The notes beneath the pieces were generated by a model, which made no database searches, had not been told where the DNA came from, and saw only the letters and a program-made list of their open reading frames with translations. Source: a virus. Taken from it: a DNA stretch of 64,000 nt. Position 1 is the first letter of the stretch; the number at the start of each line of letters is the position of its first letter. Below, piece by piece: positions 1 to 64,000 of this stretch. The position numbers were made by a program, and so were the translations under genes. The DNA is taken from the IMG/VR virus record IMGVR_UViG_3300025099_000012, positions 1 through 64,000 of that record. One strand, 5' to 3'.

Positions 1-2
1 AT

Positions 3-263
3 TCAGACATTGTTACATGGCTATTTCTTGAGACACATGAATCACGCAAGAAAAAACTTACAGATCGAATCCGTAGCGGACGCCCTATCTGCGTTCAAGG
101 CTACCTCCGCGAATATCGCAAAGAAGGCGGTGACAGTCCTTATCGAGCAATTGTTGCTTCTGACTTCACTACTCGAAAGGATAAGGAGCGAACTCAACGG
201 AATCCACAAACGAACGGTTCAGCGGCGGGTTACACAGAGGTTGATCCAACGCCGGACTATTGA
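3..263 (+). CDS. C-terminal part of an OB-fold/SSB-like protein (5' truncated by window edge)
   Basis: Reading frame 3 is open from the first bases to TGA at 261-263 and gives about 86 residues with no start in the window, so the gene begins upstream. The visible part has a basic, beta-rich segment (RIRSGRPICVQGYLREYRK, then YRAIVASDF) resembling the second half of a single-stranded-DNA-binding OB fold, followed by a polar tail ending DPTPDY. That tail is reminiscent of the flexible acidic C-terminus of SSB proteins. It lies just ahead of other replication genes. The family call is inference from pattern only; it could be another OB-fold or recombination mediator. Confidence 0.5.
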   Translation, partial: SDIVTWLFLETHESRKKKLTDRIRSGRPICVQGYLREYRKEGGDSPYRAIVASDFTTRKDKERTQRNPQTNGSAAGYTEVDPTPDY

Positions 264-307
264 TCGAGAGATTCACCTAGCTAGAAATCATCCTGGCTGG
301 GATGCGT

Positions 308-706
308 CTATTTACCAATATTTCCAATAGGATAATTCTTATTCATGCGTTGCCTCTCCTCGGGTGTAATAGGTCCACCAGGAATATCAAACGTAGGATT
401 ATAGTTTCCATCAAAGTCAGCGATTCCATGCAGTCGCTGACCTTTTTGTGTTCCTGGATAGTAAGGCAACTGCATCAATCCACCATTATCCTGACCAGAG
501 TAGTAAGGCATTTTGTTTATTCCAGCTTTATCTCCAGGTCTATATAAGAGATCTGTCAATCCTCCCATTGCACTTAAACCAGGTGTTTCAATTCCTGTAG
601 CAGTTCCAAGTAATCCACCTTTATTCACCATATCTGTAAGGTCAATTCCAGTTAGGCTGCCCACTAATCCTTGACCGAGGATGTTTGCAAATCTCTTAAT
701 TAACAT
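308..706 (-). CDS. hypothetical protein, Gly/Pro-rich
   Basis: This frame encodes 132 residues from ATG at 706; an upstream TTG would add two codons, but the ATG follows a TGAG stretch. The N-terminal half is apolar and glycine-rich, containing NILGQGLVGSLTGIDL and GGLLGTATG, and the C-terminal half is Pro/Asn/Tyr-rich. I recognise no family. Composition matches the small glycine-rich proteins of the virion cluster at 31-53 kb, and a box of the shared promoter type lies 20 nt upstream at 726-735. It may be a minor virion protein encoded away from the main block. Confidence 0.6.
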   Translation of the reverse strand: MLIKRFANILGQGLVGSLTGIDLTDMVNKGGLLGTATGIETPGLSAMGGLTDLLYRPGDKAGINKMPYYSGQDNGGLMQLPYYPGTQKGQRLHGIADFDGNYNPTFDIPGGPITPEERQRMNKNYPIGNIGK

Positions 707-725
707 GCTCAATTAACTCACATTT

Positions 726-735
726 AACTATTGTA
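726..735 (-). promoter_or_regulatory. putative phage promoter -10 box (TACAATAGTT)
   Basis: On the minus strand this reads TACAATAGTT, 20 nt before the ATG at 706. The same or nearly the same decamer recurs upstream of at least nine other minus-strand genes, always 12-33 nt from the start codon, which is what a phage-wide -10 element would look like. No convincing -35 is visible. Confidence 0.5.
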
Positions 736-769
736 CTAACTATATTTGAAAGGTCGATATTAACTACAT

Positions 770-1513
770 ATGACCCTACAAGTACTGCCTCCTGAACTTC
801 TTGAGGCACCAAAAGAAAGAATTGAAACTAAAGAACCTCAACCTTACTGGAAACCAAGTTCACTTAAAGATGGAGAAAGCGAAGAGTTCCGACTACTCGG
901 ATGTTACGAAACAGGTCACGCCATTATGGGATGGCAATATGCATCCGAAGCGAAAGGACCAGACGGTGAACTTAAATTCAACGGCTACGTTGTTACTAGG
1001 ACTCACCCTGGCAACCCTGCTGACATTGCTCGTGAAACCGACTGGTCTAAGCCCGAGCGACCAAAAATTGATGGCTCCTACGTCAAGCCACGCAGGTTTC
1101 TAGCTTGGGTTGCAACAAGTGCATCACGAAGTCGTTTAGAGGTATTATTTATTGAACAAAAATCACTTAGAGACCAACTTACCGAAATACTCCAAGAAGC
1201 TGAAGACTACACTTGGACAGAAGACGGACTTGCTAATTTTTCAATTAAGATTACACGCAAGGGAGCCGGTCTGGAAACTTCATACAGTATTTTACCAAAA
1301 GTGCGTAAAGTCCCAGATAAGATTAAACAATCTTGGGATAAAGAGAAAGACTCTATTTGGCTCCCTAATTTCTTTGAAGGTAAAGATCCTTTCGAAGGTA
1401 AGCAGGTTGAGTCTAAGGGTCTTCCAGCTGGTGGAACCGACAAACGTGGAGCCTACGTAACGCCTCATAAAGAAACAAAACACAAAAAAGACGAACCTGA
1501 AACTGAATTTTAA
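770..1513 (+). CDS. putative single-stranded DNA-binding / recombination protein
   Basis: This 247-residue protein has a compact beta-rich core (about residues 35-170, including FRLLGCYETGHAIMGWQ, RFLAWVA and LANFSIKITRKG). A charged tail of about 60 residues follows and ends KKDEPETEF. A folded OB-like core with an acidic, disordered C-terminus is the architecture of phage gp32-type ssDNA-binding proteins. Its position at the head of the replication operon, before a RecB-like nuclease and the primase-helicase, fits. The start ATG at 770 is the first in frame. The functional call is inferred from architecture and context. Confidence 0.5.
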   Translation: MTLQVLPPELLEAPKERIETKEPQPYWKPSSLKDGESEEFRLLGCYETGHAIMGWQYASEAKGPDGELKFNGYVVTRTHPGNPADIARETDWSKPERPKIDGSYVKPRRFLAWVATSASRSRLEVLFIEQKSLRDQLTEILQEAEDYTWTEDGLANFSIKITRKGAGLETSYSILPKVRKVPDKIKQSWDKEKDSIWLPNFFEGKDPFEGKQVESKGLPAGGTDKRGAYVTPHKETKHKKDEPETEF

Positions 1514-1520
1514 TAATTAA

Positions 1521-1868
1521 ATGACTAATTCAAACTTCCAAAGTCTGCCACCTGAAATGCAATCACGGTTAGCAGATATCCTGCAACAAGCGAATACAAA
1601 TGCTCCAACTACTGGGTCTGATACTCCTGTTTCTAGTGACGTACAAAACGTTCCGCCTGTTACACGCCCTCCTTCCCTAATGGATCACACGATTGCACTT
1701 CGTCAAGAAGTCAATCAACTATCCCAACAGGTTTACGCAACTGGTCAAGTTGTTGAAGCAGTTGGGCAAGCTGTAGGAGAGTTATACCAACTCTTTCAAG
1801 CGCAGACCGAAACTACAAATTACAGCGCAAATTATCAAACGCAACAGGGTGTAGAGAGTGACTTCTGA
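1521..1868 (+). CDS. hypothetical protein with coiled-coil segment
   Basis: It encodes 115 residues. The N-terminal 55 are Pro/Ser/Thr/Asn-rich and look disordered. Residues about 60-95 form an amphipathic helix (IALRQEVNQLSQQVYATGQ) with heptad spacing, and a Gln/Thr-rich tail follows. It starts 8 nt after the previous gene and overlaps the next by 11 nt, so it belongs to the replication operon. No family is recognised; it could be a small adaptor or oligomerisation factor. Confidence 0.7.
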   Translation: MTNSNFQSLPPEMQSRLADILQQANTNAPTTGSDTPVSSDVQNVPPVTRPPSLMDHTIALRQEVNQLSQQVYATGQVVEAVGQAVGELYQLFQAQTETTNYSANYQTQQGVESDF

Positions 1869-2628
1869 TCTTCCTTACAGAATACAAACCTCAGCCGGAC
1901 ATAGAAAGTATCTATGCTCCGGCATTTATATGCCGAGTGTAACAACAGTACTATCAGCCACTGAAAGCGAAAAATCAAAAGCTGGTCTAAGGAATTGGCA
2001 AAAGAATAATCCGGGTGCGCTAGAGGCAGCATCAACTCGCGGCTCGGCTATTCACTTAGGTTGTGAAAACTATCTCCGTGGTTTAGACCCAGATGTTCCT
2101 GAAGATTATCTAGATTTCTGGAATGGTATGTCTTCTTACCTTGATTGGTTTGATACAATTCATTGGTCGGAGCGTCCTTTACGTCCCGATTGGAACCATC
2201 TAAGAAGTGATGATAGAGAAGTCGCATTTGTATGGAGTACGGAGCATAAATATGCTGGATGTCCTGACCTCATTGGTGAAATCGGTGGAGTACGAGTTAT
2301 TGCTGACTTTAAAACTAGCAATGCTCCTTACTGCGCTTCTTTTCCTGATCGTGGAGATCGAATTGGATTCGGTGGTTACAGAAAATATACAAAGTGTGCG
2401 CAACAAATGGCTGCGTACAGGTATGCATTAAATGAGCGAACTGGTTTTCTCTGTGATGCTGCACTGATTATTGTTTCTACACCTGAAACAACTCAAGGCA
2501 TCTTCATTGATGGAGATCAGCTTGCTTTGCATGAATCACGTTTTTTGAAGCGTTGTCAACAATTCCATGAAATAGATAATGAAACTACGGATTGCAGTAC
2601 ACAAGAGTTGCAAGAACAAGCAGAGTAA
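1858..2628 (+). CDS. PD-(D/E)XK nuclease (RecB/Cas4-like exonuclease)
   Basis: This 256-residue protein starts with GTG at 1858. It carries the motif series of RecB-family PD-(D/E)XK nucleases. These are SVTTVLSAT with a GSAIH motif near residues 62-66, an Asp in AGCPDLIGE (about 133), a D-x-K in VIADFKTS (about 147) and a downstream QMAAYRYAL motif. Such enzymes degrade or process DNA ends in phage recombination and replication. It overlaps the upstream and downstream genes, indicating a translationally coupled operon with the ssDNA-binding candidate and the primase-helicase. Confidence 0.85.
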   Translation: MTSDLPYRIQTSAGHRKYLCSGIYMPSVTTVLSATESEKSKAGLRNWQKNNPGALEAASTRGSAIHLGCENYLRGLDPDVPEDYLDFWNGMSSYLDWFDTIHWSERPLRPDWNHLRSDDREVAFVWSTEHKYAGCPDLIGEIGGVRVIADFKTSNAPYCASFPDRGDRIGFGGYRKYTKCAQQMAAYRYALNERTGFLCDAALIIVSTPETTQGIFIDGDQLALHESRFLKRCQQFHEIDNETTDCSTQELQEQAE

Positions 2629-4822
2629 ACCTGCTCGCGATTGGCAAAATATTTTAGAAGACCTTGATTGGTTGCTTGGTTGGGTAAAAAATGGTTACGG
2701 ATGGTGTGCAACTCACTTTCAAGATAGACATAGGAAGGCTGACAATTCAGCTGGCTCAAACATGGTGGTCATCGATTTTGATGGCGACACCACGCTTGCA
2801 CGCTTTTGGTCAACCGATACGGCCAGACAGTGGTGTGCAGCTACCTATACCTCAGCCAGTCATTCAGAGACTGAGCATAGGTTTAGAGCACTGTTCCCAT
2901 TAAGCAAAGAGCTTTCTTCTACTGCTGAACACCGGGGTGCATATTGGCTAATTGTTAATCGTCTACTTACTGAGCTAGAGCTTCAAGAGCTTGCTGACAA
3001 CTGTGGGCAAAAACCTGAACGCCTGTGGTTTGGAAATACTAAAGCAGAAATTCAACAAAATGCTGAGTTTGAACCGGTGCCTGAGTTCCTTCTCAATGAC
3101 ATTGCATACGAGGAATCAGTAAACTTTGTCTCCGGTGATGTAACTGATGAAGACGTTAAGCGTGCTCAGTGGTTATTAGAAAGCTTCTTAAGGCCATCTG
3201 AGGATGGTGAGTATGAGAATTACTATGTGCCTGTCATGGCTGCTTGTGCAAGCATTGGTCAGCCAGTCTTTGATTCATGGGTTGAATGGGTACTCAAAGG
3301 CCATCATGGTGAAAAACCTGAAAATATAAAACCATTTAAATGGAGAGGTCTCGGAAACTTTTCTGGTCCAACTACACTGTATTCACTTGCTAAAAGGCAA
3401 GATGCAGACTGGGCTCATAAGCTACCACCTAATCTAAGATTTGGTGCTGTAGGTGCAGCTGCTGGATATACAGAATTTGATCCTATCCAAGATATTGATC
3501 AGATCATTCAAGATAACTTTCAACAAAGGAGTAGTAGTAAATCAATGAATAATTCGAATGACTATGTTGTCCCAGAGCCATTGCCTGATACTGATCAAGT
3601 CAAAAAACGAGGAAGACCTAAAAAGACGGATGATGATTTAGCAAAGCAACGGGAGAGCGATGTCAAAAAGGTCAAGGAGATCCTGCAAGATCTACGTAAG
3701 AATGAGTTGACAGGCGCCATTGAATACACAAGACCAGGTGGTGAAGAAGTTTTTCTACAAGGTCAAGACCTAGATCTAATGACTACAAAGCTTGCTTGTG
3801 AAAACGGTGTATTCATTCCTGAACAGCGCATCAAAGCAGCTATTCAGTATGCAGCCAGTCAAAATAAATACTGCCCTATTCGTAGATATCTAGATCACTG
3901 TGCAGCAAACGCTGAACGTTATGCGGATTGGGATCGTATCGGAGAAATCTTTCTGGGTAACAAACATAAAATAACTACCACCACTATTCAGAGAATGATG
4001 ATTGGTGCTGTGGCTAGAGCATACGACCCTGGATGCACAATGTCATGGTTGCCAATTCTTGTTGGTCCACAGGGTGCTGGCAAATCAATGTTTGCTAGAA
4101 GCCTTGTACCCAAATCCCTATTTTCAGAAATTACTACTCCTCTAGATACTTTGATGCGAGAGCAGTATCGACTGCATGTTGCATGGCTATTAGAACTACC
4201 TGAAATTGATAATTACTTCAATACTCGCAATATCGAGAACTTCAAAAACCTTGTCACTACAAGGACTGACGAGGTTCGTTACCCATACGCTTCACTTCCT
4301 AGCAAGCTGTCTCGCCGGTTTGTTTTTATTGGTACTACTAATCGTAATCAGTTTCTGGTTGACAGTACCGGCAATCGTCGATTTGTCCCATTAGAACTTG
4401 GTGCTGGTTTTCAGATTCCATGGAAGGAATTAATCGAAGTGCGTGACAACCTATGGGCAGCTGCAGTTGATGCTTATAGAAATGATGAAGGATATGAGTT
4501 TACAAGTGGTGAGATTGCTGATATATTTGAGTACATCCAAGAGTTCGGTGATCCCGATCCTTGGTTTGATAAGATTTCCTCTTACGTTACTATCCGAAAG
4601 GAAGTATCCGCAGCAGATATTCTTACCAATGCTTTAGAACTTGACCCTCGTAGTCAAGGTCGTAAAGAAAGCAGACGTGTAGCAGATGTTCTCCAATCTA
4701 TGGGTTGGCGGCGATTAGTTACAACTAGAAAGGATGCCAATGGCAAACCTAAATCCATACGTATTTGGCAGCGACCTAAGAATGATCCTCTAATTGAAGA
4801 TCACAAACTTATCGACTTCTAA
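2579..4822 (+). CDS. VapE/VirE-type primase-helicase
   Basis: This 747-residue replication protein has two parts. The N-terminal region (about residues 55-110) has VVIDFDGD followed by HRFRALFPL, as in archaeo-eukaryotic-type primase/polymerase domains that precede VapE modules. The C-terminal half holds the P-loop GPQGAGKS (about 495-502), Walker-B-like LLELPEID (about 540) and the FIGTTNRNQFL sensor with NRRFVPLEL, diagnostic of the Virulence-associated E ATPase family. A Lys/Arg-rich linker (KKRGRPKK, an AT-hook-like motif) joins them. It would open the duplex and prime replication for the PolA-type polymerase at 9 kb. It overlaps the nuclease gene by 50 nt. Confidence 0.88.
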   Translation: MKLRIAVHKSCKNKQSKPARDWQNILEDLDWLLGWVKNGYGWCATHFQDRHRKADNSAGSNMVVIDFDGDTTLARFWSTDTARQWCAATYTSASHSETEHRFRALFPLSKELSSTAEHRGAYWLIVNRLLTELELQELADNCGQKPERLWFGNTKAEIQQNAEFEPVPEFLLNDIAYEESVNFVSGDVTDEDVKRAQWLLESFLRPSEDGEYENYYVPVMAACASIGQPVFDSWVEWVLKGHHGEKPENIKPFKWRGLGNFSGPTTLYSLAKRQDADWAHKLPPNLRFGAVGAAAGYTEFDPIQDIDQIIQDNFQQRSSSKSMNNSNDYVVPEPLPDTDQVKKRGRPKKTDDDLAKQRESDVKKVKEILQDLRKNELTGAIEYTRPGGEEVFLQGQDLDLMTTKLACENGVFIPEQRIKAAIQYAASQNKYCPIRRYLDHCAANAERYADWDRIGEIFLGNKHKITTTTIQRMMIGAVARAYDPGCTMSWLPILVGPQGAGKSMFARSLVPKSLFSEITTPLDTLMREQYRLHVAWLLELPEIDNYFNTRNIENFKNLVTTRTDEVRYPYASLPSKLSRRFVFIGTTNRNQFLVDSTGNRRFVPLELGAGFQIPWKELIEVRDNLWAAAVDAYRNDEGYEFTSGEIADIFEYIQEFGDPDPWFDKISSYVTIRKEVSAADILTNALELDPRSQGRKESRRVADVLQSMGWRRLVTTRKDANGKPKSIRIWQRPKNDPLIEDHKLIDF

Positions 4823-4861
4823 TTACACTTTAAATAAGTAAAATTATATTATTCAGATACA

Positions 4862-5098
4862 ATGAAAGCCAAAGATATCTCGATTGGTCAGCGTGTATTA
4901 GTCGCGCCTATTGATCGCATTGCTTTAGTAGTCGGTAAGCCCGAGTACTACACACCACGAGCACAACTCGTCAGAATTAAGTACGAAAATAGTACACGTT
5001 ACGAGTACAAAATTAATCACCAGCTCACTCTACTGCCTGTTGAAAGTCAGTATCCAACTCATGGTGGTCAATACGTAAAACCTGAAGGTGATTTTTAA
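4862..5098 (+). CDS. small hypothetical protein
   Basis: It encodes 78 residues, predicted all-beta (KDISIGQRVLVAPIDRIALVV), resembling a small SH3- or OB-like barrel. Its stop overlaps the next start (TAATG at 5096-5100), so the two are coupled. The hexamer TACAAT overlaps the start at 4858-4863, hinting at an internal promoter or chance. No family is recognised. Confidence 0.7.
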   Translation: MKAKDISIGQRVLVAPIDRIALVVGKPEYYTPRAQLVRIKYENSTRYEYKINHQLTLLPVESQYPTHGGQYVKPEGDF

Positions 5099-5898
5099 TG
5101 CCTGAATCGAAACCAAGTAAGAAAGTTGGAGGGCATACATACGGTAGGCGTAACTTAACCCTCTCCAATACAGCAGAAGAGGGGGCACTATGTCTCTATA
5201 GCGGTCACTCGATTGGTAGGTTCAGCTCTACCTCTATGCGGTATGACAGCCATCAAGCTTGTGTGCGTTGTGTCGCTGCCGCAAGAGAAGGACGCATGTC
5301 TTTCAATATTGATCGACTGCTCAAGAAAGAACGTAAGCGTGCTTTGAAGTTTTGGTCAAAGGTTGACATTGGCCAACCTGATGAATGTTGGGAGTGGCTC
5401 GGTTACAAAGGGAAAGGAAATGGCATGCCCCAGTTTCCATGGAGGCGTCCAGGCATTAGTACCAGTACTCAGCACCACCCTCAACGTGTGGCGATGTGGT
5501 ACTCGTGGGGTGATCTCGGATACACTGGAGTTAAATCAACATGCGGTAATAAGTACTGCTGTAATCCCTTTCATCTAATACCCCAGAAAATTGGGGTCTT
5601 TGTCGATTGTGATTCCTATCTAGAAAGTTTCGAACTTGCTTGTGAACTACATACGCTCAAGCAACAAATAGCTGAGTACACACTTGAACAAGCTGTAAAG
5701 GAGCAAGAGAAACTTATTTCTCAGCAAGAGCTTGAAGATAGGTCAAACTTACTGTTTGAACCTGATTCACTTTTCTCGGAAAGATTCGAGGCAGTTGTGG
5801 AGGATATGTTGAGTGGGCGTCATCCTAGTCAATCATTTAAATCTTCTACACAAAAGCCTGTTGAAGATAACGATGAAAACTCCACAGAAAATTTTTAA
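5098..5898 (+). CDS. HNH-like nuclease homologue lacking the canonical catalytic His
   Basis: This 266-residue protein has a central segment (about 85-165) that follows the HNH_3 family order: FWSKVDIGQPDECWEWLGY, then a basic loop with HPQRVAMWY, then CGNKYCCNPFHL. In active relatives the third block is usually preceded by a His (HKCDN...CvnPaHL). Here it is preceded by Ser-Thr, so the general base appears lost, while Cys and the CCNPFHL core remain. An N-terminal C-x(n)-C-x2-C cluster may bind zinc. The C-terminal third is a Glu/Gln-rich helix. It may be a DNA-binding relic, a divergent nuclease or a regulator. Confidence 0.6.
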   Translation: MPESKPSKKVGGHTYGRRNLTLSNTAEEGALCLYSGHSIGRFSSTSMRYDSHQACVRCVAAAREGRMSFNIDRLLKKERKRALKFWSKVDIGQPDECWEWLGYKGKGNGMPQFPWRRPGISTSTQHHPQRVAMWYSWGDLGYTGVKSTCGNKYCCNPFHLIPQKIGVFVDCDSYLESFELACELHTLKQQIAEYTLEQAVKEQEKLISQQELEDRSNLLFEPDSLFSERFEAVVEDMLSGRHPSQSFKSSTQKPVEDNDENSTENF

Positions 5899-5930
5899 TT
5901 AATCTATCCTTAGTAAAGAGTCATTTAAAT

Positions 5931-6353
5931 ATGTCAAGACGTAGTGATCTTATTCAACAACTAATTTCATCAAAGAAATTTGGTCCCGAGAAGAAACAAG
6001 AGCAGGAGTTCCTCATGGCTACTGCGGAGTTGATTCTTTCTGATTTGATTAATATTGCACTCACAGGTGTAGAAAAAAGAGGGACTGGATCCTTAGTCAT
6101 CAATCTTTTGAATGATTCTACAACGTTCATGTGGCCTGAATCAATTGAATTTGATCTACGAACAGCTGAACGAGAAGAAGATGAGGAAATCATCGACTTC
6201 CTACGTGACCTGCTCAAACAGATTGAAACAAATGACTGGTCCAAAAATGTATTAATAACATTAATTAGTGATGCTGGAACAAGAACATTTGCAGTCGAAG
6301 CAGGTCGGTGCCAAGAAAGCCTTAGAGCGCTCGCAGAAGAATTTATCGGATAA
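5931..6353 (+). CDS. hypothetical alpha/beta protein
   Basis: It encodes 140 residues. Two helices (about 5-50) are followed by alternating strands (GTGSLVINLLNDST, WSKNVLITLISDAG) and a final helix. No catalytic signature is visible. It overlaps the next gene by 86 nt if the ATG at 6268 is used there, a longer overlap than elsewhere in this operon. Function unknown. Confidence 0.65.
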   Translation: MSRRSDLIQQLISSKKFGPEKKQEQEFLMATAELILSDLINIALTGVEKRGTGSLVINLLNDSTTFMWPESIEFDLRTAEREEDEEIIDFLRDLLKQIETNDWSKNVLITLISDAGTRTFAVEAGRCQESLRALAEEFIG

Positions 6354-6939
6354 GCTTGCTGCCAAAGGTTTAAAGCTTCCCCTTTATCCCACCCCTCAGC
6401 TCATTGATCGAGCGAGAGCTGTTATGGGTAGCATTGACTTTGATCCCACTTCAGATCCTGTTCAACAGGTTCTTGTGGATGCCACTTCAGTACCAAGTAT
6501 TGAGGTGAACCCACTACAAGAACATTGGCACGGCAACGTTTGGGTAGCTCCAAAAGGAGCAGTACGTGACTGCCGTATTTGGCTTAATAAAACCATTAGT
6601 GAATATCGCAATGGATATATCAACAGTTTTGTATTCTTTAGCAGTGCTTCCGAGCTCCTCCGTGCAGCTCCTGTTGTATGGGACTATCCAGTATGTATTC
6701 CATTTAAAAGAGTTAAGCAGCTGCGTGCAACTTCTACAGGCTTTGAGCCTGTATCTCCGTCAACATGGAACTTGATTGTTTATGGTCCTCCAATTCATCA
6801 AGCACTTACTGACATTGATAAAGTTTCTTTGTTTTACAATAGTTTCCGTGATGTTGGGCGTGTAATTTACAGCGAGTATGCAGGCGACAATTGGGTAAAA
6901 GACCTTGAATACTACGAAGAAAACAAGGGTAATATTTGA
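6268..6939 (+). CDS. Phage_Dam-like (N6-adenine methyltransferase fold) protein with altered active-site motif
   Basis: This protein has up to 223 residues; the start is uncertain because the first about 30 codons lie inside the preceding gene. From residue 37 on it matches the layout of phage Dam-type methyltransferases: LYPTPQLIDRARAVMG, DFDPTSDP, then WHGNVWVAPKG where active enzymes have W-x-G-x-x-x-(D/N)PPY, then a helix and FVFFSSASELLRAAP with a CIPFKRVKQ strand. The catalytic (D/N)PPY is replaced by VAPKG, so methyltransfer is doubtful. It may bind AdoMet or DNA without catalysis. The fold call is inference from motif spacing. Confidence 0.55.
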   Translation: MMLEQEHLQSKQVGAKKALERSQKNLSDKLAAKGLKLPLYPTPQLIDRARAVMGSIDFDPTSDPVQQVLVDATSVPSIEVNPLQEHWHGNVWVAPKGAVRDCRIWLNKTISEYRNGYINSFVFFSSASELLRAAPVVWDYPVCIPFKRVKQLRATSTGFEPVSPSTWNLIVYGPPIHQALTDIDKVSLFYNSFRDVGRVIYSEYAGDNWVKDLEYYEENKGNI

Positions 6940-7352
6940 TGTCTAAGCATATCGCTCCAAATTGTTTGTACGCTTTGCCATCAGATGACAAGGTTCATCC
7001 ATGTCGTTTGATATTAAAAGATGGTACTTTAATGTGGAAGCATGCTTTGTTATATCAAGATGAATTCGTATGTATTCCCCAATCTGAAGCACACGAAAGA
7101 CACATAATAAAAACTGCTCAGCGCCTTGAGGAACTGAACAGTTGGATATCGCAAGGATTAGAGCCTTGGAACTCTTTACAAATTAAGGGGTGGTATCAAC
7201 CTTTTGTGCCTGAACTATCTGAAGGTATCTCCGCTTACTTCGTACATAACATTCGTGATCTTTCCTCTATCTATATTGAATTATTGCCTCACATTCAAGA
7301 CCACGAAACACTTGAGCTACGTAAGGATTATCTTTTCTTCCGACGTTGCTAA
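6939..7352 (+). CDS. hypothetical protein
   Basis: It encodes 137 residues. The ATG at 6939 overlaps the previous TGA (TGATG), favouring it over the TTG three bases earlier. The sequence is mixed alpha/beta with aromatic-rich strands (GWYQPFVPEL) and no recognised motif. It closes the first plus-strand transcription block and is followed within 10 nt by a hairpin terminator. Confidence 0.65.
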   Translation: MSKHIAPNCLYALPSDDKVHPCRLILKDGTLMWKHALLYQDEFVCIPQSEAHERHIIKTAQRLEELNSWISQGLEPWNSLQIKGWYQPFVPELSEGISAYFVHNIRDLSSIYIELLPHIQDHETLELRKDYLFFRRC

Positions 7353-7359
7353 CAGCAAT

Positions 7360-7380
7360 GCCGCTTATCTGCGGCTTTAA
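7360..7380 (+). terminator. hairpin terminator GCCGC-TTATCT-GCGGC
   Basis: A 5-bp GC stem (7360-7364 with 7371-7375) with loop TTATCT and a short T run ends the plus-strand block, where the convergent minus-strand gene also ends. Stem and loop resemble the hairpins of the 54-62 kb array, for example the one at 59887. Confidence 0.7.
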
Positions 7381-7709
7381 TAGTTTAACGAATCAATCAA
7401 TCTATTGAGATACCATTGTGCTTTTTCAGCATCTTCTTTACTATTTGATTTGTGCCACATACGCAGCAAGTACTTCAGTACTTGAGCTTGCAAGAAACCT
7501 TGCTTACAGGTTGGAGCTTTATCAATAGCATCCTCGATTACTTCTATTGCTTCATGTCGCCCTGCTGTGTAATGAGCAGGACTGTTGACCATATCAGTGT
7601 TTACAGGATCGGAATAATCCCAAACAGATAATTTGTTATTGCTAAACCCAGAAACATAATCACCATTGCTAAAAAAGCTATTCTTTTCGTTCATGAGTTT
7701 GTCTCGCAT
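7377..7709 (-). CDS. DUF3310 protein
   Basis: This 110-residue protein has a C-terminal half (about 42-107) matching the DUF3310 signature: VNSPAHYTAGRHEAIEVIED, a Leu-Lys-Tyr helix (QVLKYLLRMWHK) and AEKAQWYLNRLI. DUF3310 proteins are widespread in phages of Gram-positives and cyanobacteria, often next to nucleotide-metabolism genes; their role is unknown. Here it is encoded against its neighbours and is divergent from the deaminase-like gene. Confidence 0.85.
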   Translation of the reverse strand: MRDKLMNEKNSFFSNGDYVSGFSNNKLSVWDYSDPVNTDMVNSPAHYTAGRHEAIEVIEDAIDKAPTCKQGFLQAQVLKYLLRMWHKSNSKEDAEKAQWYLNRLIDSLNY

Positions 7710-7752
7710 ATTGTTTTTTCCTTACCTAATATAGGAGCTGGAATCGTACATT

Positions 7753-8319
7753 GTGGATATGAAAAGCCCTAAAGGTGACCCAACATATATTAAGAATAAG
7801 GAACGATTCTTTATGGATGTTGCGCTATCAATTAGCAAAGCATCAACACATCCAAAAGCACCAGGTGGATGTATTATTGTTCGTGATAGGGAGATTATTG
7901 GAGATGGTAGAAGCTTACTTACAGACAGTATGGTTGAGATCGATTGTATCTCATATGCCATTGCAGCAGCAGCTAAAGCAGGAACTCCTGCAATAGGAGC
8001 CGTAATCTATACGACGCGGTATCCATTCTCGACATCTATATTTCAAGCTCACATGATGGGAATAAAGAAGATTATTCTTTTAGCTCATGATTGGGAGCCT
8101 TACTACAAAGAAGAGTTCAGACGTTCAGCACGTTTGGCACGCGAATTAAATGTGGCAATTGAGCCACTTTTCCTAGACAAAGATCCAAGATTTACTAAAA
8201 ATTCTAATGACAGAGATATTGACGAAACTCTCTTCCCGCAAGCAAACCCGTTTGCACCAGATGAATATGATCCAAACAATGCAACAGATACCTTCGATGA
8301 AGACACAACTACTCTTTGA
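7753..8319 (+). CDS. dCMP deaminase-fold protein lacking zinc ligands
   Basis: This 188-residue protein starts with GTG at 7753 (ATG at 7759 is an alternative). Residues about 18-110 follow the cytidine/dCMP deaminase fold: FMDVALSISKASTHPKA, GGCIIVRDREIIG, then MVEIDCISYAIAAAAKAG where active enzymes have VHAE, then YTTRYPFSTSIFQ where they have PCxxC, then GIKKIILL. Both halves of the zinc site (HAE and PCxxC) are replaced, so deamination is very unlikely. An acidic 60-residue tail follows. It overlaps the exonuclease gene by 23 nt. A regulatory or scaffolding role in dNTP metabolism is possible. Confidence 0.65.
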   Translation: MDMKSPKGDPTYIKNKERFFMDVALSISKASTHPKAPGGCIIVRDREIIGDGRSLLTDSMVEIDCISYAIAAAAKAGTPAIGAVIYTTRYPFSTSIFQAHMMGIKKIILLAHDWEPYYKEEFRRSARLARELNVAIEPLFLDKDPRFTKNSNDRDIDETLFPQANPFAPDEYDPNNATDTFDEDTTTL

Positions 8320-8821
8320 CCTTGAATCCACTGGATTTCTTCGACGTGGATCAACTATTCACTGTATGGTTATGCGTGATGCTGTCGATAGCAGTACTCA
8401 TGTATTTGATCATCAGCCTGAACGAGCGCTAATTCAAGGTATTAAACAACTTGAAGAAGCAGATATAATTATCGGTCACAATATTATTGGATACGATATC
8501 CCTTTGCTGAAAGAGCAGTATCCAGATTTTGAACCTAAAGGTCAAGCAATTGATACATTGGTTCTCAGTCGTTTGTTCTATCCGCATATTAAAGATAGAG
8601 ATCATGAGCGTAGACCTCTAGGTATGCCCCAACGCCTGTATGGGAGACATTCACTTGAGGCTTGGGGTTACAGACTTAAGTGTTTCAAAGGCGACTTCGG
8701 TAAGCACGACGGTAACTTTGCTGTTTATACCCCTGAGATGCTGGATTACTGCATTCAGGATACCGAGGTCACCCTCAAACTATGGCAACTTATGCAACGG
8801 AGAATGAACGACTATGCCTGA
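8297..8821 (+). CDS. 3'-5' exonuclease subunit of a split T7-type DNA polymerase
   Basis: This 174-residue protein starts at the ATG at 8297; the frame extends further upstream but the sequence there is not exonuclease-like. It matches the N-terminal exonuclease domain of T7 gene 5: DLEST (ExoI), IIIGHNIIGYDIPLL (ExoII), DTLVLSRLFYP, HSLEAWGYRL and YCIQDTEVT (ExoIII). It stops after the exonuclease domain. The next gene starts inside its stop (ATG at 8814) and the polymerase domain is a separate gene from 9046. It provides proofreading, presumably bound to the polymerase. Confidence 0.88.
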   Translation: MKTQLLFDLESTGFLRRGSTIHCMVMRDAVDSSTHVFDHQPERALIQGIKQLEEADIIIGHNIIGYDIPLLKEQYPDFEPKGQAIDTLVLSRLFYPHIKDRDHERRPLGMPQRLYGRHSLEAWGYRLKCFKGDFGKHDGNFAVYTPEMLDYCIQDTEVTLKLWQLMQRRMNDYA

Positions 8822-9059
8822 TAAAAATGAACCACTGACTTCTGAAGAAATTACAGTGGCGGCTGATATCTTTTTTCCACTTTTTAATATTGTGAATGAA
8901 CGTATGCCGGAACGAGCTTCAACTGAAGATACTTTAAAAGTTATGGAAAGTGTAGCTAAGTTAGCTCAAAGAGAACGTTCAAAGAAACGCGAGGAAGCTG
9001 TAAAGCTCAAATTCGGATTTAATAAAACAACTAACTCTGACAAAAATGAAACTGATTGA
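8814..9059 (+). CDS. 81-residue protein between the exonuclease and polymerase genes
   Basis: This short gene overlaps the exonuclease by 8 nt and the polymerase by 14 nt, so the three are translationally coupled. It has an acidic N-terminus, a central helix (DIFFPLFNIVNERMPER) and a Lys/Arg-rich helical C-terminus (RERSKKREEAVKLKFG). No homologue is recognised. Its placement suggests a linker or assembly factor holding the split polymerase together; that is inference. Confidence 0.75.
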   Translation: MPDKNEPLTSEEITVAADIFFPLFNIVNERMPERASTEDTLKVMESVAKLAQRERSKKREEAVKLKFGFNKTTNSDKNETD

Positions 9060-10353
9060 TTCCGTAAAACTCGAAATGCGTATGGCCAGCATTATGGCTC
9101 AACAAGAGGCAAGTGGTTTCCGCTTTGATCTTGCCGCCGCTGAACGAGTTCGCGGTGAGTTTGAACAGGAAATGTCTGAATTACAAAATCGAATATGCCG
9201 ACGCTTTATCTATGTACCTGGTAAGGTTTACACGCCTAAGCGTCCTAACAAAACTAAAGGATATACAGCTGGTGCGCCTATGACTAAGCTGCTCGACTTC
9301 AATCCAACCAGTCGCCAGCATATTGCTTGGGCTCTACAGAACTTCAGCAGGGCTAGGTTTATAAAAGTCACTGATACGGGTAAGCCTAAAGTTGATGAAG
9401 CAACACTATCTGAACTCAGAGATACTGCATTGCAGCATGGCAATACCAAACTGCATGAAGAGTGTGAGATGTTTATCCGCCTGCTTACTTTGCAGAAGTG
9501 GATGGGACAGTTGTCTGAAGGCTCTAACTCATGGTTCAACACCATTGAAGATGACGGATCCATTCATCACAGCTGTTCTCTAGCAACAATCAGCGGTAGA
9601 AATGCGCATCGGGGTCCCAACTTGGGCCAGGTCGTAAGTGCACCATGGGCACGTCAGCTATTTATTCCACATCCTGGTCATGTAATGGTCGGCGCTGACC
9701 TCGAAGGTCTCGAACTTCGGGCACTTGGGCACTATTTAGCCGTCTTCGATGAGGGAGCCTTCGCTGATGTTGTGGTCAACGGTGATATTCACCAACAGAA
9801 CGCAGATCGCGTGGGATGCACAAGGAATGAAGTCAAAAGTCTTGTTTATGGGTTCATTTATGGGGCAGGAGATGTGAAGTTAGGTCATATTTTGCACCCT
9901 GAACTTAGTGATGCTCAAAAGAAATCTTTAGGTTCTGAGTTACGTCGTAAGTTTCTTGATGCAATTCCTGGACTCGAACCTCTAGTTAATGCAGTAAAAG
10001 AAAAAGTTCGCAGTGCTGGTCAGCTCAAAGCATTAGATGGTCGTCCAATCTTCTGCCGAGCAGAACACAGTTCACTCAACTTTTTGCTTCAGTCATGTGG
10101 GGCAATTTTGAGTAAGCGATGGTGTGTCATCGGTCAAGATTTACTTGATCAAGCTGGTCTTGCCTACGACAACGACTACACCCGCTGTGCGTACGTACAC
10201 GATGAAGTCCAACTGTCTGTAGTACCAGCAGAAGTGGACCGAGTTAAAGAGCTCTTAGTTGCTGCTGCTCCTCTAGCAGGACGCTACTACAACTTTCGTG
10301 TTCCGATTACTGCTGCTGCAGACCATGGAGATAATTGGGCAGCCACTCATTAG
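9046..10353 (+). CDS. family A DNA polymerase, polymerase domain (T7 gene 5-like)
   Basis: This 435-residue protein begins where the palm/thumb part of T7 gp5 begins (ASIMAQQEASGFRFDL). It carries GRNAHRGPNLGQV, motif A ADLEGLELRALGH (about 217), motif B RNEVKSLVYGFIYGAG (about 260-275), and motif C YVHDEVQ (about 384). In motif B the residue equivalent to E. coli Phe762/T7 Tyr526 is Tyr. No exonuclease domain is present; that is the separate gene at 8297. The ATG at 9046 overlaps the small intervening gene. It replicates the phage genome with the VapE protein. Confidence 0.93.
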   Translation: MKLIDSVKLEMRMASIMAQQEASGFRFDLAAAERVRGEFEQEMSELQNRICRRFIYVPGKVYTPKRPNKTKGYTAGAPMTKLLDFNPTSRQHIAWALQNFSRARFIKVTDTGKPKVDEATLSELRDTALQHGNTKLHEECEMFIRLLTLQKWMGQLSEGSNSWFNTIEDDGSIHHSCSLATISGRNAHRGPNLGQVVSAPWARQLFIPHPGHVMVGADLEGLELRALGHYLAVFDEGAFADVVVNGDIHQQNADRVGCTRNEVKSLVYGFIYGAGDVKLGHILHPELSDAQKKSLGSELRRKFLDAIPGLEPLVNAVKEKVRSAGQLKALDGRPIFCRAEHSSLNFLLQSCGAILSKRWCVIGQDLLDQAGLAYDNDYTRCAYVHDEVQLSVVPAEVDRVKELLVAAAPLAGRYYNFRVPITAAADHGDNWAATH

Positions 10354-10368
10354 ATAATTTGTGGTTGA

Positions 10369-10377
10369 TACAATAGT
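10369..10377 (+). promoter_or_regulatory. putative -10 box TACAATAGT
   Basis: This plus-strand copy of the phage promoter box lies just upstream of the small gene starting at 10382. Transcription about 7 nt downstream of TACAAT would begin at or next to the ATG, giving a leaderless or nearly leaderless mRNA. Confidence 0.4.
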
Positions 10378-10381
10378 CTCT

Positions 10382-10567
10382 ATGGAAGATTTACATATTG
10401 CAGTTGAGTTTGATGAGCGTGCAATACGTGCGCTCCATTGTGCTGTGTCAATGACACTAGAGAAATGGACAGGGCAAGGTGAAGTAGATCAAGAGGAGCT
10501 TTTTAAACTAAAGCATTTCTTACAAGGTGCTATATTCGAATTTGACTTAAGTCGTTCGTTAAAATAA
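10382..10567 (+). CDS. small hypothetical protein
   Basis: It encodes 61 residues from the ATG at 10382; an upstream GTG at 10361 would overlap the promoter box. Predicted helical (RAIRALHCAVSMTLEKW, then EELFKLKHFLQGAIFEF). No family is recognised. It may be transcribed as a leaderless mRNA. Confidence 0.6.
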   Translation: MEDLHIAVEFDERAIRALHCAVSMTLEKWTGQGEVDQEELFKLKHFLQGAIFEFDLSRSLK

Positions 10568-10591
10568 ACTATACACTAAAACTATATAGTA

Positions 10592-11485
10592 GTGAATATT
10601 AATAATCTTACCCGCTTCGCTACTGATCGTCTTGATGATTTAAAAGATGTAGCTGGTGCTATTTCTAATGAAGTTAAATATGCTGCTGGTCAATTAAGAG
10701 ATAAAGCTGTTGTGCCCGCTATTGATAATTCTATGGAAACTGGCTTGCTGCGAAGTGATGCTGGAATGTATGGACGTTATTTAACAGGAACTTCAGTTCC
10801 TCTAACAAAAGTGCCTTTAGATATTAAGCGTGACGAAGCAGCAATCGCTGAGAAATTAGGTGGATTTGAAAACAATAATAAAAGGAGGCAAGGACACACT
10901 TCACTTAGGAATAGTATTGCAAAATCAGACAATATGTCAAAAGCTTTTAATTCCGTAAAACAACTTTTTGATGAACAGCAAAAAACTGGCGTTGATATCA
11001 AAGCTCATAATATGGGGTTTGGAAAGTATTCTCCCGAACAAGTATCTAAATACAATAAAAGCGAAAGCAAAATACAACAGTTAGTCCAAAAACATGGAAG
11101 ACAAGTAGGCCCACTCAGTCAAAATAATCCTGCTCCTAACTTTAGTGATAGAGATAGATCCTATGCTGCTTCAGAGTTTAAACCTTTTGATAAAAATAAT
11201 TACACTAATCAAAATTACAAAGCCGAGTTTGGAGACCAGGGGATTGTAGGCTCTACGGCAAATACCCTTGGGCAATATACTGTAAAAGATGGAACTGTGC
11301 TTGATAGGTACGATTTCAATAGATACACCAAAGGTAATTTTGAGGCTGGCGGAGTTATTACTGGAGCATCAGATACTTCAACAAATCTCCCATATTTCTT
11401 GGCAAATTCTGCAGGAAAAATTGCTGACAAGCTTGGTATTATTAATCCTCAATCAGGATACGACGTAAGGCTCAAACTAAGATAG
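10592..11485 (+). CDS. hypothetical protein, probable virion or internal protein
   Basis: This 297-residue protein has a GTG start at 10592. The first 60 residues are helical, the middle (about 90-205) is Lys/Asn/Gln/Ser-rich and looks disordered. The C-terminus has a compact motif: NTLGQYTVKDGTVLDRYDFNRY. An LGxYTV...DxYDF element like this occurs near the C-termini of large virion proteins of cyanophages, so a structural or ejected protein is a reasonable guess. No catalytic motif is seen. It sits upstream of the glutamine riboswitch. Confidence 0.6.
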   Translation: MNINNLTRFATDRLDDLKDVAGAISNEVKYAAGQLRDKAVVPAIDNSMETGLLRSDAGMYGRYLTGTSVPLTKVPLDIKRDEAAIAEKLGGFENNNKRRQGHTSLRNSIAKSDNMSKAFNSVKQLFDEQQKTGVDIKAHNMGFGKYSPEQVSKYNKSESKIQQLVQKHGRQVGPLSQNNPAPNFSDRDRSYAASEFKPFDKNNYTNQNYKAEFGDQGIVGSTANTLGQYTVKDGTVLDRYDFNRYTKGNFEAGGVITGASDTSTNLPYFLANSAGKIADKLGIINPQSGYDVRLKLR

Positions 11486-11495
11486 AATATAAATA

Positions 11496-11578
11496 CGTTC
11501 ATCTCCTAACATTAGGAGACGCAAGTACCGCAAGACTGGTGGGAAGGAACGGGAAACTACACCTCACTATGGAGTTTC
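11496..11578 (+). ncRNA. glutamine-II (Downstream-peptide/glnA-type) riboswitch
   Basis: The leader has outer stem CGTTC (11496-11500) with GAACG (11547-11551), an inner hairpin CTCCTAA/TTAGGAG (11503-11518), then the conserved GACGCAAGTA segment and GGAAGGAACG. This is the architecture of the glutamine-binding glnA/Downstream-peptide RNAs of cyanobacteria and cyanophages. GGTG (11537-11540) can pair with CACC (11560-11563) as the 3' pseudoknot. A competing hairpin GGAAACT/AGTTTCC (11552-11558 with 11573-11579) would bury the GGAG ribosome site of the DUF4278 gene. Glutamine would be expected to modulate translation of that gene. No alignment was run. Confidence 0.85.
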
Positions 11579-11580
11579 CA

Positions 11581-11763
11581 ATGACCCAATTACAAGCTCG
11601 TGCTGTCGAAAATGCACGTAAAGAATACCGTCGTGCACAGAATGAACTGCGTGTTCATCGTCTGTCTGAAACACGGTATCGTGGTATTCCCACAATCAAA
11701 GCAACTGAAGTAAAAGAACAACACGGATGTTTTACATATCGTGGTGTTAGTTACTGTCACTAA
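11581..11763 (+). CDS. DUF4278 small protein under glutamine riboswitch control
   Basis: This 60-residue protein begins at ATG 11581, directly after a GGAG inside the riboswitch expression platform; an earlier ATG would fall inside the RNA fold and is rejected. The N-terminal 35 residues are Arg-rich helix, and the C-terminus is HGCFTYRGVSYCH, whose YRGVSY is the DUF4278 hallmark. DUF4278 proteins are small and typical of cyanobacteria and their phages, with unknown function. A riboswitch of this class upstream of a short reading frame is the arrangement that gave Downstream-peptide RNA its name. A terminator follows. Confidence 0.85.
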   Translation: MTQLQARAVENARKEYRRAQNELRVHRLSETRYRGIPTIKATEVKEQHGCFTYRGVSYCH

Positions 11764-11784
11764 TATATACAATTATATTTCTGT

Positions 11785-11813
11785 CCCTCGCTTACCAGCG
11801 GGGGTCTTTTTTT
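11785..11813 (+). terminator. Rho-independent terminator
   Basis: CCCTCGCT-tacc-AGCGGGGG followed by seven T ends the DUF4278 transcript. A near copy with loop taac follows the next gene at 12281. Confidence 0.9.
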
Positions 11814-11879
11814 ATTTATTTGTCACATATAATTATTGAAGCGATAAGTGTTAATCGCTATACATACTAGTTATTTATT

Positions 11880-12251
11880 ATGAAATCTATTATTGCTATT
11901 GCAGCTTTGTCTGTTTTGTCTGCTCCAGTCTTTGCTGGACCATACACAAATATTGAGAACAATGCAGTCTGGTTGGGCAAAGAGTTCGAAGCTGCTTCTA
12001 CCGAAATTCATGCTGGGTATGAATTTGAAGCTGGAGAAGACGCTATCATTTATGTACAGGCAGGACCTGCTTTTATCTCCATTGAAGATGAAGATACAAA
12101 CACAGAAGTGTCTGGCAAAGTTGGAATTGTTGCTGATGTCTCAACAAACGTCGAAGTCTACGGAGAAGTTGCATTTGTCACTGCCGATCAAGAGTTTGAC
12201 TTGGATACCCTCGCATTGGGTACCAAGATTGGTGCTACCTACCGCTTCTGA
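11880..12251 (+). CDS. secreted beta-barrel-like protein
   Basis: This 123-residue protein starts with a classical signal peptide: a Lys after the Met, a hydrophobic core (IIAIAALSVLSAP), and an AlaXAla site (VFA|GPY) near residue 19. The mature part is a run of amphipathic beta strands (IIYVQAGPAFISI, GKVGIVADV, VEVYGEVAFV) ending ATYRF with a terminal Phe, the pattern of small outer-membrane barrels. Similar small secreted proteins occur in cyanomyoviruses. It is monocistronic, flanked by strong terminators. It may change the host outer membrane, for example in exclusion. Confidence 0.75.
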   Translation: MKSIIAIAALSVLSAPVFAGPYTNIENNAVWLGKEFEAASTEIHAGYEFEAGEDAIIYVQAGPAFISIEDEDTNTEVSGKVGIVADVSTNVEVYGEVAFVTADQEFDLDTLALGTKIGATYRF

Positions 12252-12280
12252 TCGCTAGATTAAGAAAGGAAGAATACTCG

Positions 12281-12310
12281 CCCTCGCTTAACAGCGGGGG
12301 TATTTTTTTA
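12281..12310 (+). terminator. Rho-independent terminator
   Basis: CCCTCGCT-taac-AGCGGGGG and a T run end the beta-barrel gene. The stem is identical to that at 11785, suggesting both small genes are insulated in the same way. Confidence 0.9.
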
Positions 12311-12344
12311 TTTATACAATAAAGGAAGACTATGTAATAAATAG

Positions 12345-13025
12345 ATGCGATACGCGGGTGATTTATTTAGAGCTTTTGGTGAGAATTTAAGAGAACAGAA
12401 ACTAGCTACTAACCGTAGTAAACCTATTGGTGCTGGTGCTAATGGTGTTGTTTATACATCTGATACGCCAGGGAATGTAATAAAGCAAACTCAAGTTGAT
12501 GATCAGTTATATGAGCGCAGTCTTGAAAATGAAGTTAACATGCAAGCCATAGCTGCTGAATTGGGAATTGCTCCAAAGGTTGTTGGATTAGAAAGATTCC
12601 AAGGCGGAATTGGCAATCGTATTGAAATGGAAGACGTACGTAAAAACTTTGAAACGCATGGCAATTATCAAGCATTTCCTACTGGGATGGATGCTGTACG
12701 TGTCAATCAACAATTAGGTCAATTAGCTTTGAAAGGCGTTCGACTAGAAGACAGGCACAATGGCAATGTCTTGTACAACAAAATGACTGGGCGTCCGATG
12801 CAGATCGACTTTGGCATTTCTGGGAAACTGCTAGACGACTCACAAAAAGCTGCGATGTTAACTCACGTAAGTGCTGAAGGCTTTGAAGCCGCAGGTATTC
12901 CTGAACTGGGACAAATATTGCGTGCCACAGTTAATGATTACTTAGAAGGTGGCGATATTCCTCAAGCACTTGATCTAGCCAAGCAAGGATTTAGTCGCTT
13001 ACAAAAAATAAAACAGGTTGCTTAA
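12345..13025 (+). CDS. compact protein kinase-like protein
   Basis: This 226-residue protein has all the core motifs of the protein kinase fold in order. These are the glycine loop IGAGANGVVY (about 28-37), the ATP-binding Lys in NVIKQT (about 47), a helix-C Glu (SLENEVNMQ), the catalytic loop LEDRHNGNVLYN (about 134-145), and DFG in MQIDFGIS (about 152). The catalytic loop reads D-R-H-x-G-N, as in RIO/ABC1 and aminoglycoside-kinase-like enzymes. TACAAT lies 25 nt upstream. It could phosphorylate host proteins or small molecules. No transmembrane segment is seen. Confidence 0.75.
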   Translation: MRYAGDLFRAFGENLREQKLATNRSKPIGAGANGVVYTSDTPGNVIKQTQVDDQLYERSLENEVNMQAIAAELGIAPKVVGLERFQGGIGNRIEMEDVRKNFETHGNYQAFPTGMDAVRVNQQLGQLALKGVRLEDRHNGNVLYNKMTGRPMQIDFGISGKLLDDSQKAAMLTHVSAEGFEAAGIPELGQILRATVNDYLEGGDIPQALDLAKQGFSRLQKIKQVA

Positions 13026-13333
13026 GAAGTAAACTCTTCATAGAGATTTCTCTTGACTTCTGTTTCTGGGCGAAAAGACTCGGCTCGTTCTTTATCATAA
13101 GCTGCTCTTTGATTCCGCATTTGCTGAGTAAACAATCCACCTTTAAATCCTCCAAACCCACCTCCAGCTGCTCCTCCATACGGTACTCCTTGTGTTCCTG
13201 GAGATTGTTCAGTTCTAAAAGGTTGTCGATTTGCATTAAATCTATATTCAGCGGCACGTTGCTTTGCTATAGCTGGCCCACGTTTGTTGGGAGTATAAGC
13301 ATCACCCTGTCGTAATCGTCGTCTATCAACCAC
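13022..13333 (-). CDS. small basic hypothetical protein
   Basis: It encodes 103 residues from GTG 13333. Arg-rich (MVDRRRLRQG) with a glycine run in the middle (GGAAGGGFGGFKGG) and a charged helical C-terminus. Its end overlaps the convergent kinase gene by 4 nt. Unknown function; likely virion-associated by composition. Confidence 0.55.
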   Translation of the reverse strand: MVDRRRLRQGDAYTPNKRGPAIAKQRAAEYRFNANRQPFRTEQSPGTQGVPYGGAAGGGFGGFKGGLFTQQMRNQRAAYDKERAESFRPETEVKRNLYEEFTS

Positions 13334-13352
13334 TATAGATTCCTACTATTAC

Positions 13353-13535
13353 TTATCCATTATACTTCTGAAACCCAGGCTTACATTCATCTTCTGCATC
13401 AAAACACACTACCCATTCTGCATCCTTTCTCAATAGATGCTCAGGTAATTCTGATTGAAGTATTGATATAGCTGCAAGATGGTGAGGTGAATCAGTAAAT
13501 GCTTTGAAATATTTCGATAACGTTATTCTTCTCAC
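13353..13535 (-). CDS. small hypothetical protein
   Basis: It encodes 60 residues from GTG 13535, whose G overlaps the upstream TAG (TAGTG), so it is coupled to the membrane protein upstream. It contains SPHHLAAISILQSELPEHLL and DAEWVVCFDAED. The SPH(H/Q)xAAxxxL element is a small helical module I associate with phage lysis regions. Role unproven. Confidence 0.6.
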   Translation of the reverse strand: MRRITLSKYFKAFTDSPHHLAAISILQSELPEHLLRKDAEWVVCFDAEDECKPGFQKYNG

Positions 13536-13762
13536 TAATGAATGCCTACTTGCTGATTAAGCTCTTTCACTGCCTTGGCTAAAGGCACAATTGTTGCAAC
13601 AAGCTTTTTAGGTAGCTCTTTTTCTCGTTGTTCCATAGTCTTTGATACAAGCGTCATCTTCTCTTGCACTGCATCAATTTTGGTTTCCAAGCTTTTCTGT
13701 TTATAATCTGTGAACTTCATTGACAATAGCAATGTCAGTACTGGACCAATAATATATTCCAT
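13535..13762 (-). CDS. small membrane-anchored coiled-coil protein (lysis-associated candidate)
   Basis: This 75-residue protein has an N-terminal hydrophobic segment (IIGPVLTLLLSM, residues 4-15) and then a charged helix (KSLETKIDAVQEKMTLVSK) with heptad periodicity. An N-in/one-helix plus coiled-coil layout is shared by holin- or spanin-like proteins, and a similar protein is encoded at 14537. No hydrolase is adjacent. The lysis assignment is contextual only. Confidence 0.6.
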   Translation of the reverse strand: MEYIIGPVLTLLLSMKFTDYKQKSLETKIDAVQEKMTLVSKTMEQREKELPKKLVATIVPLAKAVKELNQQVGIH

Positions 13763-13795
13763 TGATATCGATTAACTCAACTAAGTCTAACTCAA

Positions 13796-14128
13796 TTAAA
13801 CAAATTCGAGGCCGTCATCTTCTAAGTCGTCATCCTCCCATCCCTCGTCCATGATGTCTGTAGACATTTCCGGTTGATCTGCAGACAGTTCTAACAATTC
13901 ACAAAATGTTTCTTCAGAAATAATTTCAGGAAGACCAGATTGCTGCTCATCAATTTTGAAAACAATTCCAGATGCCATTAAAGTTTCTTGAACACCATTT
14001 TTTTGCTCCATTCTCGATTTAAGCAGTCGTAAGGCCGTTTTTTCCAGAGCTGGTCTGCTCATTCGACTGACCTCGTATCGTGCTCGTGTGAGAGCAAATC
14101 TCTGTTCGATTGTAAGCTGGTTGGTCAT
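13796..14128 (-). CDS. hypothetical protein with NblA-like N-terminus
   Basis: This 110-residue protein has N-terminal residues 4-50 that fit the general pattern of NblA phycobilisome-degradation proteins: LTIEQRFALTRARYEVSRMS, then a second helix (LEKTALRLLKSRMEQ). NblA is known in freshwater cyanophages. Against this, the protein is twice NblA length, with an acidic C-terminus rich in Asp/Glu. Its first 110 nt lie inside the end of the HNH gene. I regard NblA as a hypothesis; another helical adaptor is equally possible. Confidence 0.5.
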   Translation of the reverse strand: MTNQLTIEQRFALTRARYEVSRMSRPALEKTALRLLKSRMEQKNGVQETLMASGIVFKIDEQQSGLPEIISEETFCELLELSADQPEMSTDIMDEGWEDDDLEDDGLEFV

Positions 14129-14471
14129 CTAATTCTGCCTCAGTAAATCTCTTGTTTGTAATCCATTCTTCAATCAATTCTTGCGCTACTTCGTTGTAGA
14201 ACGTTTGACTTTTAAACCATACTAACCAAGGCTTTGATCCTTTGGAGTGATTACACTCAAGGCAGCAAGGTAGTATGTTGCTCCTCAGGCTATTTCCACC
14301 TCTTGATTTCGGCTTGACGTGATCCAGTGTGGTTGCACGGTTGCATCTGCAATATGCGCAGAGGCCTCCCCATCCATATTTAATTGATTTTTTAAATCTT
14401 CGCTTGGCACTTTGTTTAGATAAACAAGTGAGGTCAAACAGTAGGTCCGACCAGTCTTCAGCAATACCCAT
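14019..14471 (-). CDS. HNH endonuclease
   Basis: This 150-residue protein has a complete HNH module at about residues 37-80: CAYCRCNRATTLDHVKP, GGNSLRSNILPCC and ECNHSKGS. It has two CxxC-type zinc pairs and the DH catalytic dipeptide. The C-terminal 36 residues are polar and overlap the next gene in another frame. HNH proteins of this type act as free-standing homing endonucleases or packaging-associated nickases in phages. It lies far from the terminase here, so homing is likelier. Confidence 0.8.
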   Translation of the reverse strand: MGIAEDWSDLLFDLTCLSKQSAKRRFKKSIKYGWGGLCAYCRCNRATTLDHVKPKSRGGNSLRSNILPCCLECNHSKGSKPWLVWFKSQTFYNEVAQELIEEWITNKRFTEAELDDQPAYNRTEICSHTSTIRGQSNEQTSSGKNGLTTA

Positions 14472-14536
14472 TCGTTCTTATTTAAGGAACTTACTACGAA
14501 TGTAACGGAACTGCGTTCTTTGTGTGTATTTAAGTA

Positions 14537-14779
14537 TCAACGATTGCGTGTTTGAGTTAATACAAGTTCATCTAACTTATCTTCTATGCGAATCATATGA
14601 GCTTCTACTCGCTCCAATGTCGTTGCAAAGTCCACTTTTGATATATAGGAGCGGGCCATGCAAAGTTCCACTTCATCAATACGTTTGTCAACGTTATCAA
14701 TTTTACTATTTATCTTCGACGTCAGGATAAATCCACCTGTCACTACTGCTAATCCTGCACTCACAATAGATTCAATCAT
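14537..14779 (-). CDS. small membrane protein with coiled coil (lysis-associated candidate)
   Basis: It encodes 80 residues from ATG 14779 (a GTG five codons upstream is possible). A transmembrane helix (SIVSAGLAVVTGGFILTS) is followed by a long charged helix with heptad repeats (KIDNVDKRIDEVE, ERVEAHMIRIEDKLDEL). Architecture parallels the protein at 13535. The two may be holin/spanin-like partners; nothing proves it. Confidence 0.65.
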   Translation of the reverse strand: MIESIVSAGLAVVTGGFILTSKINSKIDNVDKRIDEVELCMARSYISKVDFATTLERVEAHMIRIEDKLDELVLTQTRNR

Positions 14780-14857
14780 GACTACAAGTTTCACTAGTCT
14801 TTTTATATATTGTATCTCACAAAATTTTTAAAAAGTTTTTAGACTAAAGCAAATCTA

Positions 14858-15271
14858 ATGATTAATATGAATCTAGAACTTGACGAACTCCATCTTAATC
14901 CTAATATCTGTATTTGTAGATCAGAGATTCATCGTTGGGGAGTATTTGCCACAAAGGATATTGCCAAGCATGATGTATTACAAGAATCACCATACTGCAC
15001 ATTTCCATATAATGAGCTTAAGAAACGAGCAGATGTAGTTGTTAGATACACCTATGACTCATCGTCTAATCCTGATACCGACGAAGTTGTTCTGGGATTT
15101 GGATTTGCTGCGCTGTACAACCATGCACCTGAAAACAATGCGGCTTACGAACTAGATACTGTTAATGAAATTATGCGTCACTATGCAGTCAAGGATATTG
15201 CGGCTGGTGAGGAAATTTTCATTGATTATGGTTATGACGAAGCCGATAATGCGGACTTTGGAGATTACTAG
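14858..15271 (+). CDS. SET-domain protein (putative lysine methyltransferase)
   Basis: This 137-residue protein is almost entirely a SET domain. It has HRWGVFATKDIAKHDVLQE (SET-I strand and G-x-G-like start), GFGFAALYNHAPENNA (the NH-containing knot motif), YAVKDIAAGEEIFIDYG (E-L/I-x-x-x-Y-G end). The key Asn-His and the terminal Tyr are present. SET proteins occur in cyanobacteria and in some of their phages; a target cannot be predicted. It is transcribed divergently from the membrane protein at 14537. Confidence 0.85.
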   Translation: MINMNLELDELHLNPNICICRSEIHRWGVFATKDIAKHDVLQESPYCTFPYNELKKRADVVVRYTYDSSSNPDTDEVVLGFGFAALYNHAPENNAAYELDTVNEIMRHYAVKDIAAGEEIFIDYGYDEADNADFGDY

Positions 15272-15640
15272 TTACGTTTTTTTTGACTTATGGCTGTAAG
15301 AAATTGTCCAGCCATCTTGCCCAAACTCTCCAACCTCTTCAAATTTCCAATCCAACTCAGGATCTGGTTCTGGTGTTGAACGCTTGAAATCCTCCACCGC
15401 AGTATCTAGTTTGTGCGGCAGAGTTGTATAAAATTTTCTTTCTTGTATCTTCCGTCTGACAGTTTCCAGTGGACTCCGACTATTGAACTGATATATCCAT
15501 TTCCCGTCTGACGGTATGTTGCTCAGGCCTTTTTTCCAGGCTTGATTGCATTGATTGCAGAAAGCACGAGCTGCACAACTGAGTTGCTTTTCAGTGGAGT
15601 CAGTGCAATGATTTCGCTTGCAGCAGCAATAACAATCCAA
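15272..15640 (-). CDS. hypothetical protein overlapping a 47-residue membrane protein
   Basis: The open frame gives up to 122 residues. The only plausible starts are TTG at 15640 or an internal non-ATG codon, and the Cys-rich N-terminal 40 residues lie in another frame of the membrane-protein gene at 15523-15666. The C-terminal part (IQERKFYTTLPHKLD, GWTISYSHKSKKT) looks like ordinary coding sequence. The likely start is therefore near 15530, coupled to that gene's stop. No family is recognised. Confidence 0.5.
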   Translation of the reverse strand: MDCYCCCKRNHCTDSTEKQLSCAARAFCNQCNQAWKKGLSNIPSDGKWIYQFNSRSPLETVRRKIQERKFYTTLPHKLDTAVEDFKRSTPEPDPELDWKFEEVGEFGQDGWTISYSHKSKKT

Positions 15641-15666
15641 AAAATTGGAGACTCAATAATACCCAT
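15523..15666 (-). CDS. 47-residue single-helix membrane protein
   Basis: ATG at 15666 opens a 47-residue frame ending in TGA at 15523-15525. The sequence has a hydrophobic helix (IFWIVIAAASEIIALTPL) followed by KSNSVVQLVLSAINAIK and a basic C-terminus. This is a recognisable small phage protein type: xEIIxLxPLKSNSxVQLVL. It probably inserts in the membrane and is a holin-like candidate together with the small proteins at 13.5 and 14.5 kb. Confidence 0.7.
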   Translation of the reverse strand: MGIIESPIFWIVIAAASEIIALTPLKSNSVVQLVLSAINAIKPGKKA

Positions 15667-15703
15667 GGTTATATATCTAAGTTGATTTTATTCTAACTAC
15701 TTT

Positions 15704-15794
15704 GCTACGCAAACTACGGGATTTTCTATATACCTATAGTGTTAATGCTGCGTAGCTCCTATACATCTATTATTTATAAACAGTATATAGGAGC
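15704..15794. promoter_or_regulatory. nested inverted repeats upstream of the excisionase-like gene
   Basis: The 204-bp gap between the small membrane protein and the HTH gene holds two perfect inverted repeats: GCTACGCA (15704-15711) with TGCGTAGC (15749-15756), and GCTCCTATA (15755-15763) with TATAGGAGC (15786-15794). The arms abut each other. This looks like an operator or a multi-site DNA-binding region for the adjacent HTH protein. Confidence 0.5.
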
Positions 15795-15870
15795 CAGCGT
15801 GGTTGGTGTAGTTTTTGCAGCTTTTCTCCTTTAGCTCTATGCTTAGTAAGCGCAGATGTATATATACATT

Positions 15871-16149
15871 ATGGAATTTTCGACAGAGCAGCAATTGTTC
15901 CTGGCGATTCGCAGCCTCGACACAAAGCTCGACAGCGTGCTTCGTCGTCTCAACTCAGAAGAACAAGCAGAGTGGCTAGACACTAAAGACACTTGCTCGA
16001 TGCTTGGTTGCACCGACCGTCACCTCCGCAACTTGATGGCAGAGGGCACCATCGCTGGTGACTGCATCCGTAATGTCGGCACCATCAAACGTGCTCGTTA
16101 CAAGTTTCACCGCAGCAAGGTTATGAGTCAGTACCTCAAGCGCGTTTGA
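15871..16149 (+). CDS. excisionase-like helix-turn-helix protein
   Basis: This 92-residue protein starts with ATG 15871. The N-terminal 38 residues form an amphipathic helix, and residues about 40-90 are a winged-helix of the excisionase/MerR type: WLDTKDTCSMLGCTDRHLRNL, MAEGTI, RARYKFHRSKVMSQYL. It converges on the integrase gene and overlaps its end by 14 nt. Excisionases bend DNA at attP to direct excision; alternatively it may repress its own promoter at the inverted repeats just upstream. Confidence 0.7.
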   Translation: MEFSTEQQLFLAIRSLDTKLDSVLRRLNSEEQAEWLDTKDTCSMLGCTDRHLRNLMAEGTIAGDCIRNVGTIKRARYKFHRSKVMSQYLKRV

Positions 16150-17245
16150 ACTTGTCGCGCTGCTTTTCCCTCAGTGCACGCATGTTTTTCTTGTTGATCC
16201 ACAGGTGGTAGTGCTTTCTGTGTGTCGTTTCTGAGTGACCCATCAGCCTTGCAGCAGTGCTGATCTCTATCCCCTGCACTAGCGATCGAATCGCATAAGC
16301 GTGACGCAGGTTGTACAGCGGCCTGTGCTTGAGATTGTTACGTTCCATGTAATCGGAGTACTGCCTGGAAACGTTCAAGCGGTGGCAGGTGGGCTTGTGT
16401 ATCTCACATAGGTTCAGCTCCTTGATCCATTCTTCTGGCAACGCCCAAGCTTCACGCGAGTAAGGCTTGCCCTTGGTTTTGTAAGTCATCAGATTGATTA
16501 CGTCATCCTCGAACTCGACGCTCAGTAATTCGCTGGGCCTGGTGCCAAAGGCCATGCTCATGCCATGCACCCATTTCCAACGTGGATCTTCGATGCTGCT
16601 CCAAATCGCTAGCAATTCCTCATCACTAGGAATGTCCCGCTCAGTGAGCTGAGAAATTGTGTAGCCCTTCATCGCGTCGAACAGTGGCTGCTTATCCCAC
16701 TTCAATCCCATGTGATTAAGGGTGACTGAGACGATCGAACCGAAGTTTTTCCGACTGCTAGGCGACTCAATGTCCTTAATCACCTGGCAGATCGCCTCTA
16801 GATCAGCAGATTCATAGAACTTGCTGAACAGGCTGATCGTCGGTTTGTACTTAGCGGTGTAGATGCCCGCGCCTGTCTTGGGCTTGTCTGGGTAATAGGC
16901 ATCGAAGCGTGCCTCGATTGCCTGGCACAGCTCTGAAAACAGGATCGAATCACGTTGAGCACTGGTTTTCTTTGCAGTGATCTTGTCTTTGCTCCAGTTG
17001 CTCCAGCTGAAAGTGCCCATCGAAAGCTCCTCGTCCAAGCGGAACGCCAGCTCTTTGGCCTTATCAGGTGTACTTAAATCGCTGGCCCTCAGACCTGTCG
17101 GAATTTGCTGCTGTTTACGCTTGCTCGGCTCCGTTTTGCAGGGCAGTGTGGCGACTAAGTACACAGCCTGTCGATCAGGCAGGGTTTTGATAGCGCAACG
17201 GTCCAGCTTCTTATTGAGGAACGTGACCCAATTTCTGTCCATCAC
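16136..17245 (-). CDS. int: tyrosine recombinase (integrase)
   Basis: This 369-residue protein has the catalytic constellation of phage integrases in its C-terminal half: Arg in FGTRPSELLSV (about 232), the beta-hairpin Lys in MTYKTKGK, NLRHAYAIRSL (box II Arg, His; about 318), GHSETTHRKHYHLW with the nucleophilic Tyr (about 348). The N-terminal part is a SAM-like core-binding domain. The attP with a tRNA-Pro half lies about 170 nt upstream of its start. It would integrate the phage into the host tRNA-Pro gene. GC content here is higher than in the neighbouring genes, a hint of separate acquisition. Confidence 0.93.
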   Translation of the reverse strand: MMDRNWVTFLNKKLDRCAIKTLPDRQAVYLVATLPCKTEPSKRKQQQIPTGLRASDLSTPDKAKELAFRLDEELSMGTFSWSNWSKDKITAKKTSAQRDSILFSELCQAIEARFDAYYPDKPKTGAGIYTAKYKPTISLFSKFYESADLEAICQVIKDIESPSSRKNFGSIVSVTLNHMGLKWDKQPLFDAMKGYTISQLTERDIPSDEELLAIWSSIEDPRWKWVHGMSMAFGTRPSELLSVEFEDDVINLMTYKTKGKPYSREAWALPEEWIKELNLCEIHKPTCHRLNVSRQYSDYMERNNLKHRPLYNLRHAYAIRSLVQGIEISTAARLMGHSETTHRKHYHLWINKKNMRALREKQRDKFKRA

Positions 17246-17290
17246 TGACTTCTCGGCTGATCCGAGTATGCCCCAAACTCACTGATCCTG

Positions 17291-17300
17291 TGTACTTAAA
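17291..17300. repeat. candidate integrase arm-type site (TGTACTTAAA)
   Basis: This copy of TGT(A/G)CTTAA lies on the integrase side of the attP core. Two further copies, TGTGCTTAA at 17520-17528 and 17532-17540, lie on the other side with 12-bp phasing. Flanking, phased short repeats are typical of integrase arm-binding sites. Confidence 0.45.
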
Positions 17301-17358
17301 AACCGTCTTAAATCCCTGGTTTTGGTGCCGGAACAGACCGGAACACAGGTGAACCAAT

Positions 17359-17382
17359 AAAAAAGGGACCCTTTCGGATCCC
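17359..17382 (-). terminator. terminator downstream of the tRNA-Pro half
   Basis: On the minus strand GGGATCC-GAAA-GGGTCCC is followed by six T, 33 nt after the 3' end of the tRNA fragment and before the integrase. After integration it would terminate the reconstituted tRNA-Pro transcript and keep it from reading into int. Confidence 0.85.
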
Positions 17383-17415
17383 CTGGTATGACTGGTATTT
17401 CAGCCGTTGACTGAA

Positions 17416-17457
17416 TCGGAGCGGCGGGATTTGAACCCACGACCCCTACTACCCCAA
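17416..17457 (-). other. attP core: 3' half of tRNA-Pro(GGG)
   Basis: Read on the minus strand, this is the 3' half of a tRNA from the anticodon loop on: loop TTGGGGT with GGG anticodon, 3' anticodon strand AGTAG, T-arm GTGGG-TTCAAAT-CCCGC, acceptor strand CGCTCCG and discriminator A. The sequence beyond the loop does not form the 5' half (no CTACT to pair with AGTAG), so this is not a complete tRNA gene. It is what an attP that replaces the 3' end of a host tRNA gene on integration should look like. Confidence 0.85.
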
Positions 17458-17519
17458 AGAGGTAATAATTCTTTATAAACCCGCTGTATGACTGGCTCTT
17501 GAGTCGTCAAATTTTTAAA

Positions 17520-17540
17520 TGTGCTTAATTTTGTGCTTAA
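17520..17540. repeat. candidate integrase arm sites (two TGTGCTTAA)
   Basis: Two direct copies of TGTGCTTAA start at 17520 and 17532. A third variant lies at 17291 across the core. A second pair of repeats, TATGACTGG, also flanks the core near 17387 and 17487. Confidence 0.45.
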
Positions 17541-17837
17541 TCACTGAGGTGGTTTGCCACTCAGCAGTCCTCTAGAAGCACCTTCTTCAGGGAAATCTCT
17601 TGGCCTTGATTCGATGCTGCTTTTTCCACCCGACACCCGTTCATGTGCTTGAAAGGTCGCTCGTTTGTAGCGGTTCTGGAAAATGTCTGGGATCCAGTGG
17701 GTCTCAACCCAATTGATCGTTGGATTTAATTCGATATGCCGCTCTACCGAATGGCACATGGCACCCATTTGTATATAGCCATCATGAGAGACGCAGGTGT
17801 TGTCGCCTGTTCTATGCAGATAAAGAATTTTGCTCAC
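17541..17837 (-). CDS. hypothetical protein
   Basis: It encodes 98 residues from ATG 17837, overlapping the previous stop. It contains RTGDNTCVSHDGYIQMGAM and NWVETHWIPDIFQNRYK; the last 30 residues are polar and rich in Ser/Gly/Arg. It is the last gene of the minus-strand block before attP, a common place for lysogenic-conversion or host-interaction genes. No family is recognised. Confidence 0.6.
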   Translation of the reverse strand: MSKILYLHRTGDNTCVSHDGYIQMGAMCHSVERHIELNPTINWVETHWIPDIFQNRYKRATFQAHERVSGGKSSIESRPRDFPEEGASRGLLSGKPPQ

Positions 17838-18214
17838 TAGCTAACTGCTGTAATAGCCGCACCACGCAGAGGCACTCTGTAGTCAGTTCCTACTTTTAAA
17901 GCAGCATCTGAAGTTACAAAGATTCGATCAACGTATTTTCGTTTGTCATCACTGTCAAATGTGTAGTTCGTGCCATCCCACTCAACTTTTAAGTGAGGGT
18001 TAGAGTCTGAAACAGAGATGTAGACCGACTGACTGTTGTCACTATTGTCAACGCGCACGCAGCTTTCATAGATCGTGTTATCTCCGTTCCACCACCATCT
18101 AGGAACATTAAAGTAATTAACTGGACGATCCGTAGTTCTAGGACTTACAAATGTTAGATCTCCTGATTGATCTTCAAATGAATGTAGTCCTGTAATTGTA
18201 ATTGCACCAGCCAT
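17837..18214 (-). CDS. beta-rich hypothetical protein (possible virion or decoration protein)
   Basis: This 125-residue, almost entirely beta-strand protein carries aromatic clusters (NVPRWWWNGDNTIYE) and repeated strand-turn units (VYISVSDSNPHLKVEW). It overlaps both neighbours by one base. Such sequences are common among small capsid decoration or tail-tip proteins. No catalytic motif is present. Confidence 0.65.
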   Translation of the reverse strand: MAGAITITGLHSFEDQSGDLTFVSPRTTDRPVNYFNVPRWWWNGDNTIYESCVRVDNSDNSQSVYISVSDSNPHLKVEWDGTNYTFDSDDKRKYVDRIFVTSDAALKVGTDYRVPLRGAAITAVS

Positions 18215-18450
18215 CAGTCTTTATTGATAATGTTTTTATAGAAGGTTGCCTTCTTCTTCATTTTAGGTGATGCACTTGGATCTTTTAGTACAGAATTGGC
18301 GTACGACATACGACCTTCTGGAGTATCTGGATATCCAGCTTTTGTTGCCGCAGCAGTAAAAGTCCCTTTTGTTCCACCCTTTTTGCCGTGAGACATTTTT
18401 TTAAATGCCGTGGCTAACCCTTTTGCTTGCTTGCGAGTTTCCTTTGACAT
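18214..18450 (-). CDS. Lys-rich small protein
   Basis: It encodes 78 residues with about a quarter Lys/Arg (KKMSHGKKGGTKG, SPKMKKKATFYKN). A central segment ATKAGYPDTPEGRMSYAN resembles a short helix-loop-helix. It is coupled by TAATG/TAG overlaps to its neighbours. One of five consecutive very basic small genes; DNA condensation or nucleic-acid binding is plausible but unproven. Confidence 0.7.
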   Translation of the reverse strand: MSKETRKQAKGLATAFKKMSHGKKGGTKGTFTAAATKAGYPDTPEGRMSYANSVLKDPSASPKMKKKATFYKNIINKD

Positions 18451-18704
18451 TACGAGCGATGCTTTGCGGCTTCATCTGCAACATCCTTAGGCTGCTTGCT
18501 GTACTGTTCTCCCTTTCGAATAGACGCACGTTTCTTAGCATTTGACCTAGCCTTTTGACTATTAGTTAATGCTTCTCTAGCTCCTTTAGGACGATAACGT
18601 TCACCCGTTGCATCCTTTCCTTGAGTACTATTTTTACCTGAGTCTGTACCCCAATCTTCTTTAGTCCAACTATCTAGAGAATTTTGTGATTTTGCTTTAG
18701 CCAT
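18450..18704 (-). CDS. DUF5872 protein
   Basis: This 84-residue protein starts at ATG 18704 (an ATG five codons upstream overlaps the previous gene). It follows the DUF5872 pattern: LDSWTKEDWGTDSGK, GERYRPKGAREALTNSQKA, then basic RKGEQYSKQPKDVAD. DUF5872 proteins are found in marine phages, bacteria and large eukaryotic viruses; the function is unknown. Strongly basic. Confidence 0.75.
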   Translation of the reverse strand: MAKAKSQNSLDSWTKEDWGTDSGKNSTQGKDATGERYRPKGAREALTNSQKARSNAKKRASIRKGEQYSKQPKDVADEAAKHRS

Positions 18705-18706
18705 TG

Positions 18707-19084
18707 TTAAAATGCCCATGGTGGTACACGCACATCACCAGACATTGTGGTTCCTTCTATGAATCCTTCGCGTAAACTTTTTCCTGTAGTTTCTTTAGCG
18801 ATTACATCGCCTAAACCTAACAAAGGATGAGCTGCTCTTATTGCTGTATCAACTCCAGATTCACCGGTAAATGGTTTCTTTTGTATGAGATGTTTTCTAA
18901 TTAGATCAGCGGCACCTATAACTGCAGATCCTAATGGACTGCCAGAAATAATCTTTGGAATTTGTAAGGCTTGAGTAGCCATACGAATACCCGATCCTTT
19001 AGCTTTGCCGAAAAGGATGTCAGCGTTTTCAGCTGCATTTTTAGCGTAGTTATACTTATACCCGGTCTTTGAGAAAGGAGTCAT
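18707..19084 (-). CDS. hypothetical protein with apolar helices
   Basis: It encodes 125 residues. It has a Tyr/Asn/Ala-rich N-terminus, an apolar region (IPKIISGSPLGSAVIGAADLI) and a second one (AAHPLLGLGDVIA). It resembles the small glycine/alanine-rich virion candidates further along. It overlaps the upstream gene by 4 nt (ATGA). Confidence 0.6.
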   Translation of the reverse strand: MTPFSKTGYKYNYAKNAAENADILFGKAKGSGIRMATQALQIPKIISGSPLGSAVIGAADLIRKHLIQKKPFTGESGVDTAIRAAHPLLGLGDVIAKETTGKSLREGFIEGTTMSGDVRVPPWAF

Positions 19085-19263
19085 GACTTATACCCACCGC
19101 CTTTAGCTTTATATTGTTTGGCTAACATCTGTGCTTTACGGGCAGACCACTGACCAGGCTTTCCGCCCTTACCGCTTGCTTTAATTTGAGCGAATAGTTT
19201 CCTACGCATACCTGGCATTGTGTAATTGCCAGCCTCATTGACTTTAGATTTTTTTTCAGCCAT
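19081..19263 (-). CDS. conserved small basic phage protein
   Basis: It encodes 60 residues. VNEAGNYTMPGMRRKLFAQIK is followed by GGKPGQWSARKAQMLAKQYK and KGGGYKS. I recognise the GQWSARKAQ(M/L)LAKxYK pattern as recurrent in marine phage and cyanophage genomes, with no assigned function. Highly Lys-rich and translationally coupled to the next gene. Confidence 0.75.
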   Translation of the reverse strand: MAEKKSKVNEAGNYTMPGMRRKLFAQIKASGKGGKPGQWSARKAQMLAKQYKAKGGGYKS

Positions 19264-19783
19264 CAGTTTGATCTACCATGTATTCATCTGACCCTTCTTT
19301 ATTATATTCTTTTTTAGGCATACATTCATCAGTAATCGGGCCTCCATGAACCCAAGCATCACAGGTACGATCCCCTGCACATTTAAATTTAAATAGCTGA
19401 CAATAACCAATGTTTGCTTTCACGATGACCTTACGTGGGTCTACATATGGCTCTTCATCTGTGCCAATACCTTTGCCAATACAGCACATGATTTTCCATG
19501 TCTGATCAAATGCAGCGCAGTTGCCACAACGTGTGGACTTTGCTTCTTCTATAGATGTATGAAAGATGTCTGCTTTTTTCTCCCAGAACTCATCGTTAGG
19601 GAAATCAGGATTCATAGGACCATAACCGAAATTATCAATTGTCCAATCCCTATTCTTCGTATTTTCGTGAATATCTTGAGTTGCTTTTGGGCAGCAAGAT
19701 TGATGATATGTGACGTGTTTACCTAAGTTGGCTTGGGCCTTGCGTCCTTGATAATCCATTACCATTTCACCTTGTGTGACCAA
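19256..19783 (-). CDS. Cys-rich conserved phage protein, putative metal or Fe-S binding
   Basis: It encodes 175 residues (starts at 19783, with Met codons at residues 7 and 9 as alternatives). Cysteines cluster in the C-terminal two thirds: CGNCAAFD, MCCIGKG, GYCQLFKFKCAGDRTCDAW followed by VHGGPI. The arrangement recalls small high-potential iron-sulfur or zinc-binding modules and recurs in marine phages. It lies among basic conserved proteins. Metal identity cannot be told from sequence. Confidence 0.7.
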   Translation of the reverse strand: MVTQGEMVMDYQGRKAQANLGKHVTYHQSCCPKATQDIHENTKNRDWTIDNFGYGPMNPDFPNDEFWEKKADIFHTSIEEAKSTRCGNCAAFDQTWKIMCCIGKGIGTDEEPYVDPRKVIVKANIGYCQLFKFKCAGDRTCDAWVHGGPITDECMPKKEYNKEGSDEYMVDQTDG

Positions 19784-20067
19784 TAACGTGCGCTAAAAAT
19801 ATCTGGCTTACTATCTTGTGCATTATGCCTAGCGTAGTAAGACTTCTTACGAGCTTTATCTTTTGCAGACTTAGGATTTTTACCAGCACCGGTCACGCCT
19901 TGCTGACCAAAACGGATGATTTTCTCTTTACCTTCTTTACAGGCTTTTACAACGTGAGATTTTGTTGCGTGGCCTTTTGTACGCATTGGTTTATTGCACT
20001 TAAGTTTATCTTTGTCTAAGTGAGACTTAGCTTTTGATTTAGCTTTAGCACGAGCAGATGTTGCCAT
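19759..20067 (-). CDS. conserved basic phage protein (KARHAKN/SARYW type)
   Basis: This 102-residue, strongly basic protein has a Lys-rich N-terminus, KCNKPMRTKG, a middle IIRFGQQGVTGAGKNPKS, and a C-terminal helix (KDKARKKSYYARHN) ending FSARYWSHKVKW. The RFGQQGVxG...ARRKSYxARH...YWxxKVKW pattern is recurrent in phage and large viral genomes, without a firm function. It overlaps the following gene by 25 nt. Confidence 0.75.
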   Translation of the reverse strand: MATSARAKAKSKAKSHLDKDKLKCNKPMRTKGHATKSHVVKACKEGKEKIIRFGQQGVTGAGKNPKSAKDKARKKSYYARHNAQDSKPDIFSARYWSHKVKW

Positions 20068-20088
20068 GTTATCTACATTATCCCTCTA

Positions 20089-20226
20089 TTATTTTAACGG
20101 TTCTAAAGGATCTGATTTACCATCAACGATTGCACAAGCACGTTTATAAAAGAAATTATCTGTAGTACCTTTCTCTTCCATAGCTTCCTTAATTTTTAGC
20201 CAATTGGCTTTTTCTTCGTCACTCAT
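20089..20226 (-). CDS. 45-residue conserved-type small protein
   Basis: ATG at 20226 overlaps the stop of the upstream gene (ATGA) and opens a 45-residue frame ending TAA at 20089. It is helical and acidic, with KANWLKIKEAMEEKGTTDNF and FYKRACAIVDGKSDPLEPL. The tight coupling and protein-like composition support a real gene; function unknown. Confidence 0.7.
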   Translation of the reverse strand: MSDEEKANWLKIKEAMEEKGTTDNFFYKRACAIVDGKSDPLEPLK

Positions 20227-20495
20227 TGGTTAGCTGCAATGTGATCCATCTCTGCGTGCATCAGGTCACTAAGATTTGACACCTGTGCACAGCAGCTCAT
20301 AATTAATCCACGTTGATTAGGAGTGAGATTGTCTGCATCAATGGCATCTTCTGATAGCACTATTGCTACATCTCCTAATGCCATGATGATTGCAGGCATT
20401 CCCCATTTTTCAACCAAACCAGACATAACAGATAAAAGAGGATTATCTCCACTTTCAACTGATTTCCAGAATTGTTTGCGTTCTTCCGCTGTCAT
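20223..20495 (-). CDS. small helical hypothetical protein
   Basis: It encodes 90 residues. The whole protein is predicted helical, with a hydrophobic segment (MPAIIMALGDVAIVLSED). It heads the small-gene block 17.5-20.5 kb and has a promoter-like box (TACAATAGTA on the minus strand, 20514-20523) 19 nt upstream. Unknown function. Confidence 0.7.
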   Translation of the reverse strand: MTAEERKQFWKSVESGDNPLLSVMSGLVEKWGMPAIIMALGDVAIVLSEDAIDADNLTPNQRGLIMSCCAQVSNLSDLMHAEMDHIAANQ

Positions 20496-20513
20496 AATTA
20501 TAGCCCTAAGTAT

Positions 20514-20523
20514 TACTATTGTA
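20514..20523 (-). promoter_or_regulatory. putative phage promoter -10 box
   Basis: The minus strand reads TACAATAGTA, 19 nt before the ATG at 20495, matching the recurrent box. Plausible promoter for the eight coupled minus-strand genes down to 17541. Confidence 0.5.
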
Positions 20524-20554
20524 GATAGAATACCTGAAGAGACATGTAGACATT

Positions 20555-21304
20555 ATGGCACAGATATCCGTAGAAGGTTTCAAGAATTTTTTTAAATATT
20601 ACGTAGAGGAATCACATCAACAATTAGGTATTGAAAAGCTATATCAATTAATTCCATTGGATGCGCTTGATGATAACTCTGAGTGGATGCTTCAGTATCG
20701 TAATCAGTTGAAAGATCAAACAAACAAAATCACGCAACAACCAATTACCAAGGTCCAAATGGGACTCATCATGAATTGCAGTCCTGAAAGTCTGCCTGAC
20801 TCACTGATGGCCGACTTTGCACGATGCGTAGATCTATATCAAATGGATCGCATTAGCATTGCATATTTCCTAGGACAATGTGGACATGAATCAGCTGGAC
20901 TTAGGTATCCTGTCGAAATTGCCTCAGGAATAAATTACGAAAACAGGGGAGACTTAGGCAATATTTATCCTGGTGATGGTGTCAAATTCGCGGGTACTGG
21001 CTGGATCCAAGTGACTGGGCGCTATTGGCATCAGCAATACTCAGACTATCTTCAGAAGAATGGAACATTTGATGAGAAGATTATGGAGGTAGGAAAGACA
21101 CATACAAGTGAAAAGTATCCGTGGTCAATAAGCGGATACTGGTGGTATGCAAATAATATGAATGATTTCTGCAAAATAAAACCACCCGTCGATCAAGTAG
21201 GTCAACGAGTGAATGGTAAGTATTTGCCTAATGGGTATGAAGACAGACGTCTGTATTCTAAAAAAGCTTTTGAAGTATTAGGTCTACCGTATCCTGGTAA
21301 TTAA
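20555..21304 (+). CDS. endolysin, GH19 chitinase/muramidase-like
   Basis: This 249-residue protein has an N-terminal helical region (FKNFFKYYVEESHQQL) and a C-terminal glycoside hydrolase family 19-like domain from about residue 75: AYFLGQCGHESAGLR with the catalytic Glu, INYENRGDLGNIYPGDG, KFAGTGWIQVTGRYWHQQYS, and WWYANN. GH19-like endolysins cut the glycan of peptidoglycan in many phages of Gram-negatives. It is encoded alone on the plus strand, with a start at ATG 20555. No signal peptide is seen, so a holin would be needed. Confidence 0.85.
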   Translation: MAQISVEGFKNFFKYYVEESHQQLGIEKLYQLIPLDALDDNSEWMLQYRNQLKDQTNKITQQPITKVQMGLIMNCSPESLPDSLMADFARCVDLYQMDRISIAYFLGQCGHESAGLRYPVEIASGINYENRGDLGNIYPGDGVKFAGTGWIQVTGRYWHQQYSDYLQKNGTFDEKIMEVGKTHTSEKYPWSISGYWWYANNMNDFCKIKPPVDQVGQRVNGKYLPNGYEDRRLYSKKAFEVLGLPYPGN

Positions 21305-21810
21305 TCAAAGCTGATTAAACTATCAATGACACTATCTGATGTTACGCCTTCAGGTGTTGGCTCAGGTGTTGGCTCAGGTGTTGGTGCAGGTGGTTCCCAC
21401 TGAGAATAAGCAGCGGATGTAATATATGCAGCTAGCTCATCAGTCGTTGTTGTTGCACTGATGGCTTCACAGTAAGTACGAATCTCACCACGACGATCAA
21501 GCACATCTTGAGGAACTGCTACTTCAGTTTCTTGCTTACGAATAACATACCAATCACTAGGAGCAAGCAATGTATATGCTGTTTGATTGGTGTTATCAAT
21601 CCAAAGAGTAACTAGACCTTCGTGATCTTTTGGAAGATCTGGACCCCAGTAGAAACGTTGGTCGTACCAAGGTGCATCAGGAACTTCTGTAATTCCAATT
21701 GCTGTTTTCTCTTCATATGAAGACAACCTCAGCCAATTGGCTGGATACTGAATACCTGCATGTGTGAATGCACGATCGTAAGATAGTGGGCGTCCGTCTA
21801 AGATAAGCAT
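21301..21810 (-). CDS. tail-fibre-associated protein
   Basis: This 169-residue protein has an N-terminal part (GRPLSYDRAFTHAGIQYPANW) and middle (VTLWIDNTNQTAYTLLAPSDW) resembling phage tail-fibre accessory/DUF4376-type proteins, followed by a helix and a proline-rich linker with repeated Thr-Pro-Glu-Pro units. It lies directly downstream of the large adhesin. Probably a tail fibre tip, chaperone or assembly protein. Confidence 0.6.
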   Translation of the reverse strand: MLILDGRPLSYDRAFTHAGIQYPANWLRLSSYEEKTAIGITEVPDAPWYDQRFYWGPDLPKDHEGLVTLWIDNTNQTAYTLLAPSDWYVIRKQETEVAVPQDVLDRRGEIRTYCEAISATTTTDELAAYITSAAYSQWEPPAPTPEPTPEPTPEGVTSDSVIDSLISFD

Positions 21811-21828
21811 GACAATTTCTCTGATGTT

Positions 21829-21838
21829 ACTATTTTAG
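21829..21838 (-). promoter_or_regulatory. putative phage promoter box (variant TAAAATAGT)
   Basis: The minus strand reads CTAAAATAGT, 19 nt before the start at 21810. It keeps the AATAGT half of the recurrent box with TAAAAT instead of TACAAT, as does the copy at 27491. Confidence 0.4.
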
Positions 21839-21860
21839 CTTTTTAAAATTGATTAGTTAA

Positions 21861-23936
21861 TCAACGCCCACGTGCAGTTTTAAAGGGATGCTCAGCTACG
21901 GCGTAATATACATAAGTGACACCAGATTGGTTAAACCTAGCATTAGTATTTCTCACCTTAAATCCATTTGAAAGAATGTCAGTATTGTATGCACTGTTAG
22001 TAAATTCTTCTTGGCTTGTATTAGCCTTGATAAGAAGGCTGCTTACATTAAAGGCTGCTCGTGCTGTGTCAAGGATGACCCAATCTTCACCAGAAATGCT
22101 AGATGCTTTTAATAAAATAAATGCGGGACGAAAATTTGTATTTACAAAAACGCCGTCGCTCGATCCATTGCCGATGTACGAACCCACTGCTGAATATGAA
22201 TTTACGGGGGCGATGCAGTAATTAATAAATGTCATACCATTGTCCATATAATGACCATGGTAAAGGCTAAAAGTAGTGCTATTTACCGAATAGTAATCAG
22301 TAGCAGATGCCCCAGTTACTGCAGCACTTGTATCATCTAAAACAAGTTTTATAATGGCACCTGTGGCATTAGTATGAGTCAACCAGCTGCCAGTGCCGTC
22401 TCTTCTTTTTGTAATCACTAATGAAGGTGTGGTGTTAAGTCCATGTCCAATACTTTGCATTCCATAAGAACCGCCAGCCGTAAATGAAACAATCGAGAAC
22501 CCAGCACTTGGGTTGGCTCTTACGCTTGAAGCAATGCTGCCGTCGTTGTTAGTTACCGTCGATGTTCCGGCGTCCCACGCCCAACCAACGTATGACTGCC
22601 CAGAAGCATTTGTCTGATTAGCTGACCCTGTTAACGTAAAACCATTAGAGTCAAAAGACCCAATTGCAGGATCATTGGTCTTTTCAGCACCAGTATTGCT
22701 TGATTCCAGTGCTTTTGTAACACCTCTTATTTCATCAAATAAAGCATGTGCATTGGCGTCATTACGTCGTTTCAACCATAAAAAATCTGGCGAGAATCCA
22801 AGCCCCGTTTGTGCATTAGTTCCACTATTGCCCGTATATAACTTCGTATCAAAATACTGACTGCCATCCGCAATCGTTGGGGTCGGTAAGTTTGCGGTGC
22901 ATACGGCCTTGTGTCCAGTGTTTGGAGTGCCGCTGAATGGTCGCTGTCCAAAATTATATGAGCCTGCAGCACTTGTAAAATTCGCTGCTGTCCCATCCCA
23001 GTTATAACCAGTCGTACCAATTTCGTAATACCATTGGCCAGATCCTGGAATAATTGTTGGCAGATCACTGCTGCCACTCGCATCTAGATTCCCATTCGTC
23101 AACGTAGAATGACCAGCGTGCAATGGGTTTAACGTTGCAAAATTGTTAGTTGGGGTGTCAGTTAAGCTGTCGTTGCCTACACCTGCAGTAATACTAAGAT
23201 TGTTAGGAGTAAAATTGTTGCTATTTCCAGAAGTATCTTTTCCTAATGTTGTTGCAGTTGCAGCGCTGTTATCTGCAAACAAAAGTCTAAAACCATTTGT
23301 TCCGAACGTTAGGCTAGCAGTATCAATAGCTTGCCACACACCGTTATCGTCAGTCTCACCAAAATCTGTGGGTGCTAATGCTTGACCATCGATGAAGTGG
23401 GTATCAGCTAAGTAAAAACTACTGTAACTATATGCAGGACTATATGCAAATGTATGAGGGACCGTACTGTTGACTAAACTGTCAAGATTTTGACTTGGAT
23501 AGGTTGACGTACTAAAATTAGTATGTTGAACACCATTGACATAAATTTTAATTCGGTCTGCACTAGTAGATTGCGTCGAATCAAATGATACTAAAAAATG
23601 ATACCAAGCAGAAGGGTCTCTGAATAATGCTGTAGTTTTTACTCGCCATACCCAAGATCCTGTATATGATTGCACCCACAATTCACCATCATTAATTCTA
23701 ATAGAAAAATCGTTTGATCCGCTTGTGCCTCCATTAAATATATTAGCTTCTGTATCATCTACGATTTTTACCCAACCACTCCATGTCCACGTCTTGCGAT
23801 TACCTGCAGAACTTGGGGTTCTATTTAAGTACGCAGAATCTCCTGAGTTAAACCTAAGACTACGTGCGATCTCGTAGACACCAGCGCCTCCTTGTCCAGA
23901 GGCACCAGCAAGTATATTACTTCCTACAAAACTCAT
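21861..23936 (-). CDS. tail fibre/adhesin with ConA-like (LamG) lectin domain
   Basis: This 691-residue protein has a N-terminal domain (about 25-220) that is a laminin-G/concanavalin-type jelly roll: LRFNSGDSAYLNRTPSS, TWSGWVKI, WYHFLVSFDS, IKIYVNGVQ. It is followed by a SPRY-like region (WYYEIGTTG) and repeated beta modules with GLGFSPDFLWLKRR, QSYVGWAWDAG, FSIVSFTAGG, SLVITKRR and WVILDTAR. This succession is typical of marine phage adhesins that bind surface glycans. It overlaps the upstream fibre gene by 4 nt. Confidence 0.8.
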   Translation of the reverse strand: MSFVGSNILAGASGQGGAGVYEIARSLRFNSGDSAYLNRTPSSAGNRKTWTWSGWVKIVDDTEANIFNGGTSGSNDFSIRINDGELWVQSYTGSWVWRVKTTALFRDPSAWYHFLVSFDSTQSTSADRIKIYVNGVQHTNFSTSTYPSQNLDSLVNSTVPHTFAYSPAYSYSSFYLADTHFIDGQALAPTDFGETDDNGVWQAIDTASLTFGTNGFRLLFADNSAATATTLGKDTSGNSNNFTPNNLSITAGVGNDSLTDTPTNNFATLNPLHAGHSTLTNGNLDASGSSDLPTIIPGSGQWYYEIGTTGYNWDGTAANFTSAAGSYNFGQRPFSGTPNTGHKAVCTANLPTPTIADGSQYFDTKLYTGNSGTNAQTGLGFSPDFLWLKRRNDANAHALFDEIRGVTKALESSNTGAEKTNDPAIGSFDSNGFTLTGSANQTNASGQSYVGWAWDAGTSTVTNNDGSIASSVRANPSAGFSIVSFTAGGSYGMQSIGHGLNTTPSLVITKRRDGTGSWLTHTNATGAIIKLVLDDTSAAVTGASATDYYSVNSTTFSLYHGHYMDNGMTFINYCIAPVNSYSAVGSYIGNGSSDGVFVNTNFRPAFILLKASSISGEDWVILDTARAAFNVSSLLIKANTSQEEFTNSAYNTDILSNGFKVRNTNARFNQSGVTYVYYAVAEHPFKTARGR

Positions 23937-24373
23937 GAGTAATTAAGGGTAGCGACGGCTTGAATAGATGTAGAGCTACGAACGATGTAATCAATACGAT
24001 CTGTCTCATTAGCTCCAGTTGAAAGTGTGGGTGCGCTTCCGCCTATCCAATCCCAATAAGAACCCCACGCGGCTGTACGACTGCCTGTCCCATCCTGTGT
24101 AATAAAAATCGAACCTGATTGACCAGCAGTAATGTTTGTTGGATTTGCAATTGTACGATTGCCACCAAGAACTACGACGTAATTATTCGAGTCGTTTAAG
24201 TTGGGAGTAATTGTTGCTCCGTCCGTCAATGTTGTAATTTCTGCACGCTGTCCAGCTGTCCATGTGTTTGCAGTTGACAGTGACACACCTGAAATAGTAG
24301 AAACAGATAGCTCTACATCACTACCACTATTGTCATAAACTAAGGTATCAACTTTAATTTTCCCGTAAGCCAT
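23933..24373 (-). CDS. short tail fibre protein
   Basis: This 146-residue protein begins AYGKIKVDTLVYDNSGSDVE, a recurrent N-terminus of cyanophage and pelagiphage fibre proteins. A beta-rich C-terminal region follows (VVVLGGNRTIANPTN, GSIFITQDGTGSRT, WIGGSAPTLSTGAN). It forms a coupled fibre cluster with its neighbours. A promoter box lies 29 nt upstream. Confidence 0.7.
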   Translation of the reverse strand: MAYGKIKVDTLVYDNSGSDVELSVSTISGVSLSTANTWTAGQRAEITTLTDGATITPNLNDSNNYVVVLGGNRTIANPTNITAGQSGSIFITQDGTGSRTAAWGSYWDWIGGSAPTLSTGANETDRIDYIVRSSTSIQAVATLNYS

Positions 24374-24401
24374 AATTAACCACTAGGCATCATATCTCTA
24401 A

Positions 24402-24411
24402 ACCTATTGTA
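24402..24411 (-). promoter_or_regulatory. putative phage promoter -10 box
   Basis: The minus strand reads TACAATAGGT, 29 nt before the ATG at 24373. Confidence 0.5.
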
Positions 24412-24444
24412 GTAGATATAGTTTGCAATATAGTTTAGGTGAAA

Positions 24445-24714
24445 TTACAGAATACGGAAGGTCGAACTTGATGGAACTGTTACTACAACACCTGAATCAA
24501 TTGCGAGATCACCTACAGCGCCTGTGTTGGTATTAGCAGCGATGACCTTATTAATAGTAAGTACTGTTGGTGTCTCAAGGAATTGACCTTCAGTTCCTAC
24601 TGTTGATGTTCCAAGTGTTTTCCACTTTTCTCCATCATATGTATAGCGAATTCCGTTTCCAGCAACGAAAAGATCACCTGCACTTGGATTATTAGGAAAC
24701 TGAATGGCGGCCAT
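24445..24714 (-). CDS. short tail-fibre-like protein
   Basis: This 89-residue protein starts AAIQFPNNPSAGDLFVAGNG followed by YTYDGEKWKTLG, a common N-terminal attachment module in marine phage fibre proteins, and ends with a strand (VVVTVPSSSTFRIL) recurrent in such proteins. It likely attaches to or caps a longer fibre. Confidence 0.7.
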   Translation of the reverse strand: MAAIQFPNNPSAGDLFVAGNGIRYTYDGEKWKTLGTSTVGTEGQFLETPTVLTINKVIAANTNTGAVGDLAIDSGVVVTVPSSSTFRIL

Positions 24715-24773
24715 TATTGCACTCCCTGCAGGTCGATGACTTCATCAATGTATCTTTAGTATATCGAAATTTC

Positions 24774-24971
24774 TTACTCCCCTATATCTTTCGAGTCACT
24801 ATCTTCTGTGATTTGAACGCTTGCCGAAACTTTATCATCCTCAAACTCAATAGTATCTAGCAAGCTTTGTACAAGATTGACACTGAAAGCTAGAAGGGTG
24901 TTGTCACCACTTGCTCTAGCGGCGCCGAATGAATTAATAGCAGATATTAAATCTGTTTTTTTGCAAGGCAT
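24774..24971 (-). CDS. small hypothetical protein in fibre cluster
   Basis: It encodes 65 residues: KKTDLISAINSFGAARASG, helix QSLLDTIEF, and an acidic polar C-terminus. It lies between fibre genes and has a promoter-like box CACAATAGTT 12 nt upstream. Unknown; perhaps a fibre chaperone. Confidence 0.6.
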   Translation of the reverse strand: MPCKKTDLISAINSFGAARASGDNTLLAFSVNLVQSLLDTIEFEDDKVSASVQITEDSDSKDIGE

Positions 24972-24982
24972 TTATATTATTC

Positions 24983-24992
24983 AACTATTGTG
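24983..24992 (-). promoter_or_regulatory. putative phage promoter box (variant CACAATAGTT)
   Basis: The minus strand reads CACAATAGTT, 12 nt before the ATG at 24971. It differs from the main box only at its first base. Confidence 0.4.
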
Positions 24993-25013
24993 ATTCTACC
25001 CTATTTGCTTTGA

Positions 25014-27458
25014 TTAGACTGCAGCGACTGTCAGACTTCCTGCGTTACTAACAGTGATCCGATAGCGCGTACTATTTGGGGATCTGATAATAATTCCAGC
25101 ACCATCCCCATGGATTTCCAGCTTGTCCCCTGGTGTGGTCGTACCAATACCAAGGTTGCCTGACGTATCCCAGTTCGGACCACCAGTACTTAAGTAGTCT
25201 GGCGTCACAGATCCAACAGGGATGCCACCATTCCAACTGGGATTCCCCTCTACCCATTGGCTTGAGTCTGTATCTACGTAATAGATGTACGTTCTTCCTT
25301 CATCTGAGTCATACCATTGATCGCCTTCATTCGCTGATGACGGTGCAGAGGTGCCTACAAATGTTTGGCGGCTACCAACTGTTATCCAACTTCCGTCAGC
25401 TCGTAAGAATTTCTGTGTTCCCCCACCGGACGAGGGTACTAGTCCTTTCTCGCTTGAGGTGAATGTAGGCAACGCAACGCCAGTACCTGTACTAGATGTA
25501 ATCGTAGAAGTACTAGAGGTAAACCCTAGATTAGTTGCGGTTCCAGGTGGAGTGGCCCACGTGCCGTCTGCTCGTAGATAATTTGTAGTACCACCACCAG
25601 AAGCGCCAGTTAGTCCAGCAACGCTACTACTGAACAAAGGAAGTGTGGCATCTGTTCCAGTATCTGATTGAACCGTACGAGTAGAAGTGTTGTAAGAAAG
25701 GTTTGTTACTCCAGTAAAGGAAGCACTGGTATTAATAGTGATATCAGCTGAGCCGTCAAAACTTGCTGAACCTGTCAAGTCTCCTGTAAGTGATATCGTT
25801 CTTGCTGTTTCAAGTGTTGTTGCTGTTGACGCATTTCCAATTAATGCAGCAGTGATATTACGAGCTATAAAATCCCCCGACGCATCACGTGAAACAATTG
25901 CACTAGCAGAGTTTAAGTTCGTCGCTGTTGTTGCAGAGTTTGCAACCTTACCTGCTGTTGTAAGTGTTGCAAGATACGTATCTACAATCTGTGTTCCTTG
26001 CCAAACACCTGTACTAATTGTTCCTAGTCCAGTCAAGCTAGACCCAGTAACTCCACTTCCTAGAGACGAAGTGCTTAATACTTCTGTACCATTTATATAA
26101 AATGCTTTGCCAGATACCAAATTGAAGTGCTCACTCGATGTCCACGCATCTGTACTATCCACCCATAGCAAGGTTTTGTCCGTAGTACCTTTTAACGTAA
26201 TTCCACCATTATTTGCAGTTACATCCGTTGGTGAGCTGACCACACCTAATTGAATATTTCCGTCCTTGATGGTGACGATGTTTGCATCAAGCGATACTGT
26301 TGAACCTGTTACAGTCAAGTTACCTGCAACATTTACATTGGCATCAAATGTACTTATACCAGTGACATCTAAGGTTCCAGGTATATCTATATTTGATGAC
26401 CACTCGACACCAGTGCCTCCTGCATCTGTTTGCAGCAACTGATTTGAGCTTCCATCAGCTAGTTTACTAACAGCAATTTCAGCCGATCCACTAATATCTG
26501 CGTTGACAATACTACCATCAATAATATTGCTGGAGTTAACGGTGACATTACTTGGCAAGGCACCTGCAGCAATGTCAGTTGTGGCTACACCTCCCGCAAT
26601 TCCAGAGGAAGTAATTGTTATACCAGCAGGGAGTGCGCCAGTTCCAAGCTTGGTTAATGTTATAGCCGCTGTTGAACTTATGTCTGCATCGGCAATTGTC
26701 CCATCAACAATATTTGCACTAGCCACTGTAATTCCAGTAGGCAGAGCACCTGTGGCTAACTTTGATAAACCAATTGCAGCACTGCTATTAATATCTGAGT
26801 TTTGAATGGTGCCATCAGCGATCATCGCTCCTGTGATTGTTCCTGAATCACCAGTGCTCACCAAAGTACCAGTCGTATCAGGCAGTGACAGAACTCTATC
26901 AGCTGTTGGTTCAATAACAGTTAAACGAATCTCATGTGCGTTTGCATTAGCACCTTCAAAAACAACCTTACCGTTATTCAAATAGATGTCGGATGCGTTT
27001 AGGTTTACACCTGCATTCAGGATAAGATTTCCTGTCATCGTGTCACCGTTTGAATTCACATAACGGTCATCTAATGTTCCACTTTGATGATTTAGGTTAG
27101 ATGGATCAGGAATTAAACTTGTATCGAATTTTTCTGTACTTGCATCTACCCACTGTGTAGTACTGCCGTTGTTGTAGTAATAGTACAGACGGTTGTCGTC
27201 AGTATCAAAATATAGATTCCCTGCTACTAGTCCAGAGGGTGGTGTTGAGGCAGCTTGAATAGCCGCTTCATACCCAGTAAACGATAAGTTGGCTTTTCCT
27301 GCAATGCGTACAATATTTCCGGCACTATCTTTAATGAAAATTGCGGGGTCTGATGAATTGAAGTTTACAGCAATTTCACCGTCCAGCATATTGGCAGATG
27401 TAGGCTGCTTAGCTGCACCACTGTCTAAAACATTAGAGTGCTTTAATTGAATTTTCAT
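25014..27458 (-). CDS. long tail fibre with internal repeats
   Basis: This 814-residue, Ser/Thr/Ala/Gly-rich, beta-structured protein has an N-terminus (KIQLKHSNVLDSGAAKQPT, GEIAVNF, YYYNNGSTTQWVD) typical of cyanophage fibre proteins. Residues about 210-345 carry three to four repeats of a roughly 38-residue unit with the consensus DGTI-x-x-x-DI-x-x-x-AAI and GALPxGITV. The C-terminus has paired units (GTNYLRADGTWATPP, QKFLRADGSWITV) and SQWVEGNPSWNGG. Probable host-recognition fibre. Confidence 0.8.
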   Translation of the reverse strand: MKIQLKHSNVLDSGAAKQPTSANMLDGEIAVNFNSSDPAIFIKDSAGNIVRIAGKANLSFTGYEAAIQAASTPPSGLVAGNLYFDTDDNRLYYYYNNGSTTQWVDASTEKFDTSLIPDPSNLNHQSGTLDDRYVNSNGDTMTGNLILNAGVNLNASDIYLNNGKVVFEGANANAHEIRLTVIEPTADRVLSLPDTTGTLVSTGDSGTITGAMIADGTIQNSDINSSAAIGLSKLATGALPTGITVASANIVDGTIADADISSTAAITLTKLGTGALPAGITITSSGIAGGVATTDIAAGALPSNVTVNSSNIIDGSIVNADISGSAEIAVSKLADGSSNQLLQTDAGGTGVEWSSNIDIPGTLDVTGISTFDANVNVAGNLTVTGSTVSLDANIVTIKDGNIQLGVVSSPTDVTANNGGITLKGTTDKTLLWVDSTDAWTSSEHFNLVSGKAFYINGTEVLSTSSLGSGVTGSSLTGLGTISTGVWQGTQIVDTYLATLTTAGKVANSATTATNLNSASAIVSRDASGDFIARNITAALIGNASTATTLETARTISLTGDLTGSASFDGSADITINTSASFTGVTNLSYNTSTRTVQSDTGTDATLPLFSSSVAGLTGASGGGTTNYLRADGTWATPPGTATNLGFTSSTSTITSSTGTGVALPTFTSSEKGLVPSSGGGTQKFLRADGSWITVGSRQTFVGTSAPSSANEGDQWYDSDEGRTYIYYVDTDSSQWVEGNPSWNGGIPVGSVTPDYLSTGGPNWDTSGNLGIGTTTPGDKLEIHGDGAGIIIRSPNSTRYRITVSNAGSLTVAAV

Positions 27459-27490
27459 CGATAAACGCCCTAGACTATCTTCTTGATATA

Positions 27491-27500
27491 TCTATTTTAG
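27491..27500 (-). promoter_or_regulatory. putative phage promoter box (variant TAAAATAGA)
   Basis: The minus strand reads CTAAAATAGA, 33 nt before the long fibre gene start at 27458. Confidence 0.4.
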
Positions 27501-27727
27501 CTATTATCCCCTGTTGTTTCTTCTTTAATCATTTGACTTAAATTTGCATGGATCTGTTCTTTCAAAATAGTTCCTAGCAAATGTTGATATGTCATGAGTA
27601 ATCGTGTTGTTTCCTTCAAGCTCGTTTGCAATGATTTCACATCACTGCATGAATCAATCTCATCAGTAATTACACGTAAACTTAGCACCTTCTCTAGTGG
27701 TAATGCATAGTCTTCCGGCTTGAACAT
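27497..27727 (-). CDS. small helical hypothetical protein
   Basis: It encodes 76 residues, largely helical (LEKVLSLRVITDEIDSC, LKETTRLLMTYQHLL). Located between the 627-residue virion protein and the long fibre. No family recognised; could be an assembly factor. Confidence 0.6.
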   Translation of the reverse strand: MFKPEDYALPLEKVLSLRVITDEIDSCSDVKSLQTSLKETTRLLMTYQHLLGTILKEQIHANLSQMIKEETTGDNS

Positions 27728-27776
27728 AGACTATCCCTATTTATAATCTTCCTCTTTAGATTAGCGTACTATAAAA

Positions 27777-29660
27777 TTACTTGCTGTCAAACACCATATA
27801 TGCGGTCTTCGTTGAATCTAGATTTAATCCCTTTGATAGTGAGAATACAATCTCTGATATTGATATTCCGGTTCTTGTATATGATTTATTAAAGTTTGCA
27901 TAGGAAGCGTCAATCTCCTTCTCTAGTTTCTCGTCAAACAATGCCCTGACTTCAGCAGTCGGATATTTATTAGGTTCTTTAACTCTGATGTCATCATTGA
28001 ACATTGAAGCAACAGCGTGTTTGCATAGCTTGAAACTTAATCGATGTGATTCTGATTCCCAGCTGCTAACCTTACCTGCTGCCTGTGACTGACCTGATAT
28101 TCCATAATCATCTTGGCCTTGCGCTGTGGGTAGTGGATAGCGCAACTGTCTATTAGTTTTACGTTTACTTGGATCTTGATTTGACTGAGGCATCGACAAT
28201 AATGCCTGAGAATGATTAGGGCAACTGCAGGTATATGAGTTTGCTGGTGTTAACGCTGTACCTAAACCGAACACCTCATCCATCCATGGATCCACATCGG
28301 TATCAAGGTTTGTCCACTTAGTGTCTGTTGTAAATGTCTTTGCAAAACTATTGTCGGAGAATACCAATATTGATCCATCCAGCAGGTCAGGGTATAAGTT
28401 TATTTCTGCAGCATATGGGACTGCTTCATAGATCAAATTATTATTGACTATGTCAGCCTTACGAATTACAAAAGGAAGTATTGAATATGATATATTCTGC
28501 ACTTTTGGGGCTATAAAATCTCCTGTAATATAGATGCCTGGAAAATACTTTTGATAATCCGACTTTCTAAATGCATACGATCCTTTTACGGTATATGTAG
28601 CATTAGAGGTTGTAAAAATAGTTGGAAGGGATGTAAGATCGAGCATTGCTGGGGGCAATTCGTTTACGCCTTGATCTAGTGCCACTAATGACTTAGCCGA
28701 TTCCTGCTCTTCTATTGTTAACTCAAAGAAGTAATCATCGTCCAGATACACTGCTGAATCTAGATTTGAAATAGCTTTTTCTATAAAGAAATTAGTTATG
28801 TAAGTAATCTTGCCGTCTAGTAAGCTTGGGTTATTTAGTATGTCAAGTGTTTCTGCTTGTCTCGTTTGTGAGTTAATTCCTTGGTTAGGTACGAATGTTC
28901 CTGAGTTCTGAGTAACTGCTACATCACTTACAGGTATGCTCACTGATACTGTTGTGAGATTTCGAGTTAAATTGATCGCATTCGACAGTTCCCTTGTTAA
29001 TGTTTTTCCATTAAAAATACTTGGCAACCCGCTTGACGTTAGTACGTTTTTAAGTGTGGCTTCAGTTCTACCATTTTGTGTCAACGGTCCGTCAGAAATT
29101 CGTTCCCCAATCAGCTGTGGTAAAAGAAATTTATTTGTTGCGTCAGGAGTGATGACTACGTGTATTTCTCTATTTGCTTTATTTACTGGATAAGCAACAA
29201 CATCATTCTGAACCGATGTTATGGATCCTAAGTTTTTATACTCCTGAATTTTCTTTATGACATAGTACGTGTTTGTGTCAGCGTTAGCCGTTGGGTATTC
29301 GTATCCTGTGTATGTATTGTCAATTTCATAGCTCTTACCTTTGAACAAGGTAGAAGTAATTACTGCCTTTTTAAATGGCTGATTCGTAGAGCTTTTAGGT
29401 AGACCGGGGTCATACGACGTATCTTTGACCTTAAGGTCGTTCCATCCAGCATTGCTATATATCTCAAACCCCTTACGCCACTTCACCCAGTCACTATCTA
29501 AGTTCCACTTCTCAATTACTGATCGTTGGACCACTGAGCCGAACTGGCGATCACCTGGATAATATCCAGCAGCACCTGTTCCCTTACCTTTATCCAGTCG
29601 TCCAAATCCTTTAAACGCAAATGACTCTGTCGTACCAAAGCCATTCTGCTTCCTAGGCAT
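27777..29660 (-). CDS. large virion (tail/nozzle candidate) protein with SWIM-like zinc motif
   Basis: This 627-residue protein starts at ATG 29660, overlapping the previous TGA. It is beta-rich throughout. Near residues 480-560 it has CSCPNH then, after about 60 residues, CKHAV: a C-x-C...C-x-H arrangement as in SWIM zinc fingers, with RRxxNRQLRYPLP between. The first residues (FAFKGFGRLDKGKG) are basic. It is the largest protein between the neck-like proteins and the fibres, so a tail nozzle or hub is plausible. The family is not recognised. Confidence 0.65.
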   Translation of the reverse strand: MPRKQNGFGTTESFAFKGFGRLDKGKGTGAAGYYPGDRQFGSVVQRSVIEKWNLDSDWVKWRKGFEIYSNAGWNDLKVKDTSYDPGLPKSSTNQPFKKAVITSTLFKGKSYEIDNTYTGYEYPTANADTNTYYVIKKIQEYKNLGSITSVQNDVVAYPVNKANREIHVVITPDATNKFLLPQLIGERISDGPLTQNGRTEATLKNVLTSSGLPSIFNGKTLTRELSNAINLTRNLTTVSVSIPVSDVAVTQNSGTFVPNQGINSQTRQAETLDILNNPSLLDGKITYITNFFIEKAISNLDSAVYLDDDYFFELTIEEQESAKSLVALDQGVNELPPAMLDLTSLPTIFTTSNATYTVKGSYAFRKSDYQKYFPGIYITGDFIAPKVQNISYSILPFVIRKADIVNNNLIYEAVPYAAEINLYPDLLDGSILVFSDNSFAKTFTTDTKWTNLDTDVDPWMDEVFGLGTALTPANSYTCSCPNHSQALLSMPQSNQDPSKRKTNRQLRYPLPTAQGQDDYGISGQSQAAGKVSSWESESHRLSFKLCKHAVASMFNDDIRVKEPNKYPTAEVRALFDEKLEKEIDASYANFNKSYTRTGISISEIVFSLSKGLNLDSTKTAYMVFDSK

Positions 29661-30169
29661 CAATAGAATCCGCCGTGCACCCCAAGCAATGGTGCCGCTG
29701 TAGCTGTGTCATTAGCACTTTGCTTCTTGACTGCTGCCCACAGAGCCTTGCCCTTAGGAATGTATAAGGCTTGGAATTGAGTTCCAATTACAATACTTGA
29801 GTCTGTAGAACCAACCCCTGGTACTGGATTCAATACAAACGGCATTCCTCCATACACAGTTTTTGATCCTTCTGTAGTAGCTCCATTGAAGGTGCCCAGG
29901 AAGGCTGCTTGAGATGGAATCAAGATATCCCTAGCAGTAGATAAATACATGTTGACTGTATATGCAGTATTGGTCTGCCTTGCCAATGTATAGATCTCAC
30001 CAATGATGGCCCCGTCATTTGTAGTGCAGTCAACGATTAGCTTGGCTCCGTTCGAACCACCAATAGAGATAACAGATGTCTGCTCAACTGTTGCACCGGC
30101 AAGGTCAACAATATTATGCAGTACGTTATCAACTAGTAGCGGTTGCTTATTAGTAGATGTAGAAGCCAT
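29660..30169 (-). CDS. virion protein, beta-sandwich
   Basis: This 169-residue, beta-strand-rich protein (GGSNGAKLIVDCTTND, YTLARQTNTAYTVNMYLS, IGTQFQALYIPKG) ends LLGVHGGFY. It overlaps both neighbours by 1-3 nt. The composition and coupled position argue for a structural component (tail tube-like or adaptor); no family is recognised. Confidence 0.65.
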   Translation of the reverse strand: MASTSTNKQPLLVDNVLHNIVDLAGATVEQTSVISIGGSNGAKLIVDCTTNDGAIIGEIYTLARQTNTAYTVNMYLSTARDILIPSQAAFLGTFNGATTEGSKTVYGGMPFVLNPVPGVGSTDSSIVIGTQFQALYIPKGKALWAAVKKQSANDTATAAPLLGVHGGFY

Positions 30170-30654
30170 TATGCATTACCTTTGTTTGATTTACCTTTCT
30201 TGGCAATTGTAGTTTTAGTGCTGCCAGGAACCATTGCCATTGGATCAGGCATCATTGCTGGTTGACCAGTTAGTCCCATAGCGCTCTGTGGTTTACCCGT
30301 CATCGCAGGATGTGAATTGATTCCCACTGTGGCCAAATAATCTTGTGGTGCAAACATTGTTTGGTTATTTTTCAATGGCTTCACTTCTGTGCGACTTACC
30401 AATGTGGGGTCAATTGCATTTGCACCTAGTTGAGGTGCATTGACAAGACCCTTGTCTTGATACGTAAATTTATTGACAGTCATTGCATTTGGACCCTGAG
30501 GCATAGCACTAAACTGTGGTCCAAAGCTAACAACATTGTCTGGGTTGTTATTCTGTGTTGTTGGATCCCCAGGTGTCACTGACATGTTCATTGACAACAT
30601 TGCCCGTTTTGGGTCCAGGTTAATTGAGTTCTGTTGTGCTTTACTTAGAGCCAT
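30169..30654 (-). CDS. hypothetical virion protein, Met/Gln/Asn-rich
   Basis: It encodes 161 residues from ATG 30654. It is unusually rich in Met, Asn, Gln and Pro (QPAMMPDPMAMVPG) and ends in a Lys-rich tail. Low predicted secondary structure suggests an extended or disordered protein that is packed in the virion or acts as scaffold. Function unknown. Confidence 0.6.
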   Translation of the reverse strand: MALSKAQQNSINLDPKRAMLSMNMSVTPGDPTTQNNNPDNVVSFGPQFSAMPQGPNAMTVNKFTYQDKGLVNAPQLGANAIDPTLVSRTEVKPLKNNQTMFAPQDYLATVGINSHPAMTGKPQSAMGLTGQPAMMPDPMAMVPGSTKTTIAKKGKSNKGNA

Positions 30655-30656
30655 TA

Positions 30657-30962
30657 TCAAATCCTCGTTGTTTGTTGACGATCATTGTTGCCATCATCTG
30701 AATTACCAACAGCATTCCGATACATAGCAAGCTTCCTGTCTAGAGCATCTGAAGCCATATCATTTTGTTCCTGAGCTTCAGGTTGAGGTTTTTCAAACCT
30801 TGCGTCAGGCATGGGTTCTCCAGTGTTGATTTCTGGTTGTACTCCACCAACAAAGGGGTTACCATCTGCTTGCGCACGAGCTTGCTTAAGTCTCATCTGA
30901 TAGTCATCTTCCTGACTATTCATGGTAATTTTAGGAGCACCGTGTGTATTTACGGCATGCAT
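30657..30962 (-). CDS. small hypothetical virion-cluster protein
   Basis: It encodes 101 polar residues, with a helix (SQEDDYQMRLKQARAQADG) and a Pro/Glu-rich middle. It is preceded by a promoter-like box (TAGAATAGT) at about 30985-30994. Unknown. Confidence 0.6.
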   Translation of the reverse strand: MHAVNTHGAPKITMNSQEDDYQMRLKQARAQADGNPFVGGVQPEINTGEPMPDARFEKPQPEAQEQNDMASDALDRKLAMYRNAVGNSDDGNNDRQQTTRI

Positions 30963-30984
30963 AGTTTTATGGTTTAAATCCTAA

Positions 30985-30994
30985 GACTATTCTA
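30985..30994 (-). promoter_or_regulatory. putative phage promoter box (variant TAGAATAGT)
   Basis: The minus strand reads GTAGAATAGT, 23 nt before the gene start at 30962. Confidence 0.4.
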
Positions 30995-30997
30995 CAC

Positions 30998-31495
30998 TTA
31001 ACACCAACTTGTGCTTAGCATCATTCGAGTTCCCACTGCTGTATCTGCTGGACCTGGAACTGCCAAGATAAACTCTGCACCAGCACGTTCAAATGCATAA
31101 CGACGTACTTCTGGTCTCCGGTAGTTTGGAACGTATAAACTCTCAGCTAATCGATCGATTTCTCGTAGATAGATTTCACGGAAATAATCGTCACCTTTTA
31201 AGGGATCTGATGTTTGAATTGTACGTTCAACATCACCTGAAATAATTTCTTGTCTTGACGGATTTAGCGTCCGGCTGCCGCCTGCATCGAAGTAGTCATC
31301 TGGAATGGCTGCACTTGCACGCCACGCAATGTCACACCGTTTAATGTGATAGACAATTTGCTCATACCAGTAGTTGTCTGGAATAAGAGCCATGGCCTCT
31401 TCTAGGCGTGACCGATCTCCAGCAGGAATCTGTGCACCAGCATTGAACCCAAGATGAAATCTAGTTTTGGACTTTAGATAATCGTCTAGTTCCAT
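30998..31495 (-). CDS. putative head-tail adaptor (neck) protein
   Basis: This 165-residue protein is a helical bundle with conserved-looking blocks: HLGFNAGAQIPAGDRSRLEEAM, NYWYEQIVYHIKRCDIAWR, and FREIYLREIDRLAESLYV. All-helical proteins of this size between capsid and tail genes are usually head-completion/adaptor proteins. The identification is from size, fold and position only. Confidence 0.55.
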   Translation of the reverse strand: MELDDYLKSKTRFHLGFNAGAQIPAGDRSRLEEAMALIPDNYWYEQIVYHIKRCDIAWRASAAIPDDYFDAGGSRTLNPSRQEIISGDVERTIQTSDPLKGDDYFREIYLREIDRLAESLYVPNYRRPEVRRYAFERAGAEFILAVPGPADTAVGTRMMLSTSWC

Positions 31496-31944
31496 TACGC
31501 AGCTCCAGTGATATTGCTGTAAGTGTCAGCTAACACTGATTGCAGTTGATATGTTTCTGAAGGGCTTAATGCTCCTTCAGTTTGTAGCTTTGCCAATAGT
31601 ATGGCTGCTGGATTGTCTTGCATAGCTTCTTGCTGGATACCCGCACCTAAAGCTCCACCTAGAATTGCTCCTACTAAGCCTCCAGCAAAACGAGGCCCTG
31701 GTTTAACTGCGGCACGCACACCCTGCAATCCAGTTTTTGAAACTGGAGTTAATCCTTTCCCTGCCGCCAAACGATCTTTCAGATTGTTAATGAATAGTCC
31801 ACCTTGATGTGGTAATTCACCTGCGACTGCACCAAGGAGAGCACCACCTCCACCTCCTAGTAGAGCAGCAGTGCCAGTACCCATTTGATTCTGTTGATCT
31901 TGCTGCGCTTTAGCTAGTAACGCTTCTTCAATACTAATTGCCAT
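31495..31944 (-). CDS. glycine-zipper membrane-active protein
   Basis: This 149-residue protein has two glycine-zipper segments (GGGGGALLGAVAGELP; GGLVGAILGGALGAGIQ). Such segments insert in membranes and are common in proteins ejected by podoviruses to build a DNA channel. Several virion-cluster genes here share this feature. No catalytic motif. Confidence 0.65.
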   Translation of the reverse strand: MAISIEEALLAKAQQDQQNQMGTGTAALLGGGGGALLGAVAGELPHQGGLFINNLKDRLAAGKGLTPVSKTGLQGVRAAVKPGPRFAGGLVGAILGGALGAGIQQEAMQDNPAAILLAKLQTEGALSPSETYQLQSVLADTYSNITGAA

Positions 31945-31973
31945 TACTATACTTTGACTTTAATATTACTAGT

Positions 31974-32408
31974 TTAACTAATAAAGATTAAGTCCTCTTC
32001 AATTAATTGATCCCAATTAACCCGTGGGATGTTCTCAAGCTGCTTGAGATTAGCAAACCTCTCACCACTCAGAGACATACGTAGTTCAACTATCTTTTTG
32101 GCTGTAGCAAAACCTACACCTGGTAACCGTTTTGCAATCTGTTCTGCTTGAGCTGCATTCAAATTCAATCGCATATCTTCAATAGGAACAATCGGATCAG
32201 GCAATGGCTCTTCAGGAAGCTCTTGCTCAAGCTGTGCAATCTTAACCATTCGACCTTTTTCACGGTCATACGGAACAAGTTGATCCAATGTCATGAATGT
32301 GACGTTACCTCCAGCATCTTTTACCATCGCAAATTCTTTATCGTGAGTACTGATAAACTCAACTAGTTTGCCAGTCTTACTATCTTGAAATAACTTTTGA
32401 TCGGACAT
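31974..32408 (-). CDS. helix-hairpin-helix (ComEA-like) protein
   Basis: This 144-residue protein starts at ATG 32408; a longer upstream extension of the same frame runs through the terminator and the decoration gene and is rejected. The N-terminal half is beta-rich. The C-terminal 65 residues are a double helix-hairpin-helix: LNLNAAQAEQIAKRLPGVGFATAKKIVELR, then LKQLENIPRVNWDQL. Read in short pieces, the LPGVGxxxAxxIV core is the DNA-binding HhH signature. Possible role in packaged-DNA binding or connector completion. Confidence 0.75.
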   Translation of the reverse strand: MSDQKLFQDSKTGKLVEFISTHDKEFAMVKDAGGNVTFMTLDQLVPYDREKGRMVKIAQLEQELPEEPLPDPIVPIEDMRLNLNAAQAEQIAKRLPGVGFATAKKIVELRMSLSGERFANLKQLENIPRVNWDQLIEEDLIFIS

Positions 32409-32443
32409 ATTTTTTGGGGTATTCCTTTTCATATTATAAGCAC

Positions 32444-32472
32444 AAAAAAAGCGCCTCATAAGAGACGCTTTG
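32444..32472 (-). terminator. strong terminator after the capsid/decoration genes
   Basis: On the minus strand AAAGCGTCTC-TTAT-GAGGCGCTTT plus further T residues follows the decoration gene. The symmetric A/T tracts could make it bidirectional. Confidence 0.9.
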
Positions 32473-32490
32473 GTTATCTGATTGTTATTA

Positions 32491-33132
32491 TCAGGTGCCT
32501 TGACCAGCTTCAATTCCGTAAGGAATGTGAGCATCGCTAGCGTCAGGAGCCGGAGCAGGACGGTAGTAGCAGATCTCGACCAGAATGGCGGAGGGGCTCT
32601 TACGGTCTGCACCCACAGAAGGGTTCTGCTCAGCAGTGCAGTTTGCAGAAGTAATGACCTGAACGGTGGTATCAGCAGAAGTGCTAATAGCAGTTCCGTT
32701 GACAATGCCCAACATTGCGGAGGCAGCGCCATCAGCAGGGAAGAACTTGTCAGCAGCTGCAGTCAGTGTTACTTCACTGCCAGTGTCACCAGGAGCGTTA
32801 CCACCAAGAGCAACAATCTTGATGGTGTTACCAGATGCAGTAGCTTTAACGCCAGGTGCATTCAATGCGGTGCGATAAACAACGGAATTCTTAGGAATCA
32901 CGAATGCTTTATCGGTACGTGGCTTGTCATCCTGACGAAGATCAGGTGACAGAACCTTCAAGCTATAGGTGCCAGCAGACAGGACACCACCGGAAAGAGT
33001 TCCAGCGTTGTCAGGATCTAAAACGAGAGCACCGACGATACGGTAGAACTCAACACCTGGGAGAGCCTCAACACCCTGTTCGCGATATGCGTTCAGGTGG
33101 GCTACATAATTACCGGGAAAAATTACGGACAT
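32491..33132 (-). CDS. head decoration-like protein
   Basis: This 213-residue protein is encoded immediately downstream of the major capsid gene. It starts SVIFPGNYVAHLNAYREQG and continues with beta strands (EFYRIVGALVLDPDN, GTYSLKVLSPDLR) and a variable Ala/Gly/Thr-rich region, ending with ILVEICYYRPAPAP. Position and composition fit a capsid decoration/cement protein expressed at high level, consistent with the strong terminator after it. Confidence 0.65.
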   Translation of the reverse strand: MSVIFPGNYVAHLNAYREQGVEALPGVEFYRIVGALVLDPDNAGTLSGGVLSAGTYSLKVLSPDLRQDDKPRTDKAFVIPKNSVVYRTALNAPGVKATASGNTIKIVALGGNAPGDTGSEVTLTAAADKFFPADGAASAMLGIVNGTAISTSADTTVQVITSANCTAEQNPSVGADRKSPSAILVEICYYRPAPAPDASDAHIPYGIEAGQGT

Positions 33133-33148
33133 AGTTAGTTAGCTCCTA

Positions 33149-34297
33149 TCAATAAACGAAAGAGTAACCAACCGTAATGAAATCGCGGTTAAGCGTTTCA
33201 AAACCGGCAAACAGCGACCAGATCATGATGATGAAACGGCTGAAGTCATCGTTGTTATTCAACAAAATCTGAGCGTTGTTACCACCAATACCCACGCCAA
33301 CAGCCTGAGGGCCGAAGAAGACAAGTTGAGATGCTGTGTAATCAGCAGCTCCTGCAGCTTCGTCAGCAACAATCAAGTTGTATGTGGTTTCGGGCAGGTT
33401 GGTGGACTCAAACCAACGGACACCCTCAAAGAGGAAGCCAGTAGGCATAACGGGTTGACCGGCAACAAAGCCAGCTTGGCCGTAAGCAGGTCCCATGCCT
33501 TGGTAGAAGTTGGCGTTGGGAGCCTCAGCAGGGTTCATAGGATTAACAATCCCTTGACCCGGATAACGAGCGATCTCGCGGAAGTCTGCGTTCTGACGCA
33601 GATGCATCATTGCGGTTGGATCGACGATGCAACGGTAGTAACCATCAGCGAAGGTAGGAACGTTGCGCTTACGCATGTCCTTAACCACTTCGAGGAGGTC
33701 AGTCTTTACATCAAATTTGGCGGACTCACCAGCGGCGTACGTCACACCCAAGGTTCCACCAGCACCGCCTTTAGGCTTGCCACCTGGCAGGTAGTAACCA
33801 CCTTGATCTTTGCTGGCTTGACCAGCAGCTTCTGCCTTCAGCAGTTCGTTTGCGAAGACACGATCACGCCAACGACGATAGTCATCCAGCAGGGTCAAAG
33901 AACCGATGCTTTGGTGGAAGACATTCAGGTTGCCAGTATCAAGTAGCAGACGCTGAGCAGTAATCAGGGTTTCACGAGCCACCTTAAAAGTAGAAGGCTG
34001 TGAAGCATCGCGGGAATCAGCGGGACCGGTGTACTCGCGGAGAGTAACCAGTACTTTGTCCTTGACGATGTTGCGTGCGGAGGCGGATCCAAGTGTTTGA
34101 TCGGCAGTCCGCTCACGGGACTCCTTAGTGCCAGGTTTGCCCCAGAAGCGATACCGGTCTAACTGAACAGTTTGACCAGGTTGCTTGGAGAAATCATGAA
34201 CGACCACAGGTTCAACGGCCATCTCAATGATGTATGCCGGATGCGGACGATATAGTTCAGCACCAAGAAGCTTCGGAAAATCATTATCAATCCACAT
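33149..34297 (-). CDS. major capsid protein (HK97 fold, N4 gp56-like)
   Basis: This 382-residue protein has blocks typical of phage major capsid proteins: GQTVQLDRYRFWG (N-arm), LREYTGPADS, a spine-helix region (VFHQSIGSLTLLDDYRRW), GYYRCIVDPTAMMHLRQN and FREIARYPG, and a C-terminal LVFFGPQAVGVGIGG. The Q-T-V-x-L-x-R-Y and Y-x-C-I-V-D/P-x-x-M-x-x-L-R arrangement resembles the N4 gp56 family. It is preceded by GGAG and by an inverted repeat (34331-34349) and followed by the decoration gene. Confidence 0.88.
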   Translation of the reverse strand: MWIDNDFPKLLGAELYRPHPAYIIEMAVEPVVVHDFSKQPGQTVQLDRYRFWGKPGTKESRERTADQTLGSASARNIVKDKVLVTLREYTGPADSRDASQPSTFKVARETLITAQRLLLDTGNLNVFHQSIGSLTLLDDYRRWRDRVFANELLKAEAAGQASKDQGGYYLPGGKPKGGAGGTLGVTYAAGESAKFDVKTDLLEVVKDMRKRNVPTFADGYYRCIVDPTAMMHLRQNADFREIARYPGQGIVNPMNPAEAPNANFYQGMGPAYGQAGFVAGQPVMPTGFLFEGVRWFESTNLPETTYNLIVADEAAGAADYTASQLVFFGPQAVGVGIGGNNAQILLNNNDDFSRFIIMIWSLFAGFETLNRDFITVGYSFVY

Positions 34298-34330
34298 AGG
34301 ATCGTAACTCCGTAAGCTAAAAAGTTATAA

Positions 34331-34349
34331 GTGACTTCGACTTAGTCAC
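34331..34349. promoter_or_regulatory. inverted repeat in capsid promoter region
   Basis: GTGACT-N7-AGTCAC lies in the 113-bp divergent gap between the capsid gene and the HNH gene. It may be an operator or a 5' leader hairpin of the capsid mRNA. No clear copy of the TACAATAGT box is present here, unlike neighbouring units. Confidence 0.4.
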
Positions 34350-34410
34350 ATATAATGATAGTACTTGTTATTGCTATACTTTTAACTATATACCCCAATA
34401 TTTTGTGGTT

Positions 34411-34788
34411 ATGGAATTTATAGATGATAAAATTTGGACGCCTATTCATACCTTGCCTGGATATGAATGCTGCATCGAATACTACATAAACTCAATCGGT
34501 GATATCAAAAGTACTAAAGGTCGATCTGAAAAGCTTTTGAAGCAGCGTAAAAATAAAAATGGATATATGCAGGTCAACCTCACGCAACGCATTGGTAGAA
34601 AACGTACTGTTACCGTTACTGTTCATAAGCTTGTTGCACTTGCATTTCTAAAGCCTCCATTAACAATGCCCGGAAGGACTAAAGCTTGCAGCCGAGTAGC
34701 ACATGTAGATGGTCATAAAAACAATAACTCTGCTTCAAATCTTAAATGGACTAAAATAGAAGAAAGTTGTAATAGCAAAAATGGCTGA
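34411..34788 (+). CDS. NUMOD4/HNH free-standing homing endonuclease
   Basis: This 125-residue protein starts at ATG 34411. Its N-terminus is a NUMOD4 motif (W-x-PI...PGYE...YYINSIGDIKS), with NGYMQVNLTQR, VHKLVALAFL and a terminal HNH core (RVAHVDGHKNNNSASNLKW). It is inserted on the opposite strand directly upstream of the capsid gene, a typical location for homing endonucleases that spread by cutting a conserved neighbour. The following gene overlaps its last 8 nt. Confidence 0.85.
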   Translation: MEFIDDKIWTPIHTLPGYECCIEYYINSIGDIKSTKGRSEKLLKQRKNKNGYMQVNLTQRIGRKRTVTVTVHKLVALAFLKPPLTMPGRTKACSRVAHVDGHKNNNSASNLKWTKIEESCNSKNG

Positions 34789-35269
34789 TAGTCTTATTCT
34801 TTCTGGTGTTAAAGGTGTATCTAAGCACACTGGTAAAGAACTGCTGCTGACTCGTCCAAAGCGTGGTGGCGATACACATAAACTTAAGGAATGGTGGCAC
34901 GGTACTAATGGTGCACAGTATGTAAATTGCACAATTTTTGATGTCACTGCTAATGGACAAACAGTTAAATTAGCTGTCGCAACAGGGGACTCTTCGTTCT
35001 TGCGTATTGATCATGATGGTAAATTGAATTTTGCTTTCTATGGTGCACGTGGCGTTACTCGTGCGGCACTCTTTAGCTCTGATCTAAAGCTTATTGAGCA
35101 CTATGTCTTGCCGAGTATTAGTAAAGGTAAAGTCATGACTGTCAAACCACATGGCTCTGAAGAGAAGCCCTCCTCTATAGTCAAGCCTGAGCCGAGACCT
35201 CTCGCACCTAAGCCTGCTAAGAAAGTAGCAAAGAAGACTATTAAAGCGTTAATTAAAGACGAAGACTAG
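34781..35269 (+). CDS. hypothetical protein with basic tail
   Basis: It encodes 162 residues. The N-terminal 110 are mixed alpha/beta (LKEWWHGTNGAQYVNCTIFD, VKLAVATGDSSFLRID), followed by a Pro/Lys-rich tail (KPAKKVAKKTIKALIK) that resembles histone-H1-like or DNA-binding tails. It overlaps the homing endonuclease gene, so it may travel with it or be co-expressed. Confidence 0.65.
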   Translation: MADSLILSGVKGVSKHTGKELLLTRPKRGGDTHKLKEWWHGTNGAQYVNCTIFDVTANGQTVKLAVATGDSSFLRIDHDGKLNFAFYGARGVTRAALFSSDLKLIEHYVLPSISKGKVMTVKPHGSEEKPSSIVKPEPRPLAPKPAKKVAKKTIKALIKDED

Positions 35270-35955
35270 AAGCTCGGACGGTCTGCAAGTCGCATGATGT
35301 AGCTTTTGTCTTCAATTGACTCAAGCGACTTGTATTCGTTGCCAACATCAATCTGAATTTTATAAGGAAGGCGTTTAGTGTTTCTAGCATGGATGCCTAC
35401 GTAGAAGAAGTCTCGTGGCTTGATATACATCTTGTCGTAGGGATGTTCTTCATTCTCACTTGTATATAGTCGAACATCAAGATAGCTGTTGTTATAGATA
35501 TTTGATGCTTTAAGATTTTCAAGATCTACACTCAGGTATGAATCTGATCCAATTGCCGGAAGAGTAAGTGGAGGCGTAGCAGCTGACGAATAGCCTGGAT
35601 CTGATTCGGCACCCGCTTGATCGAGACTACTGGTTACATAACCTGTGTCGTCTTCTTCGCTGTAGAAATCAATATCTGCTTTGATATAACCAGGCTCCAG
35701 ATATTCCTTAAGAACAATGTCGCCAATAATATTCAGCTTTACTTTGATGAAATGATTTTCTACACCAAATAAACCTACTGCATCTTCATACTGCAGTGAG
35801 AATGGTACAACATTGACCTCCGCTACTTCAGCTTTGGATATACTCGCACCAGTCGCATAGTTGAGAGATTTACTTGATGAATACCGATCTGGATTAGTGT
35901 TGTCACTAGCAGAATATGTATTGTTTTGCCTCAGTATTTCTGTAGTGACATTCAT
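35266..35955 (-). CDS. hypothetical virion protein
   Basis: This 229-residue, beta-rich protein has a Ser/Asn-rich N-terminus, then LFGVENHFIKVKLNIIGDIV, Asp/Glu-rich loops, and a C-terminal part (HPYDKMYIKPRDFFYVGIHA). Between capsid and sigma-factor genes; its promoter box lies at 35975-35984 just inside the end of the sigma gene region. No family recognised. Confidence 0.65.
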   Translation of the reverse strand: MNVTTEILRQNNTYSASDNTNPDRYSSSKSLNYATGASISKAEVAEVNVVPFSLQYEDAVGLFGVENHFIKVKLNIIGDIVLKEYLEPGYIKADIDFYSEEDDTGYVTSSLDQAGAESDPGYSSAATPPLTLPAIGSDSYLSVDLENLKASNIYNNSYLDVRLYTSENEEHPYDKMYIKPRDFFYVGIHARNTKRLPYKIQIDVGNEYKSLESIEDKSYIMRLADRPSF

Positions 35956-35974
35956 GTCTGCATTTATTCAATAA

Positions 35975-35984
35975 CTCTATTGTA
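35975..35984 (-). promoter_or_regulatory. putative phage promoter -10 box
   Basis: The minus strand reads TACAATAGAG, 20 nt before the start at 35955 and immediately after the sigma-factor stop. Confidence 0.5.
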
Positions 35985-36926
35985 TTAAAGATACTCGCTT
36001 ACACTATTGGACTGTTCTCGTAGATTTTTAAGAGCTTTATTTTCTAGAGTTCTGACTCGATCACGGCTCATGTTCAACATTTGTCCAATTGCAGTCATGG
36101 ACATTGGTTCTAGTATTTCTTCCCCAATCCCATATCGCATACTAATTACTGCAGCCTGCATTTCAGGTAGATCTTGAATGAGCTCACGAATGTCTTCCTT
36201 AATGAATTGTTGTTCTAGCAGCATCTCAGGTAATTGTGTTTTATCTTCTAGTAGATCTATTAGAGCGGTATCTCGGTTCTCTCCAATTTTTATTTCAAGT
36301 GATGTTGGTTGCCGAGCTTTACACATCAAATCTTTAATGTCATCAACAGACAGGTTGAGGTATTCAGACAACTCAAATACGTTTGGTAGTTGACCATTGA
36401 TTTGACTTAGTTCACGCTGGGCTTTCTTAAGTTTGTTGAGGTTCTCAGTAACATGGATCGGTAAACGAATCGCCCTCGATTTTTCAGCGATAGCGCGAGT
36501 GATCCCTTGACGGATCCACCAGTAGGCGTAAGTAGAAAACTTGTAACCACGACCAGGATCAAACTTCTCCACGCCACGGACCAAGCCAATGGTACCTTCC
36601 TGGATAATATCCAATAGGTCCATGTTGCGCTTAGTATATTTTTTGGCGACTGAAACAACAAGCCGGAGGTTTGCTGTAACCATTTTGTCTTTTGCCTTTT
36701 CACCATCTCTAATTTGCTTACGAAGTTCCTTGTAAGGAATGTCCATTACTTGAGAAAGATCTTTTGTATCGTCTAGTGCTAACTCTTCTTTGATCGCTTT
36801 AATTTCCATTAGACGTTGTACATTTCTACCTAGCAGGATTTCTTCGTCATGCTGAAGTAAGGGAATTCTTCCAATGTCACGAAGATATGCACGGACAGAA
36901 TCTCCAGTACTCTTTGTAGATGCCAT
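35985..36926 (-). CDS. RpoD-family (group 1/2, cyanobacterial-type) sigma factor
   Basis: This 313-residue sigma-70 protein has region 1.2 (DSVRAYLRDIGRIPLL), regions 2.1-2.4 (MVTANLRLVVSVAKKY, DIIQEGTIGLVRGVEKFD, FSTYAYWWIRQGITRAI), region 3 (RLPIHVTENLNKL), and region 4 with a helix-turn-helix (SMTAIGQMLNMSRDRVRTLE, KALKNLR). The near-perfect conservation of region 2 is characteristic of host primary-like group 2 sigmas of cyanobacteria rather than T4 gp55-type factors. A good AAGGA site precedes ATG 36926. It probably redirects host RNA polymerase to phage promoters. Confidence 0.93.
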   Translation of the reverse strand: MASTKSTGDSVRAYLRDIGRIPLLQHDEEILLGRNVQRLMEIKAIKEELALDDTKDLSQVMDIPYKELRKQIRDGEKAKDKMVTANLRLVVSVAKKYTKRNMDLLDIIQEGTIGLVRGVEKFDPGRGYKFSTYAYWWIRQGITRAIAEKSRAIRLPIHVTENLNKLKKAQRELSQINGQLPNVFELSEYLNLSVDDIKDLMCKARQPTSLEIKIGENRDTALIDLLEDKTQLPEMLLEQQFIKEDIRELIQDLPEMQAAVISMRYGIGEEILEPMSMTAIGQMLNMSRDRVRTLENKALKNLREQSNSVSEYL

Positions 36927-36973
36927 ATTTCCTTTTTGCTTATATTTAATTCTATCAGCCTATTTGATATTTA

Positions 36974-37264
36974 TCAACCATATATTCGTGCAAATCTTGT
37001 ATTTTCTCCTGGGTTTTCGCCAGACTCAAGTGACTCAACCGCCATTGCTTGGGCAGCATGCTCGTTAAACCCTTTCTCCTTATAATTGTTCAAGTTCCTT
37101 TCATACTGCTCTATTGAGCTTTCAAAGTCTTCGCCGTGGTGAATCATCTCAGCTGCCATTTGATTTGCAGCTTGATCCTCTACTCCATCTGATTTTAGAT
37201 GTTTCCATATTGCCTGAAAAATCTCAGGATCATTTGCATAATCACCCGCTTTTCTGTTATTCAC
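36974..37264 (-). CDS. small acidic hypothetical protein
   Basis: It encodes 96 helical, charged residues (EIFQAIWKHLKSDGVED, AANQMAAEMIHHGEDF, EHAAQAMAVESLESGE). Two similar helices suggest an internal duplication around the A-A-x-x-M-A motif. It lies between the sigma gene and virion genes. Function unknown. Confidence 0.6.
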   Translation of the reverse strand: MNNRKAGDYANDPEIFQAIWKHLKSDGVEDQAANQMAAEMIHHGEDFESSIEQYERNLNNYKEKGFNEHAAQAMAVESLESGENPGENTRFARIYG

Positions 37265-37305
37265 TTGGCAACACTTTGAATCTCTATTTATTCTATCAAT
37301 TACTA

Positions 37306-37629
37306 TTAAGCGAATCCTTTAAGGCGTTCCCGTAGTAAAGCTTGTTCGGGCACAGATGCCATTTTAAAAGCAGCATAGTTTGGGTCTGCCATTCTTGCCG
37401 TTTCACTGTCATTACCTTTAGCTGCCAAAATTGCCATTGCAACATGACCTGACTTCTGCTGGTTAGCTATTTGTGCGGCACTAAGACCAGCAACACGTTC
37501 CATGCCTTCCCTGGCTGCAAGTCCTTGAGTTTCATTAGTAATTGCCTGTTGTCCGGCATTACTGGCTAGTAGCTGACCTTGAATTTTTTGTTGGTATGAA
37601 TTTGCATCCATATCGTTGGAGTACATCAT
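37306..37629 (-). CDS. Ala/Gln-rich hypothetical protein
   Basis: It encodes 107 residues, almost all helix (SYQQKIQGQLLASNAGQQA, GMERVAGLSAAQIANQQ). The Ala/Gln composition resembles scaffolding or ejected internal virion proteins. No recognised family. Confidence 0.6.
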   Translation of the reverse strand: MMYSNDMDANSYQQKIQGQLLASNAGQQAITNETQGLAAREGMERVAGLSAAQIANQQKSGHVAMAILAAKGNDSETARMADPNYAAFKMASVPEQALLRERLKGFA

Positions 37630-37671
37630 TTCTACAATTAGCTTAATTCTGTTACTTATATTGTACGTAAA

Positions 37672-38046
37672 TTAAATACGTCCTTGTTCGGGACCATCTA
37701 CGTAATCAACTGCTGCTAATAGACCAGCTAGTCCACCAGCTCCGGCTAGCACTTCACCCGCCATTCGCTTTTTAATTTCTTGTTTGAGGGCGTGTTTGCC
37801 ACCCTCTTTAAGTAATTCTCTTACAAGAGTGTCAAGGTTTTTGTTTTCAGGACGTGAGGCAATCTCAAGTGCTGCAGCTACATCCTCTGGCGTTGGATTA
37901 CGACCTAAGATCTTTTTGAGAGTTTCAGGTGTGAGATCCTTCTGATCGTGAAATACATATTCCAAGTCAGGATTAGAAGGCAACGACCCCGAAGAGCCGA
38001 TGCCTAGTTCTCTCGCTCGTCTGCCAGAGTTGTAGTAACTCATCAC
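37672..38046 (-). CDS. hypothetical protein of the head operon
   Basis: It encodes 124 residues: LTPETLKKILGRNPTPEDV, ALEIASRPENKNLDTLVRELL, and an apolar glycine-containing C-terminus (GEVLAGAGGLAGLLAAVDYV). It overlaps the scaffold-like gene by 4 nt (ATGA). Might be a small internal virion protein. Confidence 0.6.
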   Translation of the reverse strand: MMSYYNSGRRARELGIGSSGSLPSNPDLEYVFHDQKDLTPETLKKILGRNPTPEDVAAALEIASRPENKNLDTLVRELLKEGGKHALKQEIKKRMAGEVLAGAGGLAGLLAAVDYVDGPEQGRI

Positions 38047-39032
38047 ATGTCTTGGATAAGAGCCTTAGCTTGCAGAGCACCTTGAGGAGCCTGTGAGAGA
38101 TAACGCCATGCGTTCTCAGGGGAGCTGTCCATCATTTCGCTGAAGGAGCCCCAGAAATCATTTGCCTGGTTGACCTGACGGCCGGGAGTAGGCATATCCA
38201 TTTGAGGACGCTGGAAGTTCTGTGGAACTTGTCCTTGCTCTTGAGCTTGGATCTCAGCTTCGAACTGAGCACGAGCTTCTTGTTGCTGACGTACTTGTGT
38301 TTCGTCAGGGGTCTCAGTGGGATAAGGACCTTGAGGACCGAAGAACTCATTGACGTAATCAGCCAACACATCAGGGTTGGTGAGCATCAGGTTCATTGCA
38401 CCGTTCTCCTCGTTGGAAGCTTCGAATGCACTGAGGACATTGTTGCCACGCTGAACCTGCTCGATCAGTGCATCTTCAACTGCACATGCGTAGGTGTTTA
38501 GGAGAGCAGGAGCTTCAGCACCAAAGTGCTCAAGAACCTCAAGACTTTCTCCGCTGATTCCGCTTAGGTACTGATCCTGAGCCTGACTTGCTCCGTGCTG
38601 CACCGCTTGCTGCACCAGGCTGCTGACGTCGGATTCCGTATAGCTCTGGGTTGAAGCTTGGGGCTGCGAAATCTGCTGAACCTGTGGGGCCATTGAAGCC
38701 CAACTGGGCTGAGTAGTTGCCTGAGGCGTCGGTGTTGTCTGGTATGCCGAGGGTGAAACCTGGGCCGGGGAGGGGCTGGACGTATTCAGGCTTGCGCTGA
38801 GCGCCTGGAACGCCTGCTGCCATGGATTGCCCTGAGTTGCTGCCGAACCCTGCGGGGCCTGGGCCGATGCCTGGTAAACCGGTGCCTGCGGTGCCACTGG
38901 TTGTCCCATTGATGCCGGGGAGGTTGGGGACTGGCTCGTCGCGTACTGGCTCGCCGCGCTGGGCACGTAGTTGGTCGGCGTTGCTGAGCTCGTCGGGGAT
39001 ACTTGTTGCGCTGGCTGGCTTGTAACTTCCAC
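38043..39032 (-). CDS. putative scaffolding protein, N-terminus dual-coded with portal
   Basis: This 329-residue protein starts at GTG 39032 with AAGGAG 10 nt upstream (39043-39049), inside the portal gene. The N-terminal about 130 residues are Gln/Ser/Pro/Ala/Thr-rich. The rest is helical (DVSSLVQQAVQHGASQAQDQ, LNTYACAVEDALIEQVQRG) with an acidic Gln/Glu helix near the end, as in phage scaffolds. Its first 494 nt are also the end of the portal gene in another frame. Position between portal and capsid fits a scaffold. Confidence 0.75.
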   Translation of the reverse strand: MEVTSQPAQQVSPTSSATPTNYVPSAASQYATSQSPTSPASMGQPVAPQAPVYQASAQAPQGSAATQGNPWQQAFQALSASLNTSSPSPAQVSPSAYQTTPTPQATTQPSWASMAPQVQQISQPQASTQSYTESDVSSLVQQAVQHGASQAQDQYLSGISGESLEVLEHFGAEAPALLNTYACAVEDALIEQVQRGNNVLSAFEASNEENGAMNLMLTNPDVLADYVNEFFGPQGPYPTETPDETQVRQQQEARAQFEAEIQAQEQGQVPQNFQRPQMDMPTPGRQVNQANDFWGSFSEMMDSSPENAWRYLSQAPQGALQAKALIQDM

Positions 39033-40800
39033 TGTAACTTAACTCCTTACGTAAGAATTCTAAAGATCGATATAGGAACCCTGTCATGTCAAGGTTCGGG
39101 TCAGAAGCCAAAGGCATGTCTGGCATCTGTGGATGAGGCAATTGATAGAACTGCCCAAGTAAACTAATAAAACTGTTAATACTACTTTGTGTTTGCTGGA
39201 CCATTCTGAAGGGGAATCCGCTTAACATTGCAGCCCGTTCTTCATCAGTTTTACCAGGGAATAGATATTTGAGAGCTTCAATAGAATCAACTCCCAATTC
39301 TTGAAGGTTGCGAACGACGATGCTGTTGTTGAGCAGATCTTCAGTGCTTTCTTCAAAAACTTCTCCCATCCAACGCCAACTGACTTTTAATGCCCCATCA
39401 GGGACAAGACCAGTTACACCAGGGGGTATTTCACCTGCGTCTAGTTTAGCACGCATCTCTTTATTACGTTTTTCAAGGAACTTTTGGTATTCCTTTTCAT
39501 ACTTATTAAATGCCCTTTCATATTCTTTCTCATCTTGAAAATCTTCGGGTAACGGCAAATCAGGTTCCGTTAAATTGATTGCTTGGCTAAACGAATCATT
39601 GAAATTACGCTCTTCTGCATAAATCATCATTGAGAACAACGAGCACAGCCCATAAGTAAATAGAGCTCTTGCTTTTTTCTCTGCTGTTGCGGCTACACGT
39701 CCATATAGTGTTTTAATTTCATATGCTGTGGCAGCCGTTCTGATTTCAATGTCATCAACGCCTCCAAGTGCAAGCCGGATTTCTGAACGATACTGTTTTA
39801 CGTATAAGTTCTGATCTCCTGAAACACTATCCGGTGTCATATATCCAACACGATCAGTTGGTTCTAGGTTTGCAATTACTCGTGGAACTTTGATCTGACC
39901 ATCCAAAGTACCAGCACCGAATGGTTGGCTAACACGAGTACTTGCTCTACCTGAACCACCAATTGGAGCAAACCCCGCCTGAGAGCTGATAGTAGGGCGG
40001 AAACTATTGTCATCACCACTATCAAGAATGTCATGACGTGGACGACTTGATATAAGTGTGGGGTTTCCAAAGAACTTCATGTTCTTTCGGATATTTCTTA
40101 CAAGTTCATCGTGATAGAGGATCTGATTAGCTAACCAATCGAATTCTCCGTTACCTGTTGCTTCACCTGTACAGTCCATGTGATTAAACACTTCGACTGC
40201 AGGAATGAACCCAAGGCTATTAGTCAGTACCTCTGTTTGACCGGGCATCTTGAAGGGCATTGCACCCATTTGGTTTGAAAACTCAATTTTCTCGTCTGAA
40301 ATCGTTTGCTCAATGCGATCTTTGTAGACTTTTAATTGAATCCATTTCTTTTTTCCATTTGACCCATTAGCTCCTGGCAAATTGTCTGCTAAGCCAATTG
40401 TCTGCTGGACATTAAATGAATAGACAAGGACTAATGACTCAAGATCACCAGCTTGGTCCCTATATGCTCGATAACTATCCTTTGGGAAGTAAAGAACTTG
40501 ATAACTTTCACCAGCAGGGCGGAAATAAAATAGACCTTGACCGTCACAAAGGAAATAATCAACAATACTTTCGAATTTCATCTCCAGCATGTTCTCTTCG
40601 CAGATCTTGGCTAGGAACTCACGTCGTTTACCAAAAGAATCCTGCTCTGCATAAAATTCAATTCCTCTCCGAAGCATAAACGTACGCATTTGGGCGAGAT
40701 GTGAAGACACAATCATTGTGTCTACAGATAAATCACCTCGTCGCTCTTTAGCTGCTAGTAGTATTTGCTGAAATTCACTATTGATTGAATTCATTGCCAT
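38539..40800 (-). CDS. portal protein
   Basis: This 753-residue protein has a central region typical of podovirus-type portals: MRTFMLRRGIEFYAE, FLCDGQGLFYFRPAG, LYFPKDSYRAY, ILYHDELVRNIRKNMKFFGNP, and LNLYVKQYRSEIRLALGG-like DDIEIRT blocks, then a long helix (EKEYERAFNKYEKEYQKF) and LNNSIVVRNLQELG. The C-terminal 165 residues (Pro/Gly/Ser-rich) are encoded in the 494 bp shared with the scaffold-like gene. It forms the dodecameric packaging vertex with the terminase at 42 kb. Confidence 0.82.
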   Translation of the reverse strand: MAMNSINSEFQQILLAAKERRGDLSVDTMIVSSHLAQMRTFMLRRGIEFYAEQDSFGKRREFLAKICEENMLEMKFESIVDYFLCDGQGLFYFRPAGESYQVLYFPKDSYRAYRDQAGDLESLVLVYSFNVQQTIGLADNLPGANGSNGKKKWIQLKVYKDRIEQTISDEKIEFSNQMGAMPFKMPGQTEVLTNSLGFIPAVEVFNHMDCTGEATGNGEFDWLANQILYHDELVRNIRKNMKFFGNPTLISSRPRHDILDSGDDNSFRPTISSQAGFAPIGGSGRASTRVSQPFGAGTLDGQIKVPRVIANLEPTDRVGYMTPDSVSGDQNLYVKQYRSEIRLALGGVDDIEIRTAATAYEIKTLYGRVAATAEKKARALFTYGLCSLFSMMIYAEERNFNDSFSQAINLTEPDLPLPEDFQDEKEYERAFNKYEKEYQKFLEKRNKEMRAKLDAGEIPPGVTGLVPDGALKVSWRWMGEVFEESTEDLLNNSIVVRNLQELGVDSIEALKYLFPGKTDEERAAMLSGFPFRMVQQTQSSINSFISLLGQFYQLPHPQMPDMPLASDPNLDMTGFLYRSLEFLRKELSYSGSYKPASATSIPDELSNADQLRAQRGEPVRDEPVPNLPGINGTTSGTAGTGLPGIGPGPAGFGSNSGQSMAAGVPGAQRKPEYVQPLPGPGFTLGIPDNTDASGNYSAQLGFNGPTGSADFAAPSFNPELYGIRRQQPGAASGAARSKSGSGSVPKRNQRRKS

Positions 40801-40825
40801 ATTTATCTCTTTTTATAGTTCAATA

Positions 40826-41761
40826 CTAATCCATTTCCTCTCGGGCTTCCCTATAAATCTCTTCTGCATTTGAAGTAATTTCCTCAGGAGGTTCAGGAGG
40901 TGTATATTCAAAGTTAAAAGCACCACTATCACCGTACATATTCCTTCTCAGAGTATTAGAACGATTACGGGAGCGTTGGATCCCTTCTTCTAATTCATTA
41001 TTTAGTCCTCTGATTCGTGATGGATTAGTCGGACTATTGTCTGTAGTTCTGTTTCGCTCAAACTGACGGCGTAGGTCTCGTTGACCTCTTATAGCTGAGT
41101 CAGTGTACATACTCATAAACCTATTAGCAGCAGCAGGGCTGTCATCTGTGTCGTAGTACCCACCCATTGTGGCTCTAGAAGTAGGTGAATCATAAAGACT
41201 ACTTTCACCACGACCGCCGTTGTAATTAAAGGTACGGCTACTACCACCATAGGAACGTCGTGAGTAGTCCCTATTGTCTCGGCTATTATCAACCCTGTTA
41301 TCTACTGTTTGTCTAATTGAATTATCTTGATTAACTCGGTTATTATTACCATCAATGCCTATACGATTGCGTTGCGAAATTGGCGATGAGATTGAATTAT
41401 CTCCAGCTTCCGAACCACCTGATCGTGAATTACGATCATCCGTATTTGGATTAGGAGAAGGATTCGGCTCAGGATTAGGATTAGGATCTGGCTCATCGGC
41501 AAAACCCTGGAGTGTATCTAGAGCTCTCCGTGTAGAACTCCCATGTTTAGTAGTATCTTTGATTCGATCAAAATAATCTAATACTGCTCGCGCACCGTCC
41601 CGCCGAGAAACACCCTCACCACGATTCTGGAAAACATGGTTAACGTCTAATCCACTAAACCTGGAAGTACCTCTATCAGACCCAGCACCTCTTGCAGTTA
41701 AGTCATAATCTGCAAGATAGTCATTAAAGCTTCTTAGAGCTTCTCCTGCCATTCGAGCCAT
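40826..41761 (-). CDS. Asn/Arg/Asp-rich disordered virion-cluster protein
   Basis: This 311-residue protein is dominated by Asn, Arg, Asp and Ser, with a Pro-Asn-Pro repeat (about 93-110). Only the first 90 residues (ALRSFNDYLADYDLTARG, GARAVLDYFDRIKD) and the last 40 look folded. It has a promoter box 26 nt upstream, inside the terminase end. Similar composition to the gene at 44166. Possibly an internal or DNA-associated virion protein. Confidence 0.6.
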   Translation of the reverse strand: MARMAGEALRSFNDYLADYDLTARGAGSDRGTSRFSGLDVNHVFQNRGEGVSRRDGARAVLDYFDRIKDTTKHGSSTRRALDTLQGFADEPDPNPNPEPNPSPNPNTDDRNSRSGGSEAGDNSISSPISQRNRIGIDGNNNRVNQDNSIRQTVDNRVDNSRDNRDYSRRSYGGSSRTFNYNGGRGESSLYDSPTSRATMGGYYDTDDSPAAANRFMSMYTDSAIRGQRDLRRQFERNRTTDNSPTNPSRIRGLNNELEEGIQRSRNRSNTLRRNMYGDSGAFNFEYTPPEPPEEITSNAEEIYREAREEMD

Positions 41762-41769
41762 CTTATTAT

Positions 41770-43308
41770 TTATAAATTAAAGCTGTCACTATTGTAGTCC
41801 ATCTGTAAACTACCTCTTCTAAGTAGTCCACCCATAGTTAATACCATTGAGTCCACAGCGTCATCATGTGGTGAATGTCCAAAGTTCAGTAGTTCTTCTT
41901 CAAGTACATCCCACTTACGCCATTTATTCCAGACAACTTTTTTATGTTCATATAAACCAAGCACGCCTCTTAGTCTTGCAAGCTTATCTCCTTTGAAACC
42001 TTTTACTGGAGAAACTGAAAGATTATAAAGTGCACGTTGCTCTAGGATTATTCTTTTGAAATCTCCTTCAAAAGAGTTTTGATAAGCAACCGCTTCAGGC
42101 CATATGATGCATGGGGACATTGTTGGAAAGAAGTCACCCTCGTCATTTTCAAGAACAATATTCCAATCAGCAAGCATTTGACAGAGTAAATCCATCTTGT
42201 CGAGATTTCCCATTGTCCGGGCACGACGTTGATCAATCATGAATAGCTTGCCATCTTTAATCCCACCTAGGGTCATGACTGTCCAGTCATTCTTTTCCTT
42301 TAGTCCAGCACTTAAGTCAATACCCACACCAAGGCAGTCGTAATCCTCTGGCACTTCACCTTTAATGATTAATTCCGGTGATATCCCAACATCCGTTGAC
42401 TTAACAGCTGTATTTAAATACTGATATGCAAATGCAACTCTATCTTCTGTCTTTCGTTCATTCAGATATTTCATTGACCAGAACTCTGGCCAGTATGAAC
42501 GTTGTTTACCATCTTGGTCAGTTATGACTGCTCGCTGAACAATCTGTTTCCATTTGTTCTTTGGAACGAATAACGTGGCGTGAATGTCGTCATAGTGGAA
42601 GCGGGTTCCCAAACAAATAGCCCGTGCACCTTGAAACATCGTTGGTGCGATAACGTTAGACCACGTCTGCTCCATCTCACGGCGAATGTCTGGGTTGTTG
42701 ATTGAAATGGCAGATTTGATAGGGTCATCAATAAGCACCAACTGCGATCGTTTAGAGGTGATTGCACCTTTGAGACCACCACACGCAATTGTGAAAGCTT
42801 CTTCACCCGCTGTGTCAATTCCTGCAAACTCATAATCAATAGACCAGTATTCATCTGAACGTTTTATTTTTGAGAGCCTTACCATTGGGAAGATCTCTCT
42901 GTATTTATTACTTGTAAGTATCCCTTTGATTGTTGCCGATTTCGCTCGGCTTATGTCTACCATGTAGGCGATGTACAGAATACGTAGCATCTTCTTGGCA
43001 GCTGCATGTCGTCCAATCATCCAGGCTGCAAACAAACCAAGGACAGTACTTTTTGCAGAACCACGTGGTGCGAGGATCGATGTATTTGGACCTGCGATTC
43101 CAATCAGGCATTCACTATCTTCTCCAGTACATAACTCTGTATGCCACTCCAGCATATGTTTTGCAGGAGCTTTTCCCATGAACTTACAAAAGTCTTGGAA
43201 GCTGTCTCTTGCTTTTAGAACATCTTCACTTGGTGGTTTGACAGTTACCTTTGTAGCTGTCATCAGTGCTATTCGTCTGTACGCTAATGATGCGCTAGGT
43301 ATTGCCAT
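41770..43308 (-). CDS. terL: terminase large subunit
   Basis: This 512-residue packaging motor has an ATPase domain with Walker A APRGSAKST (about 80), Walker B QLVLIDDP (about 197) and an adjacent coupling motif, and a C-terminal RNase-H-like nuclease with acidic motifs GVGIDLSAG (about 325) and HDDAVDSMV (about 485). It drives DNA into the prohead through the portal and cuts concatemers. It lies between a small-subunit candidate and the portal on the same strand. Confidence 0.92.
   Translation of the reverse strand: MAIPSASLAYRRIALMTATKVTVKPPSEDVLKARDSFQDFCKFMGKAPAKHMLEWHTELCTGEDSECLIGIAGPNTSILAPRGSAKSTVLGLFAAWMIGRHAAAKKMLRILYIAYMVDISRAKSATIKGILTSNKYREIFPMVRLSKIKRSDEYWSIDYEFAGIDTAGEEAFTIACGGLKGAITSKRSQLVLIDDPIKSAISINNPDIRREMEQTWSNVIAPTMFQGARAICLGTRFHYDDIHATLFVPKNKWKQIVQRAVITDQDGKQRSYWPEFWSMKYLNERKTEDRVAFAYQYLNTAVKSTDVGISPELIIKGEVPEDYDCLGVGIDLSAGLKEKNDWTVMTLGGIKDGKLFMIDQRRARTMGNLDKMDLLCQMLADWNIVLENDEGDFFPTMSPCIIWPEAVAYQNSFEGDFKRIILEQRALYNLSVSPVKGFKGDKLARLRGVLGLYEHKKVVWNKWRKWDVLEEELLNFGHSPHDDAVDSMVLTMGGLLRRGSLQMDYNSDSFNL
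41787..41796 (-). promoter_or_regulatory. putative phage promoter -10 box inside terL
   Basis: The minus strand reads TACAATAGTG, 26 nt before the start at 41761. It lies within the last codons of the terminase gene. Confidence 0.5.
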
Positions 43309-43345
43309 AAGTTAGCCTTTCCTAAAGTCTAACTAATAATTAGTT

Positions 43346-43627
43346 TCATGCTAGGCCAAAAGCTTTGGCTTGTTTATCAGCAGCTCTGCCTTTCATACGA
43401 CTAATAGCTCTACTTCTTGCTTCCCTTAGTTTACTTTCTCTGAATGATATTCCCATATCTCGTAGAAAGATAGCGGCTTCTTCTGCACGCCCCTTTGAAC
43501 CAGAACTACCATCTGGCATTTTTGGTAAAGCCTTTGGCAGAGTTCCTTGCAGCCGTAATCCAGAAGACTTTGCATCCTCAATTGCTGGAAGTTCAGGAAG
43601 TTCAGGAACAGGGGGTAGATAGCTCAT
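43346..43627 (-). CDS. small basic hypothetical protein
   Basis: It encodes 93 residues, a Pro-rich N-terminus (LPPVPELPELPAIED) and a basic helical C-terminus (RESKLREARSRAISRMKG). It is coupled to the terminase small-subunit candidate by an overlapping stop/start. Might be a packaging accessory. Confidence 0.6.
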   Translation of the reverse strand: MSYLPPVPELPELPAIEDAKSSGLRLQGTLPKALPKMPDGSSGSKGRAEEAAIFLRDMGISFRESKLREARSRAISRMKGRAADKQAKAFGLA

Positions 43628-44166
43628 TAACTTAGTTCACTATAAATCTTTGCAAATACTGCATTGATAGCATTATCAATTGGCTCAGCAAGATGTGGAT
43701 CATCTTTGAAGATAGAGGTCATCTCACGCATTACACGATCTGCACCAGCAAGGATCAAACCTCTTTTGTCTGTTGTACGGTTCATCCGATCAGACGTCTC
43801 AATGTGCGAACGTAACTCCTTTTCAAGCGAAGCAAGACGTGCCGCACCATCCGAACCTTTGATCTCTCCCGAGGTAATGGCCATTCGTAGGTCCTGTATA
43901 TCGGAGTGGAGAGCAGCAATTTCGCTATTGAGTATTTCACGGCGATTAAGCTTTTTATATTTCATTTTGACCCAACGGGCCATATCATTGAATGTACCTG
44001 GATATTTTAAAATTCCTGCATATACCCAAATTTCAATGATTGATGGAGTGACTTCAGCAAATTCTTTGAACTCTTCTGACTCAGATGCTGGTAAAGTATC
44101 TAACCACTGATCAACATAGGTAACATAAACTTTACCGGTCTGAGTATTTTTTGTACCGACAGTCAT
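43627..44166 (-). CDS. putative terminase small subunit
   Basis: This 179-residue protein has an N-terminal helical DNA-binding-like region (SIIEIWVYAGILKYPGTFND) and a long central coiled coil (NSEIAALHSDIQDLRMAI, RLASLEKELRSHIE) followed by a C-terminal helix. Helix-turn-helix plus oligomerising coiled coil, and position two genes upstream of terL, fit a small terminase. No direct motif is diagnostic. Confidence 0.6.
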   Translation of the reverse strand: MTVGTKNTQTGKVYVTYVDQWLDTLPASESEEFKEFAEVTPSIIEIWVYAGILKYPGTFNDMARWVKMKYKKLNRREILNSEIAALHSDIQDLRMAITSGEIKGSDGAARLASLEKELRSHIETSDRMNRTTDKRGLILAGADRVMREMTSIFKDDPHLAEPIDNAINAVFAKIYSELS

Positions 44167-44846
44167 CAGAAGCTTCTCGATAGTTGATTAGCCCGACGAC
44201 GATTACGTTCTTCCCCACGAGCTGTAAGCATGTCGCTATGTTCGTTAGTCTTACGTGTCTGATCACCTGTGGCTGCTGTTCCTAATCGATCCTGTTCACC
44301 TTCAGTAATTGTTTGAAGACGATTCTCTACACCTTGTGCTCTATAGTTTCGTCTAGTCTGATCATTTGTTGCTTGTATATCTGTTATTCTCCTTCCTAAC
44401 TGACGGTTTTGATATTCATCCTGTAGTTCAAACTGCCTGTCTAGATTACGCATTCCATATCCAAATTCATCAGCGCGGTTCTCCATATTATTACGGAGTT
44501 CTAAATTTGCAGCAAAACGTGCATTTCCTCTAAACAACCCGGACTGTTCCTGAGCTTGTTGACTTGAACGTTGAGCATCCATGCTCTTATCTATTTGACT
44601 TGCCATGATGCTGTCCTGTAAACCAGAACGCCTAGTTTCTTCTCTACTTGCAGGACTAAAAAAGCTGCTAAGGTTATTTCTAAAATTAGTCATACCTTGT
44701 AGAATTCGCTGAGTATCATTATTACTATTACTGCTATCACGTCGCCTACGATCACGTTGGTTACTATTTCGATTATTCCTGCCGTCTTGATCTTGCTGAC
44801 TGTCATCAATACCGTCTCTATTTGTATCACGAAATGAACTTGGCAT
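44166..44846 (-). CDS. Arg/Asn/Gln-rich hypothetical protein
   Basis: It encodes 226 residues from ATG 44846. The N-terminal 45 residues are an Arg/Asn/Asp repeat-like stretch. The rest is predicted as long helices (RRSGLQDSIMASQIDKS, NLRDxQFELQDEYQNRQ-like), with Arg and Gln dominant. No family recognised; likely a virion or internal protein resembling that at 40826. Confidence 0.6.
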   Translation of the reverse strand: MPSSFRDTNRDGIDDSQQDQDGRNNRNSNQRDRRRRDSSNSNNDTQRILQGMTNFRNNLSSFFSPASREETRRSGLQDSIMASQIDKSMDAQRSSQQAQEQSGLFRGNARFAANLELRNNMENRADEFGYGMRNLDRQFELQDEYQNRQLGRRITDIQATNDQTRRNYRAQGVENRLQTITEGEQDRLGTAATGDQTRKTNEHSDMLTARGEERNRRRANQLSRSF

Positions 44847-44916
44847 TACTTTTCTGATCACTAATATAAATATTGTATCTAACTAGAATAGATGTATATA
44901 GGAAAGTAAACGTGCC

Positions 44917-45849
44917 ATGGCATTAACATCTAGTAATTCTAGTAACTACTTAGCAGGTGCTGCTGAAGTAAATAATATCTCCAGTAATCTCTACAATGTT
45001 GCCAGACAGACCGGTGTCAATACTAACCAATTAGTTGAGGCTGAGATTAAAACAAGGGCAAATCGATTCAAGGCTAAAACTGATGCTGAAGAAAAAGTTG
45101 GTAAGCAAGATCTGAAGATCAACTCTATTCTTAAGTCAAATGAAATTGATGCTAAAGCTAAAAAAGACGTAGAGAAGATCATGAAGCCAGCCCAAATGGC
45201 AGGAGCTTTAGCCCAAACTGTCGACTTAGGCAATATGGGATTGATAATGCATCAAGATAAGAAGCGCCTTGATATGGAAAATGCTGAAACTAAACGTATT
45301 CAAGCTGAAGAAGATTTAAAACAAGAAGAGCGTGATAGAAAAACAGCAGAGTTGTATAGGAAAATTAACGAATCACTGACTTCTGGTGATAAACCTACTT
45401 CTAGTACAGGAGGTACTCCAGAAAAGACCGAGGGTACATCTTCTACTACGTCCACTAATACGACTTCAACAACCTTGAAGCCTTTGGCTGGTTCTACTAA
45501 ATTACCTAAAAGTTCTATTCGTCAATTAGCCATTGACCAAGGATTTACTCCTGAAGATGCCGGGATTGTTGTTGGCATAGCTGGTGGCGAGAGTGGGTAT
45601 GATCCAACTAATAGTACTATTCGCTCTGGCCTTTATAAAAGGGAAGGTGAAGATAGTGTTGGCTTAATGCAAATTAATTGGGGATTTCACAAAGATAGTG
45701 GTTGGTTACAAAGTTTAGGTATTAACAAGCGAGAAGACTTATTTGATCCAGTCAAAAATATGAAGGCAGCAAAATATCTACATTCGGGAAGTGGTGGTTT
45801 CAGTGATTGGACTGTTTATGATAAGGGAATTTATAAGGATTACATGTAA
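44917..45849 (+). CDS. virion-associated lytic transglycosylase-like protein
   Basis: This 310-residue protein has an N-terminal two thirds that is helical and Lys/Glu/Ala-rich (coiled coil) with a Ser/Thr linker. Residues about 195-310 match the lysozyme/transglycosylase fold: GIAGGESGYDP with the catalytic Glu, SVGLMQINWGFHKD, DPVKNMKAAKYL, and FSDWTVYDKG. It is encoded alone on the plus strand inside the minus-strand virion block. It probably opens peptidoglycan locally during DNA entry, distinct from the lysis enzyme at 20.6 kb. Confidence 0.82.
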   Translation: MALTSSNSSNYLAGAAEVNNISSNLYNVARQTGVNTNQLVEAEIKTRANRFKAKTDAEEKVGKQDLKINSILKSNEIDAKAKKDVEKIMKPAQMAGALAQTVDLGNMGLIMHQDKKRLDMENAETKRIQAEEDLKQEERDRKTAELYRKINESLTSGDKPTSSTGGTPEKTEGTSSTTSTNTTSTTLKPLAGSTKLPKSSIRQLAIDQGFTPEDAGIVVGIAGGESGYDPTNSTIRSGLYKREGEDSVGLMQINWGFHKDSGWLQSLGINKREDLFDPVKNMKAAKYLHSGSGGFSDWTVYDKGIYKDYM

Positions 45850-45870
45850 TCTTATTCGTGGCTGCTACTC

Positions 45871-46575
45871 TTAAAATCCTTGACCAATATTCTGTAATCC
45901 TCCCATAATCATCATTAGCATTTCACGTTGAGCTTTACGTGCATCTCTAGCTTCTTGAAGATCTAACCTACGATTATCCATACGTCTCTGTGAGGCACGT
46001 TCAGCTGCTGCATTTTCAAATTGCAGCATTTGTAGATTATTTTGATTCGCTAGAAGGGTTTGTGCATCTGTCCTTGCTTGGTCGGCTTGTGCACGATTGT
46101 GTCTTAAAACTTCGATTCTTCCACCGAATTCTTTTTCCTTTGTAGTACGTTTATCATTTTTGTAATCATTAAAATTTTTCAATTTTTGTTGATAGGTGGA
46201 AGCTGGATCAGGAATAAAGCCCTCTTTCGCCATATCCAAATTAAGGCTTTGATTTATCTTTAAATCCTGTGCGTGTTCTTCAATTAACTTGTCTAAGTCA
46301 ATTCTGCTTTTGTCTTTTGTAAGTTCTGCTTCCTCGTCGCTTATTAGATTATACTTTCTTAGTTCTTTGAGTCTGTTTCCATACTTATCTTTCAGATCTT
46401 GTACGTATGCACTTTCTGTTGCTTTGTCAAGAGTTTCACCTTGCCATGTAAATAGATCTCCTACATGATCTCCAATTTCTTTCTGCCTACCACCTAATCG
46501 GGGATCATACGTCTTCATTTCACGTTGTGCGTGTTGAGCCGTTGAACCACCAAAAAGAACATCTGTAAACGACAT
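45871..46575 (-). CDS. coiled-coil internal-virion candidate
   Basis: It encodes 234 residues, nearly all helix (KDKYGNRLKELRKYN, IDLDKLIEEHAQDLK, AAAERASQRRMDNRRLDLQEARD). The start overlaps the stop of the micro-gene upstream (TAATG at 46573-46577). Charged coiled-coil composition fits an internal core protein. Confidence 0.65.
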   Translation of the reverse strand: MSFTDVLFGGSTAQHAQREMKTYDPRLGGRQKEIGDHVGDLFTWQGETLDKATESAYVQDLKDKYGNRLKELRKYNLISDEEAELTKDKSRIDLDKLIEEHAQDLKINQSLNLDMAKEGFIPDPASTYQQKLKNFNDYKNDKRTTKEKEFGGRIEVLRHNRAQADQARTDAQTLLANQNNLQMLQFENAAAERASQRRMDNRRLDLQEARDARKAQREMLMMIMGGLQNIGQGF

Positions 46576-46640
46576 TAAACTAACCCTCGCTGTTGTAGTA
46601 ACTTAAGCGCTTCTTCTATATTACTAGTTTCAAACATCAT
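46575..46640 (-). CDS. 20-21-residue micro-gene
   Basis: ATG at 46640 or 46637 overlaps the upstream stop (ATGATG/TGA), and its TAA overlaps the next ATG (TAATG), so this frame tiles the junction exactly. It encodes MFETSNIEEALKLLQQRGLV. The EEALKLLQQ part duplicates a segment of the upstream protein (about residue 178), at DNA level too. A coupling leader peptide or a real micro-protein; not verified. Confidence 0.45.
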   Translation of the reverse strand: MMFETSNIEEALKLLQQRGLV

Positions 46641-47245
46641 CCCATTCCACCTAGTATTGCACCAGGCAATCCACCAACTGATCCTGCTAATGCTCCACCA
46701 ACATTAAACCGTTGTTGCTGTTGTAGTAACTTAAGTGCTTCTTCTAGCTTACGCTCTTCTGCAGACTTTCCTCCGCCAAATAAGAACTGAAGTCCATCAC
46801 TAGCAGCCTTGCCTACAGAGGCACCACCTGCAATCATTAGTGGATTGCCCATTCCAAGCACTCCACCAATCGTTCCACCAATACCCATACCTGCTGTGTC
46901 CATTACTTTATTGCCAAGACTGTCGTCACCCGTAAGAATATCTCCAACATCTCCTACAGCTTGGACTGCACCAAGCACAGGTAGAGCTCTTCCTGCAAAA
47001 CGCATAGGAGCGGATCTAACAATACCCATTGCTCCTTGACGAAGACCTTTAGGTAAAGCTTTTACTCCAGCTGCTACTAGCTTATCTCCTTCCATAATTC
47101 TGTTGGCATCATCAGCCATATTGCCAATGCCACTTAAGGTTTGTCCACCTAAGTTCCTTAGTAACTTGCCTTGTACAGCACCCCTCATGAACTCTGGATT
47201 GTTTTGAATGGCTTTTAGAAGTAGATCTCTTTCTAGTGGAGTCAT
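46637..47245 (-). CDS. glycine-zipper virion-cluster protein
   Basis: This 202-residue protein has an N-terminal helical part and several apolar glycine-zipper segments (GMGIGGTIGGVLGMGNP, GGALAGSVGGLPGAILGGMG), with a LEEALKLLQQQQR helix between. It is likely membrane-active on ejection. It contains the source copy of the sequence repeated in the micro-gene that follows. Confidence 0.65.
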   Translation of the reverse strand: MTPLERDLLLKAIQNNPEFMRGAVQGKLLRNLGGQTLSGIGNMADDANRIMEGDKLVAAGVKALPKGLRQGAMGIVRSAPMRFAGRALPVLGAVQAVGDVGDILTGDDSLGNKVMDTAGMGIGGTIGGVLGMGNPLMIAGGASVGKAASDGLQFLFGGGKSAEERKLEEALKLLQQQQRFNVGGALAGSVGGLPGAILGGMG

Positions 47246-47267
47246 GACATTGTATTTAATAGTTTAA

Positions 47268-47702
47268 TTAACCGATTGCACTACCAAGTGCTTTGCCACC
47301 TTGTGCAGCAGCCAGCCCCACTATTGGTCCACCAAGAATTGTTCCGCCGATACCTGCGACAGCACCAAGTGCAGAACCCATGATGCCCTTACGAGCTTGT
47401 TTTTTGGCAGCTTTTTTTATAGCTTTAGCTTTTTTCTCTGCTTGATTGACCATTCCAATAGCACCTAAGCTTGAAGCATATGCATTGGCATCAGCCTGGT
47501 AGGCTGCGCTTTGCTTATATGCTTCACTCGCTAGATCAGTGGCTGTAAAAGATGCTGGATCAAATGCTCCAGTTCTATTGTTTGACCAAATCTTACTAAG
47601 GTCTACAGCATTACCATACGCAGCCGCATTAGAAGTTCCACCAGAAAATGATGGTTCTGTAAAAACTAATCCAGATGGAGATGATTTAAAACTAGTAGCC
47701 AT
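47268..47702 (-). CDS. small protein with C-terminal glycine zipper
   Basis: It encodes 144 residues from ATG 47702. The middle is helical with an Ala/Lys-rich stretch (KKAKAIKKAAKKQARKG), and the C-terminus is a glycine zipper (GSALGAVAGIGGTILGGP). A cationic helix followed by a membrane segment resembles ejected pore proteins. Confidence 0.65.
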   Translation of the reverse strand: MATSFKSSPSGLVFTEPSFSGGTSNAAAYGNAVDLSKIWSNNRTGAFDPASFTATDLASEAYKQSAAYQADANAYASSLGAIGMVNQAEKKAKAIKKAAKKQARKGIMGSALGAVAGIGGTILGGPIVGLAAAQGGKALGSAIG

Positions 47703-47744
47703 ATTTTTCAATTAGCCTTTATTAAGTGTATCAATATTAAAGTA

Positions 47745-48167
47745 TTAATTTTGAGGAATTCCATAATTTGGGCCTAATGTTCCTACAGTTTCTTTTCCAA
47801 AAAGTCCAAACTTTGGCAATGTGCCTCCTCCAGCACCAATTGGAGTACTTCCAAAAATATTATTCATAAAAGTTTTGCTGGGATCAAAGCCTCCCGCAGC
47901 ACCAAATGATCCTATGCTTCCAGCAAGGCTGATTGCTCCCCCAATTGCGGATGCAGTATTCATTGTTGATTGTGCTGATTTTTGAGCAGAATTTAATATG
48001 TTTCCCGCTTTATCTTGAGCGAATGTTCCCAATGCTTGTCCTCCTAGATTTGAATCACTTAAAAATGCTTGACCGCGTAATTTAGCCTGTTCTCTATTGT
48101 CAGCCCCTGAGACTGCCCCTACATTCAGAGGATCATTAAAATTACTTGGACCAAAACTCATTGCCAT
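47745..48167 (-). CDS. small Gly/Ala-rich virion-cluster protein
   Basis: It encodes 140 residues. Helical Ala/Gln segments (GTFAQDKAGNILNSAQKSAQ) are followed by an apolar Gly/Ser/Ala part (GGAISLAGSIGSFGAAGGF). Neighbours share this composition. Function unknown. Confidence 0.6.
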   Translation of the reverse strand: MAMSFGPSNFNDPLNVGAVSGADNREQAKLRGQAFLSDSNLGGQALGTFAQDKAGNILNSAQKSAQSTMNTASAIGGAISLAGSIGSFGAAGGFDPSKTFMNNIFGSTPIGAGGGTLPKFGLFGKETVGTLGPNYGIPQN

Positions 48168-48172
48168 TTTAA

Positions 48173-49408
48173 TTACCCTAAATATTGTTCAGCGCTACCG
48201 CCTTGCATTTGATTCTCCAGAGAATTTCTGCGACGACGCTCATCTTCAATTATATTACCTCCAACTTGACCTGCGGCTAATCCAGCCATCCCGCCAATTA
48301 GTCCACTAATTGCAGCACGTTTGTCCCTTACTCCATACTTTGCTCCAGCCAATCCACCAGCTAATGCCGTTGCAAAAGGAATAACTCCTGTTGTAACTGG
48401 CAGACCTCTTCCCAAAAACTGAACCTCAGGTCCGTGAATACCTTCATCTGTAAACTTAAGTGCACCTGCTCCAATAGTCACATCGCCATCTAGTGGGTTG
48501 TAGTCTTCGCGCTTGTCATACTTAAATGCTTGGTAGCGGTTGTAATCCTCACGACTTACATCTGGTCTTACTTTCTTAAACTCTTCATAAGGAAGTAATT
48601 GACCGGTCCTACCCATTAAATACTTAAGACCAATTTCACCAATAATGTTTGCGCTTTTTGTTGGATCCTCTTCTGAAGGAATTGCCGCTTTATATCCCTC
48701 AGCACCTCCAAATGGGCTCATAAGCCCTAGTCCGGTATTAATTGCAATGCCAGTAGGTATTGCTAATGCTTGGACCATCCCAGGGCTGTAATTACGCTTT
48801 TGTAAATCACCTGAATCATCAAAGCTGTATCCACGAGCTGCTGTTAATTTGTCATCTATATACTTTGCTTTTTTACTATCCACCATTTCTTTGATGGAGT
48901 CCTTATCTTGTATATTCAAATATCTTGGAACATTGCCCTCTGGTGTAGACCTGAATGGAATCTCAGAGCTTTGTACACGAGACTTTTTATAAAGCTCTGG
49001 GACAACACGAGACAATGCTTGCTCATTAATTACTTCACCTGTTGCCTGTAGTGCGTTGAGTAGCCAGTACACACTACGGGTGGTGTCCTGAGTCAAGTCA
49101 TTAGCAACACTTCCCATTATTTGTCCAGACTTTCGAGCATTACTGCCTTTCAGCTGCATGTCTAGCTCTTCAAGCGCTTGACGTTTTTCAGGCCTCAGGT
49201 TTCCTGTAAGTTCTTGTATTCGAAATGCGGCAGGGTGGGTTCCCATAAGAGAATCCCATTTAGTTGATTCTTCAGTTTGACCGCTTAGCTTCCGATCTCG
49301 AAGCATTGCATTTCTACGATCCTCACGTCCTAGCGAATAGTCATCTTTAAAGCCTTCACCAAAGTCGCTGAGGATATTCCGAATCATCTGCATCCGATCT
49401 TTTGCCAT
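48173..49408 (-). CDS. virion-cluster protein with C-terminal glycine-zipper helices
   Basis: This 411-residue protein has a N-terminal helical charged region (MIRNILSDFGEGFKDDYS), a middle domain (YSPGMVQALAIPTGIAIN) and a C-terminal pair of glycine-zipper helices (VIPFATALAGGLAGAKYG; SGLIGGMAGLAAGQVGG) followed by a basic tail. Good candidate for an ejected membrane channel protein. It overlaps the upstream start by one base. Confidence 0.65.
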   Translation of the reverse strand: MAKDRMQMIRNILSDFGEGFKDDYSLGREDRRNAMLRDRKLSGQTEESTKWDSLMGTHPAAFRIQELTGNLRPEKRQALEELDMQLKGSNARKSGQIMGSVANDLTQDTTRSVYWLLNALQATGEVINEQALSRVVPELYKKSRVQSSEIPFRSTPEGNVPRYLNIQDKDSIKEMVDSKKAKYIDDKLTAARGYSFDDSGDLQKRNYSPGMVQALAIPTGIAINTGLGLMSPFGGAEGYKAAIPSEEDPTKSANIIGEIGLKYLMGRTGQLLPYEEFKKVRPDVSREDYNRYQAFKYDKREDYNPLDGDVTIGAGALKFTDEGIHGPEVQFLGRGLPVTTGVIPFATALAGGLAGAKYGVRDKRAAISGLIGGMAGLAAGQVGGNIIEDERRRRNSLENQMQGGSAEQYLG

Positions 49409-49914
49409 TAACCAATACCTTGGTTGTCGTATAGATAGCTTTGTGTAGATCCTGGTAGCAGTCCTAATTCAGCTAACAGCTTTCCTGTTTGATCCTGTCG
49501 GATCATGTTCTCTAGTGCTTCACGATCCTGTGCACTTAGCTTTTCATAAGGTGTCTGACCTTTTCCACCCATAGCAAGATCTTTACCTTGTTGTAGTTTT
49601 TCAGCAACTACTCGGCCACCCATATCTCCACCAATCGAACCTGCCATATCTAGCATCCTTGCTAGGTTTACATTTGTTCCACCAAGTCTTCCTAAAGCTA
49701 ATCCACCTAAACCACCACCTACTACTGTTGAACCACCAGCAATTAATTTATCTCCAATATCTCCAGGTGTCAGTGCCATTTCTATGCCACCATAAAACAC
49801 TTCTGGAAGAAGACGTTCTCCAAGCGCCATGTTACCCATATATTTTTTTGTAGCAGGATCCCTGAATAAACCTTTGACAGCACTACCTGCAAATCTTCCT
49901 ACTTTACCAATCAT
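49408..49914 (-). CDS. glycine-zipper virion-cluster protein
   Basis: It encodes 168 residues. Contains an apolar glycine-rich segment (GGSTVVGGGLGGLALGRLGG) in the middle and a helical C-terminus (DREALENMIRQDQTG). Part of the same series of membrane-active candidates. Confidence 0.6.
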   Translation of the reverse strand: MIGKVGRFAGSAVKGLFRDPATKKYMGNMALGERLLPEVFYGGIEMALTPGDIGDKLIAGGSTVVGGGLGGLALGRLGGTNVNLARMLDMAGSIGGDMGGRVVAEKLQQGKDLAMGGKGQTPYEKLSAQDREALENMIRQDQTGKLLAELGLLPGSTQSYLYDNQGIG

Positions 49915-49954
49915 TATTCCTTACGCAGATTAATAGTTATCAATATTATATCTT

Positions 49955-50242
49955 TTAGGTAACCTCTTGACCAAATTGTGGATTGTTGAAGTTATCCATC
50001 CAGTTATCTGTTATTTTTGCGTTCTTTGGATCTTCCATATACTGCTGAACTCTGAATCTTGCTTCTGTTCTAGTATTTTCTGGACGACTAAAGTTTTCTG
50101 GATGTTTTACATCTGGCACCCCTGCACTGTATCCAATGATGCTTGGTGCAAACATTTTATCTTCTTGTGTCCTTTTCCCCTGTGCAATTTCATTACGGTT
50201 TTGCAGATCTACACGGGCTAAATTTCTCTTGTTAAAACTCAT
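49955..50242 (-). CDS. small hypothetical protein
   Basis: It encodes 95 polar residues (NKRNLARVDLQNRNEIAQG, RVQQYMEDPKNAKITDNW). Very little hydrophobic core; probably extended or disordered. It sits 2 nt after the large gene at 50245. Confidence 0.6.
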   Translation of the reverse strand: MSFNKRNLARVDLQNRNEIAQGKRTQEDKMFAPSIIGYSAGVPDVKHPENFSRPENTRTEARFRVQQYMEDPKNAKITDNWMDNFNNPQFGQEVT

Positions 50243-50244
50243 GA

Positions 50245-52386
50245 TCAGGCTCGGGGGAAACGTGAACGACGGCCTACTGGAGGCAGTTGGGAAATAATTG
50301 AACTCATTGCATCTGCACGACGAGTGAGGTCCTCATCTGCTCTGCGTTGTACAGCTTGTGCACCAATGATGTTGGATTTATTGCGCTTACGGCGAATAGC
50401 CGCATCTGCTCTGGATTCAGGTCTCTTTTTCTTTTCTGCAGCTGCTTGGGCACGACCCTCACTCAGCTGTTTAAGATTTGATCGAATCGCGGCAGGGTCT
50501 GATTCACCAGTGTTGTTATAGACCAGTTGCTGACCAAACGTAGACAGTGGGTTGGTTGAGCGCTGCGCGGGCATCCCAATATATGGCTTTTGCGCTCCTG
50601 ATGTTTCTAGCTTGCCGAACCGCTTTTTAATGTCTTCTTCTGCACCTCTTCCTGAACCTAATTCACCGCGAGTACCAATTGGTGCTCTAGTGCCTCCTTT
50701 CTGTTGAGCAATTTGAATGCTTCCAAATCCTTCTGAGGGTGAATCAAATACAACACCGCCACGCTTACGGCGTTCATTCTCTACTAGTGCTTGAGCGGTA
50801 CCACCACTGACACCTTTATAGCTTTCAGGTGATAAGGAGATTTGAGGTTGTTCAATGGGAGTGTTTGTTCTCCCCAAGTAAGTGCCTGTTGGGTTTTGAT
50901 TAACTGATGAACGACGGGCAGCGTCTAGTTGGAACAATGAGTTAGCCAATCGCTGTTCATCTCCACTTCCCAGGTCCAATTTGTTCATTAATCCGCTAAC
51001 AACCTGTGTTCCAGCTGGAATATTATTTTCAAATTGATCTTTAATATACAGTGTGTTTCCTTTACGCTTCAGCTCTTGATTTACAAACGTTGCAGCTTTC
51101 TCAAGCTCATCAATTGACCGGATATTTCCTGATATCTGCTGTAGAGCGGGATTTTTCATACGAACACCCAGTGCACGCAGTTTATTTGCGAAATTTGATG
51201 TCTCTTTAGAGATATTTGCCTGTGGGTAACGGGGAGGAGTGCTTCCTGTGTCCTGAACCATGGCAGGGAGGTTGCTTGCAACCCACTCACGCGCAGTTTG
51301 TGGATTCTGTGGAGCATTCATCATCTGAGCAGTGTCAGGTGTGTTAGCTCCTTGGGTTGAAAGGCTGATACCTAAAGCAGGGTCCAAAGCAATAGGAGCC
51401 TTGGTCACTGGATCTGCATATCCCACAATCCGTCCAGTGTTATCAACGATCTCTTCTGCATTAGGGAAGGTTCCCTGTGGACCTTGGCGAATGACCTGTG
51501 TTTGTTCCATACCTCCAAGGGAGCCTGCGGCTCCGAGGCGGCGAATTTCACCAATACGGCCAATAGCTTCATCAGCCATGGCACCTGGTCCGTTAACTGT
51601 GTAACCCAACCGTGCATAAGTATCCGCTAGATGACCCACAGCTTCATCATTCTCTGCTCTCATCTGTGGGCTAAAGCGAGCACTGTCACCTCGTACTGTT
51701 GCTCGTCCAACTCGTGCATCAGCTACCCTTTCATTCCCTAAATAGACGTTGAGAGCGTCCATTGCTGTCTTTGTTTCGCTATCAACCCCAGATCCACCGA
51801 ATACACGGGCAATAGATCCACCAATTCCACTCTGTTGCCGTTCAGCAGAACGTTGTAGATCACTCAAAGCATCACTAAGCACCGATTTAGGAGCATTGGC
51901 ACCTATATATCCCAGTGGTTCTATAAATGTTTGCTTTCCTACAAAGGCTTTGCCATCTTTTTTGCGCTTTCTACGGCGTAATCCTTCGAATTCGCCATAT
52001 TCAAGAGGCTTTTGCTCTTCTAAAGTCTCTCTACGAACTAATCCAGTCTCTTCATCCTCCGTAAAACCTCGATCATACGCTCTATATGTCTGCTCATCGT
52101 CCTGCATTTGGCCAAAAGCAGCAATTAATTCATCATCATCAAGATATTTAAGATCATCTAACTCTTGACGACCTACTTCAGCCCTAGTTGTCTTCTCTGA
52201 CTGTGCAATCTCACGTAGATATTGTTCTGGATCAAACTGTTGGTCAGCCCTAGCCTGTCGACGTCGCTTACGAGACACAGCTTCAAGCATCTGTTCTTGC
52301 GTCAACCCAAGGGTTTGACGTGCGGCCTGAAATTGTGCACTCTCTATTAATGCATTGTTTAGGGCTTGTTTAGCTTCTAGTGACAC
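50245..52386 (-). CDS. large hypothetical virion/internal protein
   Basis: This 713-residue protein starts with GTG 52386. It begins with a helix (KQALNNALIESAQFQAARQ) and a basic run (SRKRRRQARADQ). It is Arg/Gln/Ala-rich throughout with a central folded part (about 225-330, LADTYARLGYTVNGPGAMAD) and a long helical segment (about 400-470, LEKAATFVNQELKRKG). The last 90 residues are very basic. Size, composition and place suggest a major internal or ejected virion protein. No family recognised. Confidence 0.65.
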   Translation of the reverse strand: MSLEAKQALNNALIESAQFQAARQTLGLTQEQMLEAVSRKRRRQARADQQFDPEQYLREIAQSEKTTRAEVGRQELDDLKYLDDDELIAAFGQMQDDEQTYRAYDRGFTEDEETGLVRRETLEEQKPLEYGEFEGLRRRKRKKDGKAFVGKQTFIEPLGYIGANAPKSVLSDALSDLQRSAERQQSGIGGSIARVFGGSGVDSETKTAMDALNVYLGNERVADARVGRATVRGDSARFSPQMRAENDEAVGHLADTYARLGYTVNGPGAMADEAIGRIGEIRRLGAAGSLGGMEQTQVIRQGPQGTFPNAEEIVDNTGRIVGYADPVTKAPIALDPALGISLSTQGANTPDTAQMMNAPQNPQTAREWVASNLPAMVQDTGSTPPRYPQANISKETSNFANKLRALGVRMKNPALQQISGNIRSIDELEKAATFVNQELKRKGNTLYIKDQFENNIPAGTQVVSGLMNKLDLGSGDEQRLANSLFQLDAARRSSVNQNPTGTYLGRTNTPIEQPQISLSPESYKGVSGGTAQALVENERRKRGGVVFDSPSEGFGSIQIAQQKGGTRAPIGTRGELGSGRGAEEDIKKRFGKLETSGAQKPYIGMPAQRSTNPLSTFGQQLVYNNTGESDPAAIRSNLKQLSEGRAQAAAEKKKRPESRADAAIRRKRNKSNIIGAQAVQRRADEDLTRRADAMSSIISQLPPVGRRSRFPRA

Positions 52387-52408
52387 TATTTCTACTGCGT
52401 AAACCTAC

Positions 52409-52418
52409 AACTATTGTA
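52409..52418 (-). promoter_or_regulatory. putative phage promoter -10 box
   Basis: The minus strand reads TACAATAGTT, identical to the copy at 726, 23 nt before the GTG at 52386. Confidence 0.55.
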
Positions 52419-52435
52419 GATAATTTAAATATCTT

Positions 52436-53479
52436 TTATATTCCCAATAACCGTGTAAAGTAATTGCTGTTTATATCACTCTTGATAGGTACTCCCGTTA
52501 TGTTTTCTGCTAGCTGTTGCATTGCACTATTATTCATTAAAGCTTTGTAGTCAATAGGATCGGACTGATTAAATGCATCTGCATAGTTTGTTGTAGACGG
52601 AGCAGGCATATCTTTGATTATTGGTTTTATGTTGGGATTTTTGTAAGAATTGATTACTGCGTTTGTTGCTTCATCTTTAAATTCCTGTGCTTGTGGAATG
52701 ATACGCACATCTGGTTCGCCTGATCCATCTACATCTACTTCTACACTTCCACCTTTGTTCCCATGAATTGCATCAAACTTTGCTGGATTGAAATCCTCAC
52801 CCTTGCTAACATCTTGATTCATTACTCTGTAGTCGCTCATTAGGTCCCTTCGATCTTGAGCTTTTTCTTTTGCAACACCTTTTGTATATTCTTTGTATGC
52901 CAAAGCAGGGTTTTGTTGTGCCCATATTGCTAGATTCTCTCCATTCTTTTGACCTTTGAAATAGTCTTGCATTGCATCTTTGTTTGCTTCACCCGCTTTA
53001 AAGTTAGATGCATATTGCTCAGTAGCGTTTGGGTCTAACCGAGGACCTTTCGATAGAGGAGGTGCATCATTTAGATCTGGATCTGGATCTGGATCTGGAT
53101 CTGGATCTGGTGTGTCAACCGTTGTTTTAAAACTCTTCATCAGTGGAGTTATTGTCTTTGGCGTGAACACTGCATTGTTCCCTTGCTCTAACCCATACCA
53201 CGTGGTACCGCCTAATTGAATGGTGTTAGGTACATAGCCTTCTTTTTCCAAAAAATAATTGTCAGCATCTTGGAATTTTACATCTTTAACTAAAACTGCT
53301 GGCTTATTGTTCAAAACTGTTGAGGTTCCATCAAACCTGCCTCCAGTTTGCCCCTGCAATCCCGTAAATTTTGATCCAGGTGTCATTAATTTAGCAGTAA
53401 CCGCTTTTTGTAAAGCAACCTGTGCTTTTTTCCGAGCACTATTTGCACTTGTTGTTCTTCTTCTATTACTTGCGGGCAT
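52436..53479 (-). CDS. hypothetical protein with (Asp-Pro)n linker
   Basis: It encodes 347 residues. The N-terminus is basic (SNRRRTTSANSARKKAQ), then a small beta domain (PAVLVKDVKFQDADNYFL; TTWYGLEQGNNAVF), then an Asp-Pro repeat linker near residue 130, then a helical C-terminal half (YTKGVAKEKAQDRRDLM). First gene of the minus-strand virion block next to the divergent control region. Likely virion protein; unrecognised. Confidence 0.6.
   Translation of the reverse strand: MPASNRRRTTSANSARKKAQVALQKAVTAKLMTPGSKFTGLQGQTGGRFDGTSTVLNNKPAVLVKDVKFQDADNYFLEKEGYVPNTIQLGGTTWYGLEQGNNAVFTPKTITPLMKSFKTTVDTPDPDPDPDPDPDLNDAPPLSKGPRLDPNATEQYASNFKAGEANKDAMQDYFKGQKNGENLAIWAQQNPALAYKEYTKGVAKEKAQDRRDLMSDYRVMNQDVSKGEDFNPAKFDAIHGNKGGSVEVDVDGSGEPDVRIIPQAQEFKDEATNAVINSYKNPNIKPIIKDMPAPSTTNYADAFNQSDPIDYKALMNNSAMQQLAENITGVPIKSDINSNYFTRLLGI
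53069..53108. repeat. hexanucleotide tandem repeat GGATCT in coding sequence
   Basis: About six tandem GGATCT units encode an alternating Asp-Pro linker in the gene at 52436. Such in-frame hexamer repeats can change length by slippage without breaking the frame. Confidence 0.85.
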
Positions 53480-54141
53480 ATCTAATTTGCAAATATCTTT
53501 AATTTTACCTAATTCAAAAACTACTCTTGCTACGCTATTTCCCTATATTGTTTATTTGAAAATGATAGGAGGAGGAGAGTAGCTAGGAATTAACAAGGGA
53601 TATATACAAAACAAGCGTATTTTGCGTAGTTCGTAGTTTCGATTCAAACAAAGCAGCGCTGCATCGTGATATCAGTAATTGTCAACGTCCGCTAACACAG
53701 CCATATTTAGTTTGTACCCGAAAATAAAGACCATATACCCAAATATTCTTGGGTCAGAGTCAGCTAAATTGACATATGGCACAAAAAGATCCCCTATAGG
53801 ACCCTAAATTAGTTAGAAAATTTTCGACACGTCTAATCCCTTCTGTACCCCGGTAACCGGTGGAACAAAAAAAATAGTCACAAGTTTTACATGTGATTTT
53901 TCTTTTGATTTAACTTCTGTTAAACAGAAGGATTCAACTCAAGTTAACAACAGTTAATTTTACACAAGATGTTTCACATTTGTTTAACTTATGTTGTAAC
54001 AGTTGAGTTCTTACACATGTAACGTTCACTTAACAGAAGTATAACTTTCGTTTATACATCTGTCGTTGACGTATGTGTATTCATTGATGACTCATGTCTC
54101 ACCTCGTAGAGATGTCATCATTCCCCCTCAATTCAATTACC
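53480..54141. promoter_or_regulatory. divergent intergenic control region with palindromes
   Basis: No credible gene lies in these 660 bases, where minus-strand virion transcription and plus-strand small-gene transcription diverge. Visible elements include the palindrome GCAGCGCTGC (53653-53662), CCCAA/TTGGG (53738-53753), CTTCTGTT-A-AACAGAAG (53914-53930), TTAAC-aaca-GTTAA (about 53944-53957) and a further TTAACAGAAG near 54032. The TTAACAGAAG family repeats suggest binding sites for a regulator or an initiator. Candidate early promoter or origin region. Confidence 0.5.
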
Positions 54142-54190
54142 GAACACACTCACTCACGCCTATCGGCGTGTCTATTAGTTAGTGTTCTTT
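54142..54190 (+). terminator. array hairpin element 1
   Basis: GAACAC (54142) and GTGTTC (54182) flank the stem CACGCC-TATC-GGCGTG (54155-54170), followed by the TGTTCTTT signature. It is the first element of the array and lies just ahead of the A-depleted tract. Confidence 0.75.
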
Positions 54191-54415
54191 GCTCGTTCTG
54201 TCGTGCTCGCTGTTTTCTCCGCCTCGTTCCTCGTTGGCTTTGGCTTGGCTTTCGCTCCTCGTCGCTCCGTCTTCTGTGAGGCTCCCTCTGGTACCCCTGG
54301 CGTCTGCGCTTCTCGCGTGGCTTTGCCTCTGCTTCCGTTCGTCTTCGCCTTTTGGTGGCTGCGTCTTGCTCCTCGCGGTTGCTCGGTGTTCGTTCTTTGA
54401 GGGCTTTGCCCTCTG
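54182..54415. other. 234-nt adenine-depleted tract (3 A on plus strand)
   Basis: The plus strand has only three A (54279, 54293, 54400) in 234 nt, against about a quarter to a third elsewhere. C, G and T alternate without a simple repeat. All plus-strand frames are open simply because stop codons need A, so open frames here are not evidence for a protein. It lies between array elements 1 and 2 and ends with hairpin GAGGGC-ttt-GCCCTC (54399-54413). Confidence 0.8.
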
Positions 54416-54463
54416 AACACATTTAACTCGCTGACTCGCGAGTCTATTCATTAGTGTTCTTTT
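54415..54463 (+). terminator. array hairpin element 2
   Basis: GAACAC (54415) and GTGTTC (54454) enclose ACTCGC-TGACTC-GCGAGT (54426-54443). The loop TGACTC recurs at 58989, 59169 and 61853. Confidence 0.8.
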
Positions 54464-54475
54464 TATATAACAGCC

Positions 54476-54619
54476 ATGTTCACGATCGTTGATCTTCTCA
54501 CAATGAAGGAACTTGCTACCTTCTCCTGTCACTACAAAGCTTCCTGTCGTGTAGCAGAGATGGAAGAAGAGTTAGATGCCAAAGGAATCAAACATGAGTT
54601 CCTGATTTGGCCTGAGTAA
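54476..54619 (+). CDS. 47-residue array protein
   Basis: ATG 54476 to TAA 54619. It has a helical Cys-containing middle (LATFSCHYKASCRVAEMEEEL) and ends KHEFLIWPE; the ELxxKGIxHEFLIW pattern is that of small phage early proteins. It begins 12 nt after element 2 and ends just before element 3. Confidence 0.7.
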   Translation: MFTIVDLLTMKELATFSCHYKASCRVAEMEEELDAKGIKHEFLIWPE

Positions 54620-54622
54620 GGC

Positions 54623-54668
54623 AACACATGAGCCCGTCTATCGACGGGTCTATTTCACTGTGTTCTTT
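54623..54668 (+). terminator. array hairpin element 3
   Basis: AACACA...TGTGTT flank CCCGTC-TATC-GACGGG (inner stem), followed by CTATTTCACTGTGTTCTTT. Same layout as elements 4-7 with different stem bases. Confidence 0.8.
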
Positions 54669-54682
54669 ATGAGTATGCACTC

Positions 54683-54844
54683 ATGTCCATTCGTAATTGG
54701 GAAGCCCACCTTGAAATCCAAGGGTGCCATATCGCATCCTTCAAGTTGTCTAACCCAAACGAACTTGCGGACAAGGTGACACTGGATGACCTCCAGTTCT
54801 GCGACAAGATCACACTTGTCCCTGTCCGCTTGCCTCGTGACTGA
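54683..54844 (+). CDS. 53-residue array protein
   Basis: ATG 54683 to TGA 54844; an earlier ATG at 54669 in another frame gives a less protein-like product. It is mixed alpha/beta (RNWEAHLEIQGCHIASF, DKVTLDDLQFCDKITLVPV). Its TGA is the start of the outer repeat of element 4 (TGAACACA). Function unknown. Confidence 0.7.
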   Translation: MSIRNWEAHLEIQGCHIASFKLSNPNELADKVTLDDLQFCDKITLVPVRLPRD

Positions 54845-54891
54845 ACACAAGTGCAGGCGTCTATCGACGTCTGTATTTTTTCGTGTTCTTT
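54843..54891 (+). terminator. array hairpin element 4
   Basis: GAACAC (54843) and GTGTTC (54883) flank GGCGTC-TATC-GACGTC. The T-rich stretch after the stem (TATTTTTT) makes it a good intrinsic terminator. Confidence 0.85.
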
Positions 54892-54902
54892 ACATCAAAC
54901 AG

Positions 54903-55073
54903 ATGTACACAGTTTCCTACTTCGAAGTTCACTGTGATGACGGTATCCCTGAAGCTACTCGCCAGTACTTCAATACCTACCACGAAGCACAGGCTTACGC
55001 TAAGTCCTTCGATGACTGGGACGACGTTCGCGTTGATTACCTCCAGGTAAACACAGAACCTCTCCCCTTCTGA
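54903..55073 (+). CDS. 56-residue array protein
   Basis: ATG 54903 to TGA 55073. Strand-helix-strand with aromatics (YTVSYFEVHCDDGIPEAT, FNTYHEAQAYAKSFDDW, VRVDYLQV). This pattern, with a helix of type EAxAYAxSF, resembles small cyanophage proteins built on one beta-alpha-beta unit; the 42-residue protein at 55131 shares it. Confidence 0.7.
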   Translation: MYTVSYFEVHCDDGIPEATRQYFNTYHEAQAYAKSFDDWDDVRVDYLQVNTEPLPF

Positions 55074-55120
55074 ACACACATGGCCCGTCAATTGACGGGT
55101 CTATTTCACTGTGTTCTTTT
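55072..55120 (+). terminator. array hairpin element 5
   Basis: GAACACAC and GTGTTC enclose CCCGTC-AATT-GACGGG. It is followed by TCTATTTCACTGTGTTCTTTT, identical to element 3 downstream of the stem although the loop differs. Confidence 0.85.
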
Positions 55121-55130
55121 AATCAATCTC

Positions 55131-55259
55131 ATGATTACTATCAAATTCAACGCTCCTTACACTGGTGCACTCCGCACTCAGTCGTTCTCATCACTTGCAG
55201 AAGCTCAATCAATGATTGACTTCTATGCATCATGTGGAACTAGAGCTTGGTTTGCATAA
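55131..55259 (+). CDS. 42-residue array protein
   Basis: ATG 55131 to TAA 55259. It contains ITIKFNAPYTGALRTQSFSS and LAEAQSMIDFYASCGTRAWF, the same strand-helix-strand plan as the previous array gene. Unknown function. Confidence 0.65.
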   Translation: MITIKFNAPYTGALRTQSFSSLAEAQSMIDFYASCGTRAWFA

Positions 55260-55263
55260 CCAT

Positions 55264-55304
55264 TGAAGGCAGTCTATCGACTGCTTTCTTTCACTGTGTT
55301 CTTT
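55264..55304 (+). terminator. array hairpin element 6
   Basis: Stem GCAGTC-TATC-GACTGC followed by TTTCTTTCACTGTGTTCTTT. The left outer GAACAC arm is degenerate here. Confidence 0.75.
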
Positions 55305-55320
55305 ATATCTAATTCACACT

Positions 55321-55500
55321 ATGAGTAATCCTTACATCACGCAAATCTGTCAACAGACTGGCGCTACTGAGCGCGAAGTCGTCCGTGACATGATGCCTAC
55401 ATTTCGTCCTATGACTTTCCCTTGTGAAATCCATGGACGTCATTTCGAGTCACACGATGACTACATGAATGAGTTACACGAGTTCATAGCTGGTATGTAA
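55321..55500 (+). CDS. 59-residue array protein
   Basis: ATG 55321 to TAA 55500. Two parts: a helix resembling a small HTH-like unit (ITQICQQTGATEREVVRDM) and a His-rich C-terminus (CEIHGRHFESHDDYMNELHE). The C...H...H spacing might bind metal; not assignable to a family. Confidence 0.7.
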   Translation: MSNPYITQICQQTGATEREVVRDMMPTFRPMTFPCEIHGRHFESHDDYMNELHEFIAGM

Positions 55501-55542
55501 CACAATGGCGTCAATTGACGCCTCTATTTCATTGTGTTCTTT
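55499..55542 (+). terminator. array hairpin element 7
   Basis: A perfect outer stem AACACAATG (55499-55507) with CATTGTGTT (55530-55538) encloses GGCGTC-AATT-GACGCC. It is the best-paired copy and shows that inner and outer arms are base-paired together; the previous stop codon lies in its left arm. Confidence 0.85.
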
Positions 55543-55558
55543 CGATACTAAGTATCTC

Positions 55559-55879
55559 ATGCGTAAACTCGCAACCCTTACCAAGATGACTGCTAAAGGC
55601 TTGTCAACTTGGACATTCGCTCAATGTGACAGTGTCTACGTTGCATTCGGTGGTACTACTAACCGATGCATCGTTCTACAGACTAAACGTCACTTAGAGG
55701 ACCTTATGTCTCAATTTGTGTCCTCTTATGGTTACGAGAGACCACGTCCTAAAGCAATTAGCTTGGACGGTGTAAATCTCAAACCTATTAAGCGTGTACC
55801 CCCTTCTATGCAGAAGGAGCTTGCTCTATTAGCAGCAACTCCCTCCCCTGCAGAAGAAGAGTTGGTACCACTCTTTTGA
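55559..55879 (+). CDS. 106-residue array protein
   Basis: ATG 55559 to TGA 55879; the frame is open upstream through the hairpin, but the first Met after the TGTTCTTT signature is used in all neighbours. Beta-rich N-terminus (TWTFAQCDSVYVAFGG, NRCIVLQTKRHLEDLMS) and a Pro-rich C-terminus ending VPLF. Function unknown. Confidence 0.65.
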   Translation: MRKLATLTKMTAKGLSTWTFAQCDSVYVAFGGTTNRCIVLQTKRHLEDLMSQFVSSYGYERPRPKAISLDGVNLKPIKRVPPSMQKELALLAATPSPAEEELVPLF

Positions 55880-55893
55880 GCAATAAGAGTCTT

Positions 55894-55915
55894 GGCGTCT
55901 ATCGACGCCTTTCTC
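55894..55915 (+). terminator. array hairpin element 8 (short form)
   Basis: GGCGTC-TATC-GACGCC followed by TTTCTCCTTCT. It has no TGTGTTCTTT signature or outer arms, unlike elements 3-7. Confidence 0.75.
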
Positions 55916-55957
55916 CTTCTATGCCCTATTGGGCTTATTCACTTATCCGTTACACGT

Positions 55958-56206
55958 ATGCTCATCAAAGTTCCTGGTCAAGATCTCAATCTTCGTTTCT
56001 TCGAAAAAGTTGAGACTGTTGACGACCAGTACAACATCTACGACATTGGCGTAGAGCAGCCTGGAGAAGATGGCAAGACCATCATCGACAGCATCTGTGT
56101 CGGTGGATCTTTCTCCTATGCCAAGTCATTGGTGAAATCCATTGATGACAAAGCTGCGGCTAAGAAAGCTGATGCTTCTGACGCGTCCTCCGCCGCTGCG
56201 GCTTAG
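55958..56206 (+). CDS. 82-residue array protein
   Basis: ATG 55958 to TAG 56206. Beta-rich core (LIKVPGQDLNLRFFEKVE, YNIYDIGVEQPGEDGK, IIDSICVGGSFSYA) followed by a Lys/Ala/Ser tail. The tail ends with an Ala run. Unknown; the C-terminus may be disordered. Confidence 0.65.
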   Translation: MLIKVPGQDLNLRFFEKVETVDDQYNIYDIGVEQPGEDGKTIIDSICVGGSFSYAKSLVKSIDDKAAAKKADASDASSAAAA

Positions 56207-56218
56207 CTTGACGCCTGT

Positions 56219-56240
56219 CCCCGCTACTGCGGGGGCTTAT
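56219..56240 (+). terminator. terminator
   Basis: CCCCGC-TACT-GCGGGG then GCTTATTTTA ends the 55958 gene. Stem bases differ from the other elements. Confidence 0.85.
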
Positions 56241-56266
56241 TTTACTGTTATCCGCTAATCTGACTT

Positions 56267-56473
56267 ATGCGTATTGAAGCTCCTTTCGATCTCCCTGTAG
56301 AAGCTCTCATCGGAGCAGTCATTACAAGTGACGATGGCGCTGAACTAGGAGTTATAGCCGACGTCAGAGTGGACATTACTAATCACGAGTTTATTCTCAC
56401 TCTTGATGATGGCATTGGTCTACTCTGGAGTAATTTGAAAGACTATTCAATCAAATTCCAAGGCTCTATCTAA
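56267..56473 (+). CDS. 68-residue beta-barrel-like protein
   Basis: ATG 56267 to TAA 56473. All-beta (VEALIGAVITSDDGAELGVI, ADVRVDITNHEFILTLDDG), like a PRC-barrel or small SH3 fold: G-A-x-V-x-S-x-D-G-x-x-x-G-x-V. Overlaps the convergent gene by 8 nt. Family call is tentative. Confidence 0.6.
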   Translation: MRIEAPFDLPVEALIGAVITSDDGAELGVIADVRVDITNHEFILTLDDGIGLLWSNLKDYSIKFQGSI

Positions 56474-57020
56474 ACCCTCTAGTACTTACTTCCGTAATTT
56501 TATTTACTGGAATATTTGCCACGTCCATCCTTCTCTTTACCGAAGGTATGGCAAACGCTGCTCCTGTTAAAGCTGCTATACCTATTGAACTAGGTGTTAT
56601 GGACAACTGTCCAGGCTCCTGTTCATCTGCGGGTCCTCCGAATCCAGCAGCGATATCCATAACTCCACGACCTGCTAAGGCTACGCCTGCGGCCGGAATT
56701 ACGTATTTGGGCACTGCATTTACTACTGGCAAACCATACTCAACAACCTGACGTTGTTTCTGTCCCATATACGTTTCAGGACCATATCTACCAATTGGTC
56801 TACCCATTTTATCCCTAACTATAGGGTTATCTGTAAATGGTGAAAGCGTTGCTTTACGTAAGCTTGGGAGTCCACCTCCTATGCCTGTGCCAAGAGTACG
56901 TACAACTGGATTAGCATCCTTGTACATATCTCTGATACGTAGACTGTATCTATCATCAACGTCTTGAAGACTCTCAATGATTTGCCTAAGCATATCTCCA
57001 GCCTTACGTCTTACTTCCAT
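56466..57020 (-). CDS. hypothetical protein with apolar helices, isolated on minus strand
   Basis: It encodes 184 residues. N-terminal charged helix (AGDMLRQIIESLQDVDDRY), a Gly/Pro middle, and two apolar segments (VIPAAGVALAGRGVMDIAAG; SIGIAALTGAAFAIPS). Composition matches the virion cluster, yet it lies in the array. GGTACAATAAG at about 57041-57051 (minus strand) may be its promoter. Confidence 0.6.
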   Translation of the reverse strand: MEVRRKAGDMLRQIIESLQDVDDRYSLRIRDMYKDANPVVRTLGTGIGGGLPSLRKATLSPFTDNPIVRDKMGRPIGRYGPETYMGQKQRQVVEYGLPVVNAVPKYVIPAAGVALAGRGVMDIAAGFGGPADEQEPGQLSITPSSIGIAALTGAAFAIPSVKRRMDVANIPVNKITEVSTRGFR

Positions 57021-57080
57021 AACACTATCTTTATTTATACCTTATTGTACCTACTATTGAATTGAGACTTATATCTACCG

Positions 57081-57158
57081 ATGGCTATTACCTACGTCAT
57101 AATCTTAGGTACCTGGGGCATAGCCTCAATCGCACTTCTACTACTTAAACTTCTATAG
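57081..57158 (+). CDS. 25-residue transmembrane micro-protein
   Basis: ATG 57081 to TAG 57158. The product is nearly one hydrophobic helix (ITYVIILGTWGIASIALLLL). Similar lengths are found in photosystem and cytochrome b6f subunits, but no specific match is evident. It might be a phage membrane effector. Confidence 0.45.
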   Translation: MAITYVIILGTWGIASIALLLLKLL

Positions 57159-57286
57159 TTTATTGAGAACAATTATCAACTATATAGATATAGAGCGGGT
57201 ATTTACTACACCCATTACCGTATATACCGTGACCTGTCCTATGAATTACGTAGGTAAATTAGGGGAGCGGTATATATAAATAAGCA
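57159..57286 (+). promoter_or_regulatory. intergenic region with inverted repeat and promoter-like AT boxes
   Basis: The 128-bp gap contains ATTACCGTATATACCGTGA-type near-palindromes (CGGTATA/TATACCG are spread over 57217-57275) and AT-rich TATATA just before the gene at 57287. No gene is evident. Confidence 0.35.
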
Positions 57287-57526
57287 ATGTCCGTATTTGA
57301 CCTTATGAGCCCATTCGAACCATGGCTGACTTCACGAAGTCCGTCCGTTTATGTTATATCTGATTCAGAAATGAAGGCATATAAACAGAAACAGGCAGTC
57401 GCGGAGATCGCGGAACTGCAACGGCTAGTCGATAGTCACAAGAGTTCTATTGAACGCCTTGAGGCTCACATCAGCCAACTCGAAACAGAGCTTCCAAAGC
57501 TCACCGAAACATCTAATGCCGCATAA
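57287..57526 (+). CDS. 79-residue coiled-coil protein (conserved cyanophage type)
   Basis: ATG 57287. The N-terminus FDLMSPFEPWLTSRSPSVYV is followed by a helix (EMKAYKQKQAVAEIAELQRL) and a coiled coil (SIERLEAHISQLETELPKL). I believe proteins with this N-terminus recur in cyanophages. Its leader shares AGCAATG(A/T)(C)CGTATTTGA with the next gene, indicating duplicated translation signals. The stop codon lies in the loop of the terminator hairpin. Confidence 0.7.
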   Translation: MSVFDLMSPFEPWLTSRSPSVYVISDSEMKAYKQKQAVAEIAELQRLVDSHKSSIERLEAHISQLETELPKLTETSNAA

Positions 57527-57533
57527 CTGCGGC
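57518..57533 (+). terminator. hairpin with the stop codon in its loop
   Basis: GCCGCA-TAAC-TGCGGC overlaps the last codons of the preceding gene. The gene's TAA stop is in the loop, and the first arm encodes Ala-Ala. Confidence 0.7.
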
Positions 57534-57568
57534 TGTAGATATAAATGCTCCATATATAGAAACAAGCA

Positions 57569-57679
57569 ATGATCGTATTTGATCAAACTACCATCATCCT
57601 CGCAATCATTGGCATGATTGGGCTCCTCTCCACAGGAGTTGTCCTTACAACTGCCTTCAAGCGTAGACCTTTGAGTTAG
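57569..57679 (+). CDS. 36-residue transmembrane micro-protein
   Basis: ATG 57569 to TAG 57677-57679. One hydrophobic helix (IILAIIGMIGLLSTGVVLTT) followed by basic FKRRP, giving an N-out/C-in or cytoplasmic C-tail topology. The leader is duplicated from the gene at 57287. Unknown membrane effector. Confidence 0.6.
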   Translation: MIVFDQTTIILAIIGMIGLLSTGVVLTTAFKRRPLS

Positions 57680-57680
57680 C

Positions 57681-57721
57681 AACACTGGCGCTTATCAGCG
57701 CCTGTATTTATTTATGTCCTT
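57681..57721 (+). terminator. array hairpin element
   Basis: AACAC then GGCGCT-TATC-AGCGCC followed by TGTATTTATTTATGTCCTTT. It keeps the TATC loop; the 3' signature is TGTCCTTT rather than TGTTCTTT. Confidence 0.8.
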
Positions 57722-57733
57722 TGGATATTTTCC

Positions 57734-57967
57734 ATGACTATGCAACCAGTAACTCTTAACAATGCACTCGATATTGCTGAAGAGCGTGCTTATGCACAAT
57801 CTCGTCCGAGCTTTCCCCCTGTAACAGACACAATTGTCTGGATCAAGCAGGTGGATTGGGCGGACGTACGCAACCGATGCCGTGGTGGAGTTCACAACGT
57901 AGGGCTTGTCCTTGCTGTGACTGGTGAAAAGATCCATGACCTTGGCGCTTGGTTAGCTGAGGTCTGA
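57734..57967 (+). CDS. 77-residue array protein
   Basis: ATG 57734. Helix (NNALDIAEERAYAQSRPS) then VTDTIVWIKQVDWADVRNRC and VGLVLAVTGEKIHDLGAWL. No family recognised. It is followed by the structured RNA at 57972. Confidence 0.65.
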   Translation: MTMQPVTLNNALDIAEERAYAQSRPSFPPVTDTIVWIKQVDWADVRNRCRGGVHNVGLVLAVTGEKIHDLGAWLAEV

Positions 57968-57971
57968 TCTA

Positions 57972-58029
57972 TCTGGGGATAACAGTGTGGGAGCTCTGCA
58001 TTTCGCAGACGAGGCATGACAACCCCAGA
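57972..58029 (+). ncRNA. structured RNA candidate
   Basis: A 58-nt element closes with TCTGGGG (57972-57978) and CCCCAGA (58023-58029). It contains TCTGC-ATTTC-GCAGA (57995-58009), with unpaired conserved-looking GATAACAGTGTGGGAG and CGAGGCATGAC flanking it. It precedes the next array terminator. The fold is more elaborate than a terminator and has no T run, so a regulatory RNA or riboswitch-like domain is possible. No known class was identified. Confidence 0.45.
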
Positions 58030-58030
58030 G

Positions 58031-58077
58031 TGAACAAGATTGCCGCTTAATCGCGGCTTTCTTTTTACATGTTCATC
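58031..58077 (+). terminator. array hairpin element
   Basis: TGAACA and TGTTCA flank GCCGC-TTAATC-GCGGC, then TTTCTTTTTACATGTTCATC. Outer arms are TGAACA/TGTTCA here. Confidence 0.8.
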
Positions 58078-58088
58078 ACCATATAAAC

Positions 58089-58277
58089 ATGGCACCTTTT
58101 AACAACGCTGTGTACCTTCAAAATGGTTTTTACAACCGTGAAGAGTACCTTGCATCATTGAAAGAAGAGTATGGAGCGGAGATTGTAGAAGCACTGACTT
58201 CTATTCTTCCAGCGTCTGAAGACTTCGATGGCTTAGTCACCGAACTTGAAGACTACGAGTCCACCACACTGATGTAA
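58089..58277 (+). CDS. 62-residue acidic array protein
   Basis: ATG 58089. N-terminus FNNAVYLQNGFYNREEYLAS followed by acidic helices (GAEIVEALTSILPASEDF, DGLVTELEDYESTTL). Net charge strongly negative, as in DNA-mimic or host-inhibitor proteins, though not diagnostic. Confidence 0.65.
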   Translation: MAPFNNAVYLQNGFYNREEYLASLKEEYGAEIVEALTSILPASEDFDGLVTELEDYESTTLM

Positions 58278-58285
58278 ACAAGATT

Positions 58286-58310
58286 GGCGCTTAACTGCGC
58301 CTTTCTTTTT
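58286..58310 (+). terminator. array hairpin element (short)
   Basis: GGCGC-TTAACT-GCGCC followed by TTTCTTTTT. The next gene starts immediately after, at 58311. Confidence 0.8.
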
Positions 58311-58850
58311 ATGTACTCTTTGCAAGATTACATGAACGCTATTGCATCAACTCACTACGTAGGAATACACCGTACGTCCCCATCTAAACAACGCATCGTA
58401 CATGCGTTTGACTTGGACGACACTATTACGATCAAACCGGATCACTTCAACAACTTAGGGCTTACCAAAGACGAGTTCTTTGATGCCTCCAGGTCATTCG
58501 AACCAGATGACCGTGTTGTTGATTTACTACGGATGATGTATCAGTGGGGCGATTCAATCGCTATATGCACTGCCCGTCCATCGGACAGGCTCACTGAATC
58601 CTATAACTGGCTTCGCAAGTGGTCTATTCCATTCGATTGCATACTTGTGTCCACTGGTGTGGACAACAGCGGTAATACGAAGCAGCACATGCTTCAGTAT
58701 TTACGCAAGCAATATCGAATGGTTGGCACACTTATCGATGACAGCCCTTACAACATTGAAGGTGCACGCCTTCAGAGGATCAAGCGTATCCATGTCCTCA
58801 AAAATTGTGAGTACTGGGACTCTCATCCCGAAGTTGTAACCAAGATCTAA
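58311..58850 (+). CDS. HAD-superfamily phosphatase
   Basis: This 179-residue protein starts at ATG 58311; the frame is open further upstream through the terminator but has no reason to start there. HAD motifs: I, AFDLDDTIT (about 32-40); II, ICTARPSDR (about 85); III, KQHMLQYL; IV, TLIDDSPYN (about 138). It is similar in layout to the phosphatase half of T4-type polynucleotide kinase and to 5'-nucleotidases. It is the largest enzyme in the small-gene array and may act on nucleotides or DNA/RNA ends. Confidence 0.8.
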   Translation: MYSLQDYMNAIASTHYVGIHRTSPSKQRIVHAFDLDDTITIKPDHFNNLGLTKDEFFDASRSFEPDDRVVDLLRMMYQWGDSIAICTARPSDRLTESYNWLRKWSIPFDCILVSTGVDNSGNTKQHMLQYLRKQYRMVGTLIDDSPYNIEGARLQRIKRIHVLKNCEYWDSHPEVVTKI

Positions 58851-58858
58851 TCTTTATC

Positions 58859-58984
58859 ATGCTTAAACTACTTATTCAACAGCATTCTGCTCCACGAACC
58901 CGTTTCACTGTCAAGTTTAACGGTAAGCATCTTGCTTTCAATACCTTTACTGAAGTTAAAACCTTCATTCTCAACAACCAATAG
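58859..58984 (+). CDS. 41-residue array protein
   Basis: ATG 58859 to TAG 58984. It contains LKLLIQQHSAPRTRFTVKF and FNTFTEVKTFILNN, a strand-helix unit like other array proteins. Its last codons overlap the terminator hairpin. Confidence 0.6.
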   Translation: MLKLLIQQHSAPRTRFTVKFNGKHLAFNTFTEVKTFILNNQ

Positions 58985-59024
58985 CCGCTGACTCGCGGCT
59001 TTCTTTTCTCGTGTCCAATGAATT
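58983..59024 (+). terminator. array hairpin element (loop TGACTC)
   Basis: AGCCGC-TGACTC-GCGGCT followed by TTCTTTTCTCGTGTCC. The loop equals those at 54432, 59169 and 61853. Confidence 0.8.
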
Positions 59025-59030
59025 GTCACT

Positions 59031-59153
59031 ATGACTGATGTACAACTTCGTGCTGCTGCTCGACTTAAGGCTGAACTCCTACGTCAGACCAAAGAGCGAG
59101 TACGTGACGCCTATTACCTGCGTAAAGCAGGGGTCATGACAGCCATCGTGTGA
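59031..59153 (+). CDS. 40-residue basic array protein
   Basis: ATG 59031 to TGA 59153. One long basic helix (VQLRAAARLKAELLRQTKER, RVRDAYYLRKAG). The stop codon forms the start of the next element's outer arm. Nucleic-acid binding is possible. Confidence 0.6.
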   Translation: MTDVQLRAAARLKAELLRQTKERVRDAYYLRKAGVMTAIV

Positions 59154-59199
59154 ACACTTGAGGGTCGCTGACTCGCGACTCTCTTTTTTAGTGTTCTTC
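59152..59199 (+). terminator. array hairpin element (loop TGACTC)
   Basis: GAACACT (59152) and AGTGTTC (59190) flank GTCGC-TGACTC-GCGAC. T run CTCTTTTTT and TGTTCTTC follow. Complete bipartite form. Confidence 0.85.
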
Positions 59200-59213
59200 A
59201 AATCGAATGCTTA

Positions 59214-59423
59214 ATGGCAATCACCTACGACTTCACCATTGTTGATACCAACATCACTGGTTTGTCTAAGGTGGTTCCTCAGAACGAAGCTGCGTTCTGC
59301 TATCTCGTAGATGAGACCGATTACACCGTTTTTGCTGACGGTTCCACTGCTCTATTCGAAGAGCGTGTCGGTGACTTCATCTCCGATGCAGGCCACGCAC
59401 ACATGTGCTGCGATATCGCTTGA
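59214..59423 (+). CDS. 69-residue array protein
   Basis: ATG 59214. Mixed strands and loops (AITYDFTIVDTNITGLSK, FCYLVDETDYTVFADG), C-terminus AHMCCDIA with a Cys pair. Opens with MAITY, as does the micro-protein at 57081. Unknown. Confidence 0.65.
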   Translation: MAITYDFTIVDTNITGLSKVVPQNEAAFCYLVDETDYTVFADGSTALFEERVGDFISDAGHAHMCCDIA

Positions 59424-59436
59424 GTTAACCACCATT

Positions 59437-59458
59437 GGCGCAAATTTGCGCCTTTCTC
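59437..59458 (+). terminator. palindromic terminator
   Basis: GGCGCAAA/TTTGCGCC is a perfect 16-nt palindrome followed by TTTCTCATTTTTT. It contains no loop signature of the other elements. Confidence 0.8.
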
Positions 59459-59483
59459 ATTTTTTGTAATTTATGAGGTCTAT

Positions 59484-59876
59484 TTGACACAATCGTTTAA
59501 CGTTCCAGATGGCATCTCTATGGATGAGCTTAAATCTCATCTAAATGATGCGAGAAATGAATCAGATATTCACGAAGATTGCACCTGTGAACGTGCAGAT
59601 GCGACAGAAGATTTAATGGAGCTTGCTTCAGAGCAAATCGCATTAACTGGACGTATGACAGACGATCCTGTTGCATTTCACAAAATCATGATGGTCATGA
59701 TTGTATCCAATATGATCGACTTTCACATGAATGTTGCAACTAAAGCAGGTGGAATGGACGATGGTACGTCTCATGCATGGATTCGTGATGCTGGCAAATT
59801 ACAAGCAGTCATGAACATTCTTACGTCTATTTCATGTGGTCCTGATGACCCATATGTAACAGTATCGGGCAACTGA
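59484..59876 (+). CDS. 130-residue helical array protein
   Basis: TTG start at 59484 with GAGG 8 nt upstream. Acidic and mostly helical (MDELKSHLNDARNESDIH; DLMELASEQIALTG), with a Met/His-rich helix (HKIMMVMIVSNMIDFHM). A CTCE motif near residue 35 may bind metal. Unknown function. Confidence 0.65.
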   Translation: MTQSFNVPDGISMDELKSHLNDARNESDIHEDCTCERADATEDLMELASEQIALTGRMTDDPVAFHKIMMVMIVSNMIDFHMNVATKAGGMDDGTSHAWIRDAGKLQAVMNILTSISCGPDDPYVTVSGN

Positions 59877-59886
59877 TTGCCTCAAT

Positions 59887-59918
59887 AGCCGCTTATCAGC
59901 GGCTTTCTTTTTACATGT
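59887..59918 (+). terminator. array hairpin element (loop TATC)
   Basis: AGCCGCT-TATC-AGCGGCT then TTCTTTTTACATGTTCTTT. The loop and the TGTTCTTT signature are both retained. Confidence 0.85.
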
Positions 59919-59937
59919 TCTTTATCAAAGTTTTCCT

Positions 59938-60423
59938 TTGAACAACACTTCAAAACGCTACGCTCAGTTCAACGCTCTTACCGTCACCGGTCGCATCTTC
60001 AATGCTGAGATCGTAGACAACAAAGGCAACAAGTTCTTGAGTGTATCCGTAATCAGCACTGCCTCCAAGGATGGCGCTGACTTGGTCTACACCTTCAACA
60101 ACTCCAATGGCTTGATGAGCCTCTTTGAGAAGGGTTTCTTCTGCAGAGGACGTCAAGTGACTATCACTGGACACATTCACAACGTTTCTGAGGTTTACAC
60201 CACACGAACAGGTGAAGTCACTCTGCGTAAGCGCCCTGAGATCCATCTCACAGGCGTAAACGTACTTGATGGTGGCCTTGGTCCTATGCCTGCCGCAGAA
60301 GGACAAGCACAGCGCTCCTCAATAGGCTCTGTCATCACTCAAGTAGGAACACCTGAGGTGGATGAAACTCCATCTATGGAGCCTGTTGAAGAAGCAGAAG
60401 AAAAGGTTGAAGCTCTTTTTTGA
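59938..60423 (+). CDS. single-stranded DNA-binding (OB-fold) protein
   Basis: This 161-residue protein starts with TTG 59938. The N-terminal 110 residues look like an SSB OB fold: FNALTVTGRIFNAEIVDNKG, FLSVSVISTASKDG, FFCRGRQVTITGHIHNV, VTLRKRPEIHLTGV. A Pro/Gln linker and an acidic tail ending EKVEALF follow. An acidic C-terminus with a final hydrophobic tip is the SSB partner-binding hallmark. Together with the protein at 770 and the fragment at the window start there are up to three OB-like proteins. It belongs to the small-gene array. Confidence 0.7.
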   Translation: MNNTSKRYAQFNALTVTGRIFNAEIVDNKGNKFLSVSVISTASKDGADLVYTFNNSNGLMSLFEKGFFCRGRQVTITGHIHNVSEVYTTRTGEVTLRKRPEIHLTGVNVLDGGLGPMPAAEGQAQRSSIGSVITQVGTPEVDETPSMEPVEEAEEKVEALF

Positions 60424-60431
60424 TAACAACT

Positions 60432-60462
60432 CCCGGCCGTGTATCCCACGGCTGGGTTTTTT
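60432..60462 (+). terminator. strong terminator
   Basis: CCCGGCCGTG-tatcc-CACGGCTGGG with T6 follows the SSB-like gene. The loop again starts with TATC. Confidence 0.9.
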
Positions 60463-60475
60463 CATTTTTTAAACT

Positions 60476-60556
60476 ATGGACATCGCAATCTATCTAACTA
60501 TCTATGCCACGTTCGCAATCTACTGCTACGTCCTCACGAAAGTCCAAGAGAACTGA
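60476..60556 (+). CDS. 26-residue transmembrane micro-protein
   Basis: ATG 60476 to TGA 60556. One hydrophobic, Tyr-rich helix (IAIYLTIYATFAIYCYVL) then TKVQEN. It starts 14 nt after the terminator and overlaps the next gene's first 53 nt in another frame. Resembles the micro-proteins at 57081 and 57569 in plan. Confidence 0.5.
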   Translation: MDIAIYLTIYATFAIYCYVLTKVQEN

Positions 60557-60752
60557 TTGGACATACACTTTAACCAAAAGCAGGTATGGGTTATACACAT
60601 CTATTCTTACTGATGGAACTCGAATGGTTACTGGAATGACAGAGGAAGGTGTTCGTGAAGTCACGGACACTATTCACATCCCTGTCATGAAAGGTGAGTT
60701 CGATGGATACACATCAATACCACGTAAGGGTGTAGTGGATGGGAAGCTTTAG
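60504..60752 (+). CDS. 82-residue hypothetical protein
   Basis: ATG 60504, within the micro-gene upstream. Basic N-terminus (RSQSTATSSRKSKRTD) and strands (WTYTLTKSRYGLYTSILTDG). Ends within 4 nt of the convergent gene's stop. No family recognised. Confidence 0.6.
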   Translation: MPRSQSTATSSRKSKRTDWTYTLTKSRYGLYTSILTDGTRMVTGMTEEGVREVTDTIHIPVMKGEFDGYTSIPRKGVVDGKL

Positions 60753-61762
60753 TGCTTGCCGTTCTTACCGTTACCGTTGATCGCCTTATTCATATAGACC
60801 TTGTCTGCAATGACAGTGACTGCCTTACCTTGGTCAGATGTATTGATATCACCGTCAAGTGCTTGACGATAAGCACTTAAAACTGAATCATCTGCAAATC
60901 TTTTGCCTAGCATGTTATTTACTTTAGAATTTAATTCCATTTTAAGTTCTTTATTCTTTTGACGAGTTTCTTTTTGTTTCTGTAATTTACGTAAATACTG
61001 TATTTCTTTAATTTCAGCAAGGTTTTGTGTTAAATCATCTGCATTAGTAACGTAACGTCTACCTTGCAATTGATCTAAAACCGCCAAAGCCATTTCTGAA
61101 CCTTCAGCATTTTGTAAAATTTGATTTAAATGACCTCCTTGTAGTCTTAAATCTTCTTTTAAGTGGGTTAAAACATCACTTTCAGAGTTAGGAACAATAT
61201 GACCTTGATTTGGTTTTTGATGCGTTATTAAATCTTTATATACACGATCATATCCCAAACCTAAATCATAAGCATATTGTGCCATTACTCCTGGTTGTTC
61301 GGCAACATTACGAGCTCCTTCATGCATTCCATGCCTACCACCAAACTTTGCTAACGTTTTTGCTGACATCAATGCTTTTACTGCTTGTTCAAGTTCAGCA
61401 ATTAATTTTGGATTAGTATCCATAGGCAGTGAAGGCATATCACCTCCTGATAGTTCACTTACTAAATATCGCTGAAGTGAGTCATTTTGTTGATTGTGAG
61501 TTAATACTGGATCGCTTTCCTTGTATTTAGACAACGTCCATTTATCTGGTCTTTCTGGATCAGGAATAATATCGTGATAATCTCCTATTTCAGCTCTTAA
61601 AACTTCCCTTTGGGATAACTCTTTAAGAAGCTTATATATCTCTGGGTCATCTTTAAGATTGAATCCATCTGCAATTTCATCAAAGTCTAAATCTCTAGTA
61701 TCCGTATTTAAACGTGATACATCTTGCCTAATTTTTGCTTTACGTAAATTTTCAGATAGCAC
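60749..61762 (-). CDS. hypothetical protein with HNH-like motif
   Basis: This 337-residue protein starts with GTG 61762. N-terminal half helical (DFDEIADGFNLKDDPEIYKL). Near residue 185-222 it has HQKPNQGHIVPNSES and EDLRLQGGHLNQIL, resembling the GHI...N-L-R-L...H-x-N arrangement of some HNH nucleases, without the Cys pairs. The C-terminal third is a Lys/Gln/Glu coiled coil. TACAAT (minus strand) lies near 61820. Nuclease function is a hypothesis. Confidence 0.55.
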   Translation of the reverse strand: MLSENLRKAKIRQDVSRLNTDTRDLDFDEIADGFNLKDDPEIYKLLKELSQREVLRAEIGDYHDIIPDPERPDKWTLSKYKESDPVLTHNQQNDSLQRYLVSELSGGDMPSLPMDTNPKLIAELEQAVKALMSAKTLAKFGGRHGMHEGARNVAEQPGVMAQYAYDLGLGYDRVYKDLITHQKPNQGHIVPNSESDVLTHLKEDLRLQGGHLNQILQNAEGSEMALAVLDQLQGRRYVTNADDLTQNLAEIKEIQYLRKLQKQKETRQKNKELKMELNSKVNNMLGKRFADDSVLSAYRQALDGDINTSDQGKAVTVIADKVYMNKAINGNGKNGKH

Positions 61763-61847
61763 CCATATCTATATACCTATGTGTTGTTTATTGATTACAT
61801 AAGTAACATCTCCTTTAAATATTGTATTTAATTTCTATATCTAACTT

Positions 61848-61885
61848 GCCGCTGACTCGCGGCTCTATGTTTTAGTGTCCTTTGA
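61848..61885 (+). terminator. array hairpin element (loop TGACTC)
   Basis: GCCGC-TGACTC-GCGGC followed by TCTATGTTTTAGTGTCCTTT. It restarts the plus-strand small-gene series after the convergent minus-strand gene. Confidence 0.8.
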
Positions 61886-61896
61886 CACTTAGATCT

Positions 61897-62118
61897 ATGG
61901 AACAACAAATGATCCTGATTTCTAAACCAGAAGTTGAAAGACTTTTATGCAAACTTCAGCGTGCAGAGGGTTATTGCCGTAATGCACGTTCGCCTATTCC
62001 TTTCAACCCTGAAACGGACATCCATGCAGAACCGTGGGAGTTCTTTGTCGGATCCTCTGGATTCGCAGGAATGACTATGCGTGATGTAATCCAATCACTC
62101 GAATCACATCTGAACTAA
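61897..62118 (+). CDS. 73-residue hypothetical protein
   Basis: ATG 61897. Helix (PEVERLLCKLQRAEGYCRN), then a loop (NPETDIHAEPWEFFVGSSG) and AGMTMRDVIQSLESHL. Its TAA overlaps the next ATG (TAATG at 62116-62120). Unknown. Confidence 0.65.
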   Translation: MEQQMILISKPEVERLLCKLQRAEGYCRNARSPIPFNPETDIHAEPWEFFVGSSGFAGMTMRDVIQSLESHLN

Positions 62119-62549
62119 TGGGAACTCGATCTGCTATCGGCTATCTACAACCGTCCGGTCGCGTCCGTGCGGTTTATTGCCATTGGGATGGCTACCCAGA
62201 AAATCAACTCCCGATACTGAAGTCGAAGTACAACACTCTCGCCAAAGTAAGAGCTCTGATTAAACCTGGGTTTATGTCATGCCTGGAAACTACCCACACC
62301 TGGGAATCTGAATACCAGCGCGATGACAATGGTAAAGCGTTATTCGATTTACCTCGGACAAATCTTCGTGACCCGCAGCCTCTTTATCACGCAGAGCGTG
62401 GGCACGGTGAAAAACCCAAAACCAGTAGCAAACCATATGACTACTGGCGCGATATGGATTGTGAATACTTGTATGTGTTCAATGGTACTTGGTGGATTAC
62501 ATATTCACTAACTGATAACCCACATACACGTATGCATATCCATGATTAA
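62118..62549 (+). CDS. conserved phage protein (GTRSAIGY family)
   Basis: This 143-residue protein begins GTRSAIGYLQPSGRVRAVYC then HWDGYPENQLPIL, a strongly conserved opening that I recognise in many phages of diverse hosts, with no established function. The C-terminus has YLYVFNGTWWITYSL. It is coupled to the preceding gene. Possibly a nucleotide- or ligand-binding beta fold. Confidence 0.75.
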   Translation: MGTRSAIGYLQPSGRVRAVYCHWDGYPENQLPILKSKYNTLAKVRALIKPGFMSCLETTHTWESEYQRDDNGKALFDLPRTNLRDPQPLYHAERGHGEKPKTSSKPYDYWRDMDCEYLYVFNGTWWITYSLTDNPHTRMHIHD

Positions 62550-62560
62550 ACCTAACCCAT

Positions 62561-62697
62561 CTAAGTACATTTTTACTTAGTATGGACCTGTACTCCCGCA
62601 GAAGAACAGCGTCAGGGAGGCCAATTAGGTTGTAGACATTTTTGCTGTTTCTGTCTACTTAATTAATCGGATCGCCATTTAACCGGTGGTCCGATCC
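62561..62697 (+). ncRNA. structured leader upstream of the ferredoxin gene
   Basis: Four hairpins lie in about 140 nt: CTAAGTA/TACTTAG (62561-62580), CTCCC/GGGAG (within 62592-62620), GTAGACA/TGTCTAC (62632-62658) and GGATCG/CGATCC with inner CCA/TGG (62669-62697). There is no long T run after any. A 17-codon Arg-rich frame (62582-62635) is embedded, possibly a leader peptide. Likely a regulatory 5' region or small RNA. Confidence 0.45.
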
Positions 62698-62736
62698 CTC
62701 ACTTGTTGACTTATATACTTTCTAACTTCATTCACC

Positions 62737-63030
62737 ATGGCTAATTACACAATCGAAGTCACTACTGAAGATGGTGGCAACTTTACTTTTCCTTGTGATA
62801 GTGAACAGTACATCATTGAAGCAGCTGAAGAAGCAGGCGTTGAACTTAACTATTCATGCCGTGCTGGTGCATGCTCAACCTGTGTAAGCAAGCTTGTGTC
62901 TGGCACTGTTGATCAATCAGATCAAAGCTATTTGGACGATGACCAACAAGCAGAAGGTTTTTTTATGTCCTGTGTTGCTTATCCAACCTCAAACGTAAAA
63001 ATGATCTCTGATGTTGAAGACCAACTGTAA
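62737..63030 (+). CDS. petF: [2Fe-2S] plant-type ferredoxin
   Basis: This 97-residue protein is a complete photosynthetic ferredoxin: strands YTIEVTTEDGGNFTF, helix EAAEEAGVELNYSC, the cluster-binding loop CRAGACSTC (Cys 41, 46, 49) and the last Cys in FFMSCVAYP (about 79). Ferredoxins of this type carry electrons from photosystem I. Phage-encoded copies are auxiliary metabolic genes that can keep bilin synthesis or ribonucleotide reduction supplied with reductant during infection. It has its own long structured leader and promoter-like TTGACT...TATACT near 62707. Confidence 0.95.
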   Translation: MANYTIEVTTEDGGNFTFPCDSEQYIIEAAEEAGVELNYSCRAGACSTCVSKLVSGTVDQSDQSYLDDDQQAEGFFMSCVAYPTSNVKMISDVEDQL

Positions 63031-63044
63031 ATCATTTAATTTCC

Positions 63045-63218
63045 ATGTTTACTACTTCTTGCGTCACATTAATCTGTCTATCATCCTTTTTCAATTCACC
63101 TACTACATTCAAAAGGATTGATAACAAGATATACGAAGTTAGAACTATGGGTGCTATTTATCGATGTGCAAAAAATCAACAAGATGCCTTTGTCTGCATC
63201 TCATTAAATTCTAATTAA
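63045..63218 (+). CDS. 57-residue hypothetical protein
   Basis: ATG 63045 to TAA 63218. It has a partly hydrophobic start (TTSCVTLICLSSFFNSP) and a C-terminal part (IDNKIYEVRTMGAIYRC, QDAFVCISLN) that looks like a small beta unit with two Cys. Its end overlaps the convergent gene by 8 nt. Confidence 0.5.
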   Translation: MFTTSCVTLICLSSFFNSPTTFKRIDNKIYEVRTMGAIYRCAKNQQDAFVCISLNSN

Positions 63219-63831
63219 TGGATGGTTTTTTGTACCAATTGGGATTAGCCTTCACACGCCTCTCATGAATTTGATCTAATTGATTTTTCAAAAATACTTG
63301 AGCAGCAGTCTCTTGAGGACTCTCTGCTTGAGATTTTGGTTTATCTAATCCATCGATATAGATTTCATTAGGCACTGGTGTATTACCAACGCCTCCATGT
63401 CTAAATCCAACTTGAGCTCCAAAGTTTCCTTTTTGATATGGATTTACTGTCATATTTACTGATGTTTTACGATCATCAGTTGTATAACTTCCACCAATTC
63501 CACCTTGATTTAAATTAAAGCCGATATTCGGACCCTGAATACTAAGCCCTGAACCTACAGTAACGCTACCGCCTTCACCATCAAATGTAATTGGTGCACC
63601 TGTCACGGCATTGATTAATGGATTTATAGCTGAATGATGCCCCTGGCCACTATTAGCACTTTCCTTAAACCCAGCGTCAATCAGCTGTTGAGGGCTATAT
63701 CGCATCGGTTGAGGACTATTTCGAACCTTAGGTCCATTCCCCTTAAATATTTCAGAAGATACTTCTGATGGAGATGGATCGTAATAAGGGTCTAAATAGT
63801 TCTCTGATGGAGTTTGACCTAAATAGCTCAT
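63211..63831 (-). CDS. hypothetical virion-type protein
   Basis: It encodes 206 residues. Pro/Ser/Tyr-rich N-terminus (LDPYYDPSPSEVSSEIF), a Gly/Asn/beta-rich middle (GGSVTVGSGLSIQGPNIG, LNQGGIGGSYT) and a helical C-terminus (AAQVFLKNQLDQIHERR). Composition like the structural genes. TACAAT (minus strand) lies near 63867-63872. Confidence 0.6.
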   Translation of the reverse strand: MSYLGQTPSENYLDPYYDPSPSEVSSEIFKGNGPKVRNSPQPMRYSPQQLIDAGFKESANSGQGHHSAINPLINAVTGAPITFDGEGGSVTVGSGLSIQGPNIGFNLNQGGIGGSYTTDDRKTSVNMTVNPYQKGNFGAQVGFRHGGVGNTPVPNEIYIDGLDKPKSQAESPQETAAQVFLKNQLDQIHERRVKANPNWYKKPSIN

Positions 63832-63897
63832 TTTAATATATATTCGTTTATATTTAGTATAAACAACGTAATTGTACTCACCTAATCTACCTATTCA

Positions 63898-64000
63898 ATG
63901 GATGAACACATTGGCTTCTTCCCCTTCGACGACATCGAAGAACTGGAACGTGAAGAAGATGAATTGCCTGCCATTCCTGAATGGCCTTCTATCTTCGAAT
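63898..64000 (+). CDS. start of an acidic protein (3' truncated by window edge)
   Basis: ATG 63898 opens a frame running off the window, 34 residues visible: EHIGFFPFDDIEELEREEDE then LPAIPEWPSIFE. Extremely acidic N-terminus. Not identifiable from the fragment. Confidence 0.6.
   Translation, partial: MDEHIGFFPFDDIEELEREEDELPAIPEWPSIFE

Follow-up and report, generated by a model that had tools for sequence, protein, structure and literature searches.

Portal and scaffold-like genes in the lineage of Synechococcus phage S-EIV1 very probably share a dual-coding overlap of 0.5-0.6 kb

In a tailed phage genome, the same 494 nt appear to hold both the end of the portal protein gene and the first half of the gene for a scaffold-like head protein. 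We consider it very likely that this is a true dual-coding region, which would encode the portal tail and the N-terminal half of the scaffold-like protein, the latter being started independently inside the portal gene. The DNA analysed, referred to here as the window, is a stretch of 64,000 nt that is part of an 82.3-kb IMG/VR virus record (IMGVR_UViG_3300025099_000012). Both genes lie on the minus strand, the portal gene at 38539..40800 (753 aa) and the scaffold-like gene, which has a GTG start within the portal gene, at 38043..39032 (329 aa). The overlap is in the +1 frame and occupies 38539..39032 on the same strand, from the scaffold start GTG (39030-39032) to the portal stop TGA (38539-38541), and the limits and length given in a preliminary description of this DNA were right to the base. 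The same holds for the AAGGAG that had been reported as correctly spaced inside the portal gene: this Shine-Dalgarno-like motif is found at 39043..39048 on the minus strand, within the portal codons Lys-Glu and 10 nt before the GTG. A start of the scaffold frame farther upstream is impossible, since an in-frame TAA (39039..39041, minus strand) sits 6 nt before the GTG. The overlap forms a local GC peak of 0.63-0.66, against 0.40-0.45 nearby, and is thus GC-richer than its surroundings as had been remarked; constraint on two frames is not the sole cause, however, as the G/P/A/S- and Q/P/A/S-rich composition counts as much.

Scans of viral contigs and genome contigs yielded about 330 loci in four clades, namely M (that of the window), E (that of S-EIV1), F and G, with a portal identity of 45-50% between most clades. 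A homology-free script followed each portal to its stop and then sought a +1 ORF spanning that stop. Such an ORF was present in 282 of the 283 scored loci, in all four clades and in the isolate S-EIV1; it shares 455-638 nt with the portal end, the median overlap being 494 nt in M, 605 nt in E, 527 nt in F and 491 nt in G. The sole exception, L107, has a premature portal stop and is a contig-end fragment, the locus ending soon after; the arrangement is found in every one of the 282 relatives in which the region is readable in full. The remaining sense frame overlaps the portal end by no more than 4 nt in the scored loci. No outgroup devoid of the overlap was found, as all four clades carry it, and among annotated phages outside S-EIV1 no portal relative was recognisable by sequence.

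The lineage is widespread and consists of aquatic tailed phages. A 2017 survey placed S-EIV1 in a marine genus-level group that accounted for approximately 3.3% of the mapped cyanophage content (PMC5332604). Several contigs of the S-EIV1-related lineage (L164-L173) are binned in metagenome-assembled genomes of Bacteroidetes, Euryarchaeota, Blastopirellula and Rhodobacteraceae, which most likely reflects binning contamination rather than hosts.

The start site of the scaffold-like frame is fixed, lying always 64 or 67 nt past the portal core in the 282 loci, that is, at one of two adjacent sites. The start codon is GTG in clade M, ATG in clades E and F, and ATG in clade G save for three GTG; ACAAAAGGAGATGAGTTATGCAGGACGCT is an invariant block in clade E. 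These start codons dictate codon choice in the portal. The portal Tyr is encoded by TAT in 170 of 170 unique ATG-type sequences, compared with 43-54% TAT elsewhere in the portal, and the portal Ser by AGT in all 70 GTG-type sequences, compared with 23-31% elsewhere, counts that come from related sequences and hence do not represent independent events. With regard to initiation signals, AAGGAG or a close variant is present in 72/72 loci of clade M, and motifs of this type range from strong (M and E) through moderate (F) to weak or absent (G). As clade G nevertheless retains the start codon, the latter is kept more widely than the Shine-Dalgarno motif. A scaffold-frame stop is found 3-6 nt ahead of the start in nearly all loci, the exceptions L027 and L079 lacking it with the GTG retained, and the stability of the RNA structure at the start is not unusual (z -1.2 to 0). 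In clade M, no other widely conserved start codon occurs from the start of the overlap to the conserved domain of the scaffold-like protein; translation of this domain must therefore begin within the portal gene. Placing the start after the portal stop was rejected, given that clade M has no widely conserved start ahead of the conserved domain and that the annotated start of S-EIV1 falls inside this domain.

When the portal codons are shuffled, the +1 frame stays open in only 0-0.9% of the trials for each sequence. With purely synonymous reshuffling, however, it stays open in 0-49% of trials, which makes for a weak argument in the GC-rich members and renders a single genome inconclusive. The case against chance therefore rests on conservation and selection: a chance ORF is ruled out because this ORF recurs, with its start site and frame relation, in 282 of the 283 loci and is under selection.

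Selection was estimated with our own OLGenie-style count, in which sites and changes are classed by their effect in both frames, with transitions weighted 3 and a codon bootstrap. The ratios are dNN/dSN for the portal and dNN/dNS for the scaffold frame, and a pseudo +1 frame, read in the 600 nt of portal gene ahead of the overlap, is the control. Over close pairs, the portal and scaffold ratios were 0.36 (0.22-0.54) and 0.28 (0.17-0.44) in clade M, 0.49 (0.36-0.67) and 0.27 (0.19-0.39) in clade F, 0.50 (0.39-0.63) and 0.34 (0.26-0.42) in clade G, and 0.70 (0.50-1.02) and 0.29 (0.22-0.39) in clade E, with intervals that are somewhat optimistic because pairs share ancestry and only codon columns were resampled. 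The pseudo-frame controls gave 0.86-1.40, the clade M control being 1.40. The third frame of the overlap, taken as a further control, had ratios of at least 2.5, which shows that the low ratio belongs specifically to the scaffold frame. Synonymous change also declines inside the overlap, approximately threefold for the portal (from 0.44-0.48 outside to 0.13-0.15) and approximately twofold for the scaffold frame (from 0.40-0.46 to 0.16-0.25). Both frames are thus open and under purifying selection in clades M, F and G, and the portal is marginal in clade E, where the estimate from divergent pairs is 0.87 (0.65-1.17) and the portal tail is accordingly open and compositionally conserved, not clearly selected. 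In every clade the scaffold frame is the more constrained of the two. The preliminary description had named dN/dS in both frames as a check on its claim of dual coding, and the claim held, with the arrangement kept in four clades and, apart from the marginal portal of clade E, constraint in both frames. As a guide to which frame is the older, codon usage is ambiguous: the portal frame is slightly nearer to the usage of the phage than the scaffold frame, both being poor fits confounded by composition.

A weaker reduction of portal synonymous change reaches approximately 100 codons upstream of the overlap (39033-39400 in the window) and is strongest in clades E and F. The region is not spanned by any other conserved sense frame, and the reduction might reflect an RNA or DNA element or a low overall divergence.

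The identity of the first product as a portal, proposed from the letters alone, is confirmed by its fold. In a profile search the protein matches phrog_20475, a virion structural protein (E=1.9e-181), and the top PDB matches listed by Foldseek are all portals, among them those of 80alpha, T7, SU10 and cyanophage P-SCSP1u (E down to 2.9e-8, top probability 1.00 among the matches listed). The name is well supported by these portal-only matches, though the sequence profile search found no portal family and the structure model, one of a set of predictions made without S-EIV1, is modest (pTM 0.48). The portal fold is carried by residues 1-589, and the tail encoded inside the overlap (590-753) is mostly of pLDDT below 50 and rich in G, P, S and A. 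Seven of its residues (R612, E672, P678, G681, G707, D710 and P714) are invariant in 57 sequences. The last 30 residues, encoded at 38542..38631 on the minus strand, are basic; their net charge is +3 or higher in all loci of the four clades, with medians of +5 to +8.

The scaffold-like protein has an acidic, disordered and helical build. In its model, residues 1-68 and 84-132 are disordered, residues 70-83 form a helix and the C-terminal half is helical. The conserved helix of the overlapped N-terminal half, residues 69-83 (NPWQQAFQALSASLN; 38784..38828, minus strand), carries N69, P70, A74 and L82, which are invariant in 57 sequences. The N-terminal half is rich in Q, P and S and contains no lysine or arginine in the protein of the window, and the median number of lysines plus arginines in the overlapped half is 0-3. 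As for its surroundings, the gene is placed between the portal and the major capsid protein (MCP) genes. The large terminase gene lies upstream in the same head module (41770..43308, minus strand; phrog_38, E=3.7e-68) and the MCP gene downstream (33149..34297, minus strand; phrog_1357, E=8e-17; 66% identical to an S-EIV1 ORF). In S-EIV1, its clade E and clade F, the MCP gene is found approximately 0.7-0.9 kb past the scaffold-like gene. Clade M has extra genes between the two, at 35266-38046 in the window, including an RNA polymerase sigma factor (35985-36926). Elsewhere in the window, two minus-strand ORFs (31974-32732 and 32491-33132) overlap by 242 nt, probably not a real overlap because the downstream ORF probably starts later than its first ATG, and two plus-strand ORFs (7753-8319 and 8207-8821) overlap by 113 nt.

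Identification of the second product as the procapsid scaffold, in line with its earlier label, is plausible from its position and its build, but neither its sequence nor its fold matches a known scaffold or any relative of known function, for which reason it is called only scaffold-like here. The absence of such matches leaves some room for a real overlapping gene that encodes another head protein, such as a minor capsid or internal protein. We hold this to be possible but the less probable reading, as the order of portal, scaffold-like gene, small gene(s) and MCP corresponds to the usual position of a scaffold and the acidic, disordered and helical build also speaks for one. Such an outcome would change the name only, leaving dual coding unaffected.

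The two frames need not matter equally. The scaffold frame is the more constrained throughout and the clade E portal estimates include 1, as would be expected if this frame alone mattered and the portal tail were a tolerated by-product of a lost stop codon. This seems improbable given that clades M, F and G have portal ratios clearly under 1, that the seven tail residues are invariant, that the portal C-terminus is basic in every locus and that the portal frame is interrupted in 98-99.9% of trials when the scaffold codons are reshuffled synonymously.

With regard to how the second frame is reached, the +1 relation of the frames and the UCU-UGA at the portal end of most clade M, F and G loci would also suit +1 ribosomal frameshifting, which would yield a portal-scaffold fusion in place of internal initiation. 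A programmed +1 shift would be expected to show a conserved shift site and no independent start. Instead, a start codon is found at a fixed site in all loci, where it forces portal codon choice, and a start is also indicated by the scaffold-frame stop that precedes it by 3-6 nt. Moreover, UCU-UGA is not universal; it follows from the conserved Ser-Leu-Glu codons of the scaffold, and the common contexts of clade E do not include it. Frameshifting is therefore quite unlikely, marginally more so than a tail without function. A sequencing or assembly frameshift that artificially lengthened one gene, a common source of apparent long overlaps in single records and a concern of the preliminary description, can be dismissed as next to impossible, since independent assemblies adding up to 282 loci and the isolate S-EIV1 share the structure and the portal frame aligns with its homologues through the tail.

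Under dual coding with internal initiation, ribosomes on the portal gene would read through to 38539 and produce a portal of 753 aa whose long, disordered tail has a basic patch at its end. Other ribosomes would initiate at the GTG at 39032 in the +1 frame, aided here by the AAGGAG, to give the 329-aa scaffold-like protein, whose Q/P/S-rich N-terminal half would be written in the same DNA as the portal tail. Translation of both products is what we infer from the gene sequences. The overlap may be tolerated because both segments are mostly disordered and, once both tails had become useful, point mutation could not have separated the genes. Overlapping viral genes are enriched in disorder-promoting residues (PMC6195259). 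A more speculative idea, to which we attach a small likelihood, is that the overlap itself is functional: the basic portal tail and the acidic, Lys/Arg-poor N-terminal half of the scaffold-like protein, made side by side from one mRNA, might bind each other in procapsid nucleation, with the coupling in the DNA maintaining their co-evolution.

S-EIV1 (KJ410740) is the only isolate among annotated phages with a relative of the portal, scaffold-like or major capsid protein. The identities to the window are 44% for the portal, 35% for the scaffold-like protein, 55% for the terminase and 66% for the MCP. It has the same overlap, 554 nt long, with an ATG start one codon upstream. Its GenBank record carries a truncated scaffold gene and misses the overlap: the ORF, which starts within the portal gene, spans 59287-60264 (L001:5751-6728; 325 aa) and is annotated only from 59863, inside the conserved domain. 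In the record of the sole isolate, gene calling has thus cost a head protein over half of its length. The MCP homologue of S-EIV1 (60784-62010; L001:7248-8474; 383 aa) is not a single annotated gene either; in its place the record shows a hypothetical gene on the minus strand, together with a short piece downstream.

When genes overlap out of frame over a long stretch, the usual explanation is the pressure on small genomes; otherwise such overlaps are put down to faulty annotation. In phiX174, a member of the Microviridae, protein B is an internal scaffolding protein. Genes B, K and E of this phage lie in frames that differ from those of the genes they overlap (PMC3608072). The B/A pair resembles the present one in that a phage gene is read in another frame than the gene it overlaps, but phiX174 is a 5.4-kb ssDNA phage with B nested in the replication gene A, whereas the S-EIV1-related lineage comprises tailed dsDNA phages of approximately 80 kb with a terminal overlap, both partners being head-assembly genes. 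In lambda C/Nu3 and herpesvirus UL26/UL26.5, the scaffold is produced by internal initiation within another head-assembly gene, in frame and with shared sequence. A probable scaffold start inside another head-assembly gene would be common to these systems; unlike those nested scaffolds, however, the scaffold-like gene is in the +1 frame in all loci, so the portal and the scaffold-like protein have DNA in common but not a single residue. The ordinary terminal overlaps of dsDNA viruses are likewise same-strand +1 overlaps of neighbours. Across 12,609 virus reference genomes, +1 overlaps have a median of 14 nt (IQR 8-26), and longer genomes carry shorter overlaps (PMC8903798). In the S-EIV1-related phages, by contrast, they measure 455-638 nt and are fixed across the family. 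Overprinting has long been known from phiX174; as a variant of it, a long overlap kept fixed between two head genes in tailed phages of about 80 kb is unusual. No description of this portal/scaffold overlap was found in the literature searched, which did not cover the S-EIV1 genome paper (ISME J 2015).

Phages of approximately 80 kb thus keep an overlap of 0.5-0.6 kb between two morphogenesis genes across clades whose portals are about 45-50% identical. The family offers hundreds of natural sequences for measuring the evolution of two proteins under shared DNA, and it makes testable the idea that long overlaps may be retained for reasons besides compression.

Follow-up and report, generated by a model that had tools for sequence, protein, structure and literature searches.

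A hairpin and conserved motif between the tiny genes of a cyanophage array: a candidate terminator, start signal and gene exchange point

Beside a stable core, phages carry arrays of tiny genes of unknown function, and how these are expressed and swapped with their regulation left intact is an open question. Promoter-early stem-loops (PeSLs) place a terminator between small ORFs of T4-type myoviruses, together with a host-like sigma-70 early promoter. In the available part of the report on T4-type phages, this composite promoter-terminator motif is linked to regions of intense gene shuffling, and few PeSL-like sites were found in cyanophage S-PM2, whose ORF-rich region they were judged unlikely to explain (PMC4503421). 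In the haloarchaeal virus HGTV-1, according to the portion of text available, most ORFs of one genome side follow a conserved inverted-repeat motif that was likened to PeSLs (PMC3950731). The accessible account of cluster K mycobacteriophages describes a short asymmetric repeat (SAS) that stands just upstream of start codons in the non-structural genome half and almost always points the same way; an inverted repeat with a consensus that varies by subcluster precedes about half of the SAS, and for the extended form (ESAS) the authors found little support for an RNA hairpin (PMC3203893). Stoperators of cluster A mycobacteriophages are, in the excerpt available, many asymmetric sites that are spread over the genome and act on transcription (PMC9283540).

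The window analyzed here (64,000 nt) is part of an 82-kb cyanophage record, IMGVR_UViG_3300025099_000012, a distant relative of isolate S-EIV1, which was the only record in the phage collection searched that matched the 753-aa structural protein. A photosynthesis gene is present in the marine cyanophage lineage that bears the array, and by the genes found (a family A DNA polymerase and a VapE-like protein) the phage is not T4-type. The preliminary description had reported about 20 tiny genes with a hairpin element between nearly every pair. The array was recovered with a slightly lower number of genes (about 18 same-strand small ORFs), and elements lie between most pairs, but the stretch at about 56.4-57.65 kb is element-free (Table 1).

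Table 1. Features of the small-gene array and its flank. R1, covariance model R1 (see text).
Feature	Coordinates	Strand	Details
Element 1, array head	54143..54192	+	CACGCC-TATC-GGCGTG, T tail, AGTGTTCTTT; R1
Element 2	54415..54464	+	ACTCGC/GCGAGT hairpin, outer arm GAACAC; R1
Small gene, 47 aa, family F22	54476..54619	+	
Element 3	54621..54670	+	CCCGTC/GACGGG, exact motif; adjoining leader hairpin ATGAGT/ACTCAT; R1
Small gene, 53 aa	54683..54844	+	Without relative in the set
Element 4	54844..54893	+	Leader hairpin ACATC/GATGT spans start codon; R1
Small gene, 56 aa, family F8	54903..55073	+	Called in 9 records
Element 5	55072..55121	+	Exact motif; R1
Small gene, 42 aa, family F13	55131..55259	+	
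Element 6	55257..55306	+	Exact motif; R1
Small gene, 59 aa, family F12	55321..55500	+	PHROG 649, unknown function
Element 7	55495..55544	+	Exact motif; outer arm AACACAATG/CATTGTGTT; R1
Small gene, 106 aa, family F6	55559..55879	+	
Hairpin	55894..55909	+	GGCGTC/GACGCC, T tail, degenerate motif
Small gene, 82 aa, family F7	55958..56206	+	
Strong terminator-like hairpin	56217..56236	+	No motif
Small gene, 68 aa	56267..56473	+	
Gene interrupting array	56466-57020	-	
Element	57675..57724	+	Motif variant TATGTCCTTT; orthologue leader hairpins show compensating changes; R1
Small gene, 77 aa, family F11	57734..57967	+	
Element	58030..58079	+	GCCGC/GCGGC hairpin; R1
Small gene, 62 aa	58089..58277	+	
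Element	58274..58323	+	Motif variant TGTACTCTTT; R1
Gene, 172 aa, family F9	58332..58850	+	PHROG 415 (polynucleotide kinase) as best match, E 1.5e-17
Element	58972..59021	+	AGCCGC/GCGGCT hairpin; R1
Small gene, 40 aa, family F10	59031..59153	+	
Element	59152..59201	+	Outer arm GAACACT/AGTGTTC; R1
Small gene, 69 aa, family F4	59214..59423	+	
Hairpin	59437..59452	+	GGCGC-AAATTT-GCGCC, T tail, degenerate motif
Gene, 130 aa, family F2	59484..59876	+	
Element	59876..59925	+	AGCCGC/GCGGCT hairpin, CATGTTCTTT; R1
Gene, 161 aa, family F1	59938..60423	+	Just beyond the range first described
Long strong terminator-like hairpin	60432..60456	+	3' of the 161-aa gene, without motif
Further element	61836..61885	+	AGTGTCCTTT; beyond the range first described; R1

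Like PeSLs, the element has a stem-loop, terminator-like by sequence, between small ORFs and is dense in a gene-shuffling region. Unlike PeSLs, it has no sigma-70 promoter, lies in a phage that is not T4-type, and has another conserved motif as well as a further hairpin at the start codon. By analogy, the best reading is that it would work like a PeSL without a sigma-70 promoter; organisation of the PeSL kind seems to have arisen on more than one occasion, out of different parts. The HGTV-1 motif, likened to the element by description and not by sequence, differs in its TATA-box-like region, as far as the available text goes, and belongs to an archaeal virus. The SAS contains AGGAG in our reading of the repeat printed in the accessible part, whereas a Shine-Dalgarno-like 4-mer is found in 4 of 107 leaders here; unlike the ESAS as described there, the present hairpin shows covariation and is followed by a T tail. 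Stoperators are repressor binding sites, and the available description mentions neither a covarying hairpin nor start-codon spacing.

Covariance model R1 found the element in 16 of the 51 records searched, 8 of these 16 being new to model building; the search took in 41 of the 80 loci of one list. On the 82-kb record it gave 16 matches at E≤0.01, and the matches listed include at least 13 in 54143-59925 as well as those at 61836-61885 and 73197-73246. One match list held 30 loci, 21 of them with no hairpin ahead of the match. R1 had no match in S-EIV1, the only isolate relative found, and the small-gene region of that isolate lacked a near-exact motif (hairpins were viewed there on the minus strand only). 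Phage isolates gave no DNA match to the array region, near or distant, or to one 50-nt element at E≤1, and Rfam returned for 53-64 kb a single sub-threshold match, outside the array. R1 can serve as a marker for finding such arrays.

The stems with their compensating changes were found at the reported places in the sequence, as was the TGTGTTCTTT signature. The loops said to be kept, TATC and TGACTC, do recur, but not exclusively, as AATT, TTATCA, TTAACT, AAAT and others are also found. Both strands of 53500-64000 hold 27 terminator-like sites, compared with 7.8 (sd 2.6) in shuffles. From 95 motif-bearing elements, 72 non-redundant ones were kept, and 10 of these, lying outside arrays, were removed by eye before the folding test, the selection of six-pair elements and the leader-hairpin test, leaving 62; 55 elements had six pairs, 48 of them in alignment A1. 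With rows preselected for 5 or 6 of the 6 pairs, 94 inner-stem cells were changed on both sides versus 28 in shuffles (covariation score 0.901 versus 0.213), and 6 pairs showed both-sided change versus 5.5 in shuffles, i.e. no excess. In the folding test, one of the three control windows (+41 to +66) likewise beat all shuffles. Across 225 elements the first 8 nt of the tail held a mean of 5.1 T, a minimum T content having been a selection criterion, and the mean hairpin energy was -11.2 kcal/mol in a listing of energies and outer arms that left out two elements of group g. The G+C-rich stem, short loop and T-rich tail, a few bases past the stop codon, fit a predicted intrinsic terminator; unlike such terminators, the element has a conserved 10-nt motif at near-fixed distance and has copies before the first genes. 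A hairpin of the same type, without the motif, follows the plus-strand ORF that ends at 7352, opposite an ORF on the minus strand, a site that calls for a terminator only.

Exact TGTGTTCTTT occurred in 29 copies in eight records, all in arrays and on the array strand, with none on the other strand. A hairpin lay ahead of all 29, compared with 105 of 1877 decoy sites in this motif-anchored test; the copies are not independent, because the eight records are related. The motif lies about 10 nt 3' of the hairpin, its end is 11-13 nt from the start codon in 39 of 57 cases, and a purine follows it directly in 45 of 57. In several genomes each of its letters is conserved and its spacing is nearly fixed. 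G034 and G043 retain the hairpins, but there the motif has mostly decayed, and in three hairpins of the present array (55894, 56217 and 59437) it is weak or absent. All 7 records with an examined array head, which do not include G005 or the later records, have an element there; here, no same-strand gene was seen a short way upstream of element 1 (54143).

The leader had been described as lacking a Shine-Dalgarno sequence, and this agrees with the counts (of 107 array leaders, counting relatives, 4 have an SD-like 4-mer, versus 9 of 36 other phage genes in a hand-made list). A sigma-70 promoter in the leader was rejected: TANNNT (-10) was found in 13 of 57 leaders, below the 21.6 expected from leader-only shuffles (the expectation fell from 32.6 once the motif end was kept fixed), and promoter-like sites in 53500-64000 numbered 13 versus 22.9 expected. 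In our reading, region 2.4 of the sigma factor encoded by the phage is ordinary, and S-EIV1 gave no sigma-factor match. No single-subunit RNA polymerase was matched in 8 records, a weak result since the control of that search was silent too. Where base pairing between the motif and 16S rRNA was checked (three loci), the best sites carry 2 mismatches.

A second hairpin, new relative to the preliminary description, begins flush after the motif and mostly touches the start codon. It was found in 23 of 62 elements of the first set and in 9 of 18 of a second set from records outside the first; 17 of the 62 had it at offset 0, compared with a background mean of 2.2 per offset. Orthologue leaders keep the hairpin with different letters (GGAATAATTCC, GACTAATAGTC and GACTGATAGTC). 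The leaders are gene-specific, often with their own hairpin, contrary to the common leader first proposed. The outer arm GAACAC/GTGTTC did not hold as the defining enclosure either. Within this lineage, 9 of 14 non-redundant elements had an arm of at least 6 bp; two other groups, several copies of which have the same tail, gave 0 of 18. Real in some lineages only, the arm is not the core of the element, and we abandoned that idea. Its reported start at the stop codon (TGAACAC) does not apply to element 1 (54143), which has the arm and no stop codon.

Comparison of records, the check that had been suggested, showed cassettes gained, lost and shuffled at element boundaries, with single cassettes inserted, lost or reordered between records. 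Genes were called automatically. Among 56 record comparisons with a one-gene difference, 25 were clean, the shorter record having a single element width (49-65 nt) between the two shared neighbours, 9 were false (the gene was present and uncalled), and 22 had a wider gap and were ambiguous. The order F8-F13-F12 in G000 corresponds to F8-F12 in G001, which lacks the F13 cassette (55131..55259), and in both G015 and G049, F11 and F9 stand without the 62-aa cassette (58089..58277) between them. Since genes come, go and change order between elements, each gene looks exchangeable and separately expressed. Leaders follow the gene (likeness by gene family 0.437 versus 0.309) and hairpins mainly the genome (0.643 versus 0.501), with 0 of 200 permutations in each case; hairpins are partly alike by gene family as well (0.586; 0 of 200 permutations) and therefore do not follow the genome alone. 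This test used 169 of 250 gene records. The notion that each gene is an insulated cassette whose boundary is processed or terminated fits these data, but its common leader does not. The idea that exact motifs mark the gene-turnover zone was discarded, as the correlation had the wrong sign (Spearman -0.16), poor-motif elements not preceding more widely shared genes, which a simple model of a shuffling zone predicts they should.

Judging from the sequence, we consider it somewhat probable that the element is a composite terminator and start signal that gives one mRNA per gene and doubles as an exchange point. The short G+C-rich hairpin with its T-rich tail would end the upstream message in the cell, and TGTGTTCTTT would mark, at the purine it usually precedes, where the next message has its 5' end. 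In some copies a small hairpin would start from this new 5' end, mostly overlapping or abutting the start codon. Each tiny gene would then have its own short mRNA, structured at its ends. Homologous recombination between copies may add, remove or move one gene and leave the neighbours unbroken, because nearly the same 20-30 bp precedes many genes; the leader would travel with the gene, and the hairpin would mainly stay with the genome. All three functions, stop, start and exchange, seem to reside in one short element. We suggest more tentatively that TGTGTTCTTT with its obligate upstream hairpin might be an undescribed class of start signal, either a non-sigma-70 phage promoter or an RNA cleavage site, that yields monocistronic mRNAs and a point of gene exchange. 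If so, this signal would give mRNAs a 3' hairpin and often a 5' hairpin over the start codon. Counting against the composite reading are the missing sigma-70 -10 box, the exact motif never being free of a hairpin, unlike a free promoter, the motif decay in G034 and G043, and the absence of an RNA polymerase match (control silent).

The coupling of exact motif and hairpin would also suit processing, in which the whole array is transcribed from a promoter in the noncoding stretch ahead of it by a hairpin-resistant polymerase and a nuclease cuts at the motif, each message keeping a 3' hairpin and often a 5' one. We regard this as rather unlikely. Leaders without a -10 box, the element already at the array head and the second hairpin flush at the presumed cut speak for it, but it requires readthrough of many terminator-like hairpins (the boxA test, the one check made on this, identified no antitermination factor), the hairpin also stands alone at a gene end, and the conserved motif with its purine (45/57) suits a start site at least equally. 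Initiation at the motif, as a non-sigma-70 start signal, is weakly favoured over cleavage. It is improbable that the hairpins are plain intrinsic terminators, the tail being a U-rich ribosome standby or S1 site and transcription re-entering from weak scattered promoters. The good hairpins with T tails, the SD-like sites in 4 of 107 leaders and the variable motif in G034 and G043 agree with it, but the motif is letter-conserved at near-fixed spacing in several genomes, and in records with enough upstream sequence the element precedes first genes, where there is nothing to terminate.

The one-gene units, each followed by a hairpin, and their gain, loss and reordering recall integrons, in which the hairpin would be a single-stranded site at which a site-specific recombinase inserts genes; this is very improbable, since hairpin letters track the genome (0.643) over the gene family (0.586), unlike in integron cassettes, and the motif lies at a nearly constant distance from start codons. 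A single tyrosine-recombinase-like gene (16136-17245) was noticed; 2 of the 16 records searched have it, one of them in two pieces, and several of the others are fragments. As the cassette mover it gained no support, nor did the earlier hint at mobile cassettes. A Nus antitermination site, with the motif as boxA and the hairpin as boxB, is equally hard to credit: hairpins flank the motif on both sides and TGTTCTTTA resembles what we take to be the boxA sequences of E. coli and B. subtilis, but the motif was in 0 of 11 rRNA leader loci of 8 cyanobacterial genomes, which may not include the host, and these leaders gave the idea no support. The stretch read as host boxA in the rRNA leaders was GAACCCTT-like, and a single RCC307 site came within 2 mismatches of the motif.

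The element that separates the small genes consists of a stem-loop with a T-rich tail, the ten-letter motif TGTGTTCTTT and often a second (leader) hairpin at the start codon. Among 250 automatic gene calls from 16 array stretches, 137 had a hairpin within 30 nt past the stop codon, at a distance of 5–14 nt in 120 of them, and in 176 of the 250 an upstream hairpin, searched for only at 14–62 nt before the start codon, ended 26–37 nt from that codon. A covariance-model search of related phages had been proposed in the preliminary description. The model, R1, was built on 48 elements out of seven records (G001 rows excluded); it gave 16 matches at E≤0.01 in G000, the record that holds the window, and recovered the element in 16 of 51 records, eight of which had not been inspected beforehand. 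One of the 16, G041, had a single match, and S-EIV1, the sole isolate relative found, had none. Of the 35 R1-negative records, 30 were contigs shorter than 25 kb around the structural gene, which may simply lack the array region. The composite boundary element is real, and 15 or more records from a single phage lineage share it (G041 left out).

Terminator-like sites numbered 27, against 7.8 (sd 2.6) in shuffles. The compensating changes originally noticed in the inner stem were borne out, with a covariation score of 0.901 (0.213 in shuffles, at most 0.191 in slid versions) on rows that had been selected for pairing. A test that starts from the motif only is free of this bias: the exact motif occurred in 29 copies in eight related records, all inside arrays and on the array strand only, and a hairpin lay directly before every one (29/29). 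Sites with one mismatch had a hairpin in 19 of 56 cases on the array strand and in 0 of 17 on the opposite strand; decoy words had one in 105 of 1877.

The outer arm (GAACAC/GTGTTC), at first taken as part of all full copies, stood for the window's own group of elements, a (arm of at least 6 bp in 9/14), and failed in groups d (G005, 0/6) and e (G007, 0/12). The counts were 5/9 in group f, 2/11 in b, 1/4 in c, 1/2 in h and 1/5 in i; two group g elements are not included. The mean arm was reached by none of 200 sets of shuffled arms in groups a, b and f, and by 3 in i, 4 in h, 14 in e, 33 in c and 87 in d. Several copies in G005 and G007 keep the tail without the arm; therefore, conservation of the tail does not depend on the arm.

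When only stems of 5 bp or more were counted in 62 non-redundant elements, 17 elements had a leader stem whose first base directly follows the motif, and 23 had one at +0 to +2. Stem counts at offsets -2, -1, 0 and +1 were 9, 17, 17 and 13 (one hairpin may count repeatedly), whereas at offsets 8–79 they averaged 2.2 and never exceeded 6; about six of the cases belong to one gene family, F8. A second set of 18 elements from seven other records had a stem at -1 to +2 in nine (background mean 0.60, one far offset attaining 5). Folding energy over the 20 nt past the motif was -1.97 versus -0.75 after shuffling (0/200 as low); of the three control windows, one (+41 to +66) likewise fell below every shuffle, and the other two were reached in 29/200 and 26/200. 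By eye, no fewer than 19 of the 23 stems had a 3' arm that contained or touched the start codon (e.g., ATGAGTATGCACTCATG, ACATCAAACAGATGT), and family F11 retained the hairpin shape with changed letters.

The motif ended 11–13 nt before the start codon in 39 of 57 leaders, and the next base was mostly A (34) or G (11). This spacing, the A or G that follows and the hairpins that begin at this base point to a likely RNA 5' end just past the motif. A terminator part of the element is probable; a start part of some kind is likely in place. The phage sigma factor had a match in 17 of 19 records, among them G034 and G043, two records with a decayed motif; the match is fragmented in G002 and G007 (interrupted by stops and frame changes in G007), and S-EIV1 gave none. 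The protein retains residues that contact a normal -10 box, so it is not obviously the factor that reads the motif. No T7-type polymerase was found by a search whose control was likewise silent. A sigma-70 -10 box (TANNNT) occurred in 13 of 57 leaders versus 21.6 in leader-only shuffles (0/500 as low), and at any one fixed offset in never more than 3 of the 57. No such motif was present in the rRNA leaders examined.

Hairpin and motif also precede the first gene of the array in all seven records with an examined head (the G004 motif is poor), and thus the unit apparently acts for the following gene as well. No same-strand gene lies shortly upstream of the head in G000, G002 and G004; G001, G003 and G006 end 320–370 bp upstream of it, and in G007 about 730 bp separate it from the end of an upstream same-strand ORF. 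The same hairpin type without the motif follows a plus-strand ORF ending at 7352, opposite a minus-strand ORF. Between the array and the divergent structural genes lies a long noncoding region, which in the same heads carries many AACAG/GTTAAC-like repeats and is possibly a replication origin or main promoter.

Features of the window and of the isolate relative
Record	Position	Strand	Feature
G000	16136-17245	minus	Integrase-like protein (PHROG 1, E 4e-13)
G000	35985-36926	minus	Phage-encoded cyanobacterial-type sigma-70 factor
G000	53829-54140		Conserved box (CCCTCTGTACC-like, inverted repeat, AACAAAAAAAATA), also in heads of G001-G004, G006 and G007
G000	~54.1-60.4 kb	plus	Run of small genes, interrupted by one minus-strand gene
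G000	54182-54400		Head cassette, very pyrimidine-rich, GC-rich; ORF with GTG start within motif GTGTTCTTT, end in GTGTTCGTTCTTTGA; something else in its place in G001
G000	57271-57582		Two small genes without element sharing upstream box TATATATAAATAAGCAATG / TATATAGAAACAAGCAATG, similar to T4-type late promoters
G000	62559-62630		Sub-threshold Rfam CyVA-1 RNA match (22.1 bits vs gathering 41.4)
S-EIV1 (KJ410740)	~40.7-43.8 kb	minus	Small-gene region with leaders of another kind, repeated and seemingly structured (AAGCGGGT...GTGCAAACC and CCCTGGGC...GTAAGTCCCAGG)

The 250 calls fell into 34 families and 72 singletons. Family F8 had nine left and seven right called neighbours in nine stretches, and F1 had one left neighbour in 13. 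An order A-B-C in one stretch versus A-C elsewhere was seen at 31 places, giving 56 record comparisons; a tblastn check showed B to be present in 9 of the 56 and absent in 47. In 25 of these true absences the A-C gap was only 49–65 nt, the width of one element; the 25 stem from seven triples, and F11-F10-F4 is confounded by an uncalled gene. With these 25 clean one-gene differences and 11 of 257 family pairs seen in both orders, the idea that cassettes are gained, lost and shuffled at the boundaries was upheld, and comparison of the records supports an exchange role for the element. Leader likeness was 0.437 within a gene family versus 0.309 otherwise, with no genome effect (0.309). Hairpin likeness was highest by genome (0.643), then by family (0.586, above all 200 shuffles), and otherwise 0.501. 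This pattern, with leaders alike by gene family and hairpins mostly by genome, fits crossovers within the tail that the copies share, between hairpin and leader; it would equally fit homogenisation of the hairpins of each genome.

Functionally closest are the PeSLs of T4-type phages (PMC4503421), the HGTV-1 motif (PMC3950731) and the SAS/ESAS repeats (PMC3203893). The element differs from a PeSL in two of the features tested, promoter type and phage lineage. Titles and abstract openings gave no published account of such an element in this lineage; the original S-EIV1 description may hold one. The S-EIV1 small-gene leaders had no Rfam match at gathering score.

The virus record, of which positions 1–64,000 form the window, totals 82,299 bp. 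It codes for photosystem protein D1 (83–91% identity across the matches listed, of which there were at least 80, all cyanobacterial loci) and, by reading of translations, thymidylate synthase ThyX, ribonucleotide reductase, a transaldolase-like protein and ferredoxin; besides its own sigma-70 factor, the genome also encodes a terminase, a VapE-like protein and a DNA polymerase of family A. The only match of its 753-aa structural protein in the phage collection was Synechococcus phage S-EIV1 (44% identity); relatives were encoded on 86 IMG/VR stretches (80 kept), so the lineage is common in IMG/VR with one isolate in the collection. Of 16 records, only G000 and G002 had the integrase-like gene, the G002 copy being split in two and containing a stop. 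The G002 record (106,357 bp) has the array region twice, at 14 kb and 95 kb, about 81.4 kb apart and differing in gene content, perhaps because its assembly ran beyond one turn of a circular genome (about 81 kb) and drew on two strains.
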